A stretch of 64,000 nucleotides of DNA from Amorphoplanes digitatis (GTDB lineage: Bacteria > Actinomycetota > Actinomycetes > Mycobacteriales > Micromonosporaceae): contig NZ_JACHNH010000001.1 of assembly GCF_014205335.1 (NCBI RefSeq), positions 8,302,501 to 8,366,500 on the forward strand. Reading direction: 5' to 3'. The notes beneath the pieces are model-generated. The model saw only the letters and a program-made list of their open reading frames with translations. It was not told where the DNA came from and searched no databases. Positions within the stretch are counted from its first letter, which is position 1. Each line of letters opens with the position of its first letter. A program made the translations under genes and the position numbers. Below are positions 1 through 64,000 of this stretch, piece by piece.

Positions 1-1600
1 ACGCCAGCCCCAGGACGAAGCCGAACACCCACGGCAGGGACTCGTCCAGCCGCTTGTTGAAGTCCATGCTCCCGGCGGTGTCACCGGTGACGGCGACCGT
101 CGCGCCCGGCACCTTGCCGAAGGCGTCCGTCGCCACGCCGCCGCGCAGCAGCTCAACGGCGCGTTCCGAGGTGCGGTCGCTGCCGTTGCCGGCCAGGCCG
201 ACCGAGACGACCGCGACCGTGCCCGCCGGGTTGACCCGCACGTCGATCGGCTCGCGGAGCTGGCCGGTCGCCGCCGCGGCCCGGCGGAAGTCCGCGAGCG
301 CGGCGTCGAACCGCGCGCCGCGCACGGTCGGCGCCTTGACGACCACCTCGGCCGGTACGGTCTCGCTCGGGAAGGCCTCGTTGATCTTCACGTAGGTCTG
401 CACGATCGACGAGTTCGGCGACACGTCCTCGATGCTCTCGCCCTTGGTCCGCATGTCGAGCATCGGCGCGGCGAGCACGCCCAGCACGCCGACGGCCAGC
501 ACCGTGGAGATCAGCGGCCGGGCCAGCACGACCCGCAGCACCGCACCCCAGACCCGGCCCTCGTTGCGCCGGCGGTACAGGCCCGGGATCTTGAGCGCGT
601 CGACCCGGTCGCCCAGCGCCGAGAGCAGCGCGGGGAGCACGGTCAGCGAGCCGAGCACCGCGGTGGCCACCACCAGGATCGTGCCGACCGCGAAGCTGGT
701 GAACGTGGCGTCCTGGGTGAAGAACATGCCGGACATGGCCACGATGACGGTCAGGCCGGAGATCCAGATCGACCGGCCGGACGTCTGCGCGGCGATGACC
801 AGCGCCCGATGCGGATCGGCGCCGTTGCGGCGCTCGTCGCGCTCCCGGCGGATGTAGAACAGGCAGTAGTCGACGCCGACCGCGAGGCCGACAAGCAGCA
901 TCACGTGCATCGTCTCGTCGACGGTCGGCGCGAATCGGCTCGCCCCCGCGAGCAGGCCGAACGCGGCGACGACGGCGGTGACGGCGAGGCCGACCGGCAG
1001 CACGGCGGCGACGACCGCCCCGAACGCGACGAGCAGGATGCCGAGCGAGACCGGGATGGAGAGCATCGACAGCCGGGTCAGCCCCTCGTCGAGCGAGTCG
1101 CCGATGAGCTTGTCGCCGCTGGCGTCGCCCGCCTCCGCGACGAGCACGCCGGGGTGCCGCTGCTGCACCTCGGCAACGGCGTCGAGCAGGGGCAGGACCC
1201 GGTCCTTGGCGGTCTCCGGGTCGCCGCTCATGGTGAACGGCACGAGCGTCGACCCGCCGTCCGGCGAGACCAGCGGCTCGGCGACGGCGGCGACGCCCGC
1301 CCGGCCGGTCAGGGTCTTCGTGACGTCGGCGACGGCCTTGTCCCGGTCCGCGCCCTGGATCAGGACCATCTCGCCGGCCGGCCGGACCGGGAAGCCGGCC
1401 TGCTCGACGATCCTGTCGGCCCGGCCCGATTCCCCGTGCCCCTGGTCGGCCATCGTCGCCTCGTGAGAGCCGATCTGTCCACTCGCGATGGTGATGCCGA
1501 CGACGAAGGCGATCCATCCGAGTATCGCGACGGTGCGATGCCGCGCACTCCACAGCGCGGCCCGTGCCGCGAATCCGGTGACATTCTCCGTTTGCTTCAT
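1..1600 (-). CDS. MMPL/RND-family transporter (partial, cut by window edge)
   Basis: The reading frame opens at an ATG at 1600 and stays open to base 1, giving about 533 residues; actinobacterial MMPL proteins are usually around 700, so the last third is missing. The N-terminus has a membrane segment (about residues 15-38) followed by a large extracytoplasmic domain, then a cluster of hydrophobic segments; the visible end reads MDFNKRLDESLPWVFGF, typical of the second half of MMPL exporters. These proteins use the proton gradient to move lipids or drugs across the cytoplasmic membrane. It is the last gene after the kinase and response regulator at 1673-3685, and an operator-like palindrome lies 61 bp upstream of its start, so two-component control is likely. 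Substrate unknown. Confidence 0.88.
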   Translation of the reverse strand, partial: MKQTENVTGFAARAALWSARHRTVAILGWIAFVVGITIASGQIGSHEATMADQGHGESGRADRIVEQAGFPVRPAGEMVLIQGADRDKAVADVTKTLTGRAGVAAVAEPLVSPDGGSTLVPFTMSGDPETAKDRVLPLLDAVAEVQQRHPGVLVAEAGDASGDKLIGDSLDEGLTRLSMLSIPVSLGILLVAFGAVVAAVLPVGLAVTAVVAAFGLLAGASRFAPTVDETMHVMLLVGLAVGVDYCLFYIRRERDERRNGADPHRALVIAAQTSGRSIWISGLTVIVAMSGMFFTQDATFTSFAVGTILVVATAVLGSLTVLPALLSALGDRVDALKIPGLYRRRNEGRVWGAVLRVVLARPLISTVLAVGVLGVLAAPMLDMRTKGESIEDVSPNSSIVQTYVKINEAFPSETVPAEVVVKAPTVRGARFDAALADFRRAAAATGQLREPIDVRVNPAGTVAVVSVGLAGNGSDRTSERAVELLRGGVATDAFGKVPGATVAVTGDTAGSMDFNKRLDESLPWVFGFVLGLA

Positions 1601-1660
1601 GCCAACAGACGCTAGGGAGAAAGCCACCAGCTATCGATCCGGTGACCTGGCGCTTCGATG

Positions 1661-1676
1661 GTAGGGCTAACCCTAC
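1661..1676. promoter_or_regulatory. Candidate operator, GTAGGG-N4-CCCTAC, upstream of the MMPL gene
   Basis: A 6-bp perfect inverted repeat (GTAGGG / CCCTAC) with spacer CTAA sits between the response-regulator stop codon and the MMPL start, overlapping that stop. A near copy lies at 3727-3742 upstream of the kinase gene. The most economical reading is a binding site for the adjacent NarL/LuxR-type regulator; this is inference. Confidence 0.6.
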
Positions 1677-2317
1677 GACTGCAGGTAGGCCAGCACTGCC
1701 AGCACCCGGCGGTGCTGCTCGGTGTCGGGGGCGAGATCGAGCTTGGTGAAGATGTTGCGGACGTGCTTCTCCACCGCGCCCTCGGTCACCACGATCTTGC
1801 GGGCGATCGCCGTGTTGGAGCGGCCCTCCGCCATCAGGCCGAGGACCTCGCGCTCGCGTGGGGTGAGGTTGCGCAGCGGGTCGTCGCGGCGGCGCCGGAC
1901 CAGCAGCTGGCCGACGACCTCGGGGTCGAGCACGGTGCCGCCGGCCGACACCCGGCGCAGCGCGTCCATGAACTCGGCGATCTCCGCGACCCGGTCCTTG
2001 AGCAGATAGCCGACCGCACCCAGGCGGTCGGCGAGCAGGTCGTCGGCGTACTCGACCTCGACGTACTGCGAGAGCACCAGCACCGGGCTGCCGGGCACCT
2101 TGCCCCGGGCCTCGACGGCGGCGCGCAGCCCCTCGTCGGTGTGGGTCGGCGGCATCCGGACGTCCACGATGGACACGTCCGGCCGATAGGTGGTGATCGC
2201 CTCGACGAGCGACGGACCGTCGCCGACGGCCGCGACGACGGTGCAGTCGTTCTCTTCCACCAGCCGGATCAGACCCTCGCGCAAGAGCACGGCGTCGTCG
2301 GCTATCACCACCCGCAT
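1673..2317 (-). CDS. NarL/FixJ (LuxR-type) response regulator
   Basis: A 214-residue regulator with a receiver domain (residues 1-120; acidic pair D7/D8, phospho-acceptor Asp52 in SIVDVRMPP) and a C-terminal LuxR helix-turn-helix (about 150-205, LTPREREVLGLMAEG...). It is encoded 43 bp after the histidine kinase and 73 bp before the MMPL transporter, on the same strand. The kinase would phosphorylate Asp52 and the dimer would bind the paired palindromes at 1661-1676 and 3727-3742, giving autoregulation and control of the exporter. Length and domain order are normal for the family. Confidence 0.93.
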   Translation of the reverse strand: MRVVIADDAVLLREGLIRLVEENDCTVVAAVGDGPSLVEAITTYRPDVSIVDVRMPPTHTDEGLRAAVEARGKVPGSPVLVLSQYVEVEYADDLLADRLGAVGYLLKDRVAEIAEFMDALRRVSAGGTVLDPEVVGQLLVRRRRDDPLRNLTPREREVLGLMAEGRSNTAIARKIVVTEGAVEKHVRNIFTKLDLAPDTEQHRRVLAVLAYLQS

Positions 2318-2359
2318 GCCGAGGAGCCTAACGGGCGCCGTGCGCCCGTCGGGCCCCCA

Positions 2360-3685
2360 TCAGAACGGAATGGCCGCCGTAAGGGTGGTTCCGGCGCCGG
2401 CCGGGCTCTCCACGCTCATCACGCCGCCGGCCGCCTGTACCCGGTCGGACAGGCCCGCCAGCCCGTGGCCCTTGGCCAGGCTCGCGCCGCCGATGCCGTC
2501 GTCGGTGACGACGATCAGCAGGCCCGTCGTGGCCGGCTCGACGCTGACCCGGACCTCCGTGGCGTGGCTGTGCTTGGCGACGTTGGTGAGCGCCTCGGCC
2601 ACCACGAAGTACGCGGTCGACTCGACGGCCGGGTCCAGGCGGGACAGGTGCGGGGCGTCCAGGTCGACCGGGACCGTGCACCGGCCGGCCAGCGCGGTCA
2701 GCGCCGCGGGCAGGCCACGGTCGACCAGGATCGGCGGCGCGATGCCGCGGGACAGTGCCCGCAGCTCGTCCAGGGTCTCCCGGGTCTGGCTGAGCGCCTC
2801 GGCGACGGTGGCCCGGGCCGCCTCCGGGTCGGTGGCGAACTGCTGCTCGGCGCGGCCCAGATCCATGGCGAGCCGGACGAGCCGCTGCTGCGGGCCGTCG
2901 TGGATGTCCCGCTCGAGGCGGCGCAGCGCGGTCGCCTCGGCGGACACGGCCGCGGTCTTCTGCGCCTGGGCGATGTCCCGCGCCGCCTGCGCCTCGGCGA
3001 CCTGCTCACGCAGCTCGTTGACCCCGCAGAGCAGGCCACGGGCGAAGAGCGCCTCGAGCAGCGTCGCCCCGCGGATCACCGGGTACAGCGTGCCGGCGAA
3101 GAAGAAGCCGATCGCCATGTGGAAGATGACCCGGGTGGAGTACGCGTCGCCGAGGCCGAGCAACATCGGCAGGTCCTGGTCGTCGGGTCCGCGCGGGATC
3201 GACCAGTCCCAGAGCGGGAAGGTGAGGCCGGCGAGCGCGCCGACCCACCAGGTGATGGCGAAGCTGAACGCGATAGTGCTGGGTATGAACCGGAAGATGC
3301 CGTGCACCAGGTCGAGCCAGGACTGGCCGTCGCCGAGCGGGGTGAGGATCCGGCGCACCAGGCTCGCGCCGTCCGGTGCCCGCTTGTAGAGGACGGGCGG
3401 CGCCGGGCGGCCGAAGACCGCACCCAGGCGTACCCGCTCGAGGATGGCGAATCCGCGCGCCATCATGAACGTGGCCACCAGCACCGGCAGGCCGATCCAG
3501 ATGATCAGCGTGCCGATGCCCAGGGAGAAGCCGGTCGTGAAGAGCACGATCGTGATCAGGCCGAGCGGAAAGCCGATCATGATGTACAGGGTGTCCAGCC
3601 CAAGCTGGCGGAGGAGGCGCTGGGCCACGCTGGGTGCCAGCTCTCCCGGGGCGGGTGCGGTAATCATGTCATTGACGTTAGGCAT
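2360..3685 (-). CDS. Sensor histidine kinase, HisKA_3 type
   Basis: A 441-residue membrane kinase. The first ~230 residues carry two pairs of hydrophobic segments (about 32-75 and 130-205) like the 'sensor domain' kinases of actinobacteria. The dimerisation motif ERDIHDGPQQRLV (His near residue 260) is of the HisKA_3 class, followed by an HATPase_c domain with NVAKHSHA (N box) and DDGIGGA (G1 box). It is the first gene of the unit kinase - regulator - MMPL exporter and is preceded by an operator-like repeat 42 bp upstream. A few more upstream-frame residues are possible but the start at 3685 keeps a plausible cytoplasmic N-terminus. It probably senses an envelope signal; ligand unknown. Confidence 0.92.
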   Translation of the reverse strand: MPNVNDMITAPAPGELAPSVAQRLLRQLGLDTLYIMIGFPLGLITIVLFTTGFSLGIGTLIIWIGLPVLVATFMMARGFAILERVRLGAVFGRPAPPVLYKRAPDGASLVRRILTPLGDGQSWLDLVHGIFRFIPSTIAFSFAITWWVGALAGLTFPLWDWSIPRGPDDQDLPMLLGLGDAYSTRVIFHMAIGFFFAGTLYPVIRGATLLEALFARGLLCGVNELREQVAEAQAARDIAQAQKTAAVSAEATALRRLERDIHDGPQQRLVRLAMDLGRAEQQFATDPEAARATVAEALSQTRETLDELRALSRGIAPPILVDRGLPAALTALAGRCTVPVDLDAPHLSRLDPAVESTAYFVVAEALTNVAKHSHATEVRVSVEPATTGLLIVVTDDGIGGASLAKGHGLAGLSDRVQAAGGVMSVESPAGAGTTLTAAIPF

Positions 3686-3726
3686 CGGCGGCCTCCCAAC
3701 CGATCCCGCTGTCCGCCCATTCGACA

Positions 3727-3742
3727 GTAGGGTTAACCCGAC
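3727..3742. promoter_or_regulatory. Candidate operator, GTAGGG-N4-CCCGAC, upstream of the kinase gene
   Basis: GTAGGGTTAACCCGAC matches 14 of 16 bases of the site at 1661-1676. It lies 42 bp before the kinase start, where a regulator would act on the promoter. The centre (GGGTTAACCC) is a perfect 10-bp palindrome. Confidence 0.6.
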
Positions 3743-3802
3743 CTCCGCTCAACCTGCTACCTCATGTAGCGAAGTTGCATGGGTTTTCCGCCGCGGGTGG
3801 GC

Positions 3803-5557
3803 TCAGTCACCGCCGCCTGCGGCGATGAGCGCGGTGAGGTCCGCGGTCCGCTGGGGCGTCCAGCCCTCCGGCGGGGCGATGTCCGCCCAGGCGGCGACCG
3901 GCTCAGCGCCGTAGCTGTGGCCGTGCCCGTCCGGCACACCGGTTGAGAACGCCATGTCCGCCGTGACCTGCCAGAACGTCACCATCGGGTACCAACGGAT
4001 GTCGGGTGACACGTCGGCGCCGCGCGGCTCCGCCAGCCAGTCGGGGCGGCTCACCATCAGCCGCGGGCCCCACCACACGATCGGATCCGAGGGGTGCTGT
4101 AGGTACACGACCCGCGGTGACGCCCACGTCGGCGTGGGCCGGTCCAGGTCGGTGGCCGGGTCGCGGGCGAAGCGGATCGTGGCGCCGTTCTCGTAGGTCG
4201 GCAGGATCTCCGGCGTGCCCGGGTCGCGGTCGGCGACGAACTCGCGCCACAGCTCGTTGCGGTTCGGCGGGCCGACCAGCAGCATCCCGTCCACCCGGTT
4301 GCGGATGTCGTCGGCGCCGCTGAACGCCGATTCCGCGCCGAACGAGCCGAGGCTCTCGCCGAACAGCAGCAGCTTCGGCCGCTGGCTCAGCGGCAGCTTC
4401 GACCAGGCGCCGTACACCGCGTTGAACAGGTCCCGGCCGGCCTGCCGGGCGCGTTCCTTGTCGACCAGGAACGACAGCCAGCTGGGCAGGTAGGAGTACT
4501 GAAGTGCGACCATCGCCGTGTCGCCGTTGTACATGTACTCCAGCGGGTCGACGCCGCCCGAGTCGACCCAGCCCGTGCCGGTCGTGGTGATCACGAGGAG
4601 CACCTTGCGGTCGAACGCGCCGGTGCGCTGCAACTCCTCGACCGCGAGCGCGGCCCGCTCCCGCGAGGTTTCCGCGGAGTCCAGCCCGGCGTACACCCGG
4701 ATCGGCTGCTCGACGCGGATGCCGCCGAAGGCGCGCAGCTGGTCCGTGGTCGGCCCGCCGGAGACGAAGTTGCGGCCCTGCTTGCCCAGCGAGGCCCAGG
4801 ACACCAGCGAGCCGGGGCCGCCGGAGCGCAGCGGATCGGTGGGCTGGGCGGCGTCGGGCTCGGTCTCGGCGTTTATCGCCTTGAAGCTGTTGTCGGTGAT
4901 GGCGAAGAACCCGTCGAGCACCACGCCGTTGAGCACGCCGAGCGCGAGCAGGACGACCGCGAGGCCGGTGATCACCCGGGCGGTCGACGCCGGGATGACC
5001 CGCCCGAGCAGCCGGCCGGTGACGCGGGCCAGGTGGCGCAGCGCCCGCATCAGGCCGACCAGCCCGACACCGAGGAGCAGGGCGAGCGGCAGGACGACCA
5101 GATAGCGCGGCCGCGCCGGCGCGTCGACGCCCATCAGCTCGTGGATGTCCCGCTGCCAGGCGGCGCCCAGGTACAGCATGACCAGCACGGCGACCGCGGA
5201 GACGGCGGCCAGGATCCGCCAGGCCAGCCGGCCTGGCCGGGGCATCGGCCGGTTGAGCAGCTTGCTGGTCAGCCACACCGCCAGCGCGCCGAATCCGTAG
5301 CCGATGGCCGCCGAGATGCCGCCGATCACGGCCTGGAGGCCGGGCCCGCGGGGCAGCAGCGACGGGGTCAGCGACAGGCAGAAGCAGGTCACCGCGCCGA
5401 GCACCCCGACGAAGCCGTAGTGCCAGCGGTGCAGCAGCCGCCACCACAGGCCGCGCCGCGGCTCCGGCGGCTGCTCCGGCTCCGGGGGTGCCTGTGTCCG
5501 CGAGGTCGTGGTCGTCATCTCCGGTACGTCCTCTCCATCGCTCACCACAGGTTTCAT
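3803..5557 (-). CDS. Membrane-anchored alpha/beta-hydrolase (Abhydrolase_9 type)
   Basis: About 584 residues. The N-terminal third has several membrane segments (from RWHYGFVGVLGAVTCF onward), matching the alpha/beta-hydrolase N-terminal domain; the C-terminal half is the catalytic domain with nucleophile motif LFGESLGSFG (GxSxG) and the His/Asp-bearing HPSDPIVWW near the end. Members are actinobacterial integral-membrane serine hydrolases of unknown substrate. The ATG at 5557 overlaps the CPBP protease stop (ATGA), which argues for translational coupling; an alternative ATG at 5518 has a GGAGAGG-like ribosome site 11 nt away. The unit with the upstream CPBP gene suggests a shared envelope role. 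Confidence 0.86.
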   Translation of the reverse strand: MKPVVSDGEDVPEMTTTTSRTQAPPEPEQPPEPRRGLWWRLLHRWHYGFVGVLGAVTCFCLSLTPSLLPRGPGLQAVIGGISAAIGYGFGALAVWLTSKLLNRPMPRPGRLAWRILAAVSAVAVLVMLYLGAAWQRDIHELMGVDAPARPRYLVVLPLALLLGVGLVGLMRALRHLARVTGRLLGRVIPASTARVITGLAVVLLALGVLNGVVLDGFFAITDNSFKAINAETEPDAAQPTDPLRSGGPGSLVSWASLGKQGRNFVSGGPTTDQLRAFGGIRVEQPIRVYAGLDSAETSRERAALAVEELQRTGAFDRKVLLVITTTGTGWVDSGGVDPLEYMYNGDTAMVALQYSYLPSWLSFLVDKERARQAGRDLFNAVYGAWSKLPLSQRPKLLLFGESLGSFGAESAFSGADDIRNRVDGMLLVGPPNRNELWREFVADRDPGTPEILPTYENGATIRFARDPATDLDRPTPTWASPRVVYLQHPSDPIVWWGPRLMVSRPDWLAEPRGADVSPDIRWYPMVTFWQVTADMAFSTGVPDGHGHSYGAEPVAAWADIAPPEGWTPQRTADLTALIAAGGGD

Positions 5558-6270
5558 CCCGCCAGCCCGGCGGCGACCAGGACGCCGAGGCCGTTGACCG
5601 CCCAGTGCAGGCCGATCGGGGCCAGCAGGCTGCCGCTGCGCCGGCGCAGCTCGCAGAAGAGCAGCCCGGCCGCGCCGGTGAACAGCACGGCGCCGGTGAC
5701 GGCCAGGACCTGCCCGGCCGGGCCCGAGCCGACCATCTTGGTGACGGCCGGGTTCACCTGGTTGAGGCGCAGCGACGGCAGCACGTGCCAGAACCCGAAG
5801 AACAGGGACGACACCAAGGTCGCCGTGGTGGTACCCCAGTCCCTGCGCAGCAGCCCCCACAGCACCCCGCGGAAGGCGACCTCCTCGAAGAGGATCGTGC
5901 CGAGCGGGATCACCACGAACGCGGTAAGCAGCGCCGTGCCCATGTCCGAGCGGTACCGCTCGTCGAGGAACGCGGTCCGGGTGGCCGGCAGCGCGGCGCC
6001 GATCAGGTAGACGACGGCGACCGCCGCGATGCAGACCAGCGCGTACGCGGCGCCGCGGCGCCAGGACCGGCGGCCGAGGCCGACGTCGTCCGCGTCGAGC
6101 CCGGCGGAGCGGGCCAGGAGCAGCAGGAGCAGGGCGCCGAGCGGCCCGGCGACGAGCATGCTCCCGGGCGGCCCGTAATGCCCGGTGATGGCGACCGCCA
6201 TCATGAGCCCGACCGTCAGGACCAGGGCCCGCGACGATGGCGCCCAATGGATCCAAGGCTCGGCTGTCAC
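5554..6270 (-). CDS. CPBP-family intramembrane metalloprotease (CAAX/Abi type)
   Basis: About 238 residues, almost entirely hydrophobic helices. The diagnostic CPBP motifs are all present in order: EEVAFRGVLW (the Glu-Glu...Arg motif), FGFWH and HWAVN, which carry the metal ligands. Homologues are Abi/Rce1-like proteases used for processing membrane proteins or bacteriocin immunity. The most likely start is the GTG at 6270 (VTAEPWIHW...); there is no clear ribosome site, so translation may begin near the transcript end. It is divergent from the HTH gene at 6376 and overlaps the hydrolase gene downstream by 4 bp. Confidence 0.87.
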   Translation of the reverse strand: MTAEPWIHWAPSSRALVLTVGLMMAVAITGHYGPPGSMLVAGPLGALLLLLLARSAGLDADDVGLGRRSWRRGAAYALVCIAAVAVVYLIGAALPATRTAFLDERYRSDMGTALLTAFVVIPLGTILFEEVAFRGVLWGLLRRDWGTTTATLVSSLFFGFWHVLPSLRLNQVNPAVTKMVGSGPAGQVLAVTGAVLFTGAAGLLFCELRRRSGSLLAPIGLHWAVNGLGVLVAAGLAG

Positions 6271-6375
6271 GTGTCGATCATCACCGGGCGCAGGCACCGG
6301 CCACCTCACCCGTGGCGGATGGGCCGGGTAACATTCATACCGCATACTCCTCGGAAAGATGAAGGATAGGGAGCG

Positions 6376-6828
6376 ATGAGGAGTGACCTGTACTCGATAG
6401 AGCAGGTGGCGGAGCTGCTGGGCCTGCACGTGCGGACGGTGCGCAACTACGTCCGCGACGGCCGGCTCAAGGCGGTCAAGATCGGCAAGCAGTACCGGAT
6501 CACCCGGGCCGATCTCGCGGCCCTGACCGGCGAGCCGGCCACCGCGGAGCCCGGGCGGCGGCACGTCGAGGTGTCCAGCATCGTGCAGATCGACGGGATC
6601 GGCGCGGCGTCGGCGAGCCGCCTGAGCACCCTGCTGACCGCCGGCGCCCAGGCGCCCCGGGCCTCCGCCGAGCCGCTGCGGATCCAGACGATCCACGACG
6701 AGGGCCACTCCCGGATGAAGGTCGTGATCCTGGGCGGCCCCGCGGAGACCGCCGACATCGTGCGGCTGATCGGCGACCTGCTCGGCCCGGAGAACGGCCT
6801 GCTCGACAAGGAGGAAGACGATGAGTGA
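6376..6828 (+). CDS. Excisionase/MerR-like helix-turn-helix regulator
   Basis: A 150-residue protein whose first ~50 residues (YSIEQVAELLGLHVRTVRNY, then VKIGKQYRITRADL) are the winged HTH_17 fold found in excisionases and MerR-like activators. The C-terminal ~85 residues (VEVSSIVQIDGI ... LIGDLLGPE) form an extra domain I do not recognise by name, with alternating strands suggesting a small ligand-binding or dimerisation fold. A GGGAG ribosome site precedes the ATG. It overlaps the DUF4180 gene by 8 bp (ATGAGTGA), so the two are co-translated and probably act together. No integrase or att site is nearby, so a transcriptional role is more likely than excision. Confidence 0.82.
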   Translation: MRSDLYSIEQVAELLGLHVRTVRNYVRDGRLKAVKIGKQYRITRADLAALTGEPATAEPGRRHVEVSSIVQIDGIGAASASRLSTLLTAGAQAPRASAEPLRIQTIHDEGHSRMKVVILGGPAETADIVRLIGDLLGPENGLLDKEEDDE

Positions 6829-7192
6829 CGAGGTACTCCAGCGCAACGGCGTGCCGGTGCTGGTCTGCGCCGCGGACGGTCCGGTGCTCGCACAGGTGCA
6901 GGACGCCCTCGACCTCATCGGCTCGGCGTTCACCCGCTCCGACGTGGTCGCCCTGCCGGCGTCGCGGCTGGGCGACGACTTCTTCGAGCTCCGCACCGGG
7001 CTGGCCGGCGAGGTCATGCAGAAGTTCGTGAACTACCAGATCCGGCTGGCGATCGTCGGCGACATCTCCGCGCGGGTCGAGGCCAGCGCGTCGCTGCGCG
7101 CCCTGGTGCTCGAGTCGAACCGGGGCCGGCACATCTGGTTCGTGCCGGACCTGCCCGCCCTCGACGCCTACCTCGGCCCGTCCAGCTCGTAG
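6821..7192 (+). CDS. DUF4180 domain protein
   Basis: A 123-residue soluble protein. The stretch LGDDFFELRTGLAGEVMQKFVNYQ, continuing to IRLAIVGDIS (residues 49-85), is the signature of DUF4180, a family of small proteins of unknown biochemical function often linked to HTH regulators. A strong GGAGGAAGACG ribosome site lies just before its ATG, inside the end of the HTH gene. Its 3' end overlaps the convergent membrane-protein gene by 25 bp, so the two transcripts are complementary there. Confidence 0.85.
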   Translation: MSDEVLQRNGVPVLVCAADGPVLAQVQDALDLIGSAFTRSDVVALPASRLGDDFFELRTGLAGEVMQKFVNYQIRLAIVGDISARVEASASLRALVLESNRGRHIWFVPDLPALDAYLGPSSS

Positions 7193-9453
7193 ATCGTTAC
7201 CGGGCCGCTGGTGTAGCGGGGTCGTGCCAGCGTGCTCAGCGCGGGCGCGACCGCGCCGGCCCGGGCGTCGGCGAAGAGCCACCGCACGCCGTACTCCCGG
7301 CGCAGCAGGTCAAGGTCGGCCGGGTCCGCGTCGGTGAACACCCGCTGGCTCAGGGCGTACTTCAGCGGGTCCGGCGGCGGCTGAAGCATGTACGTGTGTC
7401 CGCCGACGCCGTTGGCCGCGACCGCCGCGTCGGAGTAGCCCCAGCTCTCCACGAGCGTGCGGCGGCCGGCGAGCCCGGCGACCCAGAACGCCCGGGCGTC
7501 GCACGGCCGGATCTGCCGGATCGCCACGCAGTGCACGTTCGTCGCCACCACGTCGTCGTTGCCGGCGTACTCGTCCAGCCAGAGCGCGGCCCGCATCTCC
7601 TCCTGGGTGATCAGGCGGGACGTCATCGGCTGAGAGCGTTCAGTCCCGTGCGACAACGTCTCGATGTGCCGCGCCACCCCGGCCGCCAGGCTCGCGCCGA
7701 GCACCGCGGCGGTGCCGGCCGTCACCAGGACCCGCAGCCTGCGGCGCAGCGCCAGCACCAGGATCGCGCCCGCCAGCACCAGGCCGAGCGTCCGCAGCAC
7801 CGGCACGGCGAGCACCCAGGCCCAGCCGCCAAGGGCGTCGCGCGCCGGCGCGGCCACCGCCGGGGCGACAAGCGCCCAGAGCGCACCCGCCACCAGCCCG
7901 CACAGCGGCACCCACCAGCGGCGGGTCCGCTCGGCGAGCATCCAGACCGTCAACAGCACGCCGAACGGCGCGGCGCAGAGGAAGAAGTAGAGCTGGCTGC
8001 CCGAGGGGTGCCAGAGCGTCCAGGCCGCGCCGGCCCCGGCGACCACCATCCCGCCCAGCAGCCAGGCCGCGGGCTCCGAGCGCCGCCGCAGGGACAGCAC
8101 GCCGAGCAGCCGCGGCGACTGGGCGAGCAGCCACCAGCCGACCAGCCAGGCGATGAACCAGCCGCCGTCCATCCCGGCGCCCTGCACGCCGGGCGCGATC
8201 AGCCCGTCCGGCGCGACGCCATCGGCGGCGCCCAGCGTCCGGTCGTAGGGCAGCAGCCAGCGCAGCACGCTCAGCGGCTGCACGGCCAGCGCTCCCGCTC
8301 CCCCGCCGGCGAAGAGCCGGGCGCCGAGCAGCATCGCGGCGACCAGCGCGGCCAGCAGCCCGGCCGCCGCCCGCGGGAACCGCCGGCTCCGCCACCAGAC
8401 CACCAGGCCGGCCAGGGCCAGGCCGGCGACCAGCGGCGGCAGCGCGCTGGACTTGGCGCCCGCGCAGGCGAGCGCCAGCGGGGGCGCGAGGAACCAGGCG
8501 GGGCCGAGGCTTCGCCCGCGCAGCAGGTCGATCGCGATCGCCACGAGCAGGCCGAGCAGCGGCATCGCGTACGTCTGCGACGGGCTGACGAACGAGAGCG
8601 AGCCGCCGCCGGCCGCCTCGATCGGCGCGCCGAAGCCGAGCGGGAGGCCCAGCAGGGCGACGCCGCCCGCGAGCGGCCCGGCCCACCACCGGCCGCTGAC
8701 CTCGCGGCCGAGCGCGGCGAGGACGAGCACCGCGATCGCGCCGACCGGCACCATCCAGAGCCGCAGCAGGACGGTCGCCGGCGGAATGCCGGTGATCATG
8801 GATGCGGCGGCCATGTCGGCGTCGGACAGGTAGTGGTAGCGCAGGGCGTCGCCGGCGAGCTGCGGTACCTCGAACGGCATCGAGCGGGTCATCTCGTGCA
8901 CCAGCGCGAGGTGGTACATGAGGTCCTGGTAGTAGAGCGTGTCGGCGGGCGGCAGCGGCGCGGTGGCCCAGGCGGCCGCGCCCCAGGCGACCACGCCGAG
9001 CAGGACACCGCACATCAGCCACGACCAGCGCAGCGGCAGCGGCGCGGGGTTTGCGGTCCGCCAGTGCCGGCGCAGCCCGGGTACGGCCACGAAGACCGCC
9101 GTCACCAGCAGCGGCCAGCAGATCAGCAGCGCCTGCAGCCCGGTGGCGGCGGCCAGCGCCCAGCCGGCGATCTGCACGAACAGGCCGGTCGCGGCGCCGT
9201 AGCCGAGGTCCTCGGGCAGGTTGCCGCGGCTGCCCCGGACCGCCCGGTGCACCAGCGTGCCGGGCAGCACCACGCCGGCGAGGAGGTAGAGGCCGTAGAG
9301 CGCGATGTCCCCGGCCGGCACGTCCGCCCGGTACAGCGCGCCCGCCAGCGCCGCGGCGACGAGCGCCCACGGCACGGCCGCGAGCAGCGGGCGCGGGGCA
9401 CGGCGGTACCGGGCGGCCGGTGCGTCGGCCGCCCGGGTGAGCAGCAGCGTCAC
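7168..9453 (-). CDS. Polytopic membrane protein, GT-C glycosyltransferase-like
   Basis: A 761-residue protein with a dozen or more hydrophobic segments by eye over residues 25-590, and a soluble C-terminal portion (about 600-761, with DEYAGNDDVVATNVHC and YGVRWLFADARAG). This architecture is that of GT-C enzymes, which use polyprenyl-phosphate sugars on the outer face of the membrane; no catalytic motif can be assigned with certainty. It is the last gene of the leftward glycan operon and overlaps the GtrB-like gene by 4 bp. In GtrA/GtrB/Gtr-type systems the third component is such a membrane transferase, so it may move the sugar from the lipid carrier made by the neighbour onto a surface glycan. 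That step is inference. Confidence 0.7.
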   Translation of the reverse strand: MTLLLTRAADAPAARYRRAPRPLLAAVPWALVAAALAGALYRADVPAGDIALYGLYLLAGVVLPGTLVHRAVRGSRGNLPEDLGYGAATGLFVQIAGWALAAATGLQALLICWPLLVTAVFVAVPGLRRHWRTANPAPLPLRWSWLMCGVLLGVVAWGAAAWATAPLPPADTLYYQDLMYHLALVHEMTRSMPFEVPQLAGDALRYHYLSDADMAAASMITGIPPATVLLRLWMVPVGAIAVLVLAALGREVSGRWWAGPLAGGVALLGLPLGFGAPIEAAGGGSLSFVSPSQTYAMPLLGLLVAIAIDLLRGRSLGPAWFLAPPLALACAGAKSSALPPLVAGLALAGLVVWWRSRRFPRAAAGLLAALVAAMLLGARLFAGGGAGALAVQPLSVLRWLLPYDRTLGAADGVAPDGLIAPGVQGAGMDGGWFIAWLVGWWLLAQSPRLLGVLSLRRRSEPAAWLLGGMVVAGAGAAWTLWHPSGSQLYFFLCAAPFGVLLTVWMLAERTRRWWVPLCGLVAGALWALVAPAVAAPARDALGGWAWVLAVPVLRTLGLVLAGAILVLALRRRLRVLVTAGTAAVLGASLAAGVARHIETLSHGTERSQPMTSRLITQEEMRAALWLDEYAGNDDVVATNVHCVAIRQIRPCDARAFWVAGLAGRRTLVESWGYSDAAVAANGVGGHTYMLQPPPDPLKYALSQRVFTDADPADLDLLRREYGVRWLFADARAGAVAPALSTLARPRYTSGPVTIYELDGPR

Positions 9454-10448
9454 GGCAGCGCTGCTGCCCGCTGCTGCGGGATCTCGACGGACCTGACCTC
9501 GTCCGTCCCGGCCTCGCCGGCGGCCGAGTCGAATCCGATGTGGAACGTCGGCCGGTCCTGCACGGTCCGGTAGATCCGGGCCACGTACTCGCCGAGCAGG
9601 CCCAGGCAGATCAGCTGCACGGCGGAGAGCAGGAGCACGGCCAGGAACAGCGAGGTCCAGCCCGGGATGACAGTGCCGTTGGCCCAGACGACGACGCCGA
9701 AGACCATCAGCGCGAGGCAGGCGACGAAGGCGAGCCCGCCGAGCCAGGTGGCGATCCGCAGCGGGGCGGCGGAGAAGTTCGCGGTGCTGTCCCAGGCCAG
9801 GGCGACCATCCGGCGCAGCGGGTACTTGGTCTCGCCGGCCGCGCGGCGCTCCCGGGCGTAGGCGACCTCCGCCGAGGCGAACCCGAGCGACGGCACCAGC
9901 AGCCGGTACACGGGCGCCCGCTCGGGCAGCTTCTTGAGCACCTCGACGACGTCGCGGCTGAGCAGCCGGAAGTCGCCGGCCTGCGCGGGCACGTCGCCGC
10001 CGACCAGCCGGCGCATGAGCCGGTAGTACGCACCGGCCGTGTGCCGCTTGAACGCGCTGTCGGTGCTGCGGTCGGAGCGGACGCCGTAGACCACGTCGAG
10101 GCCCTGCTCGCGGGCCACCCGCAGCATCTCGGCGATGGCCTCCGGCGGATCCTGGAGGTCGGCGTCGATGCTGACCACCCAGTCGCCCCGGGCCCGTTGC
10201 AGGCCGGCGGTGAGCGCCGCCTGATGCCCGCTGTTGCGGCGCAGCCTGACCAGGCGCAGCTCGGGCCAGGTGCGGCCGTGCTCGAAGAGCAGGTTGGCGG
10301 TGCGGTCGGCGCTGCCGTCGTCGACGGCCACCACCTCGTAGTCGACCCCGAGGCCGTCGAGCACCGGCCGGAGCCGGGCGACGAGCGCGGGTATCACCGC
10401 CTCCTCGTCGTACATCGGCACGACCACCGACAGAACGGTGTTCTCCAC
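9450..10448 (-). CDS. Polyprenyl-phosphate glycosyltransferase, GT2 (GtrB/DPM-like)
   Basis: 332 residues. The N-terminal GT-A domain begins SVVVPMYDEEAVIP, has VVAVDDGSADRT and the metal-binding SIDADLQDPPE (DxD-type), and VYGVRSDR, all typical of dolichyl-phosphate-mannose-synthase-like enzymes. Two C-terminal membrane helices (about 235-300, IATWLGGLAFVACLALMVFG and a following one) match GtrB/ArnC-type enzymes that load a sugar onto undecaprenyl phosphate. It sits between the LuxC-like gene (8 bp gap) and the GT-C-like gene (4-bp overlap). The donor sugar cannot be read from sequence. Confidence 0.88.
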   Translation of the reverse strand: MENTVLSVVVPMYDEEAVIPALVARLRPVLDGLGVDYEVVAVDDGSADRTANLLFEHGRTWPELRLVRLRRNSGHQAALTAGLQRARGDWVVSIDADLQDPPEAIAEMLRVAREQGLDVVYGVRSDRSTDSAFKRHTAGAYYRLMRRLVGGDVPAQAGDFRLLSRDVVEVLKKLPERAPVYRLLVPSLGFASAEVAYARERRAAGETKYPLRRMVALAWDSTANFSAAPLRIATWLGGLAFVACLALMVFGVVVWANGTVIPGWTSLFLAVLLLSAVQLICLGLLGEYVARIYRTVQDRPTFHIGFDSAAGEAGTDEVRSVEIPQQRAAALP

Positions 10449-10456
10449 GACAGCCC

Positions 10457-11641
10457 CTATGCGTCGAGCGTGGTCAGCCGCGTGAACTCCCGCGGAAGGT
10501 CGAAGCCGTCCCAGATCGCGCTGAAGGTGAGCGCGGATCCGAACGGCACTATCCGGTCGACGCCGCGGCCGCCCAGCGCGACGGCGAACGCCCTCAGCTC
10601 GGCCGGCGTGAAGCCGAAGTGGCTGAACGTCTGGTCCTGCCGGTTCATCGCGGGCACCAGGTCCTCAAGGGTGGCGACCGCCGCGAACGGGAACGCGCCG
10701 GCGCCGATCCAGCGGCGCGGCGCGGCCCCGGCGCCGGTCAGCGACAGCGCGGTCACCTCGTTGCGCGGGAAGGTCATCGACGTGACCGCGCCGGCGGCGG
10801 CCAGCCCGTACGCGTTGATCCGCTTCTCGACCGCCATGGCCGCGTCGACGCTCCAACCCCGCTGCGCGACGACCTCGCCGACCAGCGCGAGGAACTCCTC
10901 CGCGACGCCGTCCGGGTCGCCGCCGACCAGGAACACGGCGCGCGGCGAGGAGCAGGCGGCCTGGTCGAACCAGTACGAGTCGTTCGCGAAGCCGGCCGCC
11001 GCCGCACGCCTGGCGGCCGGGTCCGCCGCACGCCAGCCGGGCACGGACAGCGCGGCCCAGGACGTCCGGTCGGGGAAGGTCAGGTCCCGGGCCGACGGGC
11101 GCAGCGGGTGCCGGCGGATCGCCCGCACGGCCTCGTCGCCGCCCCAGATCACCCGCAGGTCGCACCAGGCGCTGAGCGCCGCGGTGGTCGCGTCGTCCCG
11201 GCCGTAGGTGACCATCCGCTGGGTGCGGCCGATCACCGGGTCGGCGTCCTCCAGGGTCGCGTTGAGCGTCTCCAGCACCGTCTCCGCCGCCCCGGCGGAG
11301 CGGGACGAGATGCGCACCACGTTGTGGTTTCCGGCCAGCGCGGACAGCGCCCACGAGTACACGAAGATGGTGTCCACATTGGCCGGTGGCAGGTGGAAGA
11401 CGTTACCGCGCGGGAAGACCAGCGCGTCCGGCCGCTCCAGCCGGGCCGCGGCCCGGGTCAGCTCGGCCGGCCGCAGGAAGTAGCCGAGCGAGCCGAGCTC
11501 GGGGTGGCGCCGGGCGACGGCGGGCGCGAGCAGCCGGCGCGCGAAGCGGGACAGGAAGTCGACGACCCGCGGGTCGCCGACCGTCAGCCGGTCCGCCGAG
11601 GGCGCGGTGAGCTCGCCGGGGTCTCCGAACCGGAATCTCAC
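10457..11641 (-). CDS. LuxC-like acyl-CoA (acyl-thioester) reductase
   Basis: 394 residues of the aldehyde-dehydrogenase-fold LuxC family, which reduces an activated acyl group to the aldehyde with NADPH. Recognisable pieces are FPRGNVFHLPPANVDTIFVY (N-terminal NADP region, about 95-115), VRISSRSAG, and DQAACSSPRAVFLVGG (about 230-245), whose Cys is the expected acylated nucleophile. It overlaps the LuxE-like gene by 4 bp. No luxA, luxB or luxD is present, so light production is not the role; LuxC/LuxE pairs also occur in surface-polysaccharide clusters ('acyl protein synthase/acyl-CoA reductase RfbN-like'). Here it is enclosed by glycan genes, which suggests formation of a reduced acyl or sugar substituent. 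Confidence 0.88.
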   Translation of the reverse strand: MRFRFGDPGELTAPSADRLTVGDPRVVDFLSRFARRLLAPAVARRHPELGSLGYFLRPAELTRAAARLERPDALVFPRGNVFHLPPANVDTIFVYSWALSALAGNHNVVRISSRSAGAAETVLETLNATLEDADPVIGRTQRMVTYGRDDATTAALSAWCDLRVIWGGDEAVRAIRRHPLRPSARDLTFPDRTSWAALSVPGWRAADPAARRAAAAGFANDSYWFDQAACSSPRAVFLVGGDPDGVAEEFLALVGEVVAQRGWSVDAAMAVEKRINAYGLAAAGAVTSMTFPRNEVTALSLTGAGAAPRRWIGAGAFPFAAVATLEDLVPAMNRQDQTFSHFGFTPAELRAFAVALGGRGVDRIVPFGSALTFSAIWDGFDLPREFTRLTTLDA

Positions 11642-12678
11642 GCCGCCTCCCGGTACGTGTCGGAGCAGCCCCGGGCCTCGGCGCGCGGCAGGCGGCCGAG
11701 TACGGAGAAGCGCTTGCCGGGCCAGTCGCCGTCGTCGACGCCGTGCACGACGCCGAGGTCCTCGGTGAGCAGCACGTGGCCGGGGTACGAGGTGGGCAGC
11801 GTGCTCACCACCTCGATCAGGCCGGGCTCACCGACCGGCTGCTCCCGCCAGGTCCGCGGGTCCCGGATGATCACGTCGGCGAAGTCCGGGCAGTAGAGCG
11901 AGCCGCCCGACGGCCCCTCCAGGAAGATCGTGCCGATCTGCTCGACCATGCCGTAGAAGTTGTGGCTGTGCACCAGGCCGGTGTCGCGGGCCAGCCGGCG
12001 GCGGAACTCCTCCGGGGAGACGGCCCGGTCGACAAGCTTCTTCCAGCCGCCCGAGTGGATCAGGATGCCGTTGCTCAGGTCGAGCCCGTTGTCGCGGGCG
12101 ACCTCGTAGAGGTGCAGCCAGACCAGGTAGGTGAAGCCGAAGATGAGGAACGGCGCGTCGCCGTGCCGGTCCAGGAAGCCCCGCAGCGCCGCCAGGTCGG
12201 GAACGCCGTCCGCGTCGAGTGCCCAGACGTGGTCGCGGCCGAAGGTGGCCATGCCGAGCACCCCCGCGCCGCGGGCGCTGAACGAGCGCCGGTCGTTGAG
12301 CAGCGACCTGGTGTCGACGAGCACCATCGGCAGGCGCTTCGGGCCGAGCACCGCCTGCAGGGTCGCGCCGAGCTGGCGGGTCTGCGTCGCGGCCGCGGCC
12401 TTGTCCAGGTAGATGCGGCTGACGTCGCCGGTGGTGCCGCTCGACGTCAGTACCTTGAAGACCTCGTCGTCGGGGATGCTCTTGAGCTCGAGGTTCTTGA
12501 AGAGCCGCACCGGCAGCCACGGCAGGTCCGCGACCGCGTCGGCGCCGCGAAAGCCCGCGGCGGCGAGGATGCGGTCGTACGGCGCGCAGTGTGCCCGGTG
12601 GTGCTCGACCAGCTCGGAGAGCTCCTTGAGCAGCAGCGAATCCCGCTCCGGCTGCGAGCGGGTGAAGGAGGTACTCAT
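11638..12678 (-). CDS. LuxE-like acyl-protein synthetase
   Basis: About 346 residues, ANL-superfamily LuxE type, which in bacterial bioluminescence activates a fatty acid with ATP and passes the acyl group to LuxC. Visible motifs are LTSSGTTGDVSRIYLD (AMP-binding P-loop), LIFGFTYLVWLHL, ILIHSGGWKK (LuxE signature) and HNFYGMVEQIGTIF. The ATG at 12678 has a GGTGAAGGAGGTACTC ribosome region and overlaps the upstream ligase stop by 4 bp. It overlaps the LuxC-like gene by 4 bp, the order expected for a reductase complex. A second, separate AMP-forming ligase lies immediately upstream, so two activation steps are encoded. Confidence 0.88.
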   Translation of the reverse strand: MSTSFTRSQPERDSLLLKELSELVEHHRAHCAPYDRILAAAGFRGADAVADLPWLPVRLFKNLELKSIPDDEVFKVLTSSGTTGDVSRIYLDKAAAATQTRQLGATLQAVLGPKRLPMVLVDTRSLLNDRRSFSARGAGVLGMATFGRDHVWALDADGVPDLAALRGFLDRHGDAPFLIFGFTYLVWLHLYEVARDNGLDLSNGILIHSGGWKKLVDRAVSPEEFRRRLARDTGLVHSHNFYGMVEQIGTIFLEGPSGGSLYCPDFADVIIRDPRTWREQPVGEPGLIEVVSTLPTSYPGHVLLTEDLGVVHGVDDGDWPGKRFSVLGRLPRAEARGCSDTYREAA

Positions 12679-14006
12679 ACCAGCGCCTCCAGGGACCGGT
12701 AGTCGATCTTGCCGGTGGGCAGCAGCGGCAGGCTGGGTATCCCGCGCACGTCCAGGCCGGAGAAGTGGGTGTCCAGGAACTTCGCGAGCTCGCCGCGGAC
12801 CGAGCGGGTCGCCTCGGCGTCGGCGCCCTCGATGAACACGTGCAGCCGGTCGTCGCCCGCGACCGCCGCGACCGCACCGTGCCCGGCCAGCGTGCGCTCG
12901 ATGTCGTCGAGGTTGACCCGGACGCCGAAGACCTTGCCGATCCGCTTGAGCCGCCCGGTGAGGTACAGGAAGCCCTCGTCGTCGAGCCGGCCCAGGTCGC
13001 CGGTGCGCAGCACGCCGCGCAGGTCGTCGCCGCGGGCCAGGTCGGCGGCGCGCTCCGCGTACCCCATCATGACGTTGGGTCCGGTGTAGACGACCTCGCC
13101 GTCCGCGATCGAGAAGGAGCCGCCGGGTATCGCCCGGCCGGCGGAGCCGAGCTTGCCGGCGAGCCGGTCCGGCGGCAGCACGGCCATCCGCGCGGTCGCC
13201 TCGGTCTGGCCGTACATGACGAAGAGCCGGCCGCCGACGGCGGCCATCCGCGCCGCGAAGTCCTCCACCAGCTCGACGCGCAGCCGGCCGCCGGCCTGGG
13301 TGAGCGTGCGCAGCGCCGGGTATTTCGCCGGGTCGAAGCGCAGCCGGCGCAGCATCTCGTACTGGTAGGGCACGGCGGCCAGCGTCGTGATGCCGTAGGT
13401 GCCGGCGGCCGCCCAGAACTCGCGCTGCATGATGCCGCCGCGCTCGAGGACCACGGTCGCGCCGCGCAGCAGGTGGCTGTTGAGCACCGACAGGCCGTAC
13501 GTGTAGAAGAGCGGCAGCGTGGTCGGCGCGACGTCGGCGGGGGTGATGCCGAGGCTCTCCCCGATCGCCTCCGCGTTGGCCAGCACCGCCGCCCGGGAGA
13601 GCCGGACCAGCTTCGGATTGCCGGTCGACCCGCTCGTGGCGAGCAGCAGCCCCAGGTCGGGGTGCGGTTCGACGGCGGCCGACCCGCGGACCCACCAGCC
13701 GTCCCGCACCGCGTAGCCGTCGGGCGGCGCGCCGGGCGCGCCGGTGACCAGCGCCGGCGCGAAGCGCTCGACGAGGGCGCGCAGGACGTCGCCGTCCAGG
13801 TCCGGATCGAGCACCGAGATCGGGCGGTGGGCGGCGAGCGCGCCGAGGTAGAGCGCGACCGAGTCGATGTCGGTCGGCGTCAGCGCGAAGACCACGCCGG
13901 GCGGCAGACCCGCGAACCGGGCGGCCGCCGCGAGGACCTGGTCGGGGTCGAGTACCCGGCCGGTCGCCGCGTCGATCACGCGGGCCTGTGGATGGAGCAG
14001 GTTCAC
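12675..14006 (-). CDS. AMP-dependent acyl synthetase/ligase, compact ANL enzyme
   Basis: 443 residues from a GTG that overlaps the SDR stop (GTGA). ANL motifs: LLATSGSTGNPKLVRLSR (P-loop, about 118-135), MYGQTEATARM (A5, aromatic-Gly-x-Thr-Glu), LRTGDLGRLDDEGFLYLTGRLKR (A7/A8 hinge) and the near-terminal Lys in LLPTGKIDYRSL. The length is shorter than classical acyl-CoA ligases (about 500-550) and resembles freestanding ligases that charge a carrier protein. With an ACP two genes upstream, the likely reaction is ATP-dependent loading of a small carboxylic acid onto that ACP; the acid is unknown. Confidence 0.88.
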   Translation of the reverse strand: MNLLHPQARVIDAATGRVLDPDQVLAAAARFAGLPPGVVFALTPTDIDSVALYLGALAAHRPISVLDPDLDGDVLRALVERFAPALVTGAPGAPPDGYAVRDGWWVRGSAAVEPHPDLGLLLATSGSTGNPKLVRLSRAAVLANAEAIGESLGITPADVAPTTLPLFYTYGLSVLNSHLLRGATVVLERGGIMQREFWAAAGTYGITTLAAVPYQYEMLRRLRFDPAKYPALRTLTQAGGRLRVELVEDFAARMAAVGGRLFVMYGQTEATARMAVLPPDRLAGKLGSAGRAIPGGSFSIADGEVVYTGPNVMMGYAERAADLARGDDLRGVLRTGDLGRLDDEGFLYLTGRLKRIGKVFGVRVNLDDIERTLAGHGAVAAVAGDDRLHVFIEGADAEATRSVRGELAKFLDTHFSGLDVRGIPSLPLLPTGKIDYRSLEALV

Positions 14007-14740
14007 AGCCTTAGTCCTCCGTCGACTCCCAGCACCTGGCCGGTGACGAACCGGGCCTGGTCGGAGAGCAGAAAGTCGATCACGTCGGCCACCTCGTCGG
14101 CCTCGCCGAGGCGGCCGAGGGCGGTGTTCGCGATGCGCTGCGCGCGGCCGCGATCGTCGAGCGTGTCGAGCATGTCGGTGGCGATGAAGCCGGGCGCGAC
14201 GGCGTTGACCCGGATGCCGCGCGGCCCGAGCTCCTTGGCCGCGGACCGGGCCAGGCCGCAGATCGCGGCCTTCGACGCGGCGTAGATCGCCTGCCCGGCC
14301 GCGCCCTCGGTGCCGGTGATCGACGACACCAGCACGACCGCGGGTCCGCGCCCACGGCCGAGCAGCCGGACGGCGCCCTGGAGGGTGTACGCCGCACCGA
14401 CCGCGTTGACCTCGAACAGCCGCCGCACGGTGGCGTCGTCGGTCATGCCGAGCACGCCGGCCGCGTGGATGCCGGCGTTGATCACCAGCGCGTCGAGGCG
14501 CCGGAAGTTCTCGAACGCGACCCGCATCAGCACCCGGCTGGTCTCCGGGTCCGCGATGTCGCCGTGCGCGGCGACCGCCCGCACGCCGTACTTGCCGGCG
14601 AGCTCGGCCGCGACGTCGGCGACGGCCTCGGCCCGGTGGCCGTGCACCACGAGATCGTTGCCCTGCTCGGCGAGCCGGCGGGCGACGGCAAGGCCGATAC
14701 CGCGGGAGGCTCCCGTGACGAGAGCTACCCGTTCACTCAT
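14003..14740 (-). CDS. Short-chain dehydrogenase/reductase, FabG-like
   Basis: 245 residues with complete SDR features: cofactor motif TGASRGIG (about 9-16), NAG in VINAGIHAAG, catalytic Ser in VSSITG, YAASKAA (Tyr/Lys pair near 155-159), and C-terminal GQVLGVDGGLRL. It resembles 3-oxoacyl-ACP reductases (FabG), which fits its place directly after the ACP gene (8-bp overlap, ATGAGTGA) and before the ligase (4-bp overlap). It may reduce a 3-keto group on an ACP-bound acyl chain, or an aldehyde produced by the LuxC-like enzyme. Confidence 0.9.
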   Translation of the reverse strand: MSERVALVTGASRGIGLAVARRLAEQGNDLVVHGHRAEAVADVAAELAGKYGVRAVAAHGDIADPETSRVLMRVAFENFRRLDALVINAGIHAAGVLGMTDDATVRRLFEVNAVGAAYTLQGAVRLLGRGRGPAVVLVSSITGTEGAAGQAIYAASKAAICGLARSAAKELGPRGIRVNAVAPGFIATDMLDTLDDRGRAQRIANTALGRLGEADEVADVIDFLLSDQARFVTGQVLGVDGGLRL

Positions 14741-14978
14741 TGAAATCCACCCCGTATTTACCGAGAATTCGCATTGCCTCGCCGAAGCTGGACATATTGA
14801 TCACATCATCCGTGTCGATCATTACCGAGAATTCATCTTCGATCGACGCGACCAACGACATGTGCGCCAGCGAGTCCCACTTCTCATTGTCCTGGTAGTG
14901 CAGGTCGTCCACGGGCGTACCCGGCGGCAGATCCAGCGACGTCCGGAACGCTTCACGCAGTCTCTGCAGCTCAATCAC
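14733..14978 (-). CDS. Acyl carrier protein
   Basis: 81 residues from a GTG at 14978 preceded by TTGGAGTAAACCA. The phosphopantetheine attachment site is in NEKWDSLAHMSLV (Ser of DSL near residue 36), followed by the acidic helix IEDEFSVMI and DVINMSSFGEAM typical of ACPs. It is the first gene of the leftward operon and overlaps the SDR gene by 8 bp. The gene is visibly AT-richer than its neighbours (for example the 14741-14880 stretch), which may reflect a different origin. It is the likely platform on which the ligase, SDR and LuxC/LuxE proteins work. Confidence 0.9.
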   Translation of the reverse strand: MIELQRLREAFRTSLDLPPGTPVDDLHYQDNEKWDSLAHMSLVASIEDEFSVMIDTDDVINMSSFGEAMRILGKYGVDFNE

Positions 14979-15165
14979 TGGTTTACTCCAAGGGGCGGAT
15001 GGGCGAAGGAACCCACCTTCTCTCAGCCGTCGCAACGCCGCGACAAATCGAAGCTGAACTCGGCGTGAATTGCGTCTGGCATCTGGATCAGCACCTGGAA
15101 ATGGCTTGCCGCGCAGTTATGCTTCCGCCTCGAGTCAATGCCCGCGCCATCCCCGGGAGCAATTA
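14979..15165. promoter_or_regulatory. Divergent promoter region between the two glycan operons
   Basis: This 187-bp stretch separates the ACP start (leftward) from pseB (rightward) and must hold both promoters. It is AT-richer than its surroundings at its right end. A TATGCT box near 15118-15123 could be a -10 element for pseB, but I cannot assign a -35 with confidence. No inverted repeat stands out. Confidence 0.45.
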
Positions 15166-16146
15166 ATGAGTGTGTTGAGTGGATCGTCGATCCTGGTCAC
15201 CGGTGCGACCGGTTCGTTCGGCAAGGCCTTCCTGGGTCACGCGCTGGCAAACCTGGACCCGCAGCGCATCGTCGTGTTCTCCCGCGACGAACTGAAGCAG
15301 TACGAGGTCCGGCAGATGTTCGGCGACGACCCGCGGCTGCGCTTCTTCATCGGCGACATACGCGACCGCGAGCGCCTCGCCCGCGCCATGCACGGCGTCG
15401 ACCACGTCGTGCACGCCGCCGCCCTGAAGCAGGTCGACACCGCCGAGTACAACCCGTCGGAGTACGTGGCGACGAACATCAACGGCTCGCAGAACGTCAT
15501 CGACGCCGCGATCAACGCCGGCGTCCAGCGGGTCGTCGCCCTCTCCACGGACAAGGCGTCCAGCCCGATCAACCTGTACGGCGCCACCAAGCTGGTCGCC
15601 GACAAGCTGTTCATCGCCGGCAACCACTACGCCGCGACCCACCCGACCCGGTTCGCCGTCGTGCGGTACGGCAACGTGATGGGCAGCCGGGGCTCGGTGG
15701 TGCCGCTGTTCCGCCGCCTGAACGCCGAGGGCCGGAGCCTGCCGATCACCGACAAGCGGATGACCCGCTTCTGGATCACCCTCGACGCGGCGGTGCGGTT
15801 CGTCGTCGACTCCTTCGACGTGATGCAGGGCGGCGAGCTGTTCGTGCCGCGCATCCCGAGCATGCGCATCCTCGACCTGGTCGAGGCCGTCGCGCCGGAC
15901 GCGCCGACGCACGAGATGGGCATGCGGCCGGGCGAGAAGCTGCACGAGGAGATGATCGCCGCCGACGACAGCCGCCGCACGCTGCGCTTCCCCGATCGCT
16001 ACGTGGTGCAGCCGGTCGTCGCGAGCTGGGGCTACCAGACGCCGCCCGGCGGCGAGCGGGTGGCGGACGGCTTCAACTACCGGTCGGACAACAACGACCT
16101 GTGGCTCGAGGTCGACGAGATGAGCGCCCTGCTCGAGGAGAAGTGA
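15166..16146 (+). CDS. pseB: UDP-N-acetylglucosamine 4,6-dehydratase (inverting), PseB
   Basis: 326 residues from an ATG with GGGAG six bases upstream. It is an extended SDR: NAD motif TGATGSFGKAF (about 12-22), HAAALKQVDTAEYNP (the PseB/FlaA1 family signature), STDKASSPINLYGATK (Tyr/Lys catalytic pair) and VVRYGNVMGSRGSV. PseB removes C6 oxygen and inverts C5 of UDP-GlcNAc, the first step towards pseudaminic acid and related L-altro sugars. It overlaps pseC by one base (TGATG), giving coupled expression. Confidence 0.94.
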   Translation: MSVLSGSSILVTGATGSFGKAFLGHALANLDPQRIVVFSRDELKQYEVRQMFGDDPRLRFFIGDIRDRERLARAMHGVDHVVHAAALKQVDTAEYNPSEYVATNINGSQNVIDAAINAGVQRVVALSTDKASSPINLYGATKLVADKLFIAGNHYAATHPTRFAVVRYGNVMGSRGSVVPLFRRLNAEGRSLPITDKRMTRFWITLDAAVRFVVDSFDVMQGGELFVPRIPSMRILDLVEAVAPDAPTHEMGMRPGEKLHEEMIAADDSRRTLRFPDRYVVQPVVASWGYQTPPGGERVADGFNYRSDNNDLWLEVDEMSALLEEK

Positions 16147-17270
16147 TGCTGCCGTACGGGCGCCAGAACGTCACCGACGCCGACGTCGAGGCGGTGGCGG
16201 CGGCCCTGCGCAGCGACTGGCTCACCACCGGGCCGCGGGTCGGCGACTTCGAGCGCGAGCTCGAACGCGTCGCCGGCGCGCCCTGCGTCGCGGTCATCAA
16301 CGGCACCGCGGCGCTGCACACGGCGTACGCGGCGGCGCGGATCGGCCCGGGCGACGAGGTGGTCACCACGCCGATGACGTTCGTGGCGACGGCGTCGACC
16401 GCCGCCATGCTGGGCGCGACAGTGGTCTTCGCGGACGTCGAGGAGGACACCGCCAACCTGGATCCGGCGGCGGCGGAGGCCGCGGTGACGCCGCGCACCA
16501 GGGCCGTCACGGCGGTCGACTACGCCGGGCACCCGGCCGAGTACGACCAGCTGCGCAAGGTGGCCGACAACGCAGGCGCGGTGCTCATCGCGGACGCCGC
16601 GCACGCCATCGGGTCGACGTACCACGGTCGGCCGGTCGGCACCCTCGCCGACCTCACCACGTTCTCCTTCTTCCCGACGAAGAACCTGACCACCGGCGAG
16701 GGCGGCGCGGTCGCCGCCACCGAAGCCGGGCTGCTGGAGCGGGCGCGCGCGTTCCGGACCGTCGGCCTGGTGCGGGACCCGGCCCGCCTGCGCCACCCGG
16801 ACGAGGGCGGCTGGCACCAGGAGGTGCCGGAGTTCGGCCTCAACTACCGGCTGCCGGACGTGCTCTGCGCGCTGGGCAGCTCCCAGCTGCGCCGGCTGGC
16901 CGCGTTCAAGGCACGCCGGACGACCCTCGCGGAGCGCTACGACGCCCTGCTGGCGGGGGTGCCGGGGCTGCGGCTGCCGGTCCGGCGCGCGTGGGCCGAC
17001 CCGATGCGCCACCTGTACCCGGTACGGATCGAGGACGGCCGCCGCCGCGAGGTGTACGACCGGATGCGCGCGGCCGGGATCGGCGTGCAGGTCAACTACG
17101 TGCCCGCCTACTGGCATCCGGCGTTCGAGGACCTCGGGTACGCCCGCGGCATGTGCCCGGTCGCCGAGCGCTTCTACGCCGAGCAGCTGTCGCTGCCGCT
17201 CTTCGTCGACCTCACCGACTCGGACCAGGACCGGGTCGTCGAAGCCCTGCGCACCATTCTGGAGAGCTGA
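16146..17270 (+). CDS. pseC: UDP-4-amino-4,6-dideoxy-N-acetyl-beta-L-altrosamine transaminase, PseC
   Basis: 374 residues, DegT/DnrJ/EryC1 PLP-dependent aminotransferase. Visible are the N-terminal MLPYGRQNVTDADVEAV, INGTAALHTAY, IADAAHAIGS and SFFPTKNLTTGEGG, whose Lys is the PLP Schiff-base residue. PseC puts an amino group at C4 of the PseB product. Its position directly after pseB makes the assignment firm. Four bases separate its stop from the next GTG, so translation continues into the unknown gene. Confidence 0.93.
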   Translation: MLPYGRQNVTDADVEAVAAALRSDWLTTGPRVGDFERELERVAGAPCVAVINGTAALHTAYAAARIGPGDEVVTTPMTFVATASTAAMLGATVVFADVEEDTANLDPAAAEAAVTPRTRAVTAVDYAGHPAEYDQLRKVADNAGAVLIADAAHAIGSTYHGRPVGTLADLTTFSFFPTKNLTTGEGGAVAATEAGLLERARAFRTVGLVRDPARLRHPDEGGWHQEVPEFGLNYRLPDVLCALGSSQLRRLAAFKARRTTLAERYDALLAGVPGLRLPVRRAWADPMRHLYPVRIEDGRRREVYDRMRAAGIGVQVNYVPAYWHPAFEDLGYARGMCPVAERFYAEQLSLPLFVDLTDSDQDRVVEALRTILES

Positions 17271-17274
17271 ACCC

Positions 17275-18084
17275 GTGCACCACGCCAACCACTTCTACGG
17301 CCACGCGCACGTCCTCGCCGGGTACTGCGGACTCGACCCGGAACATCCGCCGCGGATCGACGGATACGTGCAGCACGGCTGGAACGTGGTGGACGGGCTC
17401 GGCGCCGGGACGCCGTACGTGTCCGGACGGCCGATCTTCGTCTGGTCGGAGCAGACGCGGCGGCGCGCCTGGTCGATGGGCCGCCGGTACGCGACCGTGA
17501 TCGGCGCGCCCTGGCTGTACCTGCTCTCGACCCGGCCGGAACTCCCGGAGACGCCGCGCACCGGGACGATCTGGTACCCGTTCCACGGCTGGGAGGGCCA
17601 GCACGTCGCCGGCGACCATCAGCGGCTGATCGACGAGATCCGGGAGACCGAGGACGGCCCGGTCACCTTCTGCCTGTACTGGCACGAGTTCCGCGACAGC
17701 CGGATCCGGCGCCGCTACGAGCGGGCCGGCCGGGTCATCTGCCACGGCTACCGCGGCCTGCGCTGGCTCGACACCGACACCAGGTTCCTGCACAACCAGC
17801 TCGCGGAGCTGCGCGCCCATCGCCGGGTGGCGTCGAACAGGCTCAGTAGCGCCGTGCTCTACGGCGCCGCCGTCGGCTGCGAGCCCGCCGTCTACGGCGA
17901 CCCGATGCACCTCGACGGCGAGGTGCGGGTGACCGCCGAGCGGATCCGCCGCCAGTGGCCGGAGCTGCACGGCCCGCACCCGGACCCGGCCGCCGCCACC
18001 GCGTCCGCCCTGTACGAGCTCGGTGCGGACGACCTGGCCTCGCCCGCCGAGCTGCGCGCCGTCCTCGGCTGGGCCGCCGCATGA
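17275..18084 (+). CDS. Unrecognised soluble protein of a pse-type glycan cluster
   Basis: 269 residues from a GTG preceded by GGAG in the pseC end. I do not recognise the family. It has no signal peptide or membrane segment. Notable features are the His/Tyr-rich start (HHANHFYGHAHVLAGYCG), GTIWYPFHGWEG near 100, TFCLYWHEFRD near 133, and SSAVLYGAAVGCEPAVYGDPM near 190-210. The last resembles the donor-binding segment of GT-B-fold transferases acting on capsule or sialic-acid-like sugars, where a Ser/Thr-Ser...G-x-P-x-x-x-YG pattern is common. A glycosyltransferase or nucleotide-sugar-handling role is a guess. It overlaps the methyltransferase gene by 4 bp (ATGA). Confidence 0.6.
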   Translation: MHHANHFYGHAHVLAGYCGLDPEHPPRIDGYVQHGWNVVDGLGAGTPYVSGRPIFVWSEQTRRRAWSMGRRYATVIGAPWLYLLSTRPELPETPRTGTIWYPFHGWEGQHVAGDHQRLIDEIRETEDGPVTFCLYWHEFRDSRIRRRYERAGRVICHGYRGLRWLDTDTRFLHNQLAELRAHRRVASNRLSSAVLYGAAVGCEPAVYGDPMHLDGEVRVTAERIRRQWPELHGPHPDPAAATASALYELGADDLASPAELRAVLGWAAA

Positions 18085-19511
18085 ACTACGAGCTCATCGG
18101 CGGCGAGATGGCTGACTTCTCGGACCGGGAGCCGGTCGGTGGCGCGCTGGCGGCGTACCTGATCGGGCTCTTGCGGCCGCTCGGCGGCCGGGTCCTGCTC
18201 GCCGGGCCGCACGCACCGGCCCTGGTCGGCACGCTCGCCGAGTTCGCCGAGGTCACCTGCCTGGTGCGGTCCCAGCCCGACGCCGCCGCCCTGGCCGGTC
18301 GCGGCGCGACGGTGCTCTGCGGCAGCCTCGCCAAGCTCACCGGCGCCGAGCGGTACGACGCGGTGGTGGCGCTCGACGGCGTCGACCGGCTGTGCTCGGT
18401 CGAGGGACCGCAGTACGACTGGGCCGAGAGCGTGCGGGCGCTGCACCGCGTCCTGCGCCCCGGCGGCGCCCTGCTGCTGTCGGTCGAGAACGAGCTCGGC
18501 GTGCACCGCCTCGTCGACCGGGCGACCGTCACGTTCGCGCACACCACCGACGCCTGGCGCCCCGAGGGCGAGTTCGGCACGAAGCCCGGCAGCCCCGATC
18601 GGCTGGAGTCACGGCTGGCGGCCGAGGGCCTGACCGTCGGCTGGCTGGGCGCCGCCTGGCCGCTGCCGGCCGCGCCCGCGTTCGCCGCGACCCCGGCGGC
18701 GCTGCGGGACGGACCGTCCGGTGCGCTCAGCGCGGCCGCCACCGCGTCGGTCGCCGCGGCCTTCGCCGGCCGGCCGGTGCTCAGCGATCCGAGGCGGCTC
18801 ACCGCGGCGGCGATCCGGGCCGGGGTCGGCGCCGAGTTCGCACCCTGCTGGCTGGCCCTGGCGTTCCGCGGCGCCGAACTCGGCGTGCTCGTCCCGCCGG
18901 TCCTGACCGGCGCCGGGCCGGCCGCCGACCTGCCCGCGGGCCGGGTCCTCGAGGAGCTACTCATCGGCGCGTGCCTGCGCCACGACCTGCCCGCGATCCG
19001 GCGGCTGCTGGCCGGATGGGTCGCGCGCGAGCCGGCGGCCGGATTCGACAACGTGCTCGTCGACGGCGACACCTACACCGTGCTCGACCCGGCCCGCGCC
19101 ACCGGCGAGCCGGGCGCCGTGCTGCGGGAGTTCGCGGAAACGCTGCTGGCCGGCGGCTACGCGCAGCCGTGGCCCGCCGCGGCCGACGTGCCGTCGCTCA
19201 CCGTGATCCTGCTGGCCGCCGCCGGCCTCGCCGGCACCGTGCCCGCCGCCGGGGACGTACCGGCCGCCCCGGATTCGCTGCGCGAGCACGAGGAGCAGGT
19301 ACGGCGGCTGGAGGAACAGCTGGCCGACGCCGCCGCCCGCGTCGCCTACGCCGAGACCGAGCTGATCCACCGCGACGCCGAGCTGCGCCGGGCGCGCCTG
19401 CAGATCGACGCGTTCGCCGGCAAGGTCGGCTACCGCATCACCCGGCTCGGCGCCCGGGCCGCCCGCCGGGCCGTCAGGGCAGTACGCCGTTCACCCCTCT
19501 TCAAGGACTGA
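18081..19511 (+). CDS. SAM-dependent methyltransferase-like protein with C-terminal coiled coil
   Basis: 476 residues. Residues 1-160 form a class I methyltransferase-like fold (GGRVLLAGP as a variant motif I, YDAVVALDGVDRL, LRPGGALLLSVENELG). The middle ~230 residues are alanine-rich and without a clear family. Residues ~395-450 (REHEEQVRRLEEQLADAA..., then ELRRARLQIDAFAGK) form a coiled coil, followed by a basic tail. In other glycan operons such fusions either methylate the polymer or organise the synthesis complex through the coiled coil. Motif I is degenerate (LAGPHAP instead of GxGxG), so activity is uncertain. Confidence 0.72.
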   Translation: MNYELIGGEMADFSDREPVGGALAAYLIGLLRPLGGRVLLAGPHAPALVGTLAEFAEVTCLVRSQPDAAALAGRGATVLCGSLAKLTGAERYDAVVALDGVDRLCSVEGPQYDWAESVRALHRVLRPGGALLLSVENELGVHRLVDRATVTFAHTTDAWRPEGEFGTKPGSPDRLESRLAAEGLTVGWLGAAWPLPAAPAFAATPAALRDGPSGALSAAATASVAAAFAGRPVLSDPRRLTAAAIRAGVGAEFAPCWLALAFRGAELGVLVPPVLTGAGPAADLPAGRVLEELLIGACLRHDLPAIRRLLAGWVAREPAAGFDNVLVDGDTYTVLDPARATGEPGAVLREFAETLLAGGYAQPWPAAADVPSLTVILLAAAGLAGTVPAAGDVPAAPDSLREHEEQVRRLEEQLADAAARVAYAETELIHRDAELRRARLQIDAFAGKVGYRITRLGARAARRAVRAVRRSPLFKD

Positions 19512-19516
19512 ATCCC

Positions 19517-20251
19517 ATGCGAACACTCGGCATCGTCCAGGCCCGGATGGGCTCCTCCCGGCTGCCCGGCAAGGTGCTCCGCAGACTCGGCGGCCGAACC
19601 GTGCTGTGCCGGGTGGTCGGCGCCGCCCGCGACAGCGGCGTGCTCGACGACCTGGTCGTCGCCACCACCACCGAGGAGGTCGACGACCCGGTGGTTGCCG
19701 AGTGCGAGGCGATCGGCGTCGGCGTGCACCGCGGCCCGGTCGACGACGTGCTCAGCCGCTTCCTCGGCGTGCTCGACGCCGGCGCGGACGACTACGACGC
19801 GGTGCTGCGCTTCACCGCCGACTGCCCGCTGCTCGACCCGGAGCTGATCATGCTGGCCGCCGGCGTCTTCGCCGCCACCCCGTCGCTTGACTACCTGAGC
19901 ACCTCGATAGCGCGCACGCTGCCGCGCGGGCTCGACGTCGAGATCGTCCGAACCGAGGTGCTGCGCGAGATCGACAAGCTCGCCACCGAGCATCACCGCA
20001 CGCACGTGACCTCGTACGTCTACTCGCACCCGCACGATTACAACGTGCTCGGCCTGACGTTGCAGCCGGACCTGTCCCACCTGCGGCTCACCCTCGACAC
20101 CGAGGACGACTGGCGGCTCATCGAGGCCGTCGTCGCGCACTTCGGCGACCGCCCGGTGCCGGTGCGTGCCCTGGCCGGCTGGCTCGCCGGCCGCCCGGAG
20201 CTGACCGTGCTCAACGCGCACGTACGCCAGAAGGAGCTCGCGCAGGCGTGA
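19517..20251 (+). CDS. spsF: Cytidylyltransferase-like protein, SpsF family
   Basis: 244 residues. The N-terminus GIVQARMGSSRLPGKVL is the nucleotide-binding signature of the SpsF/CMP-sugar synthetase family, followed by VVATTTEEVDDPVV, RFTADCPLLDPELI and LTLDTEDDW. Family members activate 3-deoxy-nonulosonic or related acids with CTP, or occur as partners of SpsG in spore-coat and flagellar glycan clusters. In the pseudaminic pathway the equivalent step is PseF. It overlaps pseG by 4 bp (GTGA). Its substrate acid would have to be made by a synthase that is not in the window. Confidence 0.85.
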   Translation: MRTLGIVQARMGSSRLPGKVLRRLGGRTVLCRVVGAARDSGVLDDLVVATTTEEVDDPVVAECEAIGVGVHRGPVDDVLSRFLGVLDAGADDYDAVLRFTADCPLLDPELIMLAAGVFAATPSLDYLSTSIARTLPRGLDVEIVRTEVLREIDKLATEHHRTHVTSYVYSHPHDYNVLGLTLQPDLSHLRLTLDTEDDWRLIEAVVAHFGDRPVPVRALAGWLAGRPELTVLNAHVRQKELAQA

Positions 20252-21291
20252 CGATCACCGTGGGTATCCGCTGCGATGCCGGGCCACGCACCGGCGCCGG
20301 CCACCTCGTACGCTGCGTCGCCCTGGCCGAGGAGCTGACCGCGCGCGGCGCCGCCGTGCACTTCCTGAGCGACCTCGGCGGCCTCGCGTGGGCGGAACAA
20401 CAGCTGACCGCCCGGGGCCTGCCCTGGCATCCGGCGCCCTACGACGCCGTCGGGCTGGTCGCGGCGGCCGGCCGGCTCGGCCTGGACGCGCTGGTCGTCG
20501 ACTCGTACGAGCTGCCGCCGGCGCAGTCGCGCGCGGTGCGGGCGAGCGGGCGGACCGTTGTCGCGATCGTCGACGGCGACCCGCGCGGCCAGGACGCGGA
20601 CATCTATGTGGACCAGAACCTCGGCGCCGAGCTGCAGCACCCGCCGCTCGCGCCGGGCGTGGTCCGGCTGGCGGGGCTCGAGTTCGCGCTGCTGCGCCGG
20701 GCGGTCCGCGACCTGCGCCCGGACTCCGCGCCCGTCGCCGGCCCGGCCCGTACCCCCGAGGTGGTCGCCGTCTTCGGCGCGACCGACGCGTACCGGGCGG
20801 CCCCGGTCGCGGCCCGGCTGCTGATCCGGACCGGGGCCGCCTACGCGGCAACGATCGTCGCCGCCGACGACGACCTGCGCCGCGAGCTGGTCGCGCTGGA
20901 GCCGGGGCCCGGCCAGCGGATCGAGGTGATCGCGCCGACGGACGACCTGCCCAAGCTGCTCGCCGGCGCCGATCTGGCGATCAGCGCCAGCGGCACCTCG
21001 ACCTGGGAGCTGCTCTGCCTCGGCCTGCCCGCCGCCCTGCTCTGGGTCGTCGAAAACCAGATCATCGGGTACGAACGGACGACCGCACGCGGTCTCGCGG
21101 CCGGCCTCGGGCACCTGCCGGCGCTGACCTCGTCGCCGATCGAGTCGGCCGCGGCCGTCGACACGCTCCGCCGGCTGCTGGTGAGCCCGGCCGAGCGGGC
21201 GGCGCTGGCCGAGCGGGCCTGGGCGGCCGTCAACGGGCGCGGCACCGCCCGGGTCGCGGACGCGCTGCTCGACCACCTGCGCCGGCGGTAG
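20248..21291 (+). CDS. pseG: UDP-2,4-diacetamido-trideoxy-altropyranose hydrolase-like, PseG/SpsG
   Basis: 347 residues from a GTG overlapping the spsF stop. N-terminal RCDAGPRTGAGHLVRC is the PseG signature (UDP-sugar hydrolase of GT-B fold, with the catalytic His in GAGHLVRC), and SASGTSTWELLCLGLPAAL plus VENQ in the C-terminal half match the MurG-like nucleotide-binding segment. PseG removes UDP to release the free 2,4-diacetamido sugar before the PEP condensation by PseI. It ends the rightward operon; 55 bp follow before the carboxypeptidase gene. Confidence 0.88.
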   Translation: MTITVGIRCDAGPRTGAGHLVRCVALAEELTARGAAVHFLSDLGGLAWAEQQLTARGLPWHPAPYDAVGLVAAAGRLGLDALVVDSYELPPAQSRAVRASGRTVVAIVDGDPRGQDADIYVDQNLGAELQHPPLAPGVVRLAGLEFALLRRAVRDLRPDSAPVAGPARTPEVVAVFGATDAYRAAPVAARLLIRTGAAYAATIVAADDDLRRELVALEPGPGQRIEVIAPTDDLPKLLAGADLAISASGTSTWELLCLGLPAALLWVVENQIIGYERTTARGLAAGLGHLPALTSSPIESAAAVDTLRRLLVSPAERAALAERAWAAVNGRGTARVADALLDHLRRR

Positions 21292-21346
21292 CGCCGGACC
21301 GGCAATTGCGTGGCGGCATCCGCGATCAACATCGGAGGATGTCCAC

Positions 21347-22390
21347 ATGCGCCCAGAGTTCACCGACCCACCGAAGCTTGCCGCCGGCGACCGGATCGCG
21401 GTCTTGTCGCCCGCCTTCGCCGCGCCCGCACTCTTCCCCGAGCTGCACGAGCAGTCCCTGCTCCGCCTGCGCAGGGACTTTCAGCTGGAGCCGGTCGAGT
21501 TCCCCAGCACCCGGCGACATTCGTCGGCGCGGGAGCGCGCGGAGGACCTCATGGCCGCCTATGCCGACCCGTCGATCCGGGCCGTCCTCGCCACGATCGG
21601 CGGCGACGACCAGATCACCGTGCTGCGGCACCTCGACCCGAAGCCGTTCCTCGCCGACCCCAAGCCGTTCTTCGGCTTCTCGGACAACACCAACGTGCTG
21701 AACTGGCTCTGGTCACACGGCGTCGCCGCCTATCACGGCATGTCCACGATGATGCACATCGCCCGCGGCGCGGGCGTACAGCCGATCGCCGCCGAGTCCC
21801 TGCGCGCCGCGCTCTTCACCGGCGGCGACGTCGAGATCCGCGCGGTCGAGCGGTTCAGCGACGAGGAGATCCCGTGGACCGACCCGGCGTCGCTCACCCG
21901 GTCGGCCACCCCGTACGACAGCCCCGGGCGGGTGTGGCACCAGGCCGACCGCGTGGTCTCCGCGCCGACCTGGGGCGGCTGCCTCGAGATCCTGCACTGG
22001 ACGCTGGCCGCCGGCCGCTGGGTCCGCCCGGTCGAGGACTACGCCGGGTGCGTGCTGCTGCTGGAGACCTCCGAGGAGATGCCCCCGGCCGACGAGGTGT
22101 TCCGGATGCTGCGGAACTTCGGCGAGCGCGGGCTGCTCGAGCAGTTCCCGGCGATCCTGGTCGGCACCGCCAAGGGCACCGTCTTCAACAACCCGAAACC
22201 GATGGCGGAGCGGGTCCGCTACCGCGAAGAGCAGCGCGCCGCCGTGCTGCGGGCGCTGGCGGACTACCACCCCGGCGCGATGGTCGTCTTCGGCGTGGAC
22301 TTCGGGCACACCGACCCGCAGTGGGTGCTGCCGTACGGCGGGCGGATCACCGTCGACGGCCCGGCCCGGCGGATCACCGCGCACTACTGA
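21347..22390 (+). CDS. S66-family LD-carboxypeptidase-like protein (MccF/LdcA)
   Basis: 347 residues with a strong GGAGGATGTCCAC ribosome site. S66 features are complete: DPSIRAVLATIGGDDQ, nucleophile Ser in FFGFSDNTNVL (near 110), the Glu in LLLETSEE and the His in DFGHTDPQW near the C-terminus. S66 enzymes cut an L,D-peptide bond in peptidoglycan recycling (LdcA) or inactivate peptide-nucleotide antibiotics (MccF). The insertion around residues 165-215 (RFSDEEIPWTDPASL...) resembles the MccF side of the family. It converges with the TetR gene, 4 bp apart. Confidence 0.87.
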   Translation: MRPEFTDPPKLAAGDRIAVLSPAFAAPALFPELHEQSLLRLRRDFQLEPVEFPSTRRHSSARERAEDLMAAYADPSIRAVLATIGGDDQITVLRHLDPKPFLADPKPFFGFSDNTNVLNWLWSHGVAAYHGMSTMMHIARGAGVQPIAAESLRAALFTGGDVEIRAVERFSDEEIPWTDPASLTRSATPYDSPGRVWHQADRVVSAPTWGGCLEILHWTLAAGRWVRPVEDYAGCVLLLETSEEMPPADEVFRMLRNFGERGLLEQFPAILVGTAKGTVFNNPKPMAERVRYREEQRAAVLRALADYHPGAMVVFGVDFGHTDPQWVLPYGGRITVDGPARRITAHY

Positions 22391-22394
22391 GTCG

Positions 22395-23000
22395 CTATTT
22401 GAGCGCCTCGACCTCGGCCGCGAACAACGGGCCGGGGTCGAGCCCCATCGAGAGGAAGTTGCCCTCGATCTCCAGGCTGACGAAGCCGTGCAGGCGGCTC
22501 CACGCGGTGACCGCGTGCAGCGCCACCGCCGGGTCGACCCCGCCGGCCCAGGCGCGCAGCGCCTCGGCGAGCGGCGGCTCCGGCTCCCGCCCGGGACCGG
22601 CGAAGGCGAACAGCACGTCCATCGCCTCCCGCGCCGCGGCGACCAGGCGCTCGTCGTGCGCGTCGTAGCCGGGCAGCGGAGCGCCGAAGAGCAGCCGGTA
22701 GCGGTGCGGGTTGGCGATCGCCCAGGCCCGGTACGCGGCCGCCAGGTCCGGCATCCGTCGCGGTGCGGCCGACACCGCGCTGGTCAGGTCGGCGTACGCG
22801 TCCAGGATGAGCTCGGTGAGCAGCTCGTCGCGGCCGGCGAAGTAGCGGTAGAGCGCGGGGCCGGAGACGCCCAGTTCCTTGGCGATCGCGTTGATGGACA
22901 GCGCCTGCGGGCCGCCCTCCGCGAGCTGCCGCAGCGCCGCGTCCTTGACCTCCTGGCGCATCTGCGCGCGGAACCGGTCTCTGATCCCCCCTGCCGTCAT
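22395..23000 (-). CDS. TetR/AcrR-family transcriptional regulator
   Basis: 201 residues. The N-terminal DNA-binding domain is clear (ALRQLAEGGPQALSINAIAKEL, then GVSGPALYRYFAGRDELL, about 22-65). The C-terminal domain, with AWAIANPHRYRLLFG and a late SRLHGFVSLEIEGN, is of the TetR_C_13/WHG type. Translation probably starts at the ATG at 23000; MRQEVKD a few residues on is an alternative. No obvious partner gene is divergent from it, so the target is unknown. Confidence 0.9.
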   Translation of the reverse strand: MTAGGIRDRFRAQMRQEVKDAALRQLAEGGPQALSINAIAKELGVSGPALYRYFAGRDELLTELILDAYADLTSAVSAAPRRMPDLAAAYRAWAIANPHRYRLLFGAPLPGYDAHDERLVAAAREAMDVLFAFAGPGREPEPPLAEALRAWAGGVDPAVALHAVTAWSRLHGFVSLEIEGNFLSMGLDPGPLFAAEVEALK

Positions 23001-23051
23001 GCGGCAACGTTACAGCCCTGACGCTAGGTGAGAACCACTAACGGCGAGCGA

Positions 23052-23675
23052 TCAGATCATGCCGGAGCGCAACGCGTACGCGACCGCGTGCGAACGATTG
23101 CGCAGCTTCAGCCGGTGGGTGACACCGTAGATCACGTTCTTCACGGTGCGCTCGGAGTAGCTGAGCTCGCCGGCGATCTCGCTGGTGTCGAGGCCGTCAG
23201 CCATCAGCCGCAGCACGTCGATCTCGCGGGGCGTCAGGCCCGAGGTGTTCAGCCCGTTCGGGGTGAGCACGTCGCGCTGGAGGCGTTCGATGTGCTTGAG
23301 CAGCTCGCCGACCAGGTTCGGCGGCATGACGCCGCCGCCGGCCGCCGCGGCGAGCACGCTGTGCGCGAGGCGGTCGGCGGTCACGGCGGCCCGGGGCAGG
23401 ATCGCGACCACCCGGCACTCGACGGCGGTGAGCAGCTCGGTCTCGGTGATCTCATTGGTGATGAGCACGACCGGCGCGCCCAGCTCGGCCGCGCAGCGGC
23501 GCAGCAGGGCGATGACCTCGGCGCTCAGCCGCTCGGCGCAGACGACCAGGACCTTGGCCTGTGCGCGGTCGGCGGGGCGCAGCAGCGTCAGCTCCGGGCG
23601 TGACTGCAGATAGCTGGCGAGTCCCGCCTGGACGAGCGGGTCCGACGCCTGCAAGGCCACTCGCACCTGTTCCAC
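23052..23675 (-). CDS. Orphan LuxR-type regulator with degenerate receiver domain
   Basis: 207 residues from a GTG with GGAGGCAGCC upstream. The C-terminal LuxR helix-turn-helix is normal (LTPREIDVLRLMADGLDTSE, about 145-200). The N-terminal ~120 residues have receiver-like alternation (VRVALQASDPLVQAGLASYL, VLVVCAERLS) but lack the acidic pair and a phospho-acceptor Asp at the expected place (VVCAERL instead of VxDxxM). No kinase gene adjoins it. It therefore probably works without phosphorylation, perhaps by ligand binding or protein contacts. Three 11-bp-phased TCTTCA repeats lie 47-75 bp upstream of its start. Confidence 0.85.
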   Translation of the reverse strand: MEQVRVALQASDPLVQAGLASYLQSRPELTLLRPADRAQAKVLVVCAERLSAEVIALLRRCAAELGAPVVLITNEITETELLTAVECRVVAILPRAAVTADRLAHSVLAAAAGGGVMPPNLVGELLKHIERLQRDVLTPNGLNTSGLTPREIDVLRLMADGLDTSEIAGELSYSERTVKNVIYGVTHRLKLRNRSHAVAYALRSGMI

Positions 23676-23721
23676 GGCTGCCTCCGGTTGTCGTTGCGGC
23701 GGCGCCAGTCTCCGGGAGCGT

Positions 23722-23749
23722 TCTTCAGAAAATCTTCACGCCGTCTTCA
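23722..23749. promoter_or_regulatory. Three TCTTCA direct repeats at 11-bp spacing
   Basis: TCTTCA begins at 23722, 23733 and 23744, exactly one helical turn apart. Such 11-bp-phased direct repeats are the usual target form of SARP and OmpR/PhoP winged-helix proteins. They lie 47-75 bp upstream of the orphan LuxR gene start, and the last repeat runs into the stop codon of the gene at 23747. Two SARP genes follow within 3 kb, so a SARP operator is plausible. Confidence 0.55.
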
Positions 23750-24070
23750 GCCGGCCGGCGGCAGCCGGCCGGCGCTGCGCAGCGCCTCGATGTACTTCGG
23801 CAACTCGACGGCGGCGCGCTCGAGCCGCCCCGGCGTCAGCTGGTCGACGAAGACCGCGTCCACGACGTCCTGCCGCAGCTCGGCGGGCAGCTCGTCCAGG
23901 CGCTGTACCGGCAGCTGCTCCCAGATCCGTTTGATCCGGAGCCGGGACCGGACCAGGGCGAGCGTGCGTTCCAGCCCGGCGACGACCTCGTCGGCGCTGC
24001 CCGGGTCGAGCACCAGGCGGCCCTCTGCCGCCAGGGTCAGGAAGAGGTCACCGGCGAAGTCCCCGCTCAT
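23747..24070 (-). CDS. Small hypothetical protein (107 aa)
   Basis: 107 residues from an ATG with GGAGGGGTCG upstream. I do not recognise a family. It is predicted helical and charged (FAGDLFLTLAAEGRLVLDPG; ERTLALVRSRLRIKRIW; DELPAELRQDVVDAVFV), without signal peptide or membrane segment. It lies divergent from the first SARP gene and upstream of the orphan LuxR gene on the same strand. Its stop is followed at once by the phased repeats and overlaps a perfect 10-bp hairpin. A regulatory partner role is possible but unsupported. Confidence 0.6.
   Translation of the reverse strand: MSGDFAGDLFLTLAAEGRLVLDPGSADEVVAGLERTLALVRSRLRIKRIWEQLPVQRLDELPAELRQDVVDAVFVDQLTPGRLERAAVELPKYIEALRSAGRLPPAG
23750..23773. 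terminator. Perfect GC hairpin at the end of the small-protein gene
   Basis: GCCGGCCGGC (23750-23759), loop GGCA, GCCGGCCGGC (23764-23773). It lies within the last codons of the 107-aa gene and next to the phased repeats. It could slow transcription into the downstream regulator; there is no U-tract, so a terminator role is uncertain. Confidence 0.35.
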
Positions 24071-24289
24071 CGACCCCTCCTCCGCGCACCGGGCGAGCGC
24101 CCGGCACGGCTGCGAGTCCATCAGAGAGGTCGCGGGGCGCGGAAGGGTGTGCGCGCGGTGGTGCCCCGGGCTCCGGCGGACTCTGCCCGCGCGGGAATCT
24201 GTCCAGCGCCACGCACACGGTTGTCGATGCGGCGCTATGGTGGTTCGCGCGGCGCGACAGCACGCAGGCATCTGACGTTGGGGACAGCG

Positions 24290-26593
24290 ATGGCGGCAGA
24301 GCACGAGGGCCTGGACCTCCGCCTGCTCGGCCCCGTACGCGCCTGGCGGGACGGCACCGAGATCCCGCTGGGCTCGGCCCGGTGCACGGCCGTGTTCAGC
24401 GCGCTCGCCCTGCACGCCGACCAGGTCGTCTCCCGCGAGCAGCTGGTCGCCGCGGTCTGGGGCGACGACCCGCCGGCGAGCGCCACCGGCAACGTCTACA
24501 CCTACGTCTCCGCGCTGCGCCGGGCGCTGGAGCCCGGCCGCGACCGATGGGCCGCCGGGCGCACCCTGACCTCCGGCGCGGGCGGCTACCGCCTGCACGT
24601 GCCGGGTCCGGCCGTCGACGTCCACCGCTTCGAGGCGCTGCGGGAGCGCAGCCGCCGGCACCGCGCCGCCGGTGACCAGCGCGCCGAGCTGGCCGAGCTG
24701 GAGGCGGCCATGGGCCTGTGGCGGGGCGAGGCGCTGACCGGCGTCCCGGGCCGCTACGCGGAGGCGCAGCGCCTGCGCCTCACCGAGCTGCGGCTGGCCA
24801 CCGCGGAGCGGCGCGCCACGCTCCTGGTCGAGCTCGGCCGGCACGACGAGGCGATCAGCACGCTGCGGATGCTCGTGACGGCGTACCCGTTGCAGGAGAA
24901 CCTGCACGCCGTGCTGATGTCCGCCCTGCACGCCGCCGGCCGAAGGGCCGAGGCGTGCGAGGTGTACGACCGGCTGCGGGACCTGCTGCGGGACGAGACC
25001 GGCACCGAGCCCGGCGCGGCGCTGCGCGCCGTGCACGGCCGGGTGCTGGGCCGCGACCGCGGCGGCGCCGGCCCGGCGCCGGCCGCCGTGTTCGTCGGCC
25101 GGACGGCCGAGCTGCGACTGCTCCGCGACGCGGTCGCCGCGGCGGCGGCGGGGCGCGGCGGCAGCGTCTGGCTCAAGGGCGCGCCCGGCATGGGCAAGTC
25201 GGCCCTGCTCGCCGCGGCGCTGCGGGACGCGGCGAGGCCCGGCTGCCGGATCGGCTGGGGTGTCGGCGACGAGCTGGCCCGGCGGATGCCGCTGGGGGTG
25301 CTGCGCGAGTGCGTCGAGTCCGCAGGGGCCGGCGACGGGGAGCCACTCGCCGCCGACGGGCCCGAACCGGGCATTGTGGACCGCACCGTCGCGACGATCC
25401 GGCGTGCCGCCGCCGAGGGCCCGCTGGTCCTGGTCATCGACGACCTGGAGCTGGCGGACGACGCCACGCTGCGGGTCTGGACGGCGCTGCACGCGCTGAC
25501 CGGCGAGCTGCCGCTGCTGCTCGTGGGCGCCGGCGGGCCGGCCGACGGCGACCGGCGGCTGGACGAGCTGCGCTCCCTGCACCCGGGCGAGGTGGTGCTG
25601 CCGGGGCTGACGCCGGCCGACGCGGCCGCGCTGGTCTGGCGGACGGCCGCCGGGCCGCCGGAGCCGCGGATTCTGCGGCGGCTGCTCGCCGACGCCGGCG
25701 GCAACCCCTGCTACCTGCGGCATCTCGCGGCCGGCGCGTGGCGCGAGCCCGGCGGTCCGCTGCCCGCCGAGCTGGTGGCCGCGGTCACCGCCCACCTCGG
25801 CCCGTTCGCGGAGGAGACCCGGCAGATCCTGCGGGCCGTCGCGTTCCTTGGCGCCGACTCGGGCCGTCACGTCGGGTGCACGGTGCCCGAGGTGGCCGCG
25901 GTGACCGGCCGGCCGGCGGACGAGATCCAGCGGGTGCTGGCGCCCGCGCGCGCCGCGGGCGTGCTCGGCGCCGGCCCCCGGCTCGTGTTCCGGCACCGGA
26001 TCGTCGCCCGCGTCCTGCACGAGGGCACCCCGACGGCCCTGCGCCTCATGCTGCACCGCTCGTTCGCGGAGAAGGTCGCCGCCGCGGGCGGAGCGCCGGA
26101 GCTGGTGGTCGCGCAGCTGCTGGCCGGGCCGGTCCCGCCGGGCCCCTGGGCCGGCCGGTGGCTGGCCGGCCACGTCGAGCAGCTGTGGGCCCGCGCGCCG
26201 AAGCCGACGATCGCGGTGTTGCAGCGCGCCCGCGCGCAATACACCGTGGATCACGACACCCGCGTCGAGCTGACCGCCTGGCTGGCCCGGCTGCTGTTCC
26301 TTCAGGGGCACGGCGCGGTGGCCGAGGCGGGCTGGGTGGCCGCCCGGGCCACCGACCCGGCGCTGGAGGCGGAGATGCGCTGGATCGTGGCCGGGACACA
26401 CGAGCGCCGCGGCGACCACGCGGCCGCCGCCGACGTGGTCCGCCTCGTGCTCGCCGCCCGCCGGGCACCGGAGCCCTGGCTCGGGCGGTTCCGGACGCTG
26501 CTCACCCGGCTGCGTACCGACCTGCCGGGCGACCCGGCCGCGCCCATCACCCGGACGGCCGGCTCCGCCGACCCGATTTCCGTTATCGGCTGA
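24290..26593 (+). CDS. SARP-family regulator with AAA ATPase domain (AfsR-like)
   Basis: 767 residues. An N-terminal OmpR-type winged helix (about 8-100; RLLGPVRAWRDG, REQLVAAVWGDDPP, VYTYVSALRRAL) is followed by the bacterial transcriptional activation domain (about 105-250; VDVHRFEALRERS, LHAVLMSALHAAGRRAEA), then an ATPase region with FVGRTAELRLL, Walker A KGAPGMGKS (near 295) and Walker B LVLVIDDLELADD. The C-terminal part has helical repeats. Such large SARPs activate secondary-metabolite or developmental genes. It is divergent from the 107-aa gene with 219 bp between, and lies 55 bp before a longer paralogue. Confidence 0.9.
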   Translation: MAAEHEGLDLRLLGPVRAWRDGTEIPLGSARCTAVFSALALHADQVVSREQLVAAVWGDDPPASATGNVYTYVSALRRALEPGRDRWAAGRTLTSGAGGYRLHVPGPAVDVHRFEALRERSRRHRAAGDQRAELAELEAAMGLWRGEALTGVPGRYAEAQRLRLTELRLATAERRATLLVELGRHDEAISTLRMLVTAYPLQENLHAVLMSALHAAGRRAEACEVYDRLRDLLRDETGTEPGAALRAVHGRVLGRDRGGAGPAPAAVFVGRTAELRLLRDAVAAAAAGRGGSVWLKGAPGMGKSALLAAALRDAARPGCRIGWGVGDELARRMPLGVLRECVESAGAGDGEPLAADGPEPGIVDRTVATIRRAAAEGPLVLVIDDLELADDATLRVWTALHALTGELPLLLVGAGGPADGDRRLDELRSLHPGEVVLPGLTPADAAALVWRTAAGPPEPRILRRLLADAGGNPCYLRHLAAGAWREPGGPLPAELVAAVTAHLGPFAEETRQILRAVAFLGADSGRHVGCTVPEVAAVTGRPADEIQRVLAPARAAGVLGAGPRLVFRHRIVARVLHEGTPTALRLMLHRSFAEKVAAAGGAPELVVAQLLAGPVPPGPWAGRWLAGHVEQLWARAPKPTIAVLQRARAQYTVDHDTRVELTAWLARLLFLQGHGAVAEAGWVAARATDPALEAEMRWIVAGTHERRGDHAAAADVVRLVLAARRAPEPWLGRFRTLLTRLRTDLPGDPAAPITRTAGSADPISVIG

Positions 26594-26648
26594 CGGCCGA
26601 ACGGTCTCCACCTGCATGAAATCTCCGAACCGCGGAAACGGAGGACAA

Positions 26649-29600
26649 GTGTCGGCCTCCTCCGACGACCTGCTCCGGATCTCGGTACTCGGGCCGCTCC
26701 GGGCCTGGATCGGCGAGCGCGAGCTCAACCTGGGGCCCGGCCGGCAGCGCGCGCTCTTCGCCGCGCTGACCGCGAACGCCAACCGGATGGTGAGCCGCGA
26801 CGAGCTGATCGAGGCGGTGTGGGGAGCCTCGGCGCCGGCCACCGCGACCGGCAGCGTGTACACCTACATCTCCGGGCTGCGCCGCAGCCTCGACCCGGAC
26901 CGCGCCGGCCGCGGCGCCGGCGAGCTGCTGGTCTCCGGCTCGTCCGGCTATCTGCTCCGCCTCTCCCCCGGCGCGCTGGACAGCGACCGGTTCGCCGTCC
27001 TCTGCACCCGGGCCGCGGAGCTGCACGGGGCCGGCGACCTGGCCGGCGCGGCGGCGCGGCTCGACGAGGCGCTCGCGCTGTGGCACGGCGAGGCGTACGG
27101 CGGGCTCTCCGGCCACCTGCTCGAGGTGGAGCGGGCGCACCTGGCGGACCGCCGGCTGGCCGCGGTCGAGCGGCGGGCCCGGATAGTGATGGAGCTGGGC
27201 GACGACGGCCTGGTGGCGGAGCTGGCCGGCCTGGCCCGTGACCACCCGTTGCACGAGCCACTGCACGAGCTGCTGATGCTGGCCCTGCACCGCGCCGGGC
27301 GGCACGCCGAGGCGCTGGAGGTGTTCCGCGCGGCCCGGCGCACGCTTGTCGCCGAGCTCGGCGTCGAGCCCGGCCCTGCCCTGCGCGACCTGCACCGGCG
27401 CGTGCTGGCCGGCTCGGTCGAGCCGGCCGACGGCTTCGGCCCGCGGCCGGTCGACCCGATCGTGCCGACCCCGGTTGCCCGGGCCATCCGGGACGGTCTC
27501 GCCGGCCGGACGCTTGTCGGCCGGGACGCCGAGCTGGCCCGGCTGCGCGGGCTGACCCGCGACGTGGCGGGCGGCACCGGCGCCGCGGTGTGGATCGAGG
27601 GCGAGCCCGGCATCGGCAAGACCGAGCTGCTCACCGCGGCGTTCGCTGCCGTCGGCGACGACGGCTGCCAGCTCGCCTGGGGCGTCGCGGACGAGTTGGA
27701 TCGGCACGTGCCGCTGCAGGTCATCACGCGTGCGCTCGGCATCGAGCCGGACTCCGCGGATCCGCGGCGCGCCGCCCTCGCGGCGGAGCTGGACGGCGGC
27801 GACCAGCAGGAGGCCGGCACCGCGCCGGCGGCGGACCGGGTGCTGGCGTACGTGCGGGCGACCTGTGCCGTCGCGCCGCTGGTGCTTGTCGTCGACGACC
27901 TCCAGTGGGCCGACGACGCCAGCGTGCTGCTCTGGGACCGGCTGATCGCCGCGACTCCGCGGATGCCGCTGCTGCTTGTCGCCGCGGCCCGGCCCGAGCC
28001 GAACGGGCGCGCGCTGGCCCGGCTGCGGCGGGGCGTCCGGTCCCGGCAGGGGCACGCGCTGATGCTGCGGGCGCTGCCGCCCCGCGACATCGAGGAGCTG
28101 GTCGCCGCCCTCGTGGGCGCCCGGATCGGTCCGCACCTGCGCGGCATCGTGCCCCGCTCCGGCGGCAATCCGCTCTGCGCCCGCGAGCTGGCCACCGCGC
28201 TGCTGCGCCGCGGCGTCGTGCGGATCAGCGACGGCCGGGCCGAGATTCCCGCGGCGGTGCCGGTCGAGGCGCCGAGGTCACTGCTCGCCGTGGTCCGGGC
28301 CACCCTGGACTTCCTCACCGGGGACACCCAGGAGGTGCTGCGGCTGGCCGCCCTGCTGGGCACCGAGTTCGCCGTGGACGACGTCGTCGCCGTCACCGGG
28401 CGCTCGCCGTTCGACCTGATGGTCAACCTGGAGGAGGCGCTCGCCGCGAACGTCCTGGTGGACTCCGGCAGCGACCTGGCCTTTCGGCATCCGTTCCTGC
28501 GGCAGGCGCTGCACGAGAGCGTGCCCGCGGCGGAGCGCTCGACGCTGCACCGGCACACGGCCGAGGCGCTCGCCCGCGGCGGCAGCCCGGTGACCCGGGT
28601 CGCCGAGCAGCTCGCCGCCGAGACACCCGTCATCGACGCCTGGGTGGTGCGGTGGCTGGTCGAGCACCACGCCGAGGTGGTGAAGCGGACTCCCCTGATC
28701 GCCGCGCAGCTGCTGCGCCAGGCCCTGGCCACCGACCTGCCGGCGCCGCGACAGCGGGAGACCCTGCTGGTCGCCCTGGTCAAGCTGGAGTTCCGCCAGG
28801 ACCGCTATCCGATGGACGAGGCGCTGGAGGCGCTCGGCAGCGCCACCGATCCGGCGGACCGGGCGGAGATGCGCCAGGTGCTCTCGGCGATGCGGTTCCG
28901 GCGCGGCGACGCGGCGGGCGCCATCGGCCTGCTGACCGGCGCGGTCGACGACCGGGCGGTGCCGGAGCTGTGGCGTACCCGGCACCGGGTGCTGCTTGCC
29001 AACTTCCGCCGGGGGGACCTGAGCGACCTGGATCGCGCCGACCGCGCCGCGCGGCGGGTGCACGACGAGGCGGTGGCGGCCGACCAGCCGTACGAGGCGG
29101 CGTTCGCGTTGCAGACGACGTGGCTGACCAACTCGATCCGGCGCGACCACGAGCGAGCCCTGGAGTACGTGGACCGCGCGCTGGACATCATGCACGACCA
29201 CCCGACCTTCGCCGGGATGTACTTCGACCTGCTGGACAACCGCATGTTCACGCTCCAGAACCTGGACCGCCTCGAGGAGGCCGAGCGGACCCTGCGCGAG
29301 GCGGCGCTGTTCGCCATCCGGCACCGGCTGCCGGCCAGCCTCCAGGTCGCCTCCGCGGTGCAGTACCACTGGCTGGGCCGGTGGGACGACGCGACGGCCG
29401 AGGTCAGCGCGGTCACCGACGACGCGCCCGGCCTCACCTTCCTGGGCATGCGGGAGCCAGGCGCGGTGACGATGCTGCTGCACGGGGTCGCGGCGCTGAT
29501 CGCGGGGCACCGCGACGACGCCGACCTGGCCGCCGCGCACCTGGACGCGGCGGACGCGGTGCCGGCCAGCGACGCCGAGCGGGAGAGCTGCGACTTCCTG

Positions 29601-30128
29601 CTGGTCGCCCGCGCGCTCGGTGCCGAGCAGCGGGGCCGGCCGGCCGAGGCGCTGAGCATCCTCGCCCCGCTGCTCACCCCGGAGTACGCCCCGATGATGC
29701 TGCGCCACCAGTGGCTGCCGGACGCGATCCGGGTCGCGTGCGAGATCGGCCGGGAGGACGTGGCCCGGCGGGCGGCGAAGATCTGTGCGGACGAGGCGGC
29801 GAAGGAGGTCCGGCCCGCCCGCGCCTGGGCCGCCGCGGCCCGCTGCCGGGCGCTGCTCTCGGGCGACCCGGAGCCGGCGCTGGAGGCCGTCGCGCACTAC
29901 CGGGCGGTCGGGCGGGTGCCGGAGCTCGCCGCCGCCTGCGAGGACGCGGCCGTGTTGCTGGCCGCGCGGCGGCGCCCGCAGGAGGCGGCGCTCTGCGGCG
30001 GCGAGGCCGCCGAGGTCTACACCGTGCTGGGTGCCCGCTGGGACCTGCGCCGGCTGCGCCGCCGCCTGGCCGAGTTCGGCATCGAGGGTGTCCGGGTCGC
30101 GGCGCACACCTCCGTCCGCAGTGGTTGA
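26649..30128 (+). CDS. Large SARP-family regulator with ATPase and TPR-like domains
   Basis: About 1159 residues from the GTG at 26649, chosen because GGAGGACAA precedes it; an in-frame ATG at 26616 has no ribosome site. Order: winged helix (RISVLGPLRAWIG ... VYTYISGLRRSL), BTAD (DRFAVLCTRA ... LHELLMLALHRAGRHAEA), ATPase with LVGRDAELARL, Walker A EGEPGIGKTELL and Walker B VLVVDDLQWADD, then a long C-terminal part (about 640-1130) of helical pairs typical of TPR. It parallels the preceding SARP in order and motifs and probably arose by an old duplication; sequences are well diverged. Targets are not evident: no biosynthetic cluster follows. Confidence 0.9.
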   Translation: MSASSDDLLRISVLGPLRAWIGERELNLGPGRQRALFAALTANANRMVSRDELIEAVWGASAPATATGSVYTYISGLRRSLDPDRAGRGAGELLVSGSSGYLLRLSPGALDSDRFAVLCTRAAELHGAGDLAGAAARLDEALALWHGEAYGGLSGHLLEVERAHLADRRLAAVERRARIVMELGDDGLVAELAGLARDHPLHEPLHELLMLALHRAGRHAEALEVFRAARRTLVAELGVEPGPALRDLHRRVLAGSVEPADGFGPRPVDPIVPTPVARAIRDGLAGRTLVGRDAELARLRGLTRDVAGGTGAAVWIEGEPGIGKTELLTAAFAAVGDDGCQLAWGVADELDRHVPLQVITRALGIEPDSADPRRAALAAELDGGDQQEAGTAPAADRVLAYVRATCAVAPLVLVVDDLQWADDASVLLWDRLIAATPRMPLLLVAAARPEPNGRALARLRRGVRSRQGHALMLRALPPRDIEELVAALVGARIGPHLRGIVPRSGGNPLCARELATALLRRGVVRISDGRAEIPAAVPVEAPRSLLAVVRATLDFLTGDTQEVLRLAALLGTEFAVDDVVAVTGRSPFDLMVNLEEALAANVLVDSGSDLAFRHPFLRQALHESVPAAERSTLHRHTAEALARGGSPVTRVAEQLAAETPVIDAWVVRWLVEHHAEVVKRTPLIAAQLLRQALATDLPAPRQRETLLVALVKLEFRQDRYPMDEALEALGSATDPADRAEMRQVLSAMRFRRGDAAGAIGLLTGAVDDRAVPELWRTRHRVLLANFRRGDLSDLDRADRAARRVHDEAVAADQPYEAAFALQTTWLTNSIRRDHERALEYVDRALDIMHDHPTFAGMYFDLLDNRMFTLQNLDRLEEAERTLREAALFAIRHRLPASLQVASAVQYHWLGRWDDATAEVSAVTDDAPGLTFLGMREPGAVTMLLHGVAALIAGHRDDADLAAAHLDAADAVPASDAERESCDFLLVARALGAEQRGRPAEALSILAPLLTPEYAPMMLRHQWLPDAIRVACEIGREDVARRAAKICADEAAKEVRPARAWAAAARCRALLSGDPEPALEAVAHYRAVGRVPELAAACEDAAVLLAARRRPQEAALCGGEAAEVYTVLGARWDLRRLRRRLAEFGIEGVRVAAHTSVRSG

Positions 30129-30430
30129 TCAAACGTCTCCGGGAATCGAACGCTCCAGATCGGAGCGAACGTTCAATTGTGATCGGTAACAAACCTTCCC
30201 GTTGGCGCCCGTCGATGGACAGAAACCGCAGCTCTCGCCCACTTTAGGCCGCTGACCTGCTGCTCTCCGAACCTGGAGTCGACTCACGACAGAGCGTCGC
30301 GTGCGTTTCTGATTGGTTATGACCGTGACCTTGACAGGAAAAGTTTGATAGTGCGTGAATGTGTTTCGGGATGGTAAAGCGTCGATGCCTCACCGGACGA
30401 CGCCGCAGTCACCACTAAGGAGCCAATGTC
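30129..30430. other. 302-bp intergenic region upstream of the sugar-binding protein
   Basis: After the SARP stop there is a short inverted repeat, CGCTCC-AGATC-GGAGCG (30151-30167), perhaps a weak terminator. The rest is AT-richer and holds the promoter and the shared element at 30331-30367. I see no small gene in it. Confidence 0.5.
30331..30367 (+). promoter_or_regulatory. Shared promoter/operator element, copy 1
   Basis: TTGACAGG...GTTTGATAGTGCGTGAATGTGTTT closely matches 34528-34563 (TTGACGGA...GTTGAGAAGTGAGTGAATGCGTTC): common are TTGAC, GTT-GA, and GTG-GTGAATG-GTT. It lies about 65 bp upstream of the substrate-binding protein gene. The GTGAATGYGTT part has partial dyad symmetry (TGAA...TTCA in copy 2), as for LacI or ROK repressors. 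I cannot place -35 and -10 boxes with certainty. Confidence 0.55.
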
Positions 30431-31522
30431 ATGAGCGTTATGTCCGGCCACTGGAGGCCGGCGGTTCTTACCCTCGGCGCGGCCCTCCTGCTCGCGAGCG
30501 CGAGCGCCTGCGCGAAGTCCGAGGACGGCGACACGCCGAGCGGCGGATCGCCCGCGTCCGGCGGCGCCCAGGTCGTTCAGTCGGCCGCACCCGGCGCGAA
30601 AACCTGCACGCTGGAGCAGTTCGGCGGCACGAAGGTCGACCTCAAGACCGCCAAGGTCGGCTTCTCGCAGTCGGAGAAGGAGGCCAACCCGTTCCGCATC
30701 GCCGAGACGCAGTCCATCAAGGACGAGGCGGCGAAGCTGGGCATCCCGAGCGGCAACCTCCAGACCACCAACGCCGCCTCGCAGTTCAACAAGCAGATCA
30801 GCGACGTCGAGCAGATGATCGACTCCGGCGTGCAGCTGCTCATCATCGCCCCGCTGAACTCGGACGGCTGGGACTCGGTCTTCGCCAAGGCCGCGGCGAA
30901 GAAGATCCCGATCGTCACCATCGACCGCAAGATCAACGCGTCGTCCTGCACCGACTACCTGACCTTCATCGGGTCGGACTTCGAGGAGCAGGGCAAGCGC
31001 GCGGCCGACAAGATGGCGGCGGCCCTGGGCAACAAGGGCGAGGTGGCGATCCTGCTCGGCGCGCCCGGCAACAACGTCACCACGCTGCGCACCAAGGGCT
31101 TCAAGGACCAGATCGCCAAGGCCGCGCCGGACGTCAAGGTCGTGTTCGAGCAGACCGGCCAGTTCTCCCGCGAGGAGGGCCAGAAGGTCTCCGAGCAGCT
31201 GCTCCAGTCCAACCCGGACATCAAGGGCATCTACGCGGAGAACGACGAGATGGCGCTCGGCGCCGAGGTGGCGCTCAAGGGCGCCGGCAAGAAGCCCGGC
31301 GACGTGAAGATCGTCTCGATCGACGGCACCAAGGGCGCGGTGCAGGCCATCGTGGACGGCTGGATCTACGCCGTCATCGAGTCCAACCCGCGCTTCGGCC
31401 CTCTCGCCTTCGAAACGGCCACCAAGTTCTTCAACGGCGAGCCGATCCCCGAGGACATCATCATCTCCGACCGCGAGTACGACGAGAGCAACGCCAAGAC
31501 GGACCTGAACAGCGCGTACTGA
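30431..31522 (+). CDS. Sugar ABC transporter substrate-binding lipoprotein (YtfQ-like)
   Basis: 363 residues. A lipoprotein signal peptide ends in lipobox LASASAC (Cys near 27), so the mature protein is lipid-anchored outside. The body is a periplasmic-binding-protein fold of the ribose/galactofuranose class (VGFSQSEKEANPFR, LLIIAPLNSDGWDSVF, IVTIDRKINASSC, IYAENDEMALGAEVAL, IVSIDGTKGAVQAI). The closest functional class by these motifs is E. coli YtfQ, a galactofuranose binder. ATPase and two permeases lie at 34564-38073; a secreted glycosidase is in between. Start chosen at the ATG at 30431; another Met follows three codons later. Confidence 0.9.
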   Translation: MSVMSGHWRPAVLTLGAALLLASASACAKSEDGDTPSGGSPASGGAQVVQSAAPGAKTCTLEQFGGTKVDLKTAKVGFSQSEKEANPFRIAETQSIKDEAAKLGIPSGNLQTTNAASQFNKQISDVEQMIDSGVQLLIIAPLNSDGWDSVFAKAAAKKIPIVTIDRKINASSCTDYLTFIGSDFEEQGKRAADKMAAALGNKGEVAILLGAPGNNVTTLRTKGFKDQIAKAAPDVKVVFEQTGQFSREEGQKVSEQLLQSNPDIKGIYAENDEMALGAEVALKGAGKKPGDVKIVSIDGTKGAVQAIVDGWIYAVIESNPRFGPLAFETATKFFNGEPIPEDIIISDREYDESNAKTDLNSAY

Positions 31523-31539
31523 TCACTCAAGCGTGGCCC

Positions 31540-31576
31540 GCGCGGCGGCGTCGGACCCGGTCCGGCGCCGCCGCGC
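31540..31576 (+). terminator. Strong GC hairpin after the binding-protein gene
   Basis: GCGCGGCGGCG (31540-31550) pairs with CGCCGCCGCGC (31566-31576) around a 15-base loop, 18 bp after the stop codon. No U-run follows, which is common in high-GC actinobacteria. It probably reduces read-through so that binding protein and transporter core are made in different amounts. Confidence 0.6.
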
Positions 31577-31706
31577 GGCATCTGCGGACATAGACAAACC
31601 TCCATTGTTCTGCGTGTTCATTTGCGTCAATATGTGTTCCAAGCTGGTAACCACCGCCACCGGCATCCCATCCCCGAGCAGCACACTCCCTCGAAGGAGA
31701 GAGCAC

Positions 31707-34469
31707 GTGACTGAACATCAACCCCGGTCCTGGCGACGCTTCCTCGCCGTGACCGCCGCGGCCCTCACCGCGTCAGCCGGCACACTGATCGTCACCGCCG
31801 CCCCCGCGGCGGCCTTCGTGCCGAAGACTCCCCCGCTGGCCACCCCGTGGAGCAACCAGGTCTCCACGACCAACCCGCTCCCCGAGTACCCCCGGCCCCA
31901 GCTCACCCGCACCGACTGGCAGAGCCTCAACGGGATCTGGCAGTTCGCCGGCGCGGCCAACATCAACACCCCGCCGGTGAACCAGACGCTGGGCGAGGAG
32001 GTGCTTGTTCCGTACCCGATCGAGAGCGCTCTCTCCGGCATCATGCGGCACGAAGACTATATGTACTACCGCAAAACGTTCACGGTTCCGGCCGGCTGGA
32101 GCGGCCGCAACGTGCAGCTCAACTTCGGCGCCGTCGACTGGCAGTCGAAGGTCTGGGTCAACGGCACGCTGCTCGGCACGCACGAGGGCGGCTACGACAA
32201 GTTCTCCTACGACGTGACCGGCGCGCTGCGCGCGGGCTCCAACGAGGTCATCGTCGGCGTCTGGGACCCGTCCAACGGCCAGGACATCCCGGTCGGCAAG
32301 CAGCGCACCAACCGCGGCGGCATCTGGTACACCACGTCCTCCGGCATCTGGCAGACGGTCTGGCTCGAGCCGACCAACCCGGCCCGGATCACCCGGCTCG
32401 ACACCACCCCGAACGTCGCCGCGGGTGCGCTCGACCTGGTCGTTCAGGGCGCCGGCATCAGCGGCCAGGGCGTCACCGCCCAGGTGCTCACCGGCGGCAC
32501 GGTGGTCGGCACCGCCTCGGGCAGCGTCGGCTCGTCCATCCGCGTGCCGGTGCCGAACGCACACCTCTGGAGCCCGGACGACCCCTTCCTGTACGACCTG
32601 CGCGTCAGCCTCACCGGCACCGGCGGCGGCGACACGGTCGGCGGCTACTTCGGCATGCGCTCGCTCGGCAAGGCCCTGCTCGGCGGCACGCTGCGCCCCA
32701 CGCTGAACGGCAAGTTCGTCTTCCAGCTCGGGACGCTCGACCAGGGCTACTGGCCCGACGGGATCTACACGGCGCCGACCGACACCGCGCTGCGCTTCGA
32801 CCTGGAGCAGCAGAAGGCGCTCGGCTTCAACATGGTCCGCAAGCACATCAAGGTGGAGAGCGACCGCTGGTTCTACTGGGCGGACCGGCTCGGCCTGATG
32901 GTCTGGCAGGACATGCCGGCGCTGGCCAGCGGCCGGGATCCCTCGACGGCCGGGCGCACCCGGTACGAGAAGGAACTCAAGGAGATGATCGACGAGCACA
33001 AGGGGATCACGTCGATCGTCCAGTGGGTGCCGTTCAACGAGGGCTGGGGCGAGTACGACGCCGGCCGCATCGCGGACCTGGTGAAGAGCTGGGACGCCAC
33101 CCGGCTGGTCAACCACAACTCGGGCTCCAACTGCTGCGACTCCGATCCGGACCCCGGCAACGGCGACGTGATCGACGACCACATGTACGTCGGCCCGGGC
33201 ATCACCCGCGCGCCGACGGCGACCCGGATCGCGGTCAACGGCGAGTACGGCGGCCTCGGCCTGCGCGTCGCCGGGCACGAGTGGCCGACCAGCGGCAAGT
33301 TCGCGTACGAGTGGCTGCCGGACAGCAACGCGCTGACCAACCGCTACGTGCAGATCACCAGCAAGCTGGTCGATCTCATCTCGGCGAACGGGCTCTCCGG
33401 TTCCGTATACACCGAGCCCACGGACGTCGAGGAGGAGCTGAACGGCTTCTACACGTACGACCGGCAGATCCAGAAGATGAACTTCGCCAATGTCCGGGCC
33501 GTCAACCTGCGGGTGCTCGGTGCGGCCTCCGGCACGACCCTCTCGACCGGCAAGCTGGCCTCGCTGCGGGTCACCACGCCGGGCTACACGGACCGCTACC
33601 TGCGGCACTCGGGGGGCGCGGCGGTCACCTCGGTACTCAACGCGTCGAGCCCGACCAGCGACAAGCAGGACGGAACCTTCTGGGTGCGGCCCGGCCTGTC
33701 CAACGCCGCCTGCTACTCGTTCGAGTCCCGGAACTTCCCGGGTCAGTACCTGAGGCATCGGGCGTACCGGGTCTACCGGGAGGCGAACAGCGGCGGCACG
33801 TTCAACGCCGACGCCACGTTCTGCGCGCGGCCGGGCCTGTCCGGCGGCGGCACGTCGCTGGAATCGGCCAACATGGCCGGCTACTACATGCGGCACCGCA
33901 ACTCCGAGGTGTGGATGGACCAGAACACCGGCGGGTCGTTCAACAACGACGCGACCTGGGCCGTGGTCAACCCGCTGTGGCGCAGCGGCGCCGACCTGGC
34001 CGTCGGGCAGAACCGGTCGTTCCGGGTCACCACGCCCGGCTACGACACCCGCTACCTGCGGCACCGCGACTCGCTGGCCCGGACCGACGTGATCAACTCG
34101 GCCAGCGCACTCGCCGACCGCCAGGACGCCAGCTTCACCGTGCGGACCGGCCTGGCCGACAGCACCTGCTACACGCTCGAGTCGGTCAATTTCCCGGGTC
34201 GCTTCCTGCGGCACGCGGGCTACCGGCTGCAAATCGCCACGAACGACGGCACGACCACGTTCCAGCAGGACGCCACCTTCTGCGCGCAGCCGGCGCTGAA
34301 CGGCGGCAGCGGCAACGTGTCGCTGGAGTCCATCAACTATCCCGGCTACTACTGGCGGCACTACGCGGAGGCCGTCTACATCGCCACCAACGGTGGCGGC
34401 AACACCTGGGACAACCCGGGCAGCTTCAACGCCGATGCGACCTGGAACAACGCGGCCCCACTGGGCTGA
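31707..34469 (+). CDS. Secreted GH2-family glycosidase with two AbfB (CBM42) regions
   Basis: About 920 residues from a GTG preceded by GAAGGAGAGAGCAC. A signal peptide (RFLAVTAAALTASAGTLIV, cut after AAPAAAF) leads to a GH2 enzyme: jelly-roll (LTRTDWQSLNGIWQFAG), Ig-like middle and TIM barrel with acid/base Glu in WVPFNEGWGEYD and nucleophile Glu in NGEYGGLG. After residue ~610 come two AbfB-type regions with repeats such as VTTPGYTDRYLRH and FESRNFPGQYLRHR / LESVNFPGRFLRHA; these beta-trefoils bind arabinofuranose. The enzyme probably trims arabinofuranose- or galactofuranose-containing polymers, feeding the flanking ABC importer. Exact bond specificity cannot be read. Confidence 0.87.
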   Translation: MTEHQPRSWRRFLAVTAAALTASAGTLIVTAAPAAAFVPKTPPLATPWSNQVSTTNPLPEYPRPQLTRTDWQSLNGIWQFAGAANINTPPVNQTLGEEVLVPYPIESALSGIMRHEDYMYYRKTFTVPAGWSGRNVQLNFGAVDWQSKVWVNGTLLGTHEGGYDKFSYDVTGALRAGSNEVIVGVWDPSNGQDIPVGKQRTNRGGIWYTTSSGIWQTVWLEPTNPARITRLDTTPNVAAGALDLVVQGAGISGQGVTAQVLTGGTVVGTASGSVGSSIRVPVPNAHLWSPDDPFLYDLRVSLTGTGGGDTVGGYFGMRSLGKALLGGTLRPTLNGKFVFQLGTLDQGYWPDGIYTAPTDTALRFDLEQQKALGFNMVRKHIKVESDRWFYWADRLGLMVWQDMPALASGRDPSTAGRTRYEKELKEMIDEHKGITSIVQWVPFNEGWGEYDAGRIADLVKSWDATRLVNHNSGSNCCDSDPDPGNGDVIDDHMYVGPGITRAPTATRIAVNGEYGGLGLRVAGHEWPTSGKFAYEWLPDSNALTNRYVQITSKLVDLISANGLSGSVYTEPTDVEEELNGFYTYDRQIQKMNFANVRAVNLRVLGAASGTTLSTGKLASLRVTTPGYTDRYLRHSGGAAVTSVLNASSPTSDKQDGTFWVRPGLSNAACYSFESRNFPGQYLRHRAYRVYREANSGGTFNADATFCARPGLSGGGTSLESANMAGYYMRHRNSEVWMDQNTGGSFNNDATWAVVNPLWRSGADLAVGQNRSFRVTTPGYDTRYLRHRDSLARTDVINSASALADRQDASFTVRTGLADSTCYTLESVNFPGRFLRHAGYRLQIATNDGTTTFQQDATFCAQPALNGGSGNVSLESINYPGYYWRHYAEAVYIATNGGGNTWDNPGSFNADATWNNAAPLG

Positions 34470-34481
34470 CGCGGCGATGAC

Positions 34482-34510
34482 GGGCCGGGCGGCCACGAGT
34501 CGCCCGGCCC
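34482..34510 (+). terminator. Hairpin terminator after the GH2 gene
   Basis: GGGCCGGGCG (34482-34491) pairs with CGCCCGGCCC (34501-34510) around a 9-base loop, 13 bp after the stop. It separates the glycosidase from the ABC ATPase gene, which has its own promoter-like element just downstream. Confidence 0.7.
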
Positions 34511-34527
34511 AGTCAATGTTCGAAGTC

Positions 34528-34563
34528 TTGACGGATTATGTTGAGAAGTGAGTGAATGCGTTC
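34528..34563 (+). promoter_or_regulatory. Shared promoter/operator element, copy 2
   Basis: This near copy of 30331-30367 ends one base before the ATPase ATG. TGAATGCGTTCA within it has dyad symmetry in its arms (TGAA/TTCA). Its closeness to the start implies a very short leader or a leaderless transcript. Presence before both transporter units suggests one regulator controls them; no candidate regulator gene is in the locus. Confidence 0.55.
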
Positions 34564-36096
34564 ATGGCGCTCCTAGAAGTCGTCGATGTCTCCAAAGTGT
34601 TCCCGGGCGTCCGCGCCCTGGACGACGTCTCCTTCACTCTCCAGGCGGGCGAGGTCCACGCCCTGGTCGGTGAGAACGGCGCCGGCAAGTCCACATTGAT
34701 CAAAGTTCTGACCGGGGTGTACCAGCCGGACGCAGGCTCGCTGCGCTACCGCGACGAGGCCGCCCGTTTCGACACCCCGATGGACGCGCAGCGGGCCGGG
34801 ATCTCCACGATCTACCAGGAGGTCAACCTCATCCCGCTGATGAGCGTGGCGCACAACCTCTTCCTCGGCCGCGAACCCCGTAACGCGCTGGGCCTGCTCG
34901 ACGAGGGCCGGATGCACCGCGAGGCGAGCGAGATCCTCATCCGCTACGGCGTCACCACCGACGTCCGGCGTCAGCTCGGCACCCTCGCCCTCGGCGCGCA
35001 GCAGATGGTCGCCCTGGCCCGGGCCGTGATGATCGACGCCAAGGTCGTCATCATGGACGAGCCGACCTCCTCGCTGGAGCCGCGCGAGGTGGCGACGCTC
35101 TTCGGCGTCATCCGCGACCTGCACGCGCAGGGCATCGGCATCGTCTACGTCAGCCACCGGCTCGACGAGCTGTACCAGATCTGCGACGCCGTCACGATCC
35201 TGCGCGATGGCAAGGTCGTGCACACCGGCAAGCTCGCCGACCTGGAGCGCATCAGGCTGGTCTCGCTCATGCTCGGCCGCGAGATGTCCGCGGTGCGCCG
35301 GGAGGGCTTCACCGGCTTCGCGGGCGGGCACGCCACCGCGGCGGACGCCGAGCCCGTCCTGAAGGTCACCGACCTGAACAGCCGGCGCAGGCTGCACGAC
35401 ATCAGCTTCTCGGTGCGCCCCGGCGAGGTCGTCGGCCTCGGCGGCCTGCTCGGCGCCGGCCGCAGCGAGACCATCAAGGCGATCGGCGGCGCGTACCCGA
35501 TCGACGGCGGCACCGTCGAGGTCGACGGCCGGGACCTGAAGCGGCCCACCACGGTGCAGGCGGTCAAGGCCGGCATCGCGGTGCAGCCCGAGGACCGCAA
35601 GGCCGAGGGCCTGGTCGCCGGCCTGTCGGTGCGCGAGAACATCGCGCTCGCCGTCCTGCCCCGGCTGTCCCGCTTCGGCCTGGTCTCCGACCGCAGGATC
35701 GACGAGATCGTCCGCACCTACATGGACCGGCTGCGGATCAAAGCGTCCGGCCCGGACCAGCGCGTCGGCGACCTCTCCGGCGGCAACCAGCAGAAGGTGC
35801 TGCTCGCCCGCCTGCTCGCCACCCGGCCCAAGGTGCTGCTGCTCGACGAGCCGACCCGCGGCATCGACGTCGGCGCCAAGGCCGAGGTGCAGTCGCTCAT
35901 CGACGAGCTGGCGGCCGAGGGGCTCGGCGTGGTGCTGGTCTCCTCCGACGCGGAGGAGCTGGTCGAAGGCGCCGACCGGGTGGTGGTGCTGCGCGACGGC
36001 GCGGTCGTCGGCGAGCTGACCGGCGACCGGGTGACCACCGAGGCCCTGCTCGAGACGATCGCCGCCGCGGCGGAGCTGGAGGAGAACAATGAGTGA
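34564..36096 (+). CDS. Sugar ABC transporter ATP-binding protein (YtfR/RbsA-like, two ATPase domains)
   Basis: About 510 residues with duplicated ABC domains as in ribose-class importers. Domain 1: Walker A GENGAGKSTLI (near 40), Walker B VVIMDEPTSSL. Domain 2: degenerate Walker A region GLLGAGRSETIK, LSGGNQQKVLLAR signature and LLLDEPTRGIDVGAK. It energises import together with the two permeases downstream. The ATG at 34564 is preferred; a GTG at 34552 would add four residues. It overlaps the first permease by 8 bp (ATGAGTGA). Confidence 0.92.
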   Translation: MALLEVVDVSKVFPGVRALDDVSFTLQAGEVHALVGENGAGKSTLIKVLTGVYQPDAGSLRYRDEAARFDTPMDAQRAGISTIYQEVNLIPLMSVAHNLFLGREPRNALGLLDEGRMHREASEILIRYGVTTDVRRQLGTLALGAQQMVALARAVMIDAKVVIMDEPTSSLEPREVATLFGVIRDLHAQGIGIVYVSHRLDELYQICDAVTILRDGKVVHTGKLADLERIRLVSLMLGREMSAVRREGFTGFAGGHATAADAEPVLKVTDLNSRRRLHDISFSVRPGEVVGLGGLLGAGRSETIKAIGGAYPIDGGTVEVDGRDLKRPTTVQAVKAGIAVQPEDRKAEGLVAGLSVRENIALAVLPRLSRFGLVSDRRIDEIVRTYMDRLRIKASGPDQRVGDLSGGNQQKVLLARLLATRPKVLLLDEPTRGIDVGAKAEVQSLIDELAAEGLGVVLVSSDAEELVEGADRVVVLRDGAVVGELTGDRVTTEALLETIAAAAELEENNE

Positions 36097-37060
36097 GGCG
36101 ACGGCGACGGCCACCCGGCCGGCCATCGACCTGGCGCGGATCCGGGCCTGGCTGCCGGCCTACGGCGTGTACGTGGCGATCGCGCTGCTGATGCTCTTCA
36201 ACGTGCTGTTCACGCCGAACTTCCTGGCCTGGAGCAACCTGCGGATCCAGCTGATCCAGATGGCGCCGATCGTGATCGTGGCGCTCGGCATGGCCCTGGT
36301 GATCGGCACCGAGGGCATCGACCTCTCGGTCGGCGCGGTGATGGCGCTGGCCGCCGCGCTGATCCCGCTCTACCTCGGCTACGGCGTCATCGCGGCGATC
36401 ATCGTCTCGCTCATCGCCGGCGTGCTGGTCGGCCTGATCAACGGCACCCTGGTCGCCCGGGTCGGGCTGCAACCCATCGTCGCGACCCTCGCGCTCTTCG
36501 TCGGCGGCCGGGGCCTCGCCCTGGTCATCTCCGGCGGTCAGCTCAAGGACGTCCGCAACGAGGACCTGATCTACCTCGGCTCGGGCGACCTCTTCGGGAT
36601 ACCGGTGCTGGTCTGGATCGCCGCCCTGCTGGTGCTGATCGTCGGCTTCGTGGTCCGGCGCACCGTCTTCGGCCGCCGGCTGCTGGCGATCGGCGGCAAC
36701 CGGCCCGCGACAGAGCTGGCCGGGGTGCCGGTGAAGCGGGTGCTGGTCACCGTCTACGTGGTCTGCTCGGTGCTCGCCTCGATCGCCGGCCTGCTCGCCG
36801 TTGCCCGCATCCAGTCCAGCGACGCCTCCGCGGTCGGCCTGCTCATCGAGCTCTCCGCGATCACCGCGGTCGTGGTCGGCGGCACGCCGCTGACCGGCGG
36901 CCGGGTGCGCGTGCTCGGCACGGTCGCGGGCGCGCTGCTCATGCAGCTCGTCGTCGCCACCATGATCAAACACAACCTCCAGCCGTCGACGACCGAGATG
37001 GTGCAGGCCGTCATCATCCTCGTCGCCGTCTACGTCGCCCGAGAGAGGAAGACCCGGTGA
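36089..37060 (+). CDS. Sugar ABC transporter permease 1 (YtfT-like)
   Basis: 323 residues of the BPD_transp_2 family, with about ten hydrophobic segments. The motif LVIGTEGIDLSVGAVMALAA (about 70-90) and VGGTPLTGGRVRVLG near 270 are characteristic of ribose/galactofuranose permeases. GGAGGAGAACA precedes the ATG inside the ATPase end. It overlaps permease 2 by 4 bp (GTGA), so the two permeases form the membrane pore as a heterodimer. Confidence 0.91.
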   Translation: MSEATATATRPAIDLARIRAWLPAYGVYVAIALLMLFNVLFTPNFLAWSNLRIQLIQMAPIVIVALGMALVIGTEGIDLSVGAVMALAAALIPLYLGYGVIAAIIVSLIAGVLVGLINGTLVARVGLQPIVATLALFVGGRGLALVISGGQLKDVRNEDLIYLGSGDLFGIPVLVWIAALLVLIVGFVVRRTVFGRRLLAIGGNRPATELAGVPVKRVLVTVYVVCSVLASIAGLLAVARIQSSDASAVGLLIELSAITAVVVGGTPLTGGRVRVLGTVAGALLMQLVVATMIKHNLQPSTTEMVQAVIILVAVYVARERKTR

Positions 37061-38073
37061 CCCAGACCGTCTCGGATCACGAGGTCGCCGCCGTCGTCGC
37101 CGCCGACGAGCGCCGGGCGGAACGCATCGACCGGATCGTCGGCCTGATCCAGCGCCAGGGCGCGCTCGCGGTGCTCGTCGTGGTCGTCGTCATCGGCTCG
37201 GTGGCGTTCCCGAACTTCCGCAGCTTCGACAACGCGGCAACCATCCTGATCGCGGCCGCGCCGCCCGCGCTCATCGCGCTGGGAATGACCTTCGTGATCA
37301 TCACGGGCGGCATCGACCTGTCGGTCGGCTCGCTCTACGTGCTCGGCGGGGTCGTCTCCGCGTACGCGTCGCAGTGGGGCCTGCTGCCCGCCTTCCTCGC
37401 GCCGCTCGCGGTGTGCGGGCTCATCGGGGTCCTCAACGGCGCGCTGATCGCGTACTCGCGGATGGCGCCGTTCATCGTGACGCTGGCGGCGCTGCTCGGC
37501 GCCCGCGGCCTGATGCGGGCGATCAGCGACGAGGGCTCGACCACCTACCTGGTCGAGAACGACGCGTTCCGCGCGTTCGGCACCGGCTCGTTCCTCGGCA
37601 TCGGCTACCCGGTCTGGCTGGTCGCGGCCGTCTTCGCCGCCGGAATGGTGCTGCTGTCGCGCACCCGGTTCGGCCACGCCGTCTACGCGGTCGGCGGCAG
37701 CGAGGACGCGGCCAGCCTGATGGGCGTCGCCGTGCGCCGCACCAAGGTCTGGGTCTACGTGATGTCCGGCCTGCTCGCGGGCCTGGCGGGCGCGATCAAC
37801 GCGGCGAAGCTGGGCTCCGGCGTCACCGTGCTCGGCACCGGCATGGAGCTCGACGCGATCGCGGCGGTCGTCATCGGCGGCACGCTGCTGACCGGCGGCG
37901 CCGGCACGATCGCCGGCACCATCGCCGGCGTGCTGCTGCTCGGCGTTATCCAGAACATGATCAACCAGGTCGGCAACGTACCGAGCAGCTACCAGCAGGT
38001 GATCAGCGGCGCCTTCCTGGCCGTCGTGGTCGTCGCACAGACCTACCTGGTCAAGCTACGGCGCGTGACCTGA
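37057..38073 (+). CDS. Sugar ABC transporter permease 2 (YjfF-like)
   Basis: 338 residues from a GTG, the same BPD_transp_2 family: FVIITGGIDLSVGSLYVLGG, GARGLMRAISDEGS, and VIGGTLLTGGAGTIAGT near 275. The first ~35 residues are charged and cytoplasmic. Heterodimeric permeases after a double ATPase are the E. coli YtfQRT-YjfF arrangement, which supports a furanose-type sugar. It ends 12 bp before the DCC-family gene. Confidence 0.91.
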   Translation: MTQTVSDHEVAAVVAADERRAERIDRIVGLIQRQGALAVLVVVVVIGSVAFPNFRSFDNAATILIAAAPPALIALGMTFVIITGGIDLSVGSLYVLGGVVSAYASQWGLLPAFLAPLAVCGLIGVLNGALIAYSRMAPFIVTLAALLGARGLMRAISDEGSTTYLVENDAFRAFGTGSFLGIGYPVWLVAAVFAAGMVLLSRTRFGHAVYAVGGSEDAASLMGVAVRRTKVWVYVMSGLLAGLAGAINAAKLGSGVTVLGTGMELDAIAAVVIGGTLLTGGAGTIAGTIAGVLLLGVIQNMINQVGNVPSSYQQVISGAFLAVVVVAQTYLVKLRRVT

Positions 38074-38085
38074 CAGGATGGGTGC

Positions 38086-38493
38086 ATGGACAAGGCGACC
38101 TTCGTGTACGACGGTGACTGCGCGTTCTGTACGACGTGCGCGAACTTCATCGAGCGCCGGGTGCCGTCCCGCGCCACCGTGGTGCCGTGGCAGTTCGCCG
38201 ACCTCGACCGCCTCGGCCTGAGCCTGGAGCAGGTCGAGGAGGCGGTGCAGTGGGTGGGCACCGACGGCTCGGTCGCCTCGGGGCCGGACGCGATCGCGCT
38301 GCTGCTGCGCGACGCGGGCCGGCTGTGGGAGGTGCCGGGCCGGGCCCTCCAGCTGCGGCCGGTCGGCGCCCTCGCCTGGCCGGCGTACCGCTGGGTGTCG
38401 CGGCACCGCCACATGATGCCGGGCGGCACCGCGGCCTGCTCGCTGCCGCAGGCACAGCGCGAGAAGCTCTACGGCCCGACCGGCCGTCCCTAG
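38086..38493 (+). CDS. DCC-family (DUF393) thiol-disulfide oxidoreductase-like protein
   Basis: 135 residues. The start FVYDGDCAFCTTCANFIERR carries the DxxCxxC motif (DGDCAFC) that defines DUF393/DCC proteins, thioredoxin-like small proteins of uncertain redox function. It follows the permease by 12 bp with AGGATGGGTGC before the ATG, so it may be read with the transporter, but a functional link is not evident. Its end overlaps the convergent anti-sigma gene by 4 bp. Confidence 0.87.
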   Translation: MDKATFVYDGDCAFCTTCANFIERRVPSRATVVPWQFADLDRLGLSLEQVEEAVQWVGTDGSVASGPDAIALLLRDAGRLWEVPGRALQLRPVGALAWPAYRWVSRHRHMMPGGTAACSLPQAQREKLYGPTGRP

Positions 38494-39194
38494 TCCAGCC
38501 GCGCGGTGCCCAGCAGGTGGCCGTCGCGGTCCGCCACCGCGACGGCGTGGACGTTGCGCAGCTGGATCGAGCTCGCGCCGGTGACCCGGGCGTTCCCGCT
38601 CGGCGTCGGCCCCCAGATCGCGGCCTGCTCGACCAGGCCCTCGGCGTCGCTGACCCGGCAGACGAACGGGCCGCGGCCCGGCAGCCGGGACACGCTCAGG
38701 TCGACGGAGACGCCCCAGGTCTTGCCGGTCAGCACGGCCTGGCCGGTCAGCCCGCTGCCGCCCTCCGGCTCGAAAACGGCGGTGACCAGCGGCGGGCTCG
38801 ACGCCGCCGTCGGCGGCGGTGTCGGCTTGCGCTCCTGGTCCCGGCTGAGAATGACACCGACCGCGGCGGCCGCGACCAGCGCGACCGCCGCCGCGACGGC
38901 GGCCAGCCGGCGGCCGAGGGCGCGGCGGCGCGCACCCGCCCGCTGCGCGCGAAACTGCGCGAGCAGGCCCTCGATCCGTGCGGGGCTGGGCCGGGTGCCG
39001 ACCGGCACCGCGAACGACGCCCCGTTCTCCAGGGACCGCAGCAGCTCCGGTACGGGCGCGAGCCGGTCCAGCTCGGTGCGGCAGTCGTCGCAGCGCAGCA
39101 GGTGCGCGTCGAGGCGGTCGGTGTCGGCGTCGTCCAGCGCGCCCAGCAGGTAGCCGCCGAGCAGCCGGCGCGTCTCGTCGTGGTCGGCGCTCAT
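38490..39194 (-). CDS. Anti-sigma factor with zinc-finger domain (pair 1)
   Basis: 234 residues. The N-terminal anti-sigma domain has the HxxxCxxC zinc motif in DAHLLRCDDCRTEL (near 30-42). One membrane helix follows (LAAVAAAVALVAAAAVGVIL, about 108-128), and the C-terminal extracytoplasmic domain (residues 140-234) would sense the signal. It starts 4 bp inside the end of the ECF sigma gene (ATGA), the usual partner order. It would hold the sigma factor at the membrane until an external signal releases it. Confidence 0.9.
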   Translation of the reverse strand: MSADHDETRRLLGGYLLGALDDADTDRLDAHLLRCDDCRTELDRLAPVPELLRSLENGASFAVPVGTRPSPARIEGLLAQFRAQRAGARRRALGRRLAAVAAAVALVAAAAVGVILSRDQERKPTPPPTAASSPPLVTAVFEPEGGSGLTGQAVLTGKTWGVSVDLSVSRLPGRGPFVCRVSDAEGLVEQAAIWGPTPSGNARVTGASSIQLRNVHAVAVADRDGHLLGTARLD

Positions 39195-39712
39195 CGCAGC
39201 ACCCCCATCTCCTCGAACGCCTGCCGCAGCGCCCGGACCGCGTAGTACGCGCGCGACTTGACCGTGCCCTCGGGCACCGACAGCTTGCGCGCCGCGTCGG
39301 CCACGGTCTGGCCCTCGTAGTACATCGCCTGCACCACGGCCCGGTGGTCGGCGGAGAGCCGCTCCAGCGCCTCGGCGACCAGCCAGCCCTCGACGAGCTG
39401 ATCGACGTTGTCGGCGGACGGCACCGCCTCGACCGCTGCCTCGTCGGCCACCAGGCGCGGCCTGCGCTGCTCGGCGCGCCAGGTGTTGGTGACCACGTTG
39501 CGGGCGATGGTCAGCAGGTAGGAGCGGGTGCGCACCGGGTCCGGCTCAAGATGGTCGATGTGCCGCCAGGCACGCAGCAGCGTCTCCTGCACGAGGTCTT
39601 CGGCCTTGTGCCGGTCCCGCACGTAGCGCGAGATGAAGCTGAGCAGCACCGCGTAGTGCTCGGTGTAGAGCGCGGTCATCTGCTCCTCGTCGGGACTCCC
39701 GCGTCGCCTCAT
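39191..39712 (-). CDS. ECF RNA polymerase sigma factor (pair 1)
   Basis: About 173 residues from the ATG at 39712, chosen because GAGGGGGCAGCGG precedes it; a GTG at 39736 in frame would add eight residues. Region 2 is visible as HKAEDLVQETLLRAWRHID with RSYLLTIARNVVTNTWR, and region 4 as LSADHRAVVQAMYYEGQTVA and LSVPEGTVKSRAYYAVRALR. It resembles SigL/SigK-type factors paired with membrane zinc-finger anti-sigmas. The stretch GAACCA...GTACAACG upstream could be a self-recognised promoter but is not clear. Confidence 0.91.
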   Translation of the reverse strand: MRRRGSPDEEQMTALYTEHYAVLLSFISRYVRDRHKAEDLVQETLLRAWRHIDHLEPDPVRTRSYLLTIARNVVTNTWRAEQRRPRLVADEAAVEAVPSADNVDQLVEGWLVAEALERLSADHRAVVQAMYYEGQTVADAARKLSVPEGTVKSRAYYAVRALRQAFEEMGVLR

Positions 39713-39787
39713 CCGCTGCCCCCTCGTCGGCCCCACCGCCTCGTTGTACCCCGGAGACGGACGGCTGGTTCGAATCGGCAGGGCGCG

Positions 39788-39826
39788 AAAAGACGCCCGG
39801 ACCCGCGACCGGGCCGGGCGTCTTTT
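39788..39826 (-). terminator. Strong hairpin terminator with U-tract
   Basis: AAAAGACGCCCGG (39788-39800) pairs perfectly with CCGGGCGTCTTTT (39814-39826) around 13 bases. The symmetric A and T runs make it work in both directions. It lies just after the neprosin-family gene and insulates the sigma gene downstream. Confidence 0.88.
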
Positions 39827-39859
39827 CGGTATGCGATCAAGGCCTGCTCAGGCCGCTGG

Positions 39860-41011
39860 TTAGCAGTCCCGGTTCTCCGGCGGCTGCGGGCCACCGTAGC
39901 GGAACGCCCTGTCAGTCGAGCGCACTACGCTGTAGAGGGGCGTCAGGTTGTCAGTCGCAGCCAGGAATGTGGTGAACGCGACGGCCGGCCCGTTGGTGAA
40001 CGAGATGCTGCTAATGCGGCCGCCCGTGGCCGGCAGGTCCTTGCTGGGATCGCCGTTGCTGGGCTCTTCACCGTTGCCCATTTGGGAGCAGGGCAACTTT
40101 CCGCGGGGGGCCGCGACCTCGCCGAACCACTGGACGACGTTACTCCTGGTGTAGTTGCCCTTCCAGACGGAGTCGGGGTAGTAGCCGATCCACTCGGAGC
40201 CGTACGCGATCCACCATGCCCCGCCGAAGTGCTCGATGCCGAAGCGCATCGACTTGCCGACCGGCAATGTGTAGCCCGCTTTGGTAGCACCCGGCATCTC
40301 CTGGAAGGCGATGCAGTTCTTCTCGGGGTTGGGGTCGACCTTGTAGTTGTAACAACCGGGCTTGCCGTCAACCCAGTAGTAGACGAAGAGGTGCGGGTCC
40401 TCGTCCCCGTTGAGAATTTCGTCGACGGTCCAGCCCACCTCGACTCTCTGCTTGTTGGTGTTGGGGCCGGCCTCCACCGATATCTCCGCGAGCGTGTGGA
40501 GATCGAGTTCGTACCGCTTCGGCCTGGGGATGATCATGTTCGCCCAGGAGCCGTCGTTATCCGCTTCCTGGTAACCGCCGGCCCAGTTGTAAAGGTAATT
40601 AGTGGGGCCGGCCTTTGCCGAGGTCGGCGGGGCCGGCGGGGCCGGCACGGCCGCCGTCTTCCCCGTCTTGAGCACCTTCGGGTCGGGGATGCCACCCTTC
40701 GGCGCCAACTCGGGCCTCGACTTGAGCAAGTCGCTCGCGGCCGGGGGCGCGGCGTCCGCACCGGAGGCCGCGAGTTCGGCGCCGCTCGCGCCGACCTTGC
40801 CACGCTTGTTCTTGCGGGGGCGCTCACCCCAGGGCAGCAGCGGCGGCGGCACGAGAACAGGGTCCTCGGCGACCACGTCCGTTGCCGCGGCCGGGATCTC
40901 CACCTCGGGCGTCTCTTCGGCGCTGGCGCTCAGGGTCCAGACGACCCCCATGGAGCCGACTACGGCTGCGACTAGACCGGCGGCGAGCAAACCGCGGCTT
41001 GAGTTCGACAC
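39860..41011 (-). CDS. Secreted neprosin-family protein
   Basis: About 383 residues from a GTG at 41011 with GAGGACGGACAC upstream; an ATG at 41029 without ribosome site would add six. A signal peptide (LLAAGLVAAVVGSMGVVW ... ASAEE) precedes a Pro/Ala-rich linker (about 35-120). The C-terminal ~240 residues match the neprosin domain: QRVEVGWTVD with the first catalytic Glu, DPHLFVYYWVDGKPGCYN, GGAWWIAYGSEWIGYYPDSV and VVQWFGEVA with the second Glu. Neprosins are prolyl-cleaving glutamic peptidases known best from plants; bacterial copies are secreted and little studied. Both catalytic Glu residues are kept. Confidence 0.83.
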   Translation of the reverse strand: MSNSSRGLLAAGLVAAVVGSMGVVWTLSASAEETPEVEIPAAATDVVAEDPVLVPPPLLPWGERPRKNKRGKVGASGAELAASGADAAPPAASDLLKSRPELAPKGGIPDPKVLKTGKTAAVPAPPAPPTSAKAGPTNYLYNWAGGYQEADNDGSWANMIIPRPKRYELDLHTLAEISVEAGPNTNKQRVEVGWTVDEILNGDEDPHLFVYYWVDGKPGCYNYKVDPNPEKNCIAFQEMPGATKAGYTLPVGKSMRFGIEHFGGAWWIAYGSEWIGYYPDSVWKGNYTRSNVVQWFGEVAAPRGKLPCSQMGNGEEPSNGDPSKDLPATGGRISSISFTNGPAVAFTTFLAATDNLTPLYSVVRSTDRAFRYGGPQPPENRDC

Positions 41012-41284
41012 GTGTCCGTCCTCGTTCATCGGGGGCTCGACGGCGGTGGGCGAGGGAACGCCCCAACGCCGGCTCTCAGCGGCAGAACAGACCATATAAC
41101 GTTCTGAATACCGTCCGCGCGGGTCGAGCGGCCTTTCCGCCTGAACGGCTGAGTCCCCGGGCCGATCCGGTGATTCATAGACCACAGTGGTCGACGGTGC
41201 GTGTTCAGACGGTAGCTGTGGGGAGTGGTTTTTTCCCATAGTTAAGAAAGAGGCTAACCACTGTGAGGCTCTTTCGGGTCTAGC
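41012..41284. promoter_or_regulatory. Divergent intergenic region, neprosin / corA
   Basis: The region holds promoters for both genes. A 13-bp palindrome GACCACAGTGGTC lies at 41180-41192, and CCACTGTG recurs near 41259. I do not see an M-box-like magnesium riboswitch. Confidence 0.35.
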
Positions 41285-42286
41285 GTGACCCACATGGGCG
41301 GCATCCAGGTTCAGCTGCTGACGGACAAGGGCGTCGAAACGCACCCTGTGTCCGCAGTCGAGGCCTTGCTGGCGCGCGACGCGGCACTGATCTGGGTGGA
41401 CATTCCGGAGTGCGGCGAGGAGGCCGTCGCGCTCCTCACCGACGTTCTCGGCTGCCATCCGCTGGCCGTGCGCGACTGCCTGCAACGCAACCGGGTGCCG
41501 CGCGTGCGCGTCTACCCGCATCAGCAACTGGTGATACTGCACGGGCCGGAACGCGGACCATCCGGCCATGTCCACTACATCGAGCTCGATCAGATAATCG
41601 GCGACAAATACGTCGTGACCGTGCACGGGCCGCTCAACCCCTCGGTCGATCCCGGGGTCGCGCTGCGGGAGACCGAGGCGGTGCGGCGCCGCCTCGAGGC
41701 CGGGCGGCTGCGGCCGGGCACGCCGCACGAGTTGTCCTACGCGATCACCACCGCCCTGGCGCACACCCTCGAGACGCTCATCGAGGAGCTCACCCGCGAG
41801 GTCTGGCAATTGGAGCAGCGAGTGACCGGCGGCCACATGGGCAACCCGGAGGAATTCCTGGAAGAACTGTTCCAGGCGCGGCACGGACTGCTCGCCGTCC
41901 GCACGATGGGCGCACTCGGCGCCGAGGTATACGGCCGAATCGCGGCACTGGGTAAAGGGGTACCGGAAAATGATCTTCCATTGGTGGCCGATGTCGTCGA
42001 TCAATTAGCGCGGATCCGGGCCCTGGCCGACGGCGAGCGCGAATACCTGCAAGGCGTGATCGAGTTCTATCGCGCCCGGGCGGAGACAAAAATGACCATT
42101 GCCGCGGAACGCCTCGCGGTGATCGCGGTCGTGACGCTACCGATCACCGCGCTCTCCTCCATCTACGGCATGAACATCATCGTCAACGATCACACGCGAA
42201 TACCCCAATTGCTGGCGGTGCTGACGGTTATGGCGATCATGTCCACTTTGCTGCTCACCTGGGCCAAGCGCCGCGGCTGGTGGTAA
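41285..42286 (+). CDS. corA: CorA-family magnesium/cobalt transporter
   Basis: 333 residues. A cytoplasmic N-terminal alpha/beta domain and a long helical stalk (about 120-270) lead to two C-terminal membrane helices, with the invariant pore motif YGMN in ALSSIYGMNIIVND between stalk and second helix (near 295). The last residues KRRGWW are basic as expected. The family forms pentameric Mg2+/Co2+ channels. The start is a GTG at 41285 or an ATG three codons on; neither has a strong ribosome site. The loop after GMN lacks the classical MPEL, as in many actinobacterial members. Confidence 0.9.
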   Translation: MTHMGGIQVQLLTDKGVETHPVSAVEALLARDAALIWVDIPECGEEAVALLTDVLGCHPLAVRDCLQRNRVPRVRVYPHQQLVILHGPERGPSGHVHYIELDQIIGDKYVVTVHGPLNPSVDPGVALRETEAVRRRLEAGRLRPGTPHELSYAITTALAHTLETLIEELTREVWQLEQRVTGGHMGNPEEFLEELFQARHGLLAVRTMGALGAEVYGRIAALGKGVPENDLPLVADVVDQLARIRALADGEREYLQGVIEFYRARAETKMTIAAERLAVIAVVTLPITALSSIYGMNIIVNDHTRIPQLLAVLTVMAIMSTLLLTWAKRRGWW

Positions 42287-42354
42287 TCCGGATCTTCATT
42301 CCCGCATGTTGGTACAGGTTTGATTTGCCCACGGACCGCGACGACGATGGGATC

Positions 42355-42435
42355 ATGCAGCGGCAGCGGATCCTCCTCACGGCCCGCCGGGCGATCGACC
42401 TGGCGCGCTGCGCCAGCGCGCGCTGTCCGCGCTGA
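42355..42435 (+). CDS. Short Cys-containing leader peptide upstream of cysteine dioxygenase
   Basis: An ATG opens a 26-codon frame ending RRAIDLARCASARCPR. This matches the pattern of actinobacterial 'putative leader peptides' (RR-x-[IV]DL-x-R-x-x-SA-x-C-x-R) found upstream of sulfur-metabolism genes; in mycobacteria, comparable Cys-codon-bearing upstream ORFs give cysteine-responsive attenuation. It lies 146 bp upstream of the cysteine dioxygenase start. No ribosome site is seen, which would fit a leaderless transcript. The link to attenuation here is inference. Confidence 0.65.
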   Translation: MQRQRILLTARRAIDLARCASARCPR

Positions 42436-42468
42436 TCTGCGCTTTCCGCACACCCTTCGGGTAGTTCC

Positions 42469-42486
42469 GCCGGCCTGAGCGCCGGT
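42469..42486 (+). promoter_or_regulatory. Possible attenuator hairpin between leader peptide and cysteine dioxygenase
   Basis: GCCGGC (42469-42474) can pair with GCCGGT (42481-42486) around loop CTGAGC, followed by TTTC. It is short and only moderately convincing. Downstream, the AT-rich stretch with CCTATAGGACTGATAGGC (near 42539-42556) may be a promoter or operator for the dioxygenase. Confidence 0.35.
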
Positions 42487-42581
42487 TTCGAGGTTCCCTC
42501 CGCGCGTCGCCCAGCCCGGGCCGTACTGTGGGGGTAAACCTATAGGACTGATAGGCAATATATACAAAGCGAGGAGCAGTA

Positions 42582-43055
42582 GTGACCGCCGTCGACACCC
42601 GCCTCGACCATCTCGCCACCGCCACCCGATACGCCGCCGACCCGGACAGCTGGCCGGTCGCGCCCCGCTTCGACGCGGTCGAGCGCTGGTACCACCGGCT
42701 CGCGCAGGAGCACGACCACGAGGTCTGGCTGCTGACCTGGCTGCCCGGGCAGGGCACCGATCTGCACGACCACGGCGGCTCGGCCGGGGCGTTCCGCGTC
42801 TTCTCCGGCACGCTGACCGAGGACACGGTCGAGACCGGCCTCGGCGGACCGCCGCGGATCACCGCCCGGGAGCTGGGCGAGGGCGCCGGCCGCCGCTTCG
42901 GCACCCGGCACATCCACCGGATCACCAACCGCTCGAACCGGCCGGCGATCAGCATCCACGCGTACGGACCCGCGCTGAGCAGCATGACCCGGTACCGGAT
43001 CGGCACCGCCGGCCTGGACGTCATCCCCGTCGAGCGGGCGGGTGCCCAGTGGTGA
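42582..43055 (+). CDS. Cysteine dioxygenase type I family protein
   Basis: 157 residues from a GTG with GAGGAGCAGTA upstream. The cupin fold shows the iron-binding residues in TDLHDHGGSAGAFRVFSG (HxH) and the later His in RHIHRITNRSNRPAISIHAY. The enzyme oxidises cysteine to cysteine sulfinic acid with O2. It overlaps the rhodanese gene (GTGA), which suggests a short route for sulfur from cysteine. A leader peptide with two Cys codons precedes it. Confidence 0.9.
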   Translation: MTAVDTRLDHLATATRYAADPDSWPVAPRFDAVERWYHRLAQEHDHEVWLLTWLPGQGTDLHDHGGSAGAFRVFSGTLTEDTVETGLGGPPRITARELGEGAGRRFGTRHIHRITNRSNRPAISIHAYGPALSSMTRYRIGTAGLDVIPVERAGAQW

Positions 43056-43477
43056 GCACCCCGCCGCTGCGCACCGCTCCGGTCTTCGCCGCCCCGCCCC
43101 GGGGCTCGCGGGGCATCGATGAGCTGCTTGCCGGCGCCCGCGCCCGGATCGTGCGGCTGGGACCGCACGAGACGTACCGGGCAGTCGGCCGCGGCGCCGT
43201 GCTGGTGGACATCCGCCCGGCGGCCCAGCGCGCCGAGCACGGCGAGATCCCCGGCGCCATCGTCATCGAGCGCAACGTCCTCGAGTGGCGCCTCGACCCG
43301 CGCAGCGACGCGCGGCTGTCGTTCACCCGCTACGACCTCGAGGTGATCGTGACCTGCCAGGAGGGCTACACGAGCAGCCTGGCCGCGGCGGCGCTGCAAG
43401 ATCTCGGCCTGCTGCGGGCGACGGATCTCGAGGGCGGCTTCAAGGCCTGGCAGGCGGCGGGTCTACCGACCGTCTGA
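43052..43477 (+). CDS. Rhodanese-like sulfurtransferase domain protein
   Basis: About 141 residues; tandem GTG codons at 43049 and 43052 are both possible starts, the second overlapping the dioxygenase stop. The single rhodanese domain has VLVDIRPAAQRAEHGEIPGA (CH2A), and the active-site loop CQEGYTSSLAA with the catalytic Cys near residue 110, followed by DLEGGFKAWQAAGLP. It would carry a persulfide. Coupling to cysteine dioxygenase is common in actinobacteria and points to cysteine catabolism or sulfite handling. Confidence 0.9.
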   Translation: MSTPPLRTAPVFAAPPRGSRGIDELLAGARARIVRLGPHETYRAVGRGAVLVDIRPAAQRAEHGEIPGAIVIERNVLEWRLDPRSDARLSFTRYDLEVIVTCQEGYTSSLAAAALQDLGLLRATDLEGGFKAWQAAGLPTV

Positions 43478-43518
43478 CGACCGGCGGGGCGGCGGCGTGC
43501 CGCCGCCCGTCCGGCGCG

Positions 43519-45177
43519 TCAGTGACCCTCGCCCTCCGGCCGCCCCTGCCGCGGCAGCAGGAAGGCGAGCCCGAACGCGGCCACCAGCAGCAGCAACGCG
43601 ACGGCGAGACTGCCCACCGTTGCGTCCCGGAAGCCGGCGTGCACCGCCTCCTGCACGTAGGCGCCGACGGCCGGCGAGGACTCCCCGCCGTTCTCGACGT
43701 CGCGGCACGACGCCGGCTGGGCGGACGGGTCGTCCTGCGCCGCGCGGTCCTCGAGGCAGGCGCGGATACCGGTGACCACCGCCGGCTGCGCCTGCGCCGG
43801 CACGGACGCCGCGGTCAGGGCCGGGCGCAGGCCCGCCGCGTCGACATGCTCGCCGACCGCGCCGGGCAGCATCGCGAAGAAGATCGTGCCCAGCACCGCG
43901 ATGCCGAACGCGCCGCCGAGCTGCTGCACCGAGGTGAGCGCACCGGACGCCGAGCCGGTCTCCTCGTCGTCGACGCCGGCCAGCACGATGTTGAAGAACG
44001 GCGCCATCGCCAGGCCCATGCCGACGCCCAGCGCGACGAGCGCGGGGATCAGGTGCCACGGCGCCATGTCCCCGCCCGCCGCCCGGATGGTCACGGCGAC
44101 ACCGATCGTGCCGAGGCCCATGATGACCGTGCCGATCAGCAGCAGCTTGCGGCCGAGCCGCTCGCTGAGCCCGGCGCCGGCCGCGATGAAGCCGGCCACC
44201 GTGCCGAGCGCCTGCGGCAGCGTGGTGAGGCCCGCCTTGAGCGGCGAGTAGCCGAGGCCGACCTGTAGGTAGAGCGTGAAGACCAGGCCGGTGCCGATCA
44301 GCGCGGCGAAGAAGAACAGGCCGAGCAGCAGCCCGCCGGTGAAGGCCCGCTTGCGGAACAGGCTGGGCGTCACCAGCGGGTCGAGGCCGCGGCGCTCGCG
44401 GCGCGACTCGTAAACACCGAAGATCCCGAAGAGCATCACGCCCAGCGCCAGCATCACGAAGACCCAAGCCGGCCAGTCCAGCTCGCGGCCCTGCACGAGC
44501 GGGAAGAGCAGCAGGAACGCGCCGACGGCCGCCAGCGCCACGCCGGCCAGGTCGAGCCGGGGCGTGCGCTCGCTGCGGAACTCGGGCAGGAACTTGAACG
44601 CGCCCACCACGGCGAAGATCCCCAGCGGCAGGTTGATGAGGAAGATCATGCGCCAGCCGGTGCCGAAGTAGTCCGCGTCGACCAGCCAGCCGGCCAGGAT
44701 CGGGCCGCCGACCGCGCCGAGGCCCATGACCGGGCCGAACGCGCCGAACGCCTTCGCCTGCTCCGACGGCGAGAACATCTGCTTGATCATGCCGAGGCCC
44801 TGCGGCAGCATCAGCGCGCCGAACAGGCCCTGCACCGCGCGGGCGCCGATCAGCACGCCCGGCGACCAGGCCAGGGCGCAGAGCAGGGAGGCGAGGGTGA
44901 AGCCGGCGGCGCCGATGATGAACATCCGGCGCCGGCCGTAGATGTCGCCGAGCCGCCCGCCGGTCAGCAGGCCGATCGCCATCGACAGCGTATAGACCGC
45001 GCCGAGCCACTGGATCAGGCTCAGCGAGCCGCCCAGCTCCGCCCGGATCACCGGCCCGGCGATCGTGGTGACCAGCGAGTCGAGCAGGTCCATGACCTCG
45101 ACGGCGAGGATCACGAAGAGCGCGACCCACCGCCAGCGGTACGCCGCCTCGGACGGCCTCTCCAGCACGGCTTGCAT
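43519..45177 (-). CDS. MFS drug exporter, DHA2 (EmrB/QacA) family, 14 membrane segments
   Basis: 552 residues. Motif A is seen as GGRLGDIYGRRRMF (about 73-86), the family's GARAVQGLFGALMLPQGL as motif C-like region, and 14 hydrophobic segments fit DHA2. A large extracytoplasmic loop lies near 430-500 (after VGEHVDAAGL), as in QacA/EmrB relatives. It exports drugs or metabolites with protons. GGGGGAGATCAG precedes the ATG. Its promoter region shares three phased operators with the divergent TetR gene, so it is very likely that regulator's target. Confidence 0.92.
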   Translation of the reverse strand: MQAVLERPSEAAYRWRWVALFVILAVEVMDLLDSLVTTIAGPVIRAELGGSLSLIQWLGAVYTLSMAIGLLTGGRLGDIYGRRRMFIIGAAGFTLASLLCALAWSPGVLIGARAVQGLFGALMLPQGLGMIKQMFSPSEQAKAFGAFGPVMGLGAVGGPILAGWLVDADYFGTGWRMIFLINLPLGIFAVVGAFKFLPEFRSERTPRLDLAGVALAAVGAFLLLFPLVQGRELDWPAWVFVMLALGVMLFGIFGVYESRRERRGLDPLVTPSLFRKRAFTGGLLLGLFFFAALIGTGLVFTLYLQVGLGYSPLKAGLTTLPQALGTVAGFIAAGAGLSERLGRKLLLIGTVIMGLGTIGVAVTIRAAGGDMAPWHLIPALVALGVGMGLAMAPFFNIVLAGVDDEETGSASGALTSVQQLGGAFGIAVLGTIFFAMLPGAVGEHVDAAGLRPALTAASVPAQAQPAVVTGIRACLEDRAAQDDPSAQPASCRDVENGGESSPAVGAYVQEAVHAGFRDATVGSLAVALLLLVAAFGLAFLLPRQGRPEGEGH

Positions 45178-45190
45178 CTGATCTCCCCCG

Positions 45191-45238
45191 GAACGATGTT
45201 CGTAGTGTCGAACACCGTTCTACCGACGAACACCGTTC
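45191..45238. promoter_or_regulatory. Three phased TetR operator copies (CGAACAYCGTTC)
   Basis: CGAACACCGTTC occurs at 45209-45220 and 45227-45238, and the same site with one change (GAACGATGTTCG, read on the other strand as CGAACATCGTTC) at 45191-45202. Starts are 18 bp apart each time. The set fills the 83-bp gap between the MFS and TetR starts, covering both promoters. Confidence 0.8.
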
Positions 45239-45260
45239 GAGTCAAGTACGCTGTACGTCG

Positions 45261-45977
45261 ATGAGCGAAATCCCACTTCCCCCCTGGCGCCGCGCCGTCG
45301 CCAAGCGCACCCGTGCCGCCAAGGCCCCGCTGTCCCAGGACCAGATCGTCGACGCGGGCCTACGGATCGTCATGGCCGAGGGCATCGAGGCGGTGAGCAT
45401 GCGCCGGGTCGCCGCCGTCTTCGACACCGGCGCGTCCAGCCTCTACGCACACGTGGCGAACAAGGAGGAGCTGCTCCAGCTGATGTTCGACCGGATCTGC
45501 GGCGAGGTGGCAACGCCCGAGCCGGAGCCGGCCCGCTGGCGGGAGCAGATCAAGGAGATGGCCCGCGACAGCCACGCGGTGATGTGCAGGTACAACAACC
45601 TCGCCCGCGCCGCGCTGGCCACCGTGCCGACCGGGCCGTACGCGCTGCGGGTCTCCGAGGCGATGCTGGCGATCATGCTGTCCGCCGGCGTGCCGCCGCA
45701 GGTGGCGGCCTGGTCGCTGGACCGGCTGTTCCTGTACATCGTCGCGGACGCCTACGAGAACTCGCTACACATGGAGAACATGCGGCCGGGCCTTGAGACC
45801 AAGGAGTACTTCGAGGGCTTCGTCACCCAGCTCCGGGACTTCTACGGCGCCCTGCCCGCGGACCGCTTCCCGAACATCCGCGCGCACGCCAAGACCCTGA
45901 CGACGGGCGACGGCGACGAGCGCTTCGAGTTCGGCCTGGACATGCTTGTCGACGGACTGGCCCGGTACCTGCCGTAA
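45261..45977 (+). CDS. TetR-family repressor of the adjacent MFS exporter
   Basis: 238 residues. The HTH is LSQDQIVDAGLRIVMAEGIEAV followed by SMRRVAAVFDTGASSLYAHVANKEEL (about 24-75). The C-terminal domain (RWREQIKEMARDSHAVMCRY ... WSLDRLFLYIVADAYEN) is of the TetR_C (tetracycline-repressor-like) class. It is divergent from the MFS gene and three operators lie between, the classic TetR/TetA layout. A ligand, probably the exported compound, would release it. Confidence 0.92.
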   Translation: MSEIPLPPWRRAVAKRTRAAKAPLSQDQIVDAGLRIVMAEGIEAVSMRRVAAVFDTGASSLYAHVANKEELLQLMFDRICGEVATPEPEPARWREQIKEMARDSHAVMCRYNNLARAALATVPTGPYALRVSEAMLAIMLSAGVPPQVAAWSLDRLFLYIVADAYENSLHMENMRPGLETKEYFEGFVTQLRDFYGALPADRFPNIRAHAKTLTTGDGDERFEFGLDMLVDGLARYLP

Positions 45978-45998
45978 CGGACCGGCACCGGGCTCAGC

Positions 45999-46700
45999 TC
46001 AGACGTTGACGCTGGTGTACTGCTTGCCGGTCTCGGTGACGACCCGGACCGACGCGACCTGGTCCGGCGGCACGAGCGCGCTGCCGTCCAGCGTGGTGCC
46101 CTCGGCCGCGCCCTTCTCGGAGACCACCCAGCTGCCGGCCAGGACCGACTTGCCGTCCGCGGCGACGACCTCGAGCCGGCACCGCTCGCCGGCCGGGATC
46201 CCGACGACCGCGGCCTTGATCCGCACCCAGCCGGGCGCCGGCGCCACCGCGACGGTGATCCGCGCCCCGGTGTCCGGGTCGAGCGCGGTCGCGGTCTTCG
46301 TACCTGGGATCGTCGTCGGCTCCACCGTCGCCGGCGGCTGCGCGATCGGGTTCGCCGGCTCGGCCGTCGAGCGGCCGACAACGACACCCGAAGCGATCGC
46401 GGCGGCGACCACGACGGCCGCGGCCGCGCCTACGAGCGCGGATTGCCGATGCCGCCTCCCGGCGGACTCGTCACGGATCTGCCGCAGCGTGCGCTGCAAC
46501 AGCAGGTCACCGCCCTCGGGCGGCCCGTCAAGCAGCATCGCCTCGGGCACAGCCTCGAGCGCCATGGTCCACTCCTGCAAAGATTCCGCCTCGGCCCGGC
46601 ACTCGGCGCAGCCGGCGAGGTGCTCCTCGAACTGCCGCAACTGCTCCGCGTCCAGTGACTTCGTCAGGTAGCCGGCGAGGTCCTCGTGATTGGTCTTCAT
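45999..46700 (-). CDS. Anti-sigma factor with zinc-finger domain (pair 2)
   Basis: 233 residues. Zinc motif HxxxCxxC is in EEHLAGCAECRAEAE (about 25-39), a membrane helix at about 95-117 (ALVGAAAAVVVAAAIASGVVVG), and the extracytoplasmic domain after it resembles the anti-sigma-K C-terminal domain (ARITVAVAPAPGWVRIKAAV ... LEVVAADGKSVLAGSWVVSE). It overlaps the sigma gene end by 4 bp. It would inhibit the adjacent sigma factor, SigK/RskA style. Confidence 0.9.
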   Translation of the reverse strand: MKTNHEDLAGYLTKSLDAEQLRQFEEHLAGCAECRAEAESLQEWTMALEAVPEAMLLDGPPEGGDLLLQRTLRQIRDESAGRRHRQSALVGAAAAVVVAAAIASGVVVGRSTAEPANPIAQPPATVEPTTIPGTKTATALDPDTGARITVAVAPAPGWVRIKAAVVGIPAGERCRLEVVAADGKSVLAGSWVVSEKGAAEGTTLDGSALVPPDQVASVRVVTETGKQYTSVNV

Positions 46701-47248
46701 GAGGCTGACCGTTCCGTTCCGGCTACATTCAGCGACCGGAGCTCGCGTAATGCCCGTAGGGCGTAGAAGGAGCGCGACTTGACCGTCCCGGGCGGGATGC
46801 CCAGTGTCTTGGCCGCTTCCGCGACCGTGCTGCCGAGCAGGTAGACCTGCTCGAGGACCTCGCGGTGCTCGGCGGAGAGCCGGCTGAGCGCGTCGACCAC
46901 GACCATCGAGTTGACCACCTGCTCGGCGTGGTCACCCTCGACAGCGGCCTCGATCGGGCTCTCCCGGACCTCGGTCGCCCGGGCCCTGCGGGCCCGGACC
47001 TGGTCGGTGACGATGTTGCGGACCACCGTGAGCAGCCAGCCGCGCACCGAACCCTTGCCGTTCACCAGGCTGTCCGGATGTCGCCAGGCACGCACGAGCG
47101 CCTCCTGGACCACGTCCTCGGCGGCGGCCCGGTCCCGGGTCAGCTGCGTCGCGTAGGCGAGCATCGCCGCCCCGTGTTCGGAGAACAAGGACCTGACAAG
47201 TGCTTCATCGGCCACCTCCCGGCGACGTTGGAGCCTTAACCCCGGCAT
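46697..47248 (-). CDS. ECF RNA polymerase sigma factor (pair 2)
   Basis: 183 residues from an ATG with GGGGGTAATAG upstream; a GTG at 47215 is an alternative. Region 2: AAAEDVVQEALVRAWRHPDS and GWLLTVVRNIVTDQVRAR; region 4: LSAEHREVLEQVYLLGSTVA and LGIPPGTVKSRSFYALRALR. The same -35/-10 pair (TGAACCG, 15 bp, CGTGTG) lies upstream of this gene and of the divergent lipoprotein gene, so the factor probably drives its own operon and the lipoprotein. Confidence 0.92.
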   Translation of the reverse strand: MPGLRLQRRREVADEALVRSLFSEHGAAMLAYATQLTRDRAAAEDVVQEALVRAWRHPDSLVNGKGSVRGWLLTVVRNIVTDQVRARRARATEVRESPIEAAVEGDHAEQVVNSMVVVDALSRLSAEHREVLEQVYLLGSTVAEAAKTLGIPPGTVKSRSFYALRALRELRSLNVAGTERSAS

Positions 47249-47347
47249 CTATTACCCCCAGGTGACGGCGGACTTCATGCCGAGGCTGGCCGGACGGAGC
47301 GCTGGCCCGGCCACCCTCGACCCCCGTTTCGTCGGTCTGACTCCCCT

Positions 47348-47375
47348 CACACGTGGCTGAGTCAAAAACGGTTCA
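47348..47375 (-). promoter_or_regulatory. Candidate ECF promoter for the sigma/anti-sigma operon
   Basis: Read on the minus strand: TGAACCG (47375-47369), 15-bp spacer, CGTGTG (47353-47348). The elements and spacing are the same as in the divergent promoter at 47390-47417. About 95 bp of leader would follow before the sigma start. Confidence 0.7.
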
Positions 47376-47389
47376 GACAAACTTACGGC

Positions 47390-47417
47390 TGAACCGGATC
47401 GCATCGATGCCCGTGTG
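47390..47417 (+). promoter_or_regulatory. Candidate ECF promoter for the lipoprotein gene
   Basis: TGAACCG (47390-47396), 15-bp spacer, CGTGTG (47412-47417), followed by the lipoprotein start about 33 bp downstream. GAACC-type -35 elements are typical of ECF promoters. The two -35 boxes face away from each other and form the perfect inverted repeat CGGTTCAG-N12-CTGAACCG. Confidence 0.7.
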
Positions 47418-47449
47418 GGTGGCGTACGCGCTCACTTTCAGGGGGAATC

Positions 47450-48211
47450 ATGAAGCGCAGCCGGATCGCCCTAGCCGCAGTGGCACTGACCAGCGCACTT
47501 GGCCTCACCGCGTGTGCGGGGACGGGGGTGCCGACCGCGGTCAGCTACGTGGCCGCGGAGGATGACGCGCCGGCCGACCCCACCGCCGACCCGAGCGCGC
47601 CGCCCGCGCCGGCCGTCGACACCGAGCAGCTCGCGGCCGAGGAGACACCCGGCGCGCCGGCGCAGCCGATCCCCGAGCCAACGGTCGCGAAGACCCAGAA
47701 GTGGGTGAAGATCTTCAGCGGCGAGTCGGACAAGGACATCACGCCGCCGGCCGGCATCCGCAAGGGCAGCAAGACCGTCGAGCTGGAGACGGCCGAGAAC
47801 AAGGTGATCGGCACCTACGTCACCGACGGCGCCGGCCGCACGCTCTACCGCTTCGACGAGGACTCCGCGGATCCGCCGAAGGCGACCTGCAACGGCGACT
47901 GCGCCAAGGCCTGGCCGCCGCTCCTGATCAAGTCGCCCGGCAAGATCTACCCCAAGGGCATCAACCCCAAGATCATCGGGTACGTCGAGCGCGCCGACGG
48001 CCACTGCCAGGTCACGATCAACGGCTGGCCCGTCTACTTCTTCGCGAAGGACGCCAAGCCCGGCGACATCCTGGGCCAGGGCGTCGGCGGCACCTGGTTC
48101 GCGATCAACCCGAAGGGCGGAAAGACCGGAGCCCTGCCCGAGTCCGCCGGAGGCACGGGCGGCGCGGACGACGCCCCCGCCGACGACGCACCGGCCGGCA
48201 ACGGCTACTGA
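47450..48211 (+). CDS. Lipoprotein with 'secreted repeat' (Lipoprotein_15, SCO0930-like)
   Basis: 253 residues. The lipoprotein signal ends at LGLTACAG (Cys near 22). A Pro/Ala/Asp-rich linker follows to about residue 70, then two copies of the PF03640-type repeat: TYVTDGAGRTLYRFDEDSAD ... CAKAWPPLL and VTINGWPVYFFAKDAKPGDI ... GVGGTWFAI. Such proteins are surface lipoproteins of unknown function, often linked with ECF sigma factors. The CNGDC pair may form a disulfide. A shared promoter sequence makes it a probable target of the divergent ECF sigma factor. Confidence 0.88.
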   Translation: MKRSRIALAAVALTSALGLTACAGTGVPTAVSYVAAEDDAPADPTADPSAPPAPAVDTEQLAAEETPGAPAQPIPEPTVAKTQKWVKIFSGESDKDITPPAGIRKGSKTVELETAENKVIGTYVTDGAGRTLYRFDEDSADPPKATCNGDCAKAWPPLLIKSPGKIYPKGINPKIIGYVERADGHCQVTINGWPVYFFAKDAKPGDILGQGVGGTWFAINPKGGKTGALPESAGGTGGADDAPADDAPAGNGY

Positions 48212-49131
48212 CAGACCCGCCCGGCGTTCAAGCAGCGCACAATCTCGCGCATCAGGGCACTCGGCATCAGATTGACGAAGAACGCGTGATCGGTCAGCGG
48301 ACTGTGCCGCTGAGCCTCGAACGAGTCGATCCGGTACCGGGTGCCCTTCGCGATGTCGTACGCGACGACGATCCGCAGGTGGGGCACCGCGAAGGTCGAG
48401 ATCGGACAGCCACCGCCCGGCGCCGGGAACACCAGGTGCCGGCGGTGGTCGCTGCTGTCGGCCCGGCGGCCGTCCCAGCAGCTCGGGAAGTCGAAGACCC
48501 GCAGCACCCGCTCGGAGTCCGGGCAGATCACGTACCGCGCCGACCACCGGTCCGGGCTGCCGGAACAGCTCCAGACCGGCGCCGCCCGGGCCCCGCCGTT
48601 CGTGAACGCGTACGCGTCACCGACGGCACCGCGGAGCAGCCGCGGCATCTCGACCACCGGACCGCGCGCGTTGCCGTAGTACGTGAGTGTCAGCGAAACG
48701 GGCACCTGCACCGCGCCCCCGTGTTGCGCGCCGTCGGCGCCGACGGTGCGCAGCACCGGCCAGTAGTAACTGGACTCGTCGCCGTTCCCGCAGGTGGTGC
48801 CTCCCCCGGCCAGCGACCTGACGGTAGAGCCGACGTCGACGGACAGGTTCCCGATGTAGTCGTGCACGTGGTGCGACGGCCCGGCCCGGCCGGGCGTCAC
48901 GACGACGTTCGCGGTGTTGCGATGCCCGATCTCGTTGCGCCCGCAGTCCCAGGTGTACGAGCCCGTGCCCAAGTCGGACGGCCGGGCGGCGACGTCCTCT
49001 ATGTGGACGTAGTCGGCGCCCAGCGGGTCGCGGCGCGCCAGTCCGGCGCCGAGAGCCAGGCCGGCGAGCAGGATCTCGATCGCGAGGGCCAGCGAGGCGG
49101 CCCTGCGCCGACCCGACCCGGCGTACGCCAT
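48205..49131 (-). CDS. DUF1996 domain secreted or membrane-anchored protein
   Basis: About 308 residues from the ATG at 49131; no clear ribosome site. An N-terminal hydrophobic stretch (AASLALAIEILLAGLALGAG) acts as signal or anchor. The body has GPSHHVHDYIGNLSVD (near 80), CSGSPDRWSARYVICPD, FPSCWDGRRADSSDHRRHLVF and GGCPISTFAVPHLRIVVAYD, the DUF1996 hallmarks. Homologues are actinobacterial and fungal secreted proteins, some near carbohydrate-active enzymes; activity unknown. It converges with the lipoprotein gene (7-bp overlap). Confidence 0.85.
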   Translation of the reverse strand: MAYAGSGRRRAASLALAIEILLAGLALGAGLARRDPLGADYVHIEDVAARPSDLGTGSYTWDCGRNEIGHRNTANVVVTPGRAGPSHHVHDYIGNLSVDVGSTVRSLAGGGTTCGNGDESSYYWPVLRTVGADGAQHGGAVQVPVSLTLTYYGNARGPVVEMPRLLRGAVGDAYAFTNGGARAAPVWSCSGSPDRWSARYVICPDSERVLRVFDFPSCWDGRRADSSDHRRHLVFPAPGGGCPISTFAVPHLRIVVAYDIAKGTRYRIDSFEAQRHSPLTDHAFFVNLMPSALMREIVRCLNAGRVCQ

Positions 49132-49230
49132 AAGTAACCATACGCATGCAAGGCGTTGCACTGTGTATCTCAACTGGACAACGTTCCGCGCGCACATTTA
49201 CTTGCGTGGTAAACGGCTGATACTTGGGTC

Positions 49231-50793
49231 ATGGCGGACTGGATCTCCCCGCGCGGCCGGCTACCGGTGCCGGTGACCGCGTTCGGCCCGCTGCACCTGC
49301 TGGTCCAGCGGGTACACCGGATGACAGAGGACGGACGGCCCCAGCAGGCGATCGCGGCCGCCGACGCGTACCTGGTCATCGCCCGGACCGTCGGCGACGT
49401 CAGGTCGGTCCGCTTCCTCACCCAGTCGAAGATGTACGCCCTGCTCGCGATGGGCCGGATCGGCGAGGCCATGCTCCTCGGCGAGGAGCTCCTGCACACC
49501 GCGGGAACCCTGCTGAACGAGGCCAAGACGCTCTGCGACCTGGCCCAGCTGCACCTGCTACGCGGGCACTACGTCGACTGCATGCGCAACCTCGCCCGGG
49601 CCGGGGTCATGCTGAGCTCGGGTCCGGCCGGCGGCGACCGGTACCGCTCGGCGATGTGCTCGTTCGCCGAGGCCGCGACCGTCGCGGAGATGTACGAGGT
49701 CGCCGCGACGGCATATGACCAGTTGTGCGCGGACGACGCGCCTAACCGCACGGCGTCGTCGTTCGACCTGGTACACGCGGTGACGCTGCTCTACTGGGGA
49801 CTTCGCCTGGCGCACGTCGGCCGGACCGAGGAGGCCCGCGCCCGGCTGCGCCGCAGCGCGGAGATCACCGGCCGCCGGCTGGATCACCGGCCGGACTCAC
49901 ACGTCCTGGCGGCGCACGCGCTGGCGCTGGCCAAGCTGGGCGACACGACGGTGGCGGAGAAGCTCGCCCGGGAGGCGATCATGCCGCTGCGCCTCGGCGA
50001 GACCTACCAGTACGCCCGGATGGCGCACCTGGCGCTGGGCATCAGCCTGCGCGCGCAGGGGCTGCTGCACGAGTCGCGCCGCGAGTTCATCGCCGCCCGT
50101 GAGCTGAGCGAGTACGGCTGCCGGCCGGACGAACGGCCGATCATCCGCTTCGAGCTCGCGCTGACGGCGCTCGAACTCGACGACGGCCAGCCCAGCCGGG
50201 ACCTGTTCGAGACGGTCGAGGGCCAGGTACGCGAGCTGTGGCGGCTGCGGCTCCAGCGGCTGGCGATGCTGCGCCAGGCGGCCCAGCGCGAGGAGATCGA
50301 GGCGGCGCACGACCGGGCCGCGCGCGAGGTCCTGCTGGATCCGCTGACCGGCCTTGGCAATCGCCGCAAGTTCGACCTGCTGATCGCCGAGGTGGACGGC
50401 CGGGTGGACCGCGGGCCGCTGACCCTGCTCCTGATCGACCTGGACCACTTCAAGGCGGTGAACGACGCGCACTCGCACAGCGCCGGCGACCGTGCCCTGC
50501 GCGCGGTGGCGACGATACTGCGGGCACACTGCCGCGCGGGCGACGAGGCGGTCCGCTACGCGGGCGACGAATTCGTGATCTTCCTCCGCGGCGACCGCGC
50601 GGCGGGGCGCGAGGTGGCCGAACGCGTCCGTTCCGCGGTGGCGGTGGCGAAGGTCCTGCCGGAGGCCCGGCTGACGGTGAGCGTCGGCGTGGCCGCCTGG
50701 TCGCCCGGCATGACGGGCGACGCCCTGTTCCGGGCCGCCGACGGCCGCCTGTACGCGGCCAAGTGGAGCGGCCGCAACACCACCGCGTCCTGA
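49231..50793 (+). CDS. Diguanylate cyclase (GGDEF) with TPR-like sensory N-terminus
   Basis: 520 residues. Residues 1-350 are helical pairs resembling TPR repeats (PQQAIAAADAYLVIARTVGD, VAEKLAREAIMPLRLGETYQ), with no membrane segment, so the protein is cytoplasmic. The GGDEF domain covers about 365-515: DPLTGLGNRRKFD, LLIDLDHFKAVND, active-site YAGDEFVIF, SVGVAAW. The site reads AGDEF rather than GGDEF; this variant is compatible with activity. No RxxD inhibitory site is obvious. The start has no strong ribosome site (GATACTTGGGTC before ATG). Confidence 0.88.
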   Translation: MADWISPRGRLPVPVTAFGPLHLLVQRVHRMTEDGRPQQAIAAADAYLVIARTVGDVRSVRFLTQSKMYALLAMGRIGEAMLLGEELLHTAGTLLNEAKTLCDLAQLHLLRGHYVDCMRNLARAGVMLSSGPAGGDRYRSAMCSFAEAATVAEMYEVAATAYDQLCADDAPNRTASSFDLVHAVTLLYWGLRLAHVGRTEEARARLRRSAEITGRRLDHRPDSHVLAAHALALAKLGDTTVAEKLAREAIMPLRLGETYQYARMAHLALGISLRAQGLLHESRREFIAARELSEYGCRPDERPIIRFELALTALELDDGQPSRDLFETVEGQVRELWRLRLQRLAMLRQAAQREEIEAAHDRAAREVLLDPLTGLGNRRKFDLLIAEVDGRVDRGPLTLLLIDLDHFKAVNDAHSHSAGDRALRAVATILRAHCRAGDEAVRYAGDEFVIFLRGDRAAGREVAERVRSAVAVAKVLPEARLTVSVGVAAWSPGMTGDALFRAADGRLYAAKWSGRNTTAS

Positions 50794-50802
50794 GATGCCG
50801 AA

Positions 50803-50831
50803 GGCCCGGCCCCCTGGTGGGGGGCCGGGCC
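50803..50831. terminator. Bidirectional GC hairpin, copy 1
   Basis: GGCCCGGCCCCC pairs with GGGGGGCCGGGCC around a TGGT loop. It lies between the convergent cyclase and IPT genes and can serve both. Confidence 0.8.
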
Positions 50832-50855
50832 GACGGGTCAGTCAGTGGTGCTGGT

Positions 50856-51770
50856 TCAGCTGATGTCGCTGAAGACGTAGGCGGCCGAGGGGAGCACGCC
50901 GTACGAGATCGTCGGCAGGACGGCCTTCACTGCGACACCGTTGGCCGCGGCGGCCGGGATGGTGCAGGTCCAGTCGGTGTCCTGCTTCGCGACGGAGACC
51001 GCGGTGCAGCCGGTCGCGGCGGTGGCGCCGAAGTTGAACGCCGTGGCGGTGGACAGGCCCTTGCCGGTGATGGCGATGGTGCCGCCGCCGGCGGTCGAGC
51101 CGCTGACCTTGCTCAGCTTGGTGATGACCGCGGCGTACTTGGCGTTGGTCGTGTCCGGGGTGCCCTCAACGCCGTCGCGGTACAGCTTCACGGTGGCGGC
51201 GGTGGCGGACGGGGTGCCGGCCGGAGCCGTCACCTTGACGACGGTGTCGCTGACCCACGCCACCGTGGCGGCCGTGCCGTTGACCGTCGCGGTCACCTTG
51301 TTGGCCTTGAAGAGGTCTGCGGTCGTGCCCGCACCGGTGGTGGTAACCGTGATCACGCTCTTGCCGAACGGGTTCAGCAGCGCCGAGGCCGCCGTCGCGT
51401 TCATCGGCGCCAGGAAGGTGAAGTCATCGGCGGTGCTGTCGGCGCTGGAGGCAGAGGGGTTGGTGACCTCGACCTGGGTCTTGGTGCCGGTCGAAGCCGC
51501 AACCTTGGCGACGATCGTGGTCGGCGAAGCGATCAGGAAGGACGTGACAGCGACGCTGTTGACCTTCACGCCCGTGGCGGTGTCGAAGTTCTTACCGGTG
51601 ATCGTCAGGACCGTGCCGCCAGCGGTGCTGCCCTTGGAAACGCTGAGCTTGGTGACCACCGGGTCCAGCGCGCCAACGGCGGCGGACGCCGTGCCGGACA
51701 GACCGAAGATGCCGACACCAGCGGCGATGGCGGCGGCGGCGACGCCGGCCTGGTAAGCGCGAACCTTCAT
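50856..51770 (-). CDS. Secreted IPT/TIG-domain protein, copy 1
   Basis: 304 residues with CGGAGGAGATCTC before the ATG. A signal peptide (AAAAIAAGVGIFGLSGTASA, cut near residue 30) is followed by three Ig-like IPT/TIG domains: about 36-115 (KLSVSKGSTAGGTVLTITGK), about 120-210, and about 215-300 (KLSKVSGSTAGGGTIAITGK). The protein is Ala/Thr/Val-rich and would be extracellular, perhaps an adhesive or structural surface protein. Its protein sequence is identical to that of the gene at 51992-52906. Confidence 0.88.
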   Translation of the reverse strand: MKVRAYQAGVAAAAIAAGVGIFGLSGTASAAVGALDPVVTKLSVSKGSTAGGTVLTITGKNFDTATGVKVNSVAVTSFLIASPTTIVAKVAASTGTKTQVEVTNPSASSADSTADDFTFLAPMNATAASALLNPFGKSVITVTTTGAGTTADLFKANKVTATVNGTAATVAWVSDTVVKVTAPAGTPSATAATVKLYRDGVEGTPDTTNAKYAAVITKLSKVSGSTAGGGTIAITGKGLSTATAFNFGATAATGCTAVSVAKQDTDWTCTIPAAAANGVAVKAVLPTISYGVLPSAAYVFSDIS

Positions 51771-51938
51771 GAGATCTCCTCCGTGAGTTTGGGGCTTAAA
51801 GGGTTGGGCCCTCCGGCCCCGTTCCTGTGCCCGATCGCTCGGACACCAGAGTTATCGCCCGCCTTGACCCGACCTTGAGCAAAGTCCCCCACCAAAAATG
51901 AGAACCCCGCCACCGCGTCCTGATCGGCGAATGCCGAA

Positions 51939-51967
51939 GGCCCGGCCCCCTGGTGGGGGGCCGGGCC
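51939..51967. terminator. GC hairpin, copy 2
   Basis: Same hairpin as 50803-50831, shifted by 1136 bp. It ends the transcript of the second IPT gene before the promoter of the first. Confidence 0.8.
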
Positions 51968-51991
51968 GACGGGTCAGTCAGTGGTGCTGGT

Positions 51992-52906
51992 TCAGCTGAT
52001 GTCGCTGAAGACGTAGGCGGCCGAGGGGAGCACGCCGTACGAGATCGTCGGCAGGACGGCCTTCACTGCGACACCGTTGGCCGCGGCGGCCGGGATGGTG
52101 CAGGTCCAGTCGGTGTCCTGCTTCGCGACGGAGACCGCGGTGCAGCCGGTCGCGGCGGTGGCGCCGAAGTTGAACGCCGTGGCGGTGGACAGGCCCTTGC
52201 CGGTGATGGCGATGGTGCCGCCGCCGGCGGTCGAGCCGCTGACCTTGCTCAGCTTGGTGATGACCGCGGCGTACTTGGCGTTGGTCGTGTCCGGGGTGCC
52301 CTCAACGCCGTCGCGGTACAGCTTCACGGTGGCGGCGGTGGCGGACGGGGTGCCGGCCGGAGCCGTCACCTTGACGACGGTGTCGCTGACCCACGCCACC
52401 GTGGCGGCCGTGCCGTTGACCGTCGCGGTCACCTTGTTGGCCTTGAAGAGGTCTGCGGTCGTGCCCGCACCGGTGGTGGTAACCGTGATCACGCTCTTGC
52501 CGAACGGGTTCAGCAGCGCCGAGGCCGCCGTCGCGTTCATCGGCGCCAGGAAGGTGAAGTCATCGGCGGTGCTGTCGGCGCTGGAGGCAGAGGGGTTGGT
52601 GACCTCGACCTGGGTCTTGGTGCCGGTCGAAGCCGCAACCTTGGCGACGATCGTGGTCGGCGAAGCGATCAGGAAGGACGTGACAGCGACGCTGTTGACC
52701 TTCACGCCCGTGGCGGTGTCGAAGTTCTTACCGGTGATCGTCAGGACCGTGCCGCCAGCGGTGCTGCCCTTGGAAACGCTGAGCTTGGTGACCACCGGGT
52801 CCAGCGCGCCAACGGCGGCGGACGCCGTGCCGGACAGACCGAAGATGCCGACACCAGCGGCGATGGCGGCGGCGGCGACGCCGGCCTGGTAAGCGCGAAC
52901 CTTCAT
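51992..52906 (-). CDS. Secreted IPT/TIG-domain protein, copy 2
   Basis: A 304-residue protein identical to copy 1, with the same ribosome site and upstream region. Being first in the direction of transcription, it has its own promoter at about 52910-53030. Two intact identical genes imply a recent event and possibly raised dosage; such arrays are unstable and may vary between isolates. The identity was checked in translations of several frames on both strands. Confidence 0.88.
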   Translation of the reverse strand: MKVRAYQAGVAAAAIAAGVGIFGLSGTASAAVGALDPVVTKLSVSKGSTAGGTVLTITGKNFDTATGVKVNSVAVTSFLIASPTTIVAKVAASTGTKTQVEVTNPSASSADSTADDFTFLAPMNATAASALLNPFGKSVITVTTTGAGTTADLFKANKVTATVNGTAATVAWVSDTVVKVTAPAGTPSATAATVKLYRDGVEGTPDTTNAKYAAVITKLSKVSGSTAGGGTIAITGKGLSTATAFNFGATAATGCTAVSVAKQDTDWTCTIPAAAANGVAVKAVLPTISYGVLPSAAYVFSDIS

Positions 52907-53063
52907 GAGATCTCCTCCGTGAGTTTGGGGCTTAAAGGGTTGGGCCCTCCGGCCCCGTTCCTGTGCCCGATCGCTCGGACACCAGAGTTATCGCCCGCCT
53001 TGACCCGACCTTGAGCAAAGTCCCCAACCAAAAATGAGAAATCCCCGTGTGCCGCAAAAGCAG

Positions 53064-53096
53064 AGACGCCGAGGGGTCGGGGACCCCTCGGCGTCT
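53064..53096 (-). terminator. Perfect 15-bp hairpin terminator
   Basis: AGACGCCGAGGGGTC (53064-53078), loop GGG, GACCCCTCGGCGTCT (53082-53096). It follows the lipoprotein gene at 53115 on the minus strand. Confidence 0.85.
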
Positions 53097-53114
53097 ACTA
53101 CGGAACCTGACTAC

Positions 53115-53684
53115 TCAGCGCGGAAAGACCACGCCCGAACGACCGCTGTACGGATGCCGCGTGCCGTCCCGCAGATAGCCGGTGTTGGGGGCGTCCAGCC
53201 ACACGATGTACGGCGTGCCCTTCTTGAGCCCGGTGATCGTGGCGGTGACCGTGCAGCTGGTCGCGGGCGGGACGCTCTGCCAGGTGTAGTCCGGCTGGTT
53301 GCCGCCCCTCAGCGGCTGCTTGACGGCGGTGACCCGGTAGTCGGACATGTACTGCCGCGGCCAGGTCACGGTCAGGCTGCCGGCGCCGGGCACCACCTCG
53401 AGCGGGATCAGCGCCTGGCCCTCCCGGACCATCCGGTTGTCCTTGGTGCACTGCGGGTCGACCGGCAGGAACGAAACGGGCGGCAGCGCGGGCGGCCGCG
53501 TTCCGGTGAACGACGGCTTCGGGCTCGGCGTGGCACTGCCCGAGGCGACGACCATCCAGGTCTGGCCGGGCGTCGGCGTCGCGGACACCGCCTGCGTGCC
53601 GGCCGAGCCCATGCCGAGCAGGCCGCACCCGCCGAGCGCGACCGGCAGTGCCAGCAACGGGAGCAGGGCCTTCTTGTACCGCAT
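53115..53684 (-). CDS. Putative lipoprotein with fibronectin-III-like domain
   Basis: 189 residues from the ATG at 53684. The signal peptide has KK and a lipobox-like ending VALGGCGLL (Cys near 20), so it is probably lipid-anchored. A Pro/Ser/Thr linker (about 40-75) leads to a beta-rich domain (LTVTWPRQYMSDYRVTAV ... CTVTATITGLKKGTPYIVWL), which has the spacing of a fibronectin type III fold. No enzymatic motif is visible. The neighbour upstream is the divergent GH76 gene, 130 bp away. Confidence 0.75.
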   Translation of the reverse strand: MRYKKALLPLLALPVALGGCGLLGMGSAGTQAVSATPTPGQTWMVVASGSATPSPKPSFTGTRPPALPPVSFLPVDPQCTKDNRMVREGQALIPLEVVPGAGSLTVTWPRQYMSDYRVTAVKQPLRGGNQPDYTWQSVPPATSCTVTATITGLKKGTPYIVWLDAPNTGYLRDGTRHPYSGRSGVVFPR

Positions 53685-53749
53685 GCACCCAGTTTCGGCC
53701 CCGATCGGGCCGGGCTTAGCGGTCTGACAGATGGCGCGCAAGGCATTGA

Positions 53750-53779
53750 CTGTTAAGAATATGTGTACTTTATTAACAG
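53750..53779. promoter_or_regulatory. Inverted repeat CTGTTAA-N16-TTAACAG upstream of the GH76 gene
   Basis: Perfect 7-bp arms at 53750-53756 and 53773-53779. A possible promoter (TTGACT at 53746-53751, 17 bp, TTTATT at 53769-53774) lies within it, so a bound regulator would block transcription. The stretch is markedly AT-rich. Confidence 0.5.
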
Positions 53780-53814
53780 ATACCCAAGTGCATCCCCGGC
53801 ACGGAGGTATCCCC

Positions 53815-55248
53815 ATGCACACGAAGTGGATCGCGGCCGCCACGGTCGCCGCCACCGCCCTGCTCCAGCTGCCGGCCGGGTCCCCGGCCCTGGCAGCCAC
53901 CGTCTGCAACCGGTACTGCGACGGCCGCGACCCCGCGCTCTCCCCCGGCGACCGCGTCGCGACCAGCGCCATCCTGTACGGCCGTACGTTCAAGGTCCAC
54001 GTCAACGACGCCGACGCGATGATCTGGGCGACCGTGGAGAACGGCCGGCCCGGCGACGAGGTGTGGCTGGACCGCTCCTTCGACGGCGGTCGCACCTGGC
54101 AGGGCGACAGCCGGATCGGCTTCACCGTCGTTCCCGCCGGCGCTGGCGGCTGGCGCACCGCCATGTTCAACGTCGACGACTGGGGCGCCCTCGGCGTCGG
54201 CGTGCTGCGCGCCTGCGGCAAGGCCGGCGACCGCCCCGAGCTCACCTGCACCGGCTGGGCGCGGAGCACCTGGAACGCCTGGGACCGGCGCACGGCCGCG
54301 GCGACCGCGCTGATGATGCGCTTCGACCGGGGCACCGGGCTGTTCGACACCAACGGCTGGTGGACCGGCGCCAACGCGCTCACCGCGCTGATCGACAACA
54401 GCCGGATCAGCGGCATGCACAGCTACGACTACGCGATCGCCGCGACGTACGACAAGCAGATCAACGCCGCGCGGGGGCAGTTCCGCAACGAGTACCTCGA
54501 CGACACCGGCTGGTGGGGGCTGGCCTGGGTGGCCGCGTACGACCGGACCGGCGACAGCCGCTACCTGAACACCGCCCGGGCCGACGCGGACCACATGTTC
54601 GCTTACTGGGACACCCGCTGCGGCGGCGGCATCTACTGGCGCACCGACCGGACCGTGAAGAACGCCATCTCCAACAGCCTCTACATCCAGCTCAACGCGG
54701 CCCTGTCCCAGCGGATCGCCGGCGACTCCGTCTACCGCGGGCGCGCACAGGCCGGCTGGGCCTGGTTCCAGAGCACCGGGATGATCAACAGCTCGAACCT
54801 GGTGAACGACGGCGTCAACCTCGGCACCTGCCGCAACAACGGCGACGTCACCTGGACCTACAACCAGGGCGTGCTGATCAACGCGCTGGTCCAGCTCAAC
54901 CGGCTGACCGGGGACGCGAACGCCCTAGCGGTCGCCCGCCGGGTCGCCGACGCGGCCACCACGAGCACCTACCTCAACAGCGGCGGCATCCTGCGCGAAC
55001 CCAACGAGCCCGACCAGTGCTCCGGTGACGGCGTCTCGTTCAAGGGCGCGTTCGTCCGCGGGCTCGGCGTGCTGAACGCCGCGGTCGGCCGGCCGTACGA
55101 CACCTACCTGCGGCGACAGGCCGATTCCGCGTACGCCAGGGACCGGACCGGCTTCGACGCGTACGGCAGCCACTGGGCCGGGCCGTACGTCAGCACGAAC
55201 CACTCCTGCCAGCACAGCGCGCTGGATCTGCTGAACGCGGCGCCTTAG
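53815..55248 (+). CDS. Secreted GH76-family glycosidase (alpha-1,6-mannanase-like)
   Basis: 477 residues with ACGGAGGTATCCCC before the ATG. A signal peptide (AAATVAATALLQLPAGSPAL, cut near 28) is followed by a ~110-residue N-terminal domain with Cys pairs, then the (alpha/alpha)6 GH76 barrel with DTNGWWTGANALTALID and the catalytic Asp pair in NEYLDDTGWWGLAW, and later SNSLYIQLNAAL and WTYNQGVLINALVQL. GH76 enzymes cut alpha-1,6-linked mannan. In actinobacteria the target may be fungal mannan or mannose-containing cell-envelope glycans. Control by the upstream inverted repeat is likely. Confidence 0.87.
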   Translation: MHTKWIAAATVAATALLQLPAGSPALAATVCNRYCDGRDPALSPGDRVATSAILYGRTFKVHVNDADAMIWATVENGRPGDEVWLDRSFDGGRTWQGDSRIGFTVVPAGAGGWRTAMFNVDDWGALGVGVLRACGKAGDRPELTCTGWARSTWNAWDRRTAAATALMMRFDRGTGLFDTNGWWTGANALTALIDNSRISGMHSYDYAIAATYDKQINAARGQFRNEYLDDTGWWGLAWVAAYDRTGDSRYLNTARADADHMFAYWDTRCGGGIYWRTDRTVKNAISNSLYIQLNAALSQRIAGDSVYRGRAQAGWAWFQSTGMINSSNLVNDGVNLGTCRNNGDVTWTYNQGVLINALVQLNRLTGDANALAVARRVADAATTSTYLNSGGILREPNEPDQCSGDGVSFKGAFVRGLGVLNAAVGRPYDTYLRRQADSAYARDRTGFDAYGSHWAGPYVSTNHSCQHSALDLLNAAP

Positions 55249-55249
55249 C

Positions 55250-55843
55250 TCAGGCGCGCAGTGCGGCCAGTACGGCGGCGCCGAGCTTCTCCAGGTAGTC
55301 GTCGTCGATGGGGGTCCGGGCGACCGCGAGCCGCCAGTACAGCGGCCCGAGCATCAGATCGACGGCCAGGTCGGGGTCGGTGCCCGCGGGCAGTTCGCCG
55401 CGGGCGACGGCCTGGCCGACTATCTTCTCGCCGACGGCCTGCTGATGGGTGCGCAGCGCACCCTGCAACGTCTCGGCGATCTTCGGGTTGCGTGCCGCCT
55501 CGGCCATCAGGTCGGGGATGATCTGCGACGCGATGCGGTGCCCGAGCGCCTTGCTGACGATGAACATCAGCAGTTGCAGATCGCCCGCGAAGCTTCCGGT
55601 ATCGGGCATGGGCACGCTACGCTCCGCTACCGCGGACACTATCTCGAGTACCATTTCGAGCTTGTTGCTCCACCGGCGGTAGATTGCCGTCTTGCCGACA
55701 CCCGCGCGGCGGGCAACTGCCTCGATGGAGAGCCGTCCGTAGCCGACCTCGGCCAGCTCGTTCATGACCGCATTCCGAATGGCCGCGGTGATGTCCCCGC
55801 GGAGCACCGCCGCTCCGGCGGGTGCACGTTTCGCTGTTGCCAC
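55250..55843 (-). CDS. TetR-family transcriptional regulator
   Basis: About 197 residues from a GTG at 55843. The HTH is AVMNELAEVGYGRLSIEAVA followed by RRAGVGKTAIYRRWSNKLEM (about 25-65). The C-terminal domain (LLMFIVSKALGHRIASQIIP ... LAVDLMLGPLYWRLAV) is of the TetR_C_11/ SCO-type class. A perfect 15-bp palindrome lies 20 bp upstream, so it probably represses itself; the divergent exporter genes start 171 bp away and may also be targets. Confidence 0.88.
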   Translation of the reverse strand: MATAKRAPAGAAVLRGDITAAIRNAVMNELAEVGYGRLSIEAVARRAGVGKTAIYRRWSNKLEMVLEIVSAVAERSVPMPDTGSFAGDLQLLMFIVSKALGHRIASQIIPDLMAEAARNPKIAETLQGALRTHQQAVGEKIVGQAVARGELPAGTDPDLAVDLMLGPLYWRLAVARTPIDDDYLEKLGAAVLAALRA

Positions 55844-55862
55844 GGTCTCACTATACGCGAGG

Positions 55863-55877
55863 ACGCAACGGTTGCGT
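55863..55877. promoter_or_regulatory. Perfect palindrome ACGCAACGGTTGCGT, TetR operator candidate
   Basis: ACGCAAC-G-GTTGCGT is a perfect inverted repeat just upstream of the TetR gene start. GCAAC/GTTGC half-sites are common for regulators of this class. Confidence 0.6.
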
Positions 55878-56013
55878 TCCGGCGCCCGGTCGGATAGTTT
55901 CGGGCCAGCGTCGATACGAACCCGTTCCATCGCGCACACTTGTACCTGTGTCCCCGGACGATTCAACCAGGTCCTCGGCCCCCATCGGACCGACAAGATC
56001 GGAGCGCCACCCC

Positions 56014-56910
56014 ATGCCCCCTACGGCGGTCGCCGATTCCGACACCGGCCTCGCGCTCAAGGAGCTGGCCCGCACGCACGGCCTGAGCGCCGCCGGCAAG
56101 CTGCCCAGCCTGCGCGACTACTCGCGGCAGCTCTGGTCATACCGGCACTTCATCGCGTCGTACGCGAACGCCAAGGTCAGCTCGTCGCTGGGCCGCACCA
56201 AACTCGGCGCCTTCTGGCAGGTGCTGACGCCGCTGATCAACGCGGCCGTGTACTACGTGATCTTCGGTGTGCTCCTGAACACCCAGCGGGGCGTCGACAA
56301 CTTCGTCGCGTACCTCTGCATCGGTGTCTTCGTCTTCGGTTTCACCCAGTCGGTGGTGCAGTCCGGCATCCAGTCGATCAGCTCCAACATGGGCCTGATC
56401 CGGGCACTGCACTTCCCGCGGGCCAGCCTGCCGCTCGCCATCACCATGGTCGAGATTCGCAACATGTTCGCCTCGATGGCGGTCCTCATGGTCATCGTGC
56501 TGGCCTTCGGCGAGCCGATCACCTGGGAGTGGCTGCTGATCATCCCGGCCTTCGTGCTTCAGTCGATCTTCAACGCGGGCCTGGCCATGGGTACGGCCCG
56601 GCTGGGCTCCAAGGTCGCCGACTTCAAGCAGCTGGTGCCGTTCATCATGCGGATCTGGCTGTACGGCTCGGCCGTGCTCTACCCGGTGACCCAGTTCTCC
56701 GATCACCTGAGCGGCTGGAAGCTGTACCTGGTCGAGGCCAACCCGCTGCTGATCTTCATCGAGCTGATGCGGCACGCGCTGATGGAGGACGTCACGCTGG
56801 CGGCCTCGGCCCCGGTGCTCTGGCTCCAGGCGATCGGCTGGACCGCGCTGGTCGGACTCGGCGGTTATGTCTACTTCTGGCGCGGAGAGAAGGGTTACGG
56901 CCGTGGCTGA
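56014..56910 (+). CDS. ABC-2 polysaccharide/teichoic-acid export permease (TagG/Wzm-like)
   Basis: About 298 residues from the ATG at 56014 (GGAG 11 bases upstream; an upstream GTG near 55948 is possible). After a cytoplasmic N-terminus (~60 residues, LPSLRDYSRQLWSYRHFIAS) come six membrane segments. TKLGAFWQVLTPLINAAVYY, VFGFTQSVVQSG, LIRALHFPRASLPLA and LVEANPLLIFIELMRHAL are classic ABC-2 glycan-exporter sequences. It would move a lipid-linked glycan across the membrane with the ATPase encoded by the overlapping next gene. Confidence 0.92.
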   Translation: MPPTAVADSDTGLALKELARTHGLSAAGKLPSLRDYSRQLWSYRHFIASYANAKVSSSLGRTKLGAFWQVLTPLINAAVYYVIFGVLLNTQRGVDNFVAYLCIGVFVFGFTQSVVQSGIQSISSNMGLIRALHFPRASLPLAITMVEIRNMFASMAVLMVIVLAFGEPITWEWLLIIPAFVLQSIFNAGLAMGTARLGSKVADFKQLVPFIMRIWLYGSAVLYPVTQFSDHLSGWKLYLVEANPLLIFIELMRHALMEDVTLAASAPVLWLQAIGWTALVGLGGYVYFWRGEKGYGRG

Positions 56911-57688
56911 CAACTCCAGCACCGACCGGCGCGAACCGACGGTCATCGTCGACGACGCACACGTGGTCTACCGGGTGCACCAGGCCGCCACGGCCGGCAC
57001 CGGCAGCCCGCTGGCGAGCTTCAAGCGGCTCGTCACCGGCACCAAGCCGGCCACGCTGCGCGAGGTGCACGCGATCAAGGGCGTCAGCTTCGTCGCGTAC
57101 AAGGGCGAGGCCGTCGGCCTGATCGGCACCAACGGCTCCGGCAAGTCAACCCTGCTGCGCGCGATCGCCGGGCTGCTCCCGGTCGAGCGGGGCGCGATCT
57201 ACGCGGCCGGCCAGCCGTCGCTGCTCGGCGTCAACGCGGCCCTGATGAACGACCTGCCGGGCGAGCGCAACGTCGTGCTCGGCTGCCTGGCGATGGGCAT
57301 GTCACCGGCCGACGTGAAGTCCCAGGTGAAGGACATCATCGAGTTCTCCGGGATCAACGAGCGCGGCGACTTCAGCTCGCTGCCGATGCGCACCTACTCC
57401 TCCGGCATGTCGGCGCGGCTGCGGTTCTCGATCGCGGCGGCGAAGAAGCACGACGTGCTGCTCATCGACGAGGCGCTGGCCACCGGTGACGCGAAGTTCC
57501 GCCGGCGCAGCGAGCAGCGGGTCCGCGACCTGCGGGCCGAGGCCGGCACGGTCTTCCTGGTCAGCCACAGCGAGCAGTCGATCCGGGACACCTGCGAGCG
57601 CAGCATCTGGCTCGAGTCGGGGCTGATCCGGGCGGACGGCCCGACCGAGGACGTGCTGAAGGAGTACGAGGCCTACGTCAAGCGGTAG
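56903..57688 (+). CDS. ABC polysaccharide/teichoic-acid export ATPase (TagH/Wzt-like)
   Basis: About 261 residues from a GTG at 56903 that overlaps the permease stop by 8 bp. Walker A GTNGSGKSTLL (near 75), YSSGMSARLRFSIA (signature), Walker B VLLIDEALATGD, and the switch His in VFLVSHSEQSI are all present. There is no C-terminal carbohydrate-binding extension as found in some Wzt proteins, so the substrate is probably of the teichoic-acid type. It may export products of glycan operons such as the one at 7-21 kb; that link is inference. Confidence 0.93.
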   Translation: MADNSSTDRREPTVIVDDAHVVYRVHQAATAGTGSPLASFKRLVTGTKPATLREVHAIKGVSFVAYKGEAVGLIGTNGSGKSTLLRAIAGLLPVERGAIYAAGQPSLLGVNAALMNDLPGERNVVLGCLAMGMSPADVKSQVKDIIEFSGINERGDFSSLPMRTYSSGMSARLRFSIAAAKKHDVLLIDEALATGDAKFRRRSEQRVRDLRAEAGTVFLVSHSEQSIRDTCERSIWLESGLIRADGPTEDVLKEYEAYVKR

Positions 57689-57705
57689 GCCCCGCACCCT
57701 GTCAG

Positions 57706-58794
57706 CTAGCGCATCGAGAGATGCACGTGGTTCGTGTGATCACTCGAGGGGTCGCCGTTACCCCTCGAGTACGCCTTCCAGCCGCTGCTGGGCAGCCAGA
57801 TCCGCTTGAACCAGATCACGTAGAGCACGCCCAGCGCGCTGGCGTTGTTGATGAAGTAGTTCGCCAGCCGGTTGCCGTACGTCCTGCTGCTGCCCGAGGC
57901 GACGCCTCCGAAGCCGTTCTTGTCGGCGGCGAAGTCGCAGGCCCGGCCCTTCGGATGCTCACCGCTGTTCTGCGTGCGGAAGCACGCGACGAAGTGGGTG
58001 AAGCCGTCCTTCTGCGCCTCCTTCATCGCGTGCAGGGTGCGCGCCGTGATGCAGCCGGACGTGGTCGGGTCGTTGACGCTGCATGACTGGTTCGGCAGCG
58101 ACCCGTCGGAGTTACGCGGCGCGGCCGCGGCCCGCAGGCTGCTGCCGCCGTCGCTGCTGCCACCGCTGCTGGAGTCGGCGCCGCTCGACGACTCCTCCTC
58201 GACGCCGTTCGCCGCGTTGGCCGCCTTGAGGGCGCCCTCCGCCTGTGCCTTGCGCTTGGCCATGATCTCGACCTGGCGCTGCTGATCGCGGATCTCGGCG
58301 TCGATCTCGGCCTTCGCCCGCTCCTGCCGGCTCCGGGAGTCCTTGAGATCACGCACCGCGCGGTCCTGCTTGACGGCGACCGTCTCGAGGATCTCCGCGC
58401 GGTCCAGCATGCTGCCGGTCGAGTCGGCGTTGAGCAGGGCGGTCATCGGCCCGAGGCGCCCGACGCGATACGACTGCTGGACTATGTCGTCCAGCGCCGC
58501 CTGCCGGGGGCCGAGCTCGGCGTCGATCTCCTTGAGCTTGGCGATCAACTGCTGCTGGCGCGTCTTGGAGCGGGCCAGGGCCTCCTTGGCCTCGACGAAG
58601 CCCTTGGACGCCGCCTCGAGCTGCTGCACCAGTGACTTGGAGCCACCCTCGCCGTCGTCGCCGGAGTCGCCGGGCGCGGCGAGCGGGCGGGGTGCGGCGG
58701 AGGCTGGGGACGGGGCGGTCAGCGCCAGCCCCGAGGTGGCGACGAGCGCGGCCAGGACGGCCGCTAATCGTCGGCGGGCAGGTTTGAGCCTCAA
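57706..58794 (-). CDS. Secreted coiled-coil cell-wall-hydrolase-like protein (riboswitch-controlled, paralogue A)
   Basis: 362 residues from a TTG at 58794 (GGAAGGAAAGCAC upstream). Signal peptide (LAAVLAALVATSGLALTAPS), then a long coiled coil (about 50-190) as in PcsB/RipC-like proteins, a Ser/Gly linker, and a C-terminal domain (about 230-362) with CSVNDPTTSGCITARTLHAM, GEHPKGRACDFAADKNG and SSDHTNHVHLSM. The last contains His/Asp motifs of a VanY/ARB_07466-type metallopeptidase-like fold. c-di-AMP riboswitches in actinobacteria regularly control cell-wall hydrolases, which supports the role. Confidence 0.85.
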   Translation of the reverse strand: MRLKPARRRLAAVLAALVATSGLALTAPSPASAAPRPLAAPGDSGDDGEGGSKSLVQQLEAASKGFVEAKEALARSKTRQQQLIAKLKEIDAELGPRQAALDDIVQQSYRVGRLGPMTALLNADSTGSMLDRAEILETVAVKQDRAVRDLKDSRSRQERAKAEIDAEIRDQQRQVEIMAKRKAQAEGALKAANAANGVEEESSSGADSSSGGSSDGGSSLRAAAAPRNSDGSLPNQSCSVNDPTTSGCITARTLHAMKEAQKDGFTHFVACFRTQNSGEHPKGRACDFAADKNGFGGVASGSSRTYGNRLANYFINNASALGVLYVIWFKRIWLPSSGWKAYSRGNGDPSSDHTNHVHLSMR

Positions 58795-58799
58795 GTGCT

Positions 58800-58939
58800 T
58801 TCCTTCCGTCGGCCGCCGACCGGGTTAGCTGACGGGTTCGGGACGGAAGCGATCCCTACAGGTCCGTGCCTGCGGCTCGGACCCGATTCACCCCATTACT
58901 CGGTTGGTTCCCCGGCTCGCCATGCGGCGATTAGGCGAC
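58800..58939 (-). promoter_or_regulatory. Cyclic di-AMP riboswitch (ydaO-yuaA type) before paralogue A
   Basis: Read on the minus strand it contains CGAGCCGGGGAACCAA, GGGGTGAAT, GTAGGGAT and TTCCGTCCCGAACCCGTCAG, then CTAACCCGGTCGGCGGC, the conserved blocks of actinobacterial ydaO-yuaA leaders. It shares these with the copy at 59238-59363 but has a longer variable stem. It ends five bases before the TTG start, so its 3' helix can reach the ribosome site. Confidence 0.9.
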
Positions 58940-58957
58940 GGTCTCCGCGGAGACCGT
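58938..58957. promoter_or_regulatory. Perfect 20-bp palindrome at the 5' edge of the riboswitch
   Basis: ACGGTCTCCGCGGAGACCGT is its own reverse complement over all 20 bases. It lies at the upstream end of the minus-strand riboswitch. It may be an operator near the promoter, or an RNA hairpin if transcribed. Confidence 0.5.
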
Positions 58958-59237
58958 GACGAACACTACCCATCGATGCTAGGAATCGACAGGTGTCGTA
59001 CTTAGGGCAACAATGCCGCCACTCGGCGTAATTTCGGCGCGATAAGAATGCAGTGACTCACACCGATGGCCCGCCCGGCGTTAACCACCTGGGCCATTCC
59101 ATCGAAATGTAACGGAAAGTCGTTGCGGGGTAACGCTTTTACGGCCGTCGTGGAGACTGGCAGACGGCCCGTTGTCGGGTAAGCTGGCCGCCGGTTACTG
59201 CCAAGGAAGGCACCGCCCCCAAGGTGCCGGCAGTCCA
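58958..59237. other. Divergent promoter region between the two riboswitches
   Basis: About 280 bp, AT-richer than average, holding the promoters of both riboswitch-led genes. I see no gene and no clear -35/-10 pair. The stretch GAAATGTAACGGAAAGTCGTTGCGG near 59103-59127 may belong to the rightward promoter. Confidence 0.4.
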
Positions 59238-59363
59238 CCGCCTAATCGCCGCGAGGCGAGCCGGGGAACCACACGTAGTAGTGGGGTGAATCCACTTAAC
59301 AGTGGTAGGGATTGCTTCCGTCCCGAACCCGTCAGCTAACCCGGTCGGCGGCCACGCGGAAGG
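59238..59363 (+). promoter_or_regulatory. Cyclic di-AMP riboswitch (ydaO-yuaA type) before paralogue B
   Basis: CGCCTAATCGCCGCGAGG, CGAGCCGGGGAACCAC, GTGGGGTGAATCCAC, GGTAGGGATTGCTTCCGTC, CCGAACCCGTCAGCTAACCC and GGTCGGCGGCCACGCGG are the conserved blocks in order. It ends next to GGAAGG, the ribosome site of the gene at 59371. Binding of c-di-AMP usually turns such genes off. Confidence 0.92.
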
Positions 59364-59370
59364 ATTCTGA

Positions 59371-60390
59371 ATGACGGCAAGACCCCGCCGGTGGCTGGTC
59401 CTCGCCCTGGCACCGCTCGTCGCGGTCACGATGCTGCTCGTGCCCGCCGGCCCGGCAAACGCCGACCCGGACGACAAGAAGACGTCGACCGCCGACGACG
59501 GCGAAGACGACCCGCTCCTCAACGAAGTGCTCGACTCCACCGGACGACGCTTCGTCGCGGCGAAGTCGGCGGTCGCGAAGTCGACGAAGACGCAGCTCGG
59601 CCTGGCCCTCAAGGTCAAGGACGCCGAGGCCCGCCGGGACGCCATGCTTCCCGAGGTCGGCGCCGTCGCGGCACAGCAGTACCGCACCGGCGGCATCTCC
59701 ACCATGGGCTTCCTGCTGAACACGGACGGCCCGGAAGGCTTCCTCAAGAAGGCGGTCTCCCTCGAGGAGATCAGCGCCCTCAACGACGGCAAGCTGCACG
59801 CGCTGTACCAGGCGATCGACGACGTCAACACCGCCAAGGCCCGCCTCGACCAGGAGGTCAAGGCACAGCAGCAGAACCTCGCCGCGATGAAGAAGCAGAA
59901 GCAGTCGGCGGAGAAGGCCCTGGCGAAGGTCGGCGGCAACATCGTGACCGGCGGTTTCGTGCTCGTCAATTCGCCGGTGGCCGCCGCGGCTCCGCGTAAC
60001 TCCGACGGCGAGTTCAGTCCCGAGTCGTGCAGCGTTAACGACCCCACGACCAGCGGCTGCATCACCCCGCGGACCTTCCACATGTACAAGGAAGTGAAGA
60101 AGGCGAACTTCAAGCGGTTCGTCGGCTGCCACCGCAACGGGGGCCCGTTCGAGCATCCGAAGGGCCGGGCCTGCGACTGGTCGCTGCAGAAGAGCGGCTT
60201 CTCGCCCTGGCACAACCAGGACACCCGGGAGTACGGCAACAACCTGATGGCGTTCCTGGTGCGCAACGCCGACAGGCTGGGCATTCTCTACGTCATCTGG
60301 AACAAGCAGATCTGGTTCCCGGCGACTGGCTGGAAGTCATACTCCGGACCGAGCGACCACACGGACCACGTGCACGTGTCGATGCTCTGA
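59371..60390 (+). CDS. Secreted coiled-coil cell-wall-hydrolase-like protein (riboswitch-controlled, paralogue B)
   Basis: 339 residues. Signal peptide (LVLALAPLVAVTMLLVPAGP), acidic linker, coiled coil (about 45-190, KLHALYQAIDDVNTAKARLD, KAQQQNLAAMKKQKQS), and the same C-terminal domain as paralogue A: CSVNDPTTSGCITPRTFHMY, FEHPKGRACDWSLQ and SDHTDHVHVSML. The two genes are divergent, each with its own c-di-AMP riboswitch. It is probably a peptidoglycan-acting enzyme or its activator, linking wall remodelling to turgor or growth signals. Confidence 0.85.
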   Translation: MTARPRRWLVLALAPLVAVTMLLVPAGPANADPDDKKTSTADDGEDDPLLNEVLDSTGRRFVAAKSAVAKSTKTQLGLALKVKDAEARRDAMLPEVGAVAAQQYRTGGISTMGFLLNTDGPEGFLKKAVSLEEISALNDGKLHALYQAIDDVNTAKARLDQEVKAQQQNLAAMKKQKQSAEKALAKVGGNIVTGGFVLVNSPVAAAAPRNSDGEFSPESCSVNDPTTSGCITPRTFHMYKEVKKANFKRFVGCHRNGGPFEHPKGRACDWSLQKSGFSPWHNQDTREYGNNLMAFLVRNADRLGILYVIWNKQIWFPATGWKSYSGPSDHTDHVHVSML

Positions 60391-60402
60391 TCCCCGCGCC
60401 AA

Positions 60403-60438
60403 AAGAAAGCCCCCGTCCTGGCGGACGGGGGCTTTCTT
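60403..60438. terminator. Strong bidirectional hairpin terminator
   Basis: AAGAAAGCCCCCGTC (60403-60417) pairs with GACGGGGGCTTTCTT (60424-60438) around a 6-base loop. It lies between the convergent genes at 60390 and 60457. Confidence 0.9.
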
Positions 60439-60456
60439 GTCTGCCGAGGTCGGCGG

Positions 60457-62823
60457 TCAGCTGCCGGTGGCCCGCCGGACCGGGGCACGACCGAACGGCT
60501 GGTTCGGCTGCGGTCCGGTCGGCGGCGCCGGCGGGATGGCCAGCACGACCGGCTTCACCTGGGTGATCGTGACCTCCTTGCCGTGGTGCAGGAGGTCCAG
60601 CCGGGCCGAGCCGCCGCCGTTGCGCAGCGAGTAGGTGACCTCGTCGGCCGTCACCTCCACCCGCAGCCGCAGACCGCGCCAGAGCAGCGAGAACTCCAGC
60701 GCGTTGATCCGGCTCGGCAGGCGCGGCGCGAACGACAGCTGCCCGCCCGAGTCCCGCATGCCGCCCAGTCCCGCCACCAGTGCGATCCAGGAGCCGGCGA
60801 GCGACGCCACGTGCACGCCGTCGCGGGCGTTCTGGTGCAGGTCGTGCAGGTCCATCAGGGCGGCCTCGCCCAGGTAGTCATGGGCCAGCTCGAGGTGACC
60901 GACCTCCGCGGCCATGACGGCCTGGATACACGCCGACAGCGACGAGTCCCGCACGGTACGCGAGTCGTAGTACGCGAAGTTGCGGGCCTTCTCCTCCGGC
61001 GTGAAGGCGTCGCCGCGCACGTACATCGCCATGACCAGGTCGGCCTGCTTGACCACCTGCTTGCGGTACAGGTCGAAGTACGGGTAGTTCAGCAGCAGCG
61101 GGTACGCCTCCGGCGGGGTGTTCTCGAAGTCCCACTCCTGAAGCCGGGTGAAGCCCTCCGACTGCTGATGCACCCCGAGCTCCCGGTCGTACGGGATGTG
61201 CACGGACGCCGCCGCGTCCCGCCACGACGCCGACTCCTCGCCGTCCACGCCCAGCCTGCGGGCGAGGTCGGGATGCCGCTTCACCGCGTCCGCCGCGGCG
61301 AACAGGTTCTGCTGCGCCATCAGGTTGGTGTAGATGTTGTCGTTGACCACGGCCGTGTACTCGTCCGGGCCGGTGACGCCGTCGATGTGGAAGCGGCCGT
61401 GCCGGTCGTGGTGGCCCAGCGAACGCCACAGCCGGGCGGTCTCGACCAGCAGCTCGAGGCCGACCTCGCGCTCGAAGTCGAAGTCACCGGTCGCCGAGAC
61501 GTAGCGGCGCACGGCGTCGGCGATGTCGGCGCCGATGTGGAAGCCGGCCGTGCCGGCCGGCCAGTAGGCCGAGCACTCCTGCCCGCGGATGGTGCGCCAC
61601 GGGAAGGCCGCGCCTTGCAGGCCGAGGGTCTGCGCGCGCTCCCGGGCCAGATCCAGCGTCGAGTGCCGCCAGCGCAGCACGTCCGCGGCCGCGGACGGCT
61701 GGGTGTAGGTCAGGGCCGGCAGCACGAACGTCTCGGCGTCCCAGAACGTGTGGCCGTCGTAGCCCGGGCCGGTGAGGCCCTTGGAGCCGATCGGCCGCTG
61801 CTCGGCGCGGGCGCCGGATTGCAGCATGTGGAAGAGGCCGAAGCGCACCGCCTGCTGCACCTCCGGGTCACCCTCGACCTTGACGTCGGAGTGGTCCCAG
61901 AACGCGTCGAGGTAGTCGCGCTGCGCCTCGACCAGGCCCTCCCAGCCGTCCAGCCGGGCGCTGGCCAGCGCGGCGCCGACCTGGTCGCGCACCGCGGGCA
62001 GCGAACGGTTGCTGGACCAGCCGTACGCGGCCAGCTTGACGACGCGCAGCTTCTGCCCCGGCTCGAGCTTGCAGGCCACCGTGGTACGCAGCCAGTCCGG
62101 GTGCCCCTCGGTGGTGACGGCGTGCTTGCCCGGCGCCTCGACGAGGTGCTCCATCGCCGCGGCCATCCGCAGGTCGCTGGCCTTGGTCCGGTGCACGAGC
62201 AGGCCGCCGGTGCGCTGCTCCAGCAGCTCCTCGGCCTGGAGCGGGTGGTCCAGCACCGCGGCGACGCGGGGGTCCTTGCTGGTCGGCGGGAGCTGCTCGT
62301 TCGCCACCAGCTCGGACTGGAGGATCAGCCGGGCGGGTGAGTCGACCGCCTCGACCTCGTAGAGGAACGCGACGACCGCCCGCTGGGTGAACGACACCAG
62401 CCGGACCGTGCGCACCCGGATCGCCTGGCCGGACGGGGAGATCCACTCCACTATCCGCTCGAGCGTGCCCGCGCGCAGGTCCAGGGTGCGCTCGTGGGAG
62501 CGCAGCTCGCCGTACCGCACGTCGAAGGGCTCGTCGTCGACGAGGAGCCGCATGAGCTTGGCGTTGGTGACGTTGACCATCGTCTGGCCCGACTCGGGGA
62601 ACCCGTAGCCCGCCTCGGCGTACGGCAGCGGCCGCAGCTCGTAGAACGAGTTCAGATAGGTGCCGGGCAGGCCGTGCGGCTCGCCCTCGTCCAGGTTCCC
62701 GCGGATGCCGATGTGGCCGTTGGACAGGGCGAATACGGACTCGGACTGAGCCATCAGGTCCAGGTCCAGCCGGGTCTCCCGGATATGCCAGGGATCGACG
62801 GGGTAGGCCCGTTCACGGATCAC
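60457..62823 (-). CDS. GH65-family disaccharide phosphorylase/hydrolase
   Basis: 788 residues from a GTG. GH65 structure is complete: N-terminal beta-sandwich (SVFALSNGHIGIRGNLDEGE), linker, (alpha/alpha)6 barrel with GHTFWDAETFVLPAL, AFPWRTIRGQECSAYWPAGT, the catalytic Glu in IDGVTGPDEYTAVVNDNIYT, and QVVKQADLVMAMY (phosphate region), then a small C-terminal domain. GH65 members phosphorolyse maltose, trehalose, kojibiose or nigerose to beta-glucose-1-phosphate and glucose. The beta-phosphoglucomutase-like gene 43 bp upstream, on the same strand, uses that product. The disaccharide is not decided by sequence alone. Confidence 0.92.
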   Translation of the reverse strand: MIRERAYPVDPWHIRETRLDLDLMAQSESVFALSNGHIGIRGNLDEGEPHGLPGTYLNSFYELRPLPYAEAGYGFPESGQTMVNVTNAKLMRLLVDDEPFDVRYGELRSHERTLDLRAGTLERIVEWISPSGQAIRVRTVRLVSFTQRAVVAFLYEVEAVDSPARLILQSELVANEQLPPTSKDPRVAAVLDHPLQAEELLEQRTGGLLVHRTKASDLRMAAAMEHLVEAPGKHAVTTEGHPDWLRTTVACKLEPGQKLRVVKLAAYGWSSNRSLPAVRDQVGAALASARLDGWEGLVEAQRDYLDAFWDHSDVKVEGDPEVQQAVRFGLFHMLQSGARAEQRPIGSKGLTGPGYDGHTFWDAETFVLPALTYTQPSAAADVLRWRHSTLDLARERAQTLGLQGAAFPWRTIRGQECSAYWPAGTAGFHIGADIADAVRRYVSATGDFDFEREVGLELLVETARLWRSLGHHDRHGRFHIDGVTGPDEYTAVVNDNIYTNLMAQQNLFAAADAVKRHPDLARRLGVDGEESASWRDAAASVHIPYDRELGVHQQSEGFTRLQEWDFENTPPEAYPLLLNYPYFDLYRKQVVKQADLVMAMYVRGDAFTPEEKARNFAYYDSRTVRDSSLSACIQAVMAAEVGHLELAHDYLGEAALMDLHDLHQNARDGVHVASLAGSWIALVAGLGGMRDSGGQLSFAPRLPSRINALEFSLLWRGLRLRVEVTADEVTYSLRNGGGSARLDLLHHGKEVTITQVKPVVLAIPPAPPTGPQPNQPFGRAPVRRATGS

Positions 62824-62866
62824 GGTGGTGCCTCTCGCACTGAAAAGGAAAGAAAGTCTGTGGGGT

Positions 62867-63637
62867 TTACTTCAGGAGTTCGGCGAGGTCCTGCACGACG
62901 ATGTCGGCGCCGTGTGCGCGCAACGCGTCGGCCTGGCCGACCCGGTCGACGCCGATCACGATGCCGAATCCGCCGGCCTTGCCCGCGGCCACGCCGGCCA
63001 GGGCATCCTCGAACACGGCGCAGTTTGCGGGATCCACGCCGAGCAGTTTGGCGCCGTACAGGAAGGTGTCCGGGGCCGGCTTGCCCGGCAGCTGCTCCGC
63101 GCGGGCCGTCACGCCGTCAACGCGCACCTCGAGCAGGTCCGCGATGCCGGCCGCGTTCAGCACGTCCGCGCAGTTGGCACTGGCCGAGACGACGGCGCGG
63201 CGCAGGCCCGCGTCCCGGACGGCGTGCAGGTAGTCGACCGATCCGGCGTACACCTGTACCGCGCCTTCCGCGATCTTCTGGAGGACGAGTTCATTCTTGC
63301 GGTTGCCGATGCCGTTGACGGTCTCCTCGTCGGGACCGTCGTCGGGCGTGCCTTCGGGCAGGGTTATGCCCCGCGAGGCGAGGAAGGTGCGAACCCCGTC
63401 GGCGCGCGGCCGGCCGTCGACGTACTTGTGGTAGTCGGCGCCGGAGTCGAACGGCACGAACGGCTGTTCATGCCGCGCTGACCACGCCTCGAGAAACGCG
63501 TCGAAGGTCTGCTTCCATGCCGCGTTATGTACCAGGGCGGTCTGTGTGAGCACACCGTCGAGGTCGAAAAGGCAGGCCGTCACTTGGGGAGGTAGTCCGA
63601 GCACTGGACCAATGTAGTCGCCCAGCGTTGCCAACAC
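62867..63637 (-). CDS. Beta-phosphoglucomutase-like HAD hydrolase
   Basis: 256 residues from a GTG at 63637, with a second possible GTG at 63604; neither has an ideal ribosome site. HAD motifs: FDLDGVLTQTALVHNAAW (motif I, nucleophile Asp), VVSASANCADVL (motif II), PGKPAPDTFLYGAKLL (motif III Lys) and VFEDALAGVAAGKAGG (motif IV). The cap domain is long (about 40-130), as in beta-PGMs fused or linked to GH65 enzymes. It would convert beta-glucose-1-phosphate to glucose-6-phosphate. Confidence 0.9.
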   Translation of the reverse strand: MLATLGDYIGPVLGLPPQVTACLFDLDGVLTQTALVHNAAWKQTFDAFLEAWSARHEQPFVPFDSGADYHKYVDGRPRADGVRTFLASRGITLPEGTPDDGPDEETVNGIGNRKNELVLQKIAEGAVQVYAGSVDYLHAVRDAGLRRAVVSASANCADVLNAAGIADLLEVRVDGVTARAEQLPGKPAPDTFLYGAKLLGVDPANCAVFEDALAGVAAGKAGGFGIVIGVDRVGQADALRAHGADIVVQDLAELLK

Positions 63638-63694
63638 CGCTCCATGCGCAGGACGATATTTCCACGGCGTTTCATGCCGTGTTCAATCGTTGTC

Positions 63695-64000
63695 CTAAGC
63701 GCCGTTGACCAGGTCAGACAGGGTAATACGCCCGGGCAGGCCAATTCGGAGTCCGATAGTCGTCCCAATCGGACCGGTGGCCATCGTTACTTCGTCGCAC
63801 AGTTGGTGCGCCAGCCAGATGCCCCGGCCGCCCACCTCGAACGCCTCCGGCGCCTCCGGCGGATGCCGGAACCGCTCCGGTATCCCCGGCCCGGAGTCGG
63901 TCACCGTGCACCACAGGGACCCGGCGGTGCCCCACAGCACGATCCGGCCGTGACCGCCGGCGTGCAGGACGGCATTGGTGATGATCTCGTTGATCGCCAG
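63695..64000 (-). CDS. ATP-binding anti-sigma-type regulatory protein (partial, cut by window edge)
   Basis: The open frame runs from base 64000 to a stop at 63695, 101 residues being visible. They form the C-terminal part of an HATPase_c_2 domain: N box NEIITNAVLHAGG, G1 box DSGPGIP, G2 box GGRGIWLAHQL. Proteins of this kind (RsbW/SpoIIAB-like) are common in actinobacteria and bind anti-sigma antagonists or act as serine kinases. The N-terminus lies beyond the window. Confidence 0.85.
   Translation of the reverse strand: MAINEIITNAVLHAGGHGRIVLWGTAGSLWCTVTDSGPGIPERFRHPPEAPEAFEVGGRGIWLAHQLCDEVTMATGPIGTTIGLRIGLPGRITLSDLVNGA

Follow-up and report, generated by a model that had tools for sequence, protein, structure and literature searches.

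Why are two Lux-family proteins, an acyl carrier protein (ACP) and an AMP ligase encoded beside genes for pseudaminic acid (Pse) in the soil actinomycete Amorphoplanes digitatis? We analyzed a 64,000-nt stretch of contig NZ_JACHNH010000001.1 (the window, in whose coordinates we give all genes). As a first-pass annotation had it, the minus-strand run at 7168–14978 holds seven genes with six close junctions. These encode an ACP (14733–14978, 81 aa, GTG start), a FabG-like SDR (14003–14740, 245 aa), an AMP ligase (12675–14006, 443 aa), a LuxE-like acyl-protein synthetase (11638–12678, 346 aa), a LuxC-like acyl-thioester reductase (10457–11641, 394 aa), an accessory GtrB-like GT2 of the polyprenyl-phosphate sugar synthase type (9450–10448, 332 aa), and an accessory GT-C-fold membrane glycosyltransferase (7168–9453, 761 aa). 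By their coordinates ACP and SDR overlap by 8 bp; SDR and ligase, ligase and LuxE, and LuxE and LuxC by 4 bp each; LuxC and GT2 are 8 bp apart, and GT2 and GT-C overlap by 4 bp.

A pse operon diverges from the seven-gene run

Across a 187-bp intergenic region (14979–15165) the ACP gene diverges from pseB, the first gene of a plus-strand operon. PseB (15166–16146) scores 487.7 bits against TIGR03589 (cut-off 407.75); it is followed by a PseC-like aminotransferase (16146–17270; TIGR03588, 390.4 bits, under the cut-off of 423.5), X1 (17275–18084; conserved in pse operons, with no Pfam or NCBIfam match), X2 (18081–19511; conserved, its longer frame without a Pfam match), a PseF-like cytidylyltransferase (19517–20251; PF02348 at 1.3e-25, and 25.9 bits in NCBIfam against a cut-off of 205.7), and a PseG-like protein (20248–21291; TIGR03590, 128.2 bits, under the cut-off of 153.55). 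The N-terminal part of X2 has, by eye only, a likeness to SAM methyltransferases. pseI lies ~4 kb left of the window (TIGR03586, 463.8 bits, cut-off 340.25), and a PseH-like GNAT gene lies outside the operon, ~14 kb from it. Of the pseudaminic acid pathway, PseB and PseI reach their NCBIfam cut-offs and PseC, PseG and PseF do not. Of what had been drawn from the sequence at first reading, the link to surface-glycan and Pse genes, the GtrB-like GT2 and the GT-C-fold protein are supported.

Five of the seven genes are the conserved unit

The first five genes form the conserved unit. Their order, ACP-SDR-ligase-LuxE-LuxC, recurs at 51 of the 58 other LuxE loci found among 200 sampled genomes of the family (a split ligase match counted as in order; the 58th locus of the set, L130 in genome G089, has the order), and at 77 of 80 loci from one actinomycete scan, the best 80 of 556 matches; the two sets share species, are not independent, and are weighted strongly towards related Amycolatopsis and Nonomuraea. 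Because the order recurs so widely, the arrangement is not due to chance, and it is found in Deinococcus sp. NW-56 as well. Actinoplanes friuliensis carries a LuxC relative at 89% identity. At five of the seven exceptions in the family set, from a single genus, the five genes still lie within one pse island, which is split such that the ACP stands ~16 kb from LuxC (measured in two of these five islands).

The last two genes are add-ons to this unit. At more than 45% identity GT2 is kept at only 12 of 27 loci of the genus and the GT-C protein at 24, and we therefore reject the seven genes as a single conserved unit, as they had been read. Their family assignments hold: GT2 matches PF00535 at 8.5e-32 (and PgfS at 181 bits, under the NCBIfam cut-off of 500), and the membrane protein, which has no match in a Pfam search, was found to have a GT-C fold.

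The five-gene unit keeps company with glycan genes. Pse loci make up 32 of 57 in the family set. Across both sets, ACP and pseB stand head to head at all 53 loci that have an ACP match and a PseB match above 55%, with starts 183–251 bp apart; the Nonomuraea loci differ from this arrangement. Of 36 genomes from the window's genus, 28 have both LuxE and PseI over cut-off and the other 8 have neither. Among the best 80 of 556 matches in the scan, 72 loci have a DegT aminotransferase match within ~8 kb and eight do not; with the neighbors of these eight checked for sugar genes in part, occurrence of the five genes without any glycan genes is not established. A PseB or PseI match is lacking at 59 of these 80 loci, 16 of which (Nonomuraea and kin) have X1/X2 homologs and 14 of those PseC at 69% or above; the X1/X2 and PseC homologs suggest that these 16 are pse loci too.

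Published islands and flagellin as a possible acceptor

The arrangement had been thought undescribed, a claim that falls with two published cases. Passages available from one study place an ACP, a 3-oxoacyl-ACP reductase, an AMP synthetase, LuxE and LuxC between the pse genes of Aeromonas flagellar glycosylation islands (PMC7874193), and passages from another list Acp, LuxE, LuxC, CaiC and FabG in Enterobacteriaceae flagellin glycosylation islands, in 71–80 strains depending on the gene (PMC4875605); as far as these passages go, neither establishes a function for the set. Likened by described functions and order, the Aeromonas islands share with our locus the five functions, their listed order, the company of pse genes, and a glycosyltransferase that follows luxC, but there the set lies between pseBC and pseFGHI whereas here it diverges from pseB (PMC7874193, in part). 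The Enterobacteriaceae islands, likened by enzyme types, carry the same five functions in glycan loci of another phylum (PMC4875605, in part). The locus thus has the five-gene order and the link to pseB, pseC and pseI of the Aeromonas type but is not located with flagellin genes, flagellin lying at 234 kb and the operon at 8.31 Mb of the contig (C1).

The genes may nevertheless be dedicated to the glycosylation of flagellin, as in Aeromonas, a reading compatible with the others but in our view unlikely. This genome has a flagellar locus, 44 of the 58 genomes with LuxE in the family sample have flagellin, and the association of LuxE with flagellin extends outside the genus (16/30 versus 10/134). 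Against this, 14 of the 58 LuxE genomes are without a flagellin over cut-off and 8 of 36 flagellated genus members are without LuxE and PseI, which rules against a strict flagellar role; the flagellin gene here is ~1 Mb from the operon, if the contig is circular. The genome also has no match to PF01973 (Maf), a weak test because the four control genomes that matched are archaea, and a bacterial Maf may escape it.

Nonulosonic polymers occur in the walls of actinomycetes: teichulosonic acids exist there, and the available text of two papers gave no link between these and the five genes (PMC6113628, PMC7831098). The words “acyl carrier” and “nonulosonic” are absent from the available text on A. 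missouriensis EPS clusters (PMC13390465), and among the open-licence papers listed for actinomycetes none is devoted by its title to this gene set.

The enzymes of the set and the length of the chain

All five proteins match their families, and catalytic residues are in place in the ACP, SDR, LuxC and LuxE. The ACP reaches PF00550 (PP-binding; 1.4e-4, 22.5 bits, cut-off 20.8, longer frame searched) and has Ser36 within a DSL motif. The SDR matches PF13561 (adh_short_C2) at 6e-57 and TIGR01830 at 215 bits, under its cut-off of 298, with TGxxxGxG and YxxxK motifs intact as TGASRGIG and YAASK; 3-oxoacyl reduction is what a FabG-like SDR classically does, which counts against the role we propose for it below. 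The ligase matches PF00501 (AMP-binding) at 5.5e-34. Its closest PDB sequence is 3wvn, which we take to be VinN, its second the oxalate-CoA ligase 5ie0, and the six top PDB matches are NRPS, oxalate and succinylbenzoate enzymes; long-chain ligase families of NCBIfam match as well, under cut-off. The LuxE-like protein matches PF04443 at 2.7e-44 and LuxE of PDB 7xc6 at 1.1e-14, and the LuxC-like protein matches PF05893 at 1.7e-25 (partial, 86–257 of 401) and LuxC of 7xc6 at 5.6e-6. Both are homologous to the bioluminescence pair and share its acyl-Cys residues, here Cys338 in LuxE and Cys230 in LuxC, each present in all 12 of the sequences aligned. Unlike the Lux fatty acid reductase they fall far short of the NCBIfam long-chain equivalogs, LuxC scoring 38.9 bits where 750 are needed and LuxE 59.8 where 550 are. 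Bioluminescence itself we reject: these cut-offs are missed, and there is no luciferase match among proteins scanned from 1–31.5 kb of the window.

Family names such as these, with the ACP, the FabG-like SDR and the long-chain families among the weaker ligase matches, invite the view that the set produces a fatty (3-hydroxyacyl) chain for a lipid-bearing sugar; a “liposugar” is what the Aeromonas authors suggest in the passages available (PMC7874193), and such proteins are named fatty acid synthesis proteins in those from PMC4875605. We consider this improbable, as the set has no ketosynthase or dehydratase, the six top structural matches of the ligase and the low LuxC and LuxE equivalog scores point away from long chains, and no long-chain mass appears in the available AH-3 data (PMC7874193).

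A proposed acyl-donor module

On balance we lean towards ACP-SDR-ligase-LuxE-LuxC being a module that supplies the acyl group with which a nucleotide-activated amino sugar, in this case pseudaminic acid, is N-acylated. We infer the substrates, the direction of every step, and the ACP as donor as follows. LuxE would activate one carboxyl of a small C4 diacid, with malate or succinate as first guesses, and keep it as a thioester, which LuxC would reduce with NADPH to a semialdehyde, the aldehyde being an intermediate only. The SDR would act as a semialdehyde reductase, giving an omega-hydroxy acid (2,4- or 3,4-dihydroxybutyrate, or 4-hydroxybutyrate), whose remaining carboxyl would be loaded onto the ACP by the AMP ligase as a hydroxyacid:ACP ligase. 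The PseH-like GNAT would then take the acyl group from the ACP and attach it to the precursor of pseudaminic acid at its 4-amino group, and GT2 and the GT-C protein may attach another sugar on the outer side of the membrane. Such a pathway would give each of the two acid-activating enzymes, LuxE and the ligase, a separate job.

By analogy, this proposed logic would match the tetronate genes of V. cholerae O1, whose product is a 2,4-dihydroxybutyryl group, a set with an ACP, an alcohol dehydrogenase of another family where the SDR stands here, and LuxE and LuxC fused. Against the tetronate list, drawn partly from general knowledge, our locus has the ACP, ligase, LuxE and LuxC; the SDR replaces the dehydrogenase, and the candidate acyltransferase is the distant PseH. 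In the passages available, the tetronate genes are VC0248–VC0252 (rfb/wbe; PMC3441752), RfbN carries a LuxE domain (PMC4772473), and RfbN and WbeL (471 aa, with a putative ATP-binding domain) serve the acyl group on perosamine (PMC3441752, PMC4772473), where here we propose one on Pse. Two other candidate parallels were set aside: Shewanella sfmABCDE differs in gene set (PMC3765264, in part), and the R. anatipestifer luxE mutant comes from a virulence study whose available text gave no glycan structure (PMC4772473).

Acyltransferases often accompany the module

The module is frequently paired with acyltransferases. In the scan (best 80 of 556 matches), 42 of the 43 remaining non-pse loci have an acyltransferase match, and at 35 of the 43 an LpxA-like acyltransferase lies on the same strand, 6–183 bp upstream of the ACP match. 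The second LpxA domain, PF13720, presumably an acyl-ACP-dependent family, was over cut-off in all four of the LpxA-like proteins checked; the Deinococcus locus has a PglD-type acyltransferase after LuxC. Against this pairing, many loci show no acyltransferase match in the stretch scanned. Among the same best 80 of 556 these are 14 of the 21 with pse genes, all 16 of the Nonomuraea type, and locus L146; in the family set of 57 loci they are 27 of the 32 with pse genes and 8 of the other 25 (PseH lies further along at five of these eight).

PseH-like proteins are consistent with a changed donor. Of 36 PseH-like sequences, 35 lack the [RK]GxG CoA loop of PseH 4xpk at the corresponding position, a weak comparison with one canonical structure; the exception (L125) keeps RGTG, and a GLG lies a few residues earlier in 13. 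Loss of the loop is also common to LuxE-negative genomes. In PseI-positive, LuxE-negative genomes another ligase-SDR pair adjoins the pse genes in 10 of 10 sampled, with an ACP in 8, and acyl-ACP supply beside pse can therefore do without LuxE/LuxC.

Because acyltransferases, LpxA-type ones included, often accompany the module, an acyl-ACP donor is likelier than the end product first proposed, an acyl unit reduced to an aldehyde or alcohol that is itself put on a sugar or lipid carrier. LuxE and LuxC do both retain their acyl-Cys and close the conserved five-gene order, but acyltransferases recur beside the set where no alcohol- or aldehyde-transferring enzyme was seen in the proteins scanned, and the ACP and ligase would be left without a clear end use; we find this quite improbable. 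The first-pass interpretation is partly supported: its link to glycan and Pse genes stands, its novelty and its seven-gene unit do not, and its end product is the less likely one. Most doubtful of all is that the aldehyde feeds carbon-carbon bond formation or transamination to yield an amino sugar that is branched or extended. A Rhizobium anhuiense cluster does join LuxE-LuxC to a DegT enzyme and to a transketolase in two halves, and DegT matches are common in the scan, but no TPP enzyme or aldolase is among the window proteins scanned, and the usual substrates of DegT enzymes are nucleotide sugars.

Implications for Lux-family proteins and surface sugars

Aeromonas AH-3 has a 376.14 form and a 102.05 remainder, both unexplained in the available text (PMC7874193). 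Pse with an acetyl and a dihydroxybutyryl group computes to 376.148, and dihydroxybutyryl to 102.03. The 376 and 102 Da masses fit a dihydroxybutyryl group, though not uniquely, as 376.148 fits 9 of 680 combinations tried and a tetrose residue likewise has a mass of 102 Da.

We tentatively suggest a wider principle, which goes further than the module itself and which we hold with less confidence: outside luminescence, LuxE and LuxC may chiefly make omega-hydroxyacyl donors for surface amino sugars, as a cross-phylum “tetronate-type” module; actinomycete PseH may have switched from acetyl-CoA to acyl-ACP, so that a Gram-positive surface would carry pseudaminic acid in hydroxyacylated form; and this chemistry may also account for the 376 and 102 Da units on the flagellin of Aeromonas. 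If true, this would assign a definite function to a Lux-family pair that is widespread in bacteria without luminescence, revise the “fatty acid/liposugar” label given to such islands, and offer a possible origin for the two glycan masses left unexplained. It would also predict hydroxyacylated pseudaminic acid in Actinoplanes and its relatives.

The module and its neighbourhood

In A. digitatis the ACP-SDR-ligase-LuxE-LuxC module (window 10457-14978, minus strand) is flanked on its right by a divergent pseB scoring above the NCBIfam cut-off, followed by a pseC-like gene, the two genes without a family match (X1 and X2), and pseF-like and pseG-like genes. G+C content, 0.73-0.77 in 2-kb bins over 8-20 kb, dips to 0.68 at window 14001-16000, the divergent ACP/pseB region. 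Left of the window lie pseI (463.8 bits vs cut-off 340), a PseH-like GNAT gene ~14 kb from LuxC and, downstream of pseI, a gene for a 527-aa protein without a Pfam match (contig 8295774-8297357; L009:11274-12857, own-genome stretch). Homologues of this protein adjoin PseI in 7/10 genus loci, and it is a candidate pseudaminic acid (Pse) transferase.

The genome, a single 9.13 Mb contig, gave one LuxE match and one NeuB-family match, and its flagellar locus at 0.23 Mb carries two flagellin-family genes. Close to flagellin and flgK, a protein of 717 aa (L011:12743-14896, a separate stretch) that has TPR matches as well as two GT2 stretches is possibly a flagellin glycosyltransferase. Elsewhere, window 50856-52906 holds a direct repeat of ~1136 bp, with 1077 positions identical in an ungapped comparison. 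Each copy encodes, on the minus strand, the same secreted-looking protein of 304 aa.

The five-gene order is strongly conserved

The module is real and strongly conserved. Its order is kept in 51 of the 58 other LuxE loci of the family sample (50/57 plus locus L130); five of the seven exceptions are split islands of one genus, with the same five genes within one pse island but ACP-SDR-ligase adjoining pseB ~16 kb from LuxE-LuxC, and the remaining two are a shuffled locus (L099) and a weak LuxE alone (L098). We also scanned one genome per species and kept the best 80 of 556 matches as loci, all from actinomycetes going by their record titles (Actinoplanes and kin, Salinispora, Micromonospora, Amycolatopsis, Kibdelosporangium, Saccharothrix, Lentzea, Nonomuraea and others); the order was intact in 77 of these 80. 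Among the 120 LuxC homologues listed of 978 matches, the named ones belong to Actinoplanes and relatives. ACP and pseB face each other in 53/53 loci of both sets with an ACP match and a PseB match >55%. The Nonomuraea layout differs: in N. gerenzanensis (L043) it is X1 that faces ACP, pseB being encoded on the same strand as ACP, an arrangement that the scanned Nonomuraea loci resemble. The GT2 and GT-C genes that follow in the window (7168-10448), joined with the module in one operon by the first-pass annotation, lie outside the conserved core.

Outside the phylum, an exopolysaccharide cluster of Deinococcus sp. NW-56 holds all five genes, Ponticoccus has them with LuxC displaced, and in Rhizobium anhuiense they are scattered through one cluster. 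The latter plasmid locus (L046) carries LuxE-LuxC with two transketolase halves, an LpxA-type acyltransferase, an ACP-like gene, a ligase, DegT, an SDR, a GMC oxidoreductase and FabZ.

Within the 200-genome family sample LuxE occurs in 58 genomes, flagellin above cut-off in 62 and PseI above cut-off in 66. LuxE and PseI coincide in the genus (both in 28 genomes, neither in 8, one alone in 0; Fisher p 3e-8, uncorrected for kinship); one of the eight double negatives has a NeuB-type match below cut-off, and flagellin is present in 36/36 genus genomes. Because 16 LuxE genomes of the whole sample are without PseI and 14 without flagellin, the module is tied to neither.

Acyltransferases beside the module

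Fifty-nine scanned loci had no PseB/PseI match >55% identity. Sixteen of them (Nonomuraea, [Actinomadura] parvosata, Thermocatellispora) are probably pse loci, since they carry X1/X2 homologues and, in 14, PseC at 69-74%; none of the 16 had an acyltransferase match within the scanned stretch. The other 43 had one in 42 cases, L146 being the sole locus without: in 35 it was a same-strand LpxA-like gene whose match lies 6-183 bp upstream of that to the ACP, and otherwise an LpxA-like gene elsewhere (2), a hexapeptide or PglD-like protein (3) or a PseH-like GNAT (2). Pfam matches of four LpxA-like proteins included, in every case, hexapeptide repeats and, above cut-off, PF13720, the second domain of LpxA. 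Seven of the 21 scanned pse loci had a GNAT match in the stretch, and the other 14 had no acyltransferase match there.

Among the 57 family loci, acyltransferase matches occurred in 17 of 25 without a PseB/PseI match and in 5 of 32 pse loci; of the eight among those 25 that had none, five are split islands, in all of which PseH lies further along. PseH directly precedes pseI in 10/10 genus loci taken around pseI. Three control tiles of the A. digitatis genome, a small control, gave no matches. That the module meets an acyl-transferring enzyme against several backgrounds points to acyl-ACP as its product.

PseH and LuxE-negative pse loci

The best PDB match of PseH is the PseH structure 4xpk (E 5.8e-6), whose KGVGQ aligns to a stretch without such a loop. 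We aligned matches from 37 of 38 loci together with the window genome; among the 36 rows spanning this stretch, the [RK]GxG loop is absent at the aligned place in 35 and present as RGTG in one (L125, a LuxE-negative locus), and GLG stands a few residues earlier in 13. This hints that the acyl donor of PseH may have changed.

In ten sampled PseI-positive, LuxE-negative genomes the pse locus contains another ligase-SDR pair in 10/10 cases, with an ACP seen in eight; the other two were covered by short stretches. A ~200-aa protein without a Pfam match follows the ACP-ligase-SDR set of LuxE-negative pse loci (L124:4484-5086, relatives in L116-L123); by eye, its WTRAECLCKL resembles a motif of phosphopantetheinyl transferases.

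Related systems in proteobacteria

The V. cholerae O1 tetronate genes comprise an ACP, a ligase, a dehydrogenase, a LuxE-LuxC fusion and an acyltransferase. VC0248-VC0252 are reported as tetronate genes of this organism (PMC3441752), and RfbN of the pathway is stated to contain a LuxE domain (PMC4772473). Aeromonas islands are reported to carry an ACP, a 3-oxoacyl-ACP reductase, an AMP synthetase, LuxE and LuxC amid their pse genes (PMC7874193), and Enterobacteriaceae islands to hold the same enzyme types as the module (PMC4875605). The gene arrangement, for which the first-pass annotation knew no described pathway, is already described in proteobacteria, where the texts consulted assign it no function.

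The five genes are present in Aeromonas strain AH-3, for which a Pse derivative of 376.14 Da and an unknown 102 Da unit are reported, the 376 Da form persisting after deletion of the glycosyltransferase fgi-1 (PMC7874193). Pse carrying an acetyl and a dihydroxybutyryl group computes to 376.148 and dihydroxybutyryl to 102.032; the remainder from the published total is 102.05. Of 680 substituent combinations tried, nine gave 376.148, one 376.11 and one 376.18; since several fit ~376, the mass match is a consistency check, not proof. Plain Pse5Ac7Ac is reported for A. caviae Sch3 (PMC9290775) and a form of 403 Da for A. hydrophila AH-1, with a 376 Da sugar also in a figure legend, unexplained there (PMC4691044); no glycosyltransferases are reported between the pse genes of AH-1 and Sch3N (PMC7874193). 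We infer that AH-1 and Sch3N are probably without luxE and luxC.

The most economical function of the module would be to supply a short hydroxyacyl-ACP for amino-sugar acylation. Because LuxE-negative pse loci carry a ligase-SDR pair, mostly with an ACP, we read acyl-ACP supply to Pse as general in these bacteria, to which LuxE and LuxC would add a reduction.
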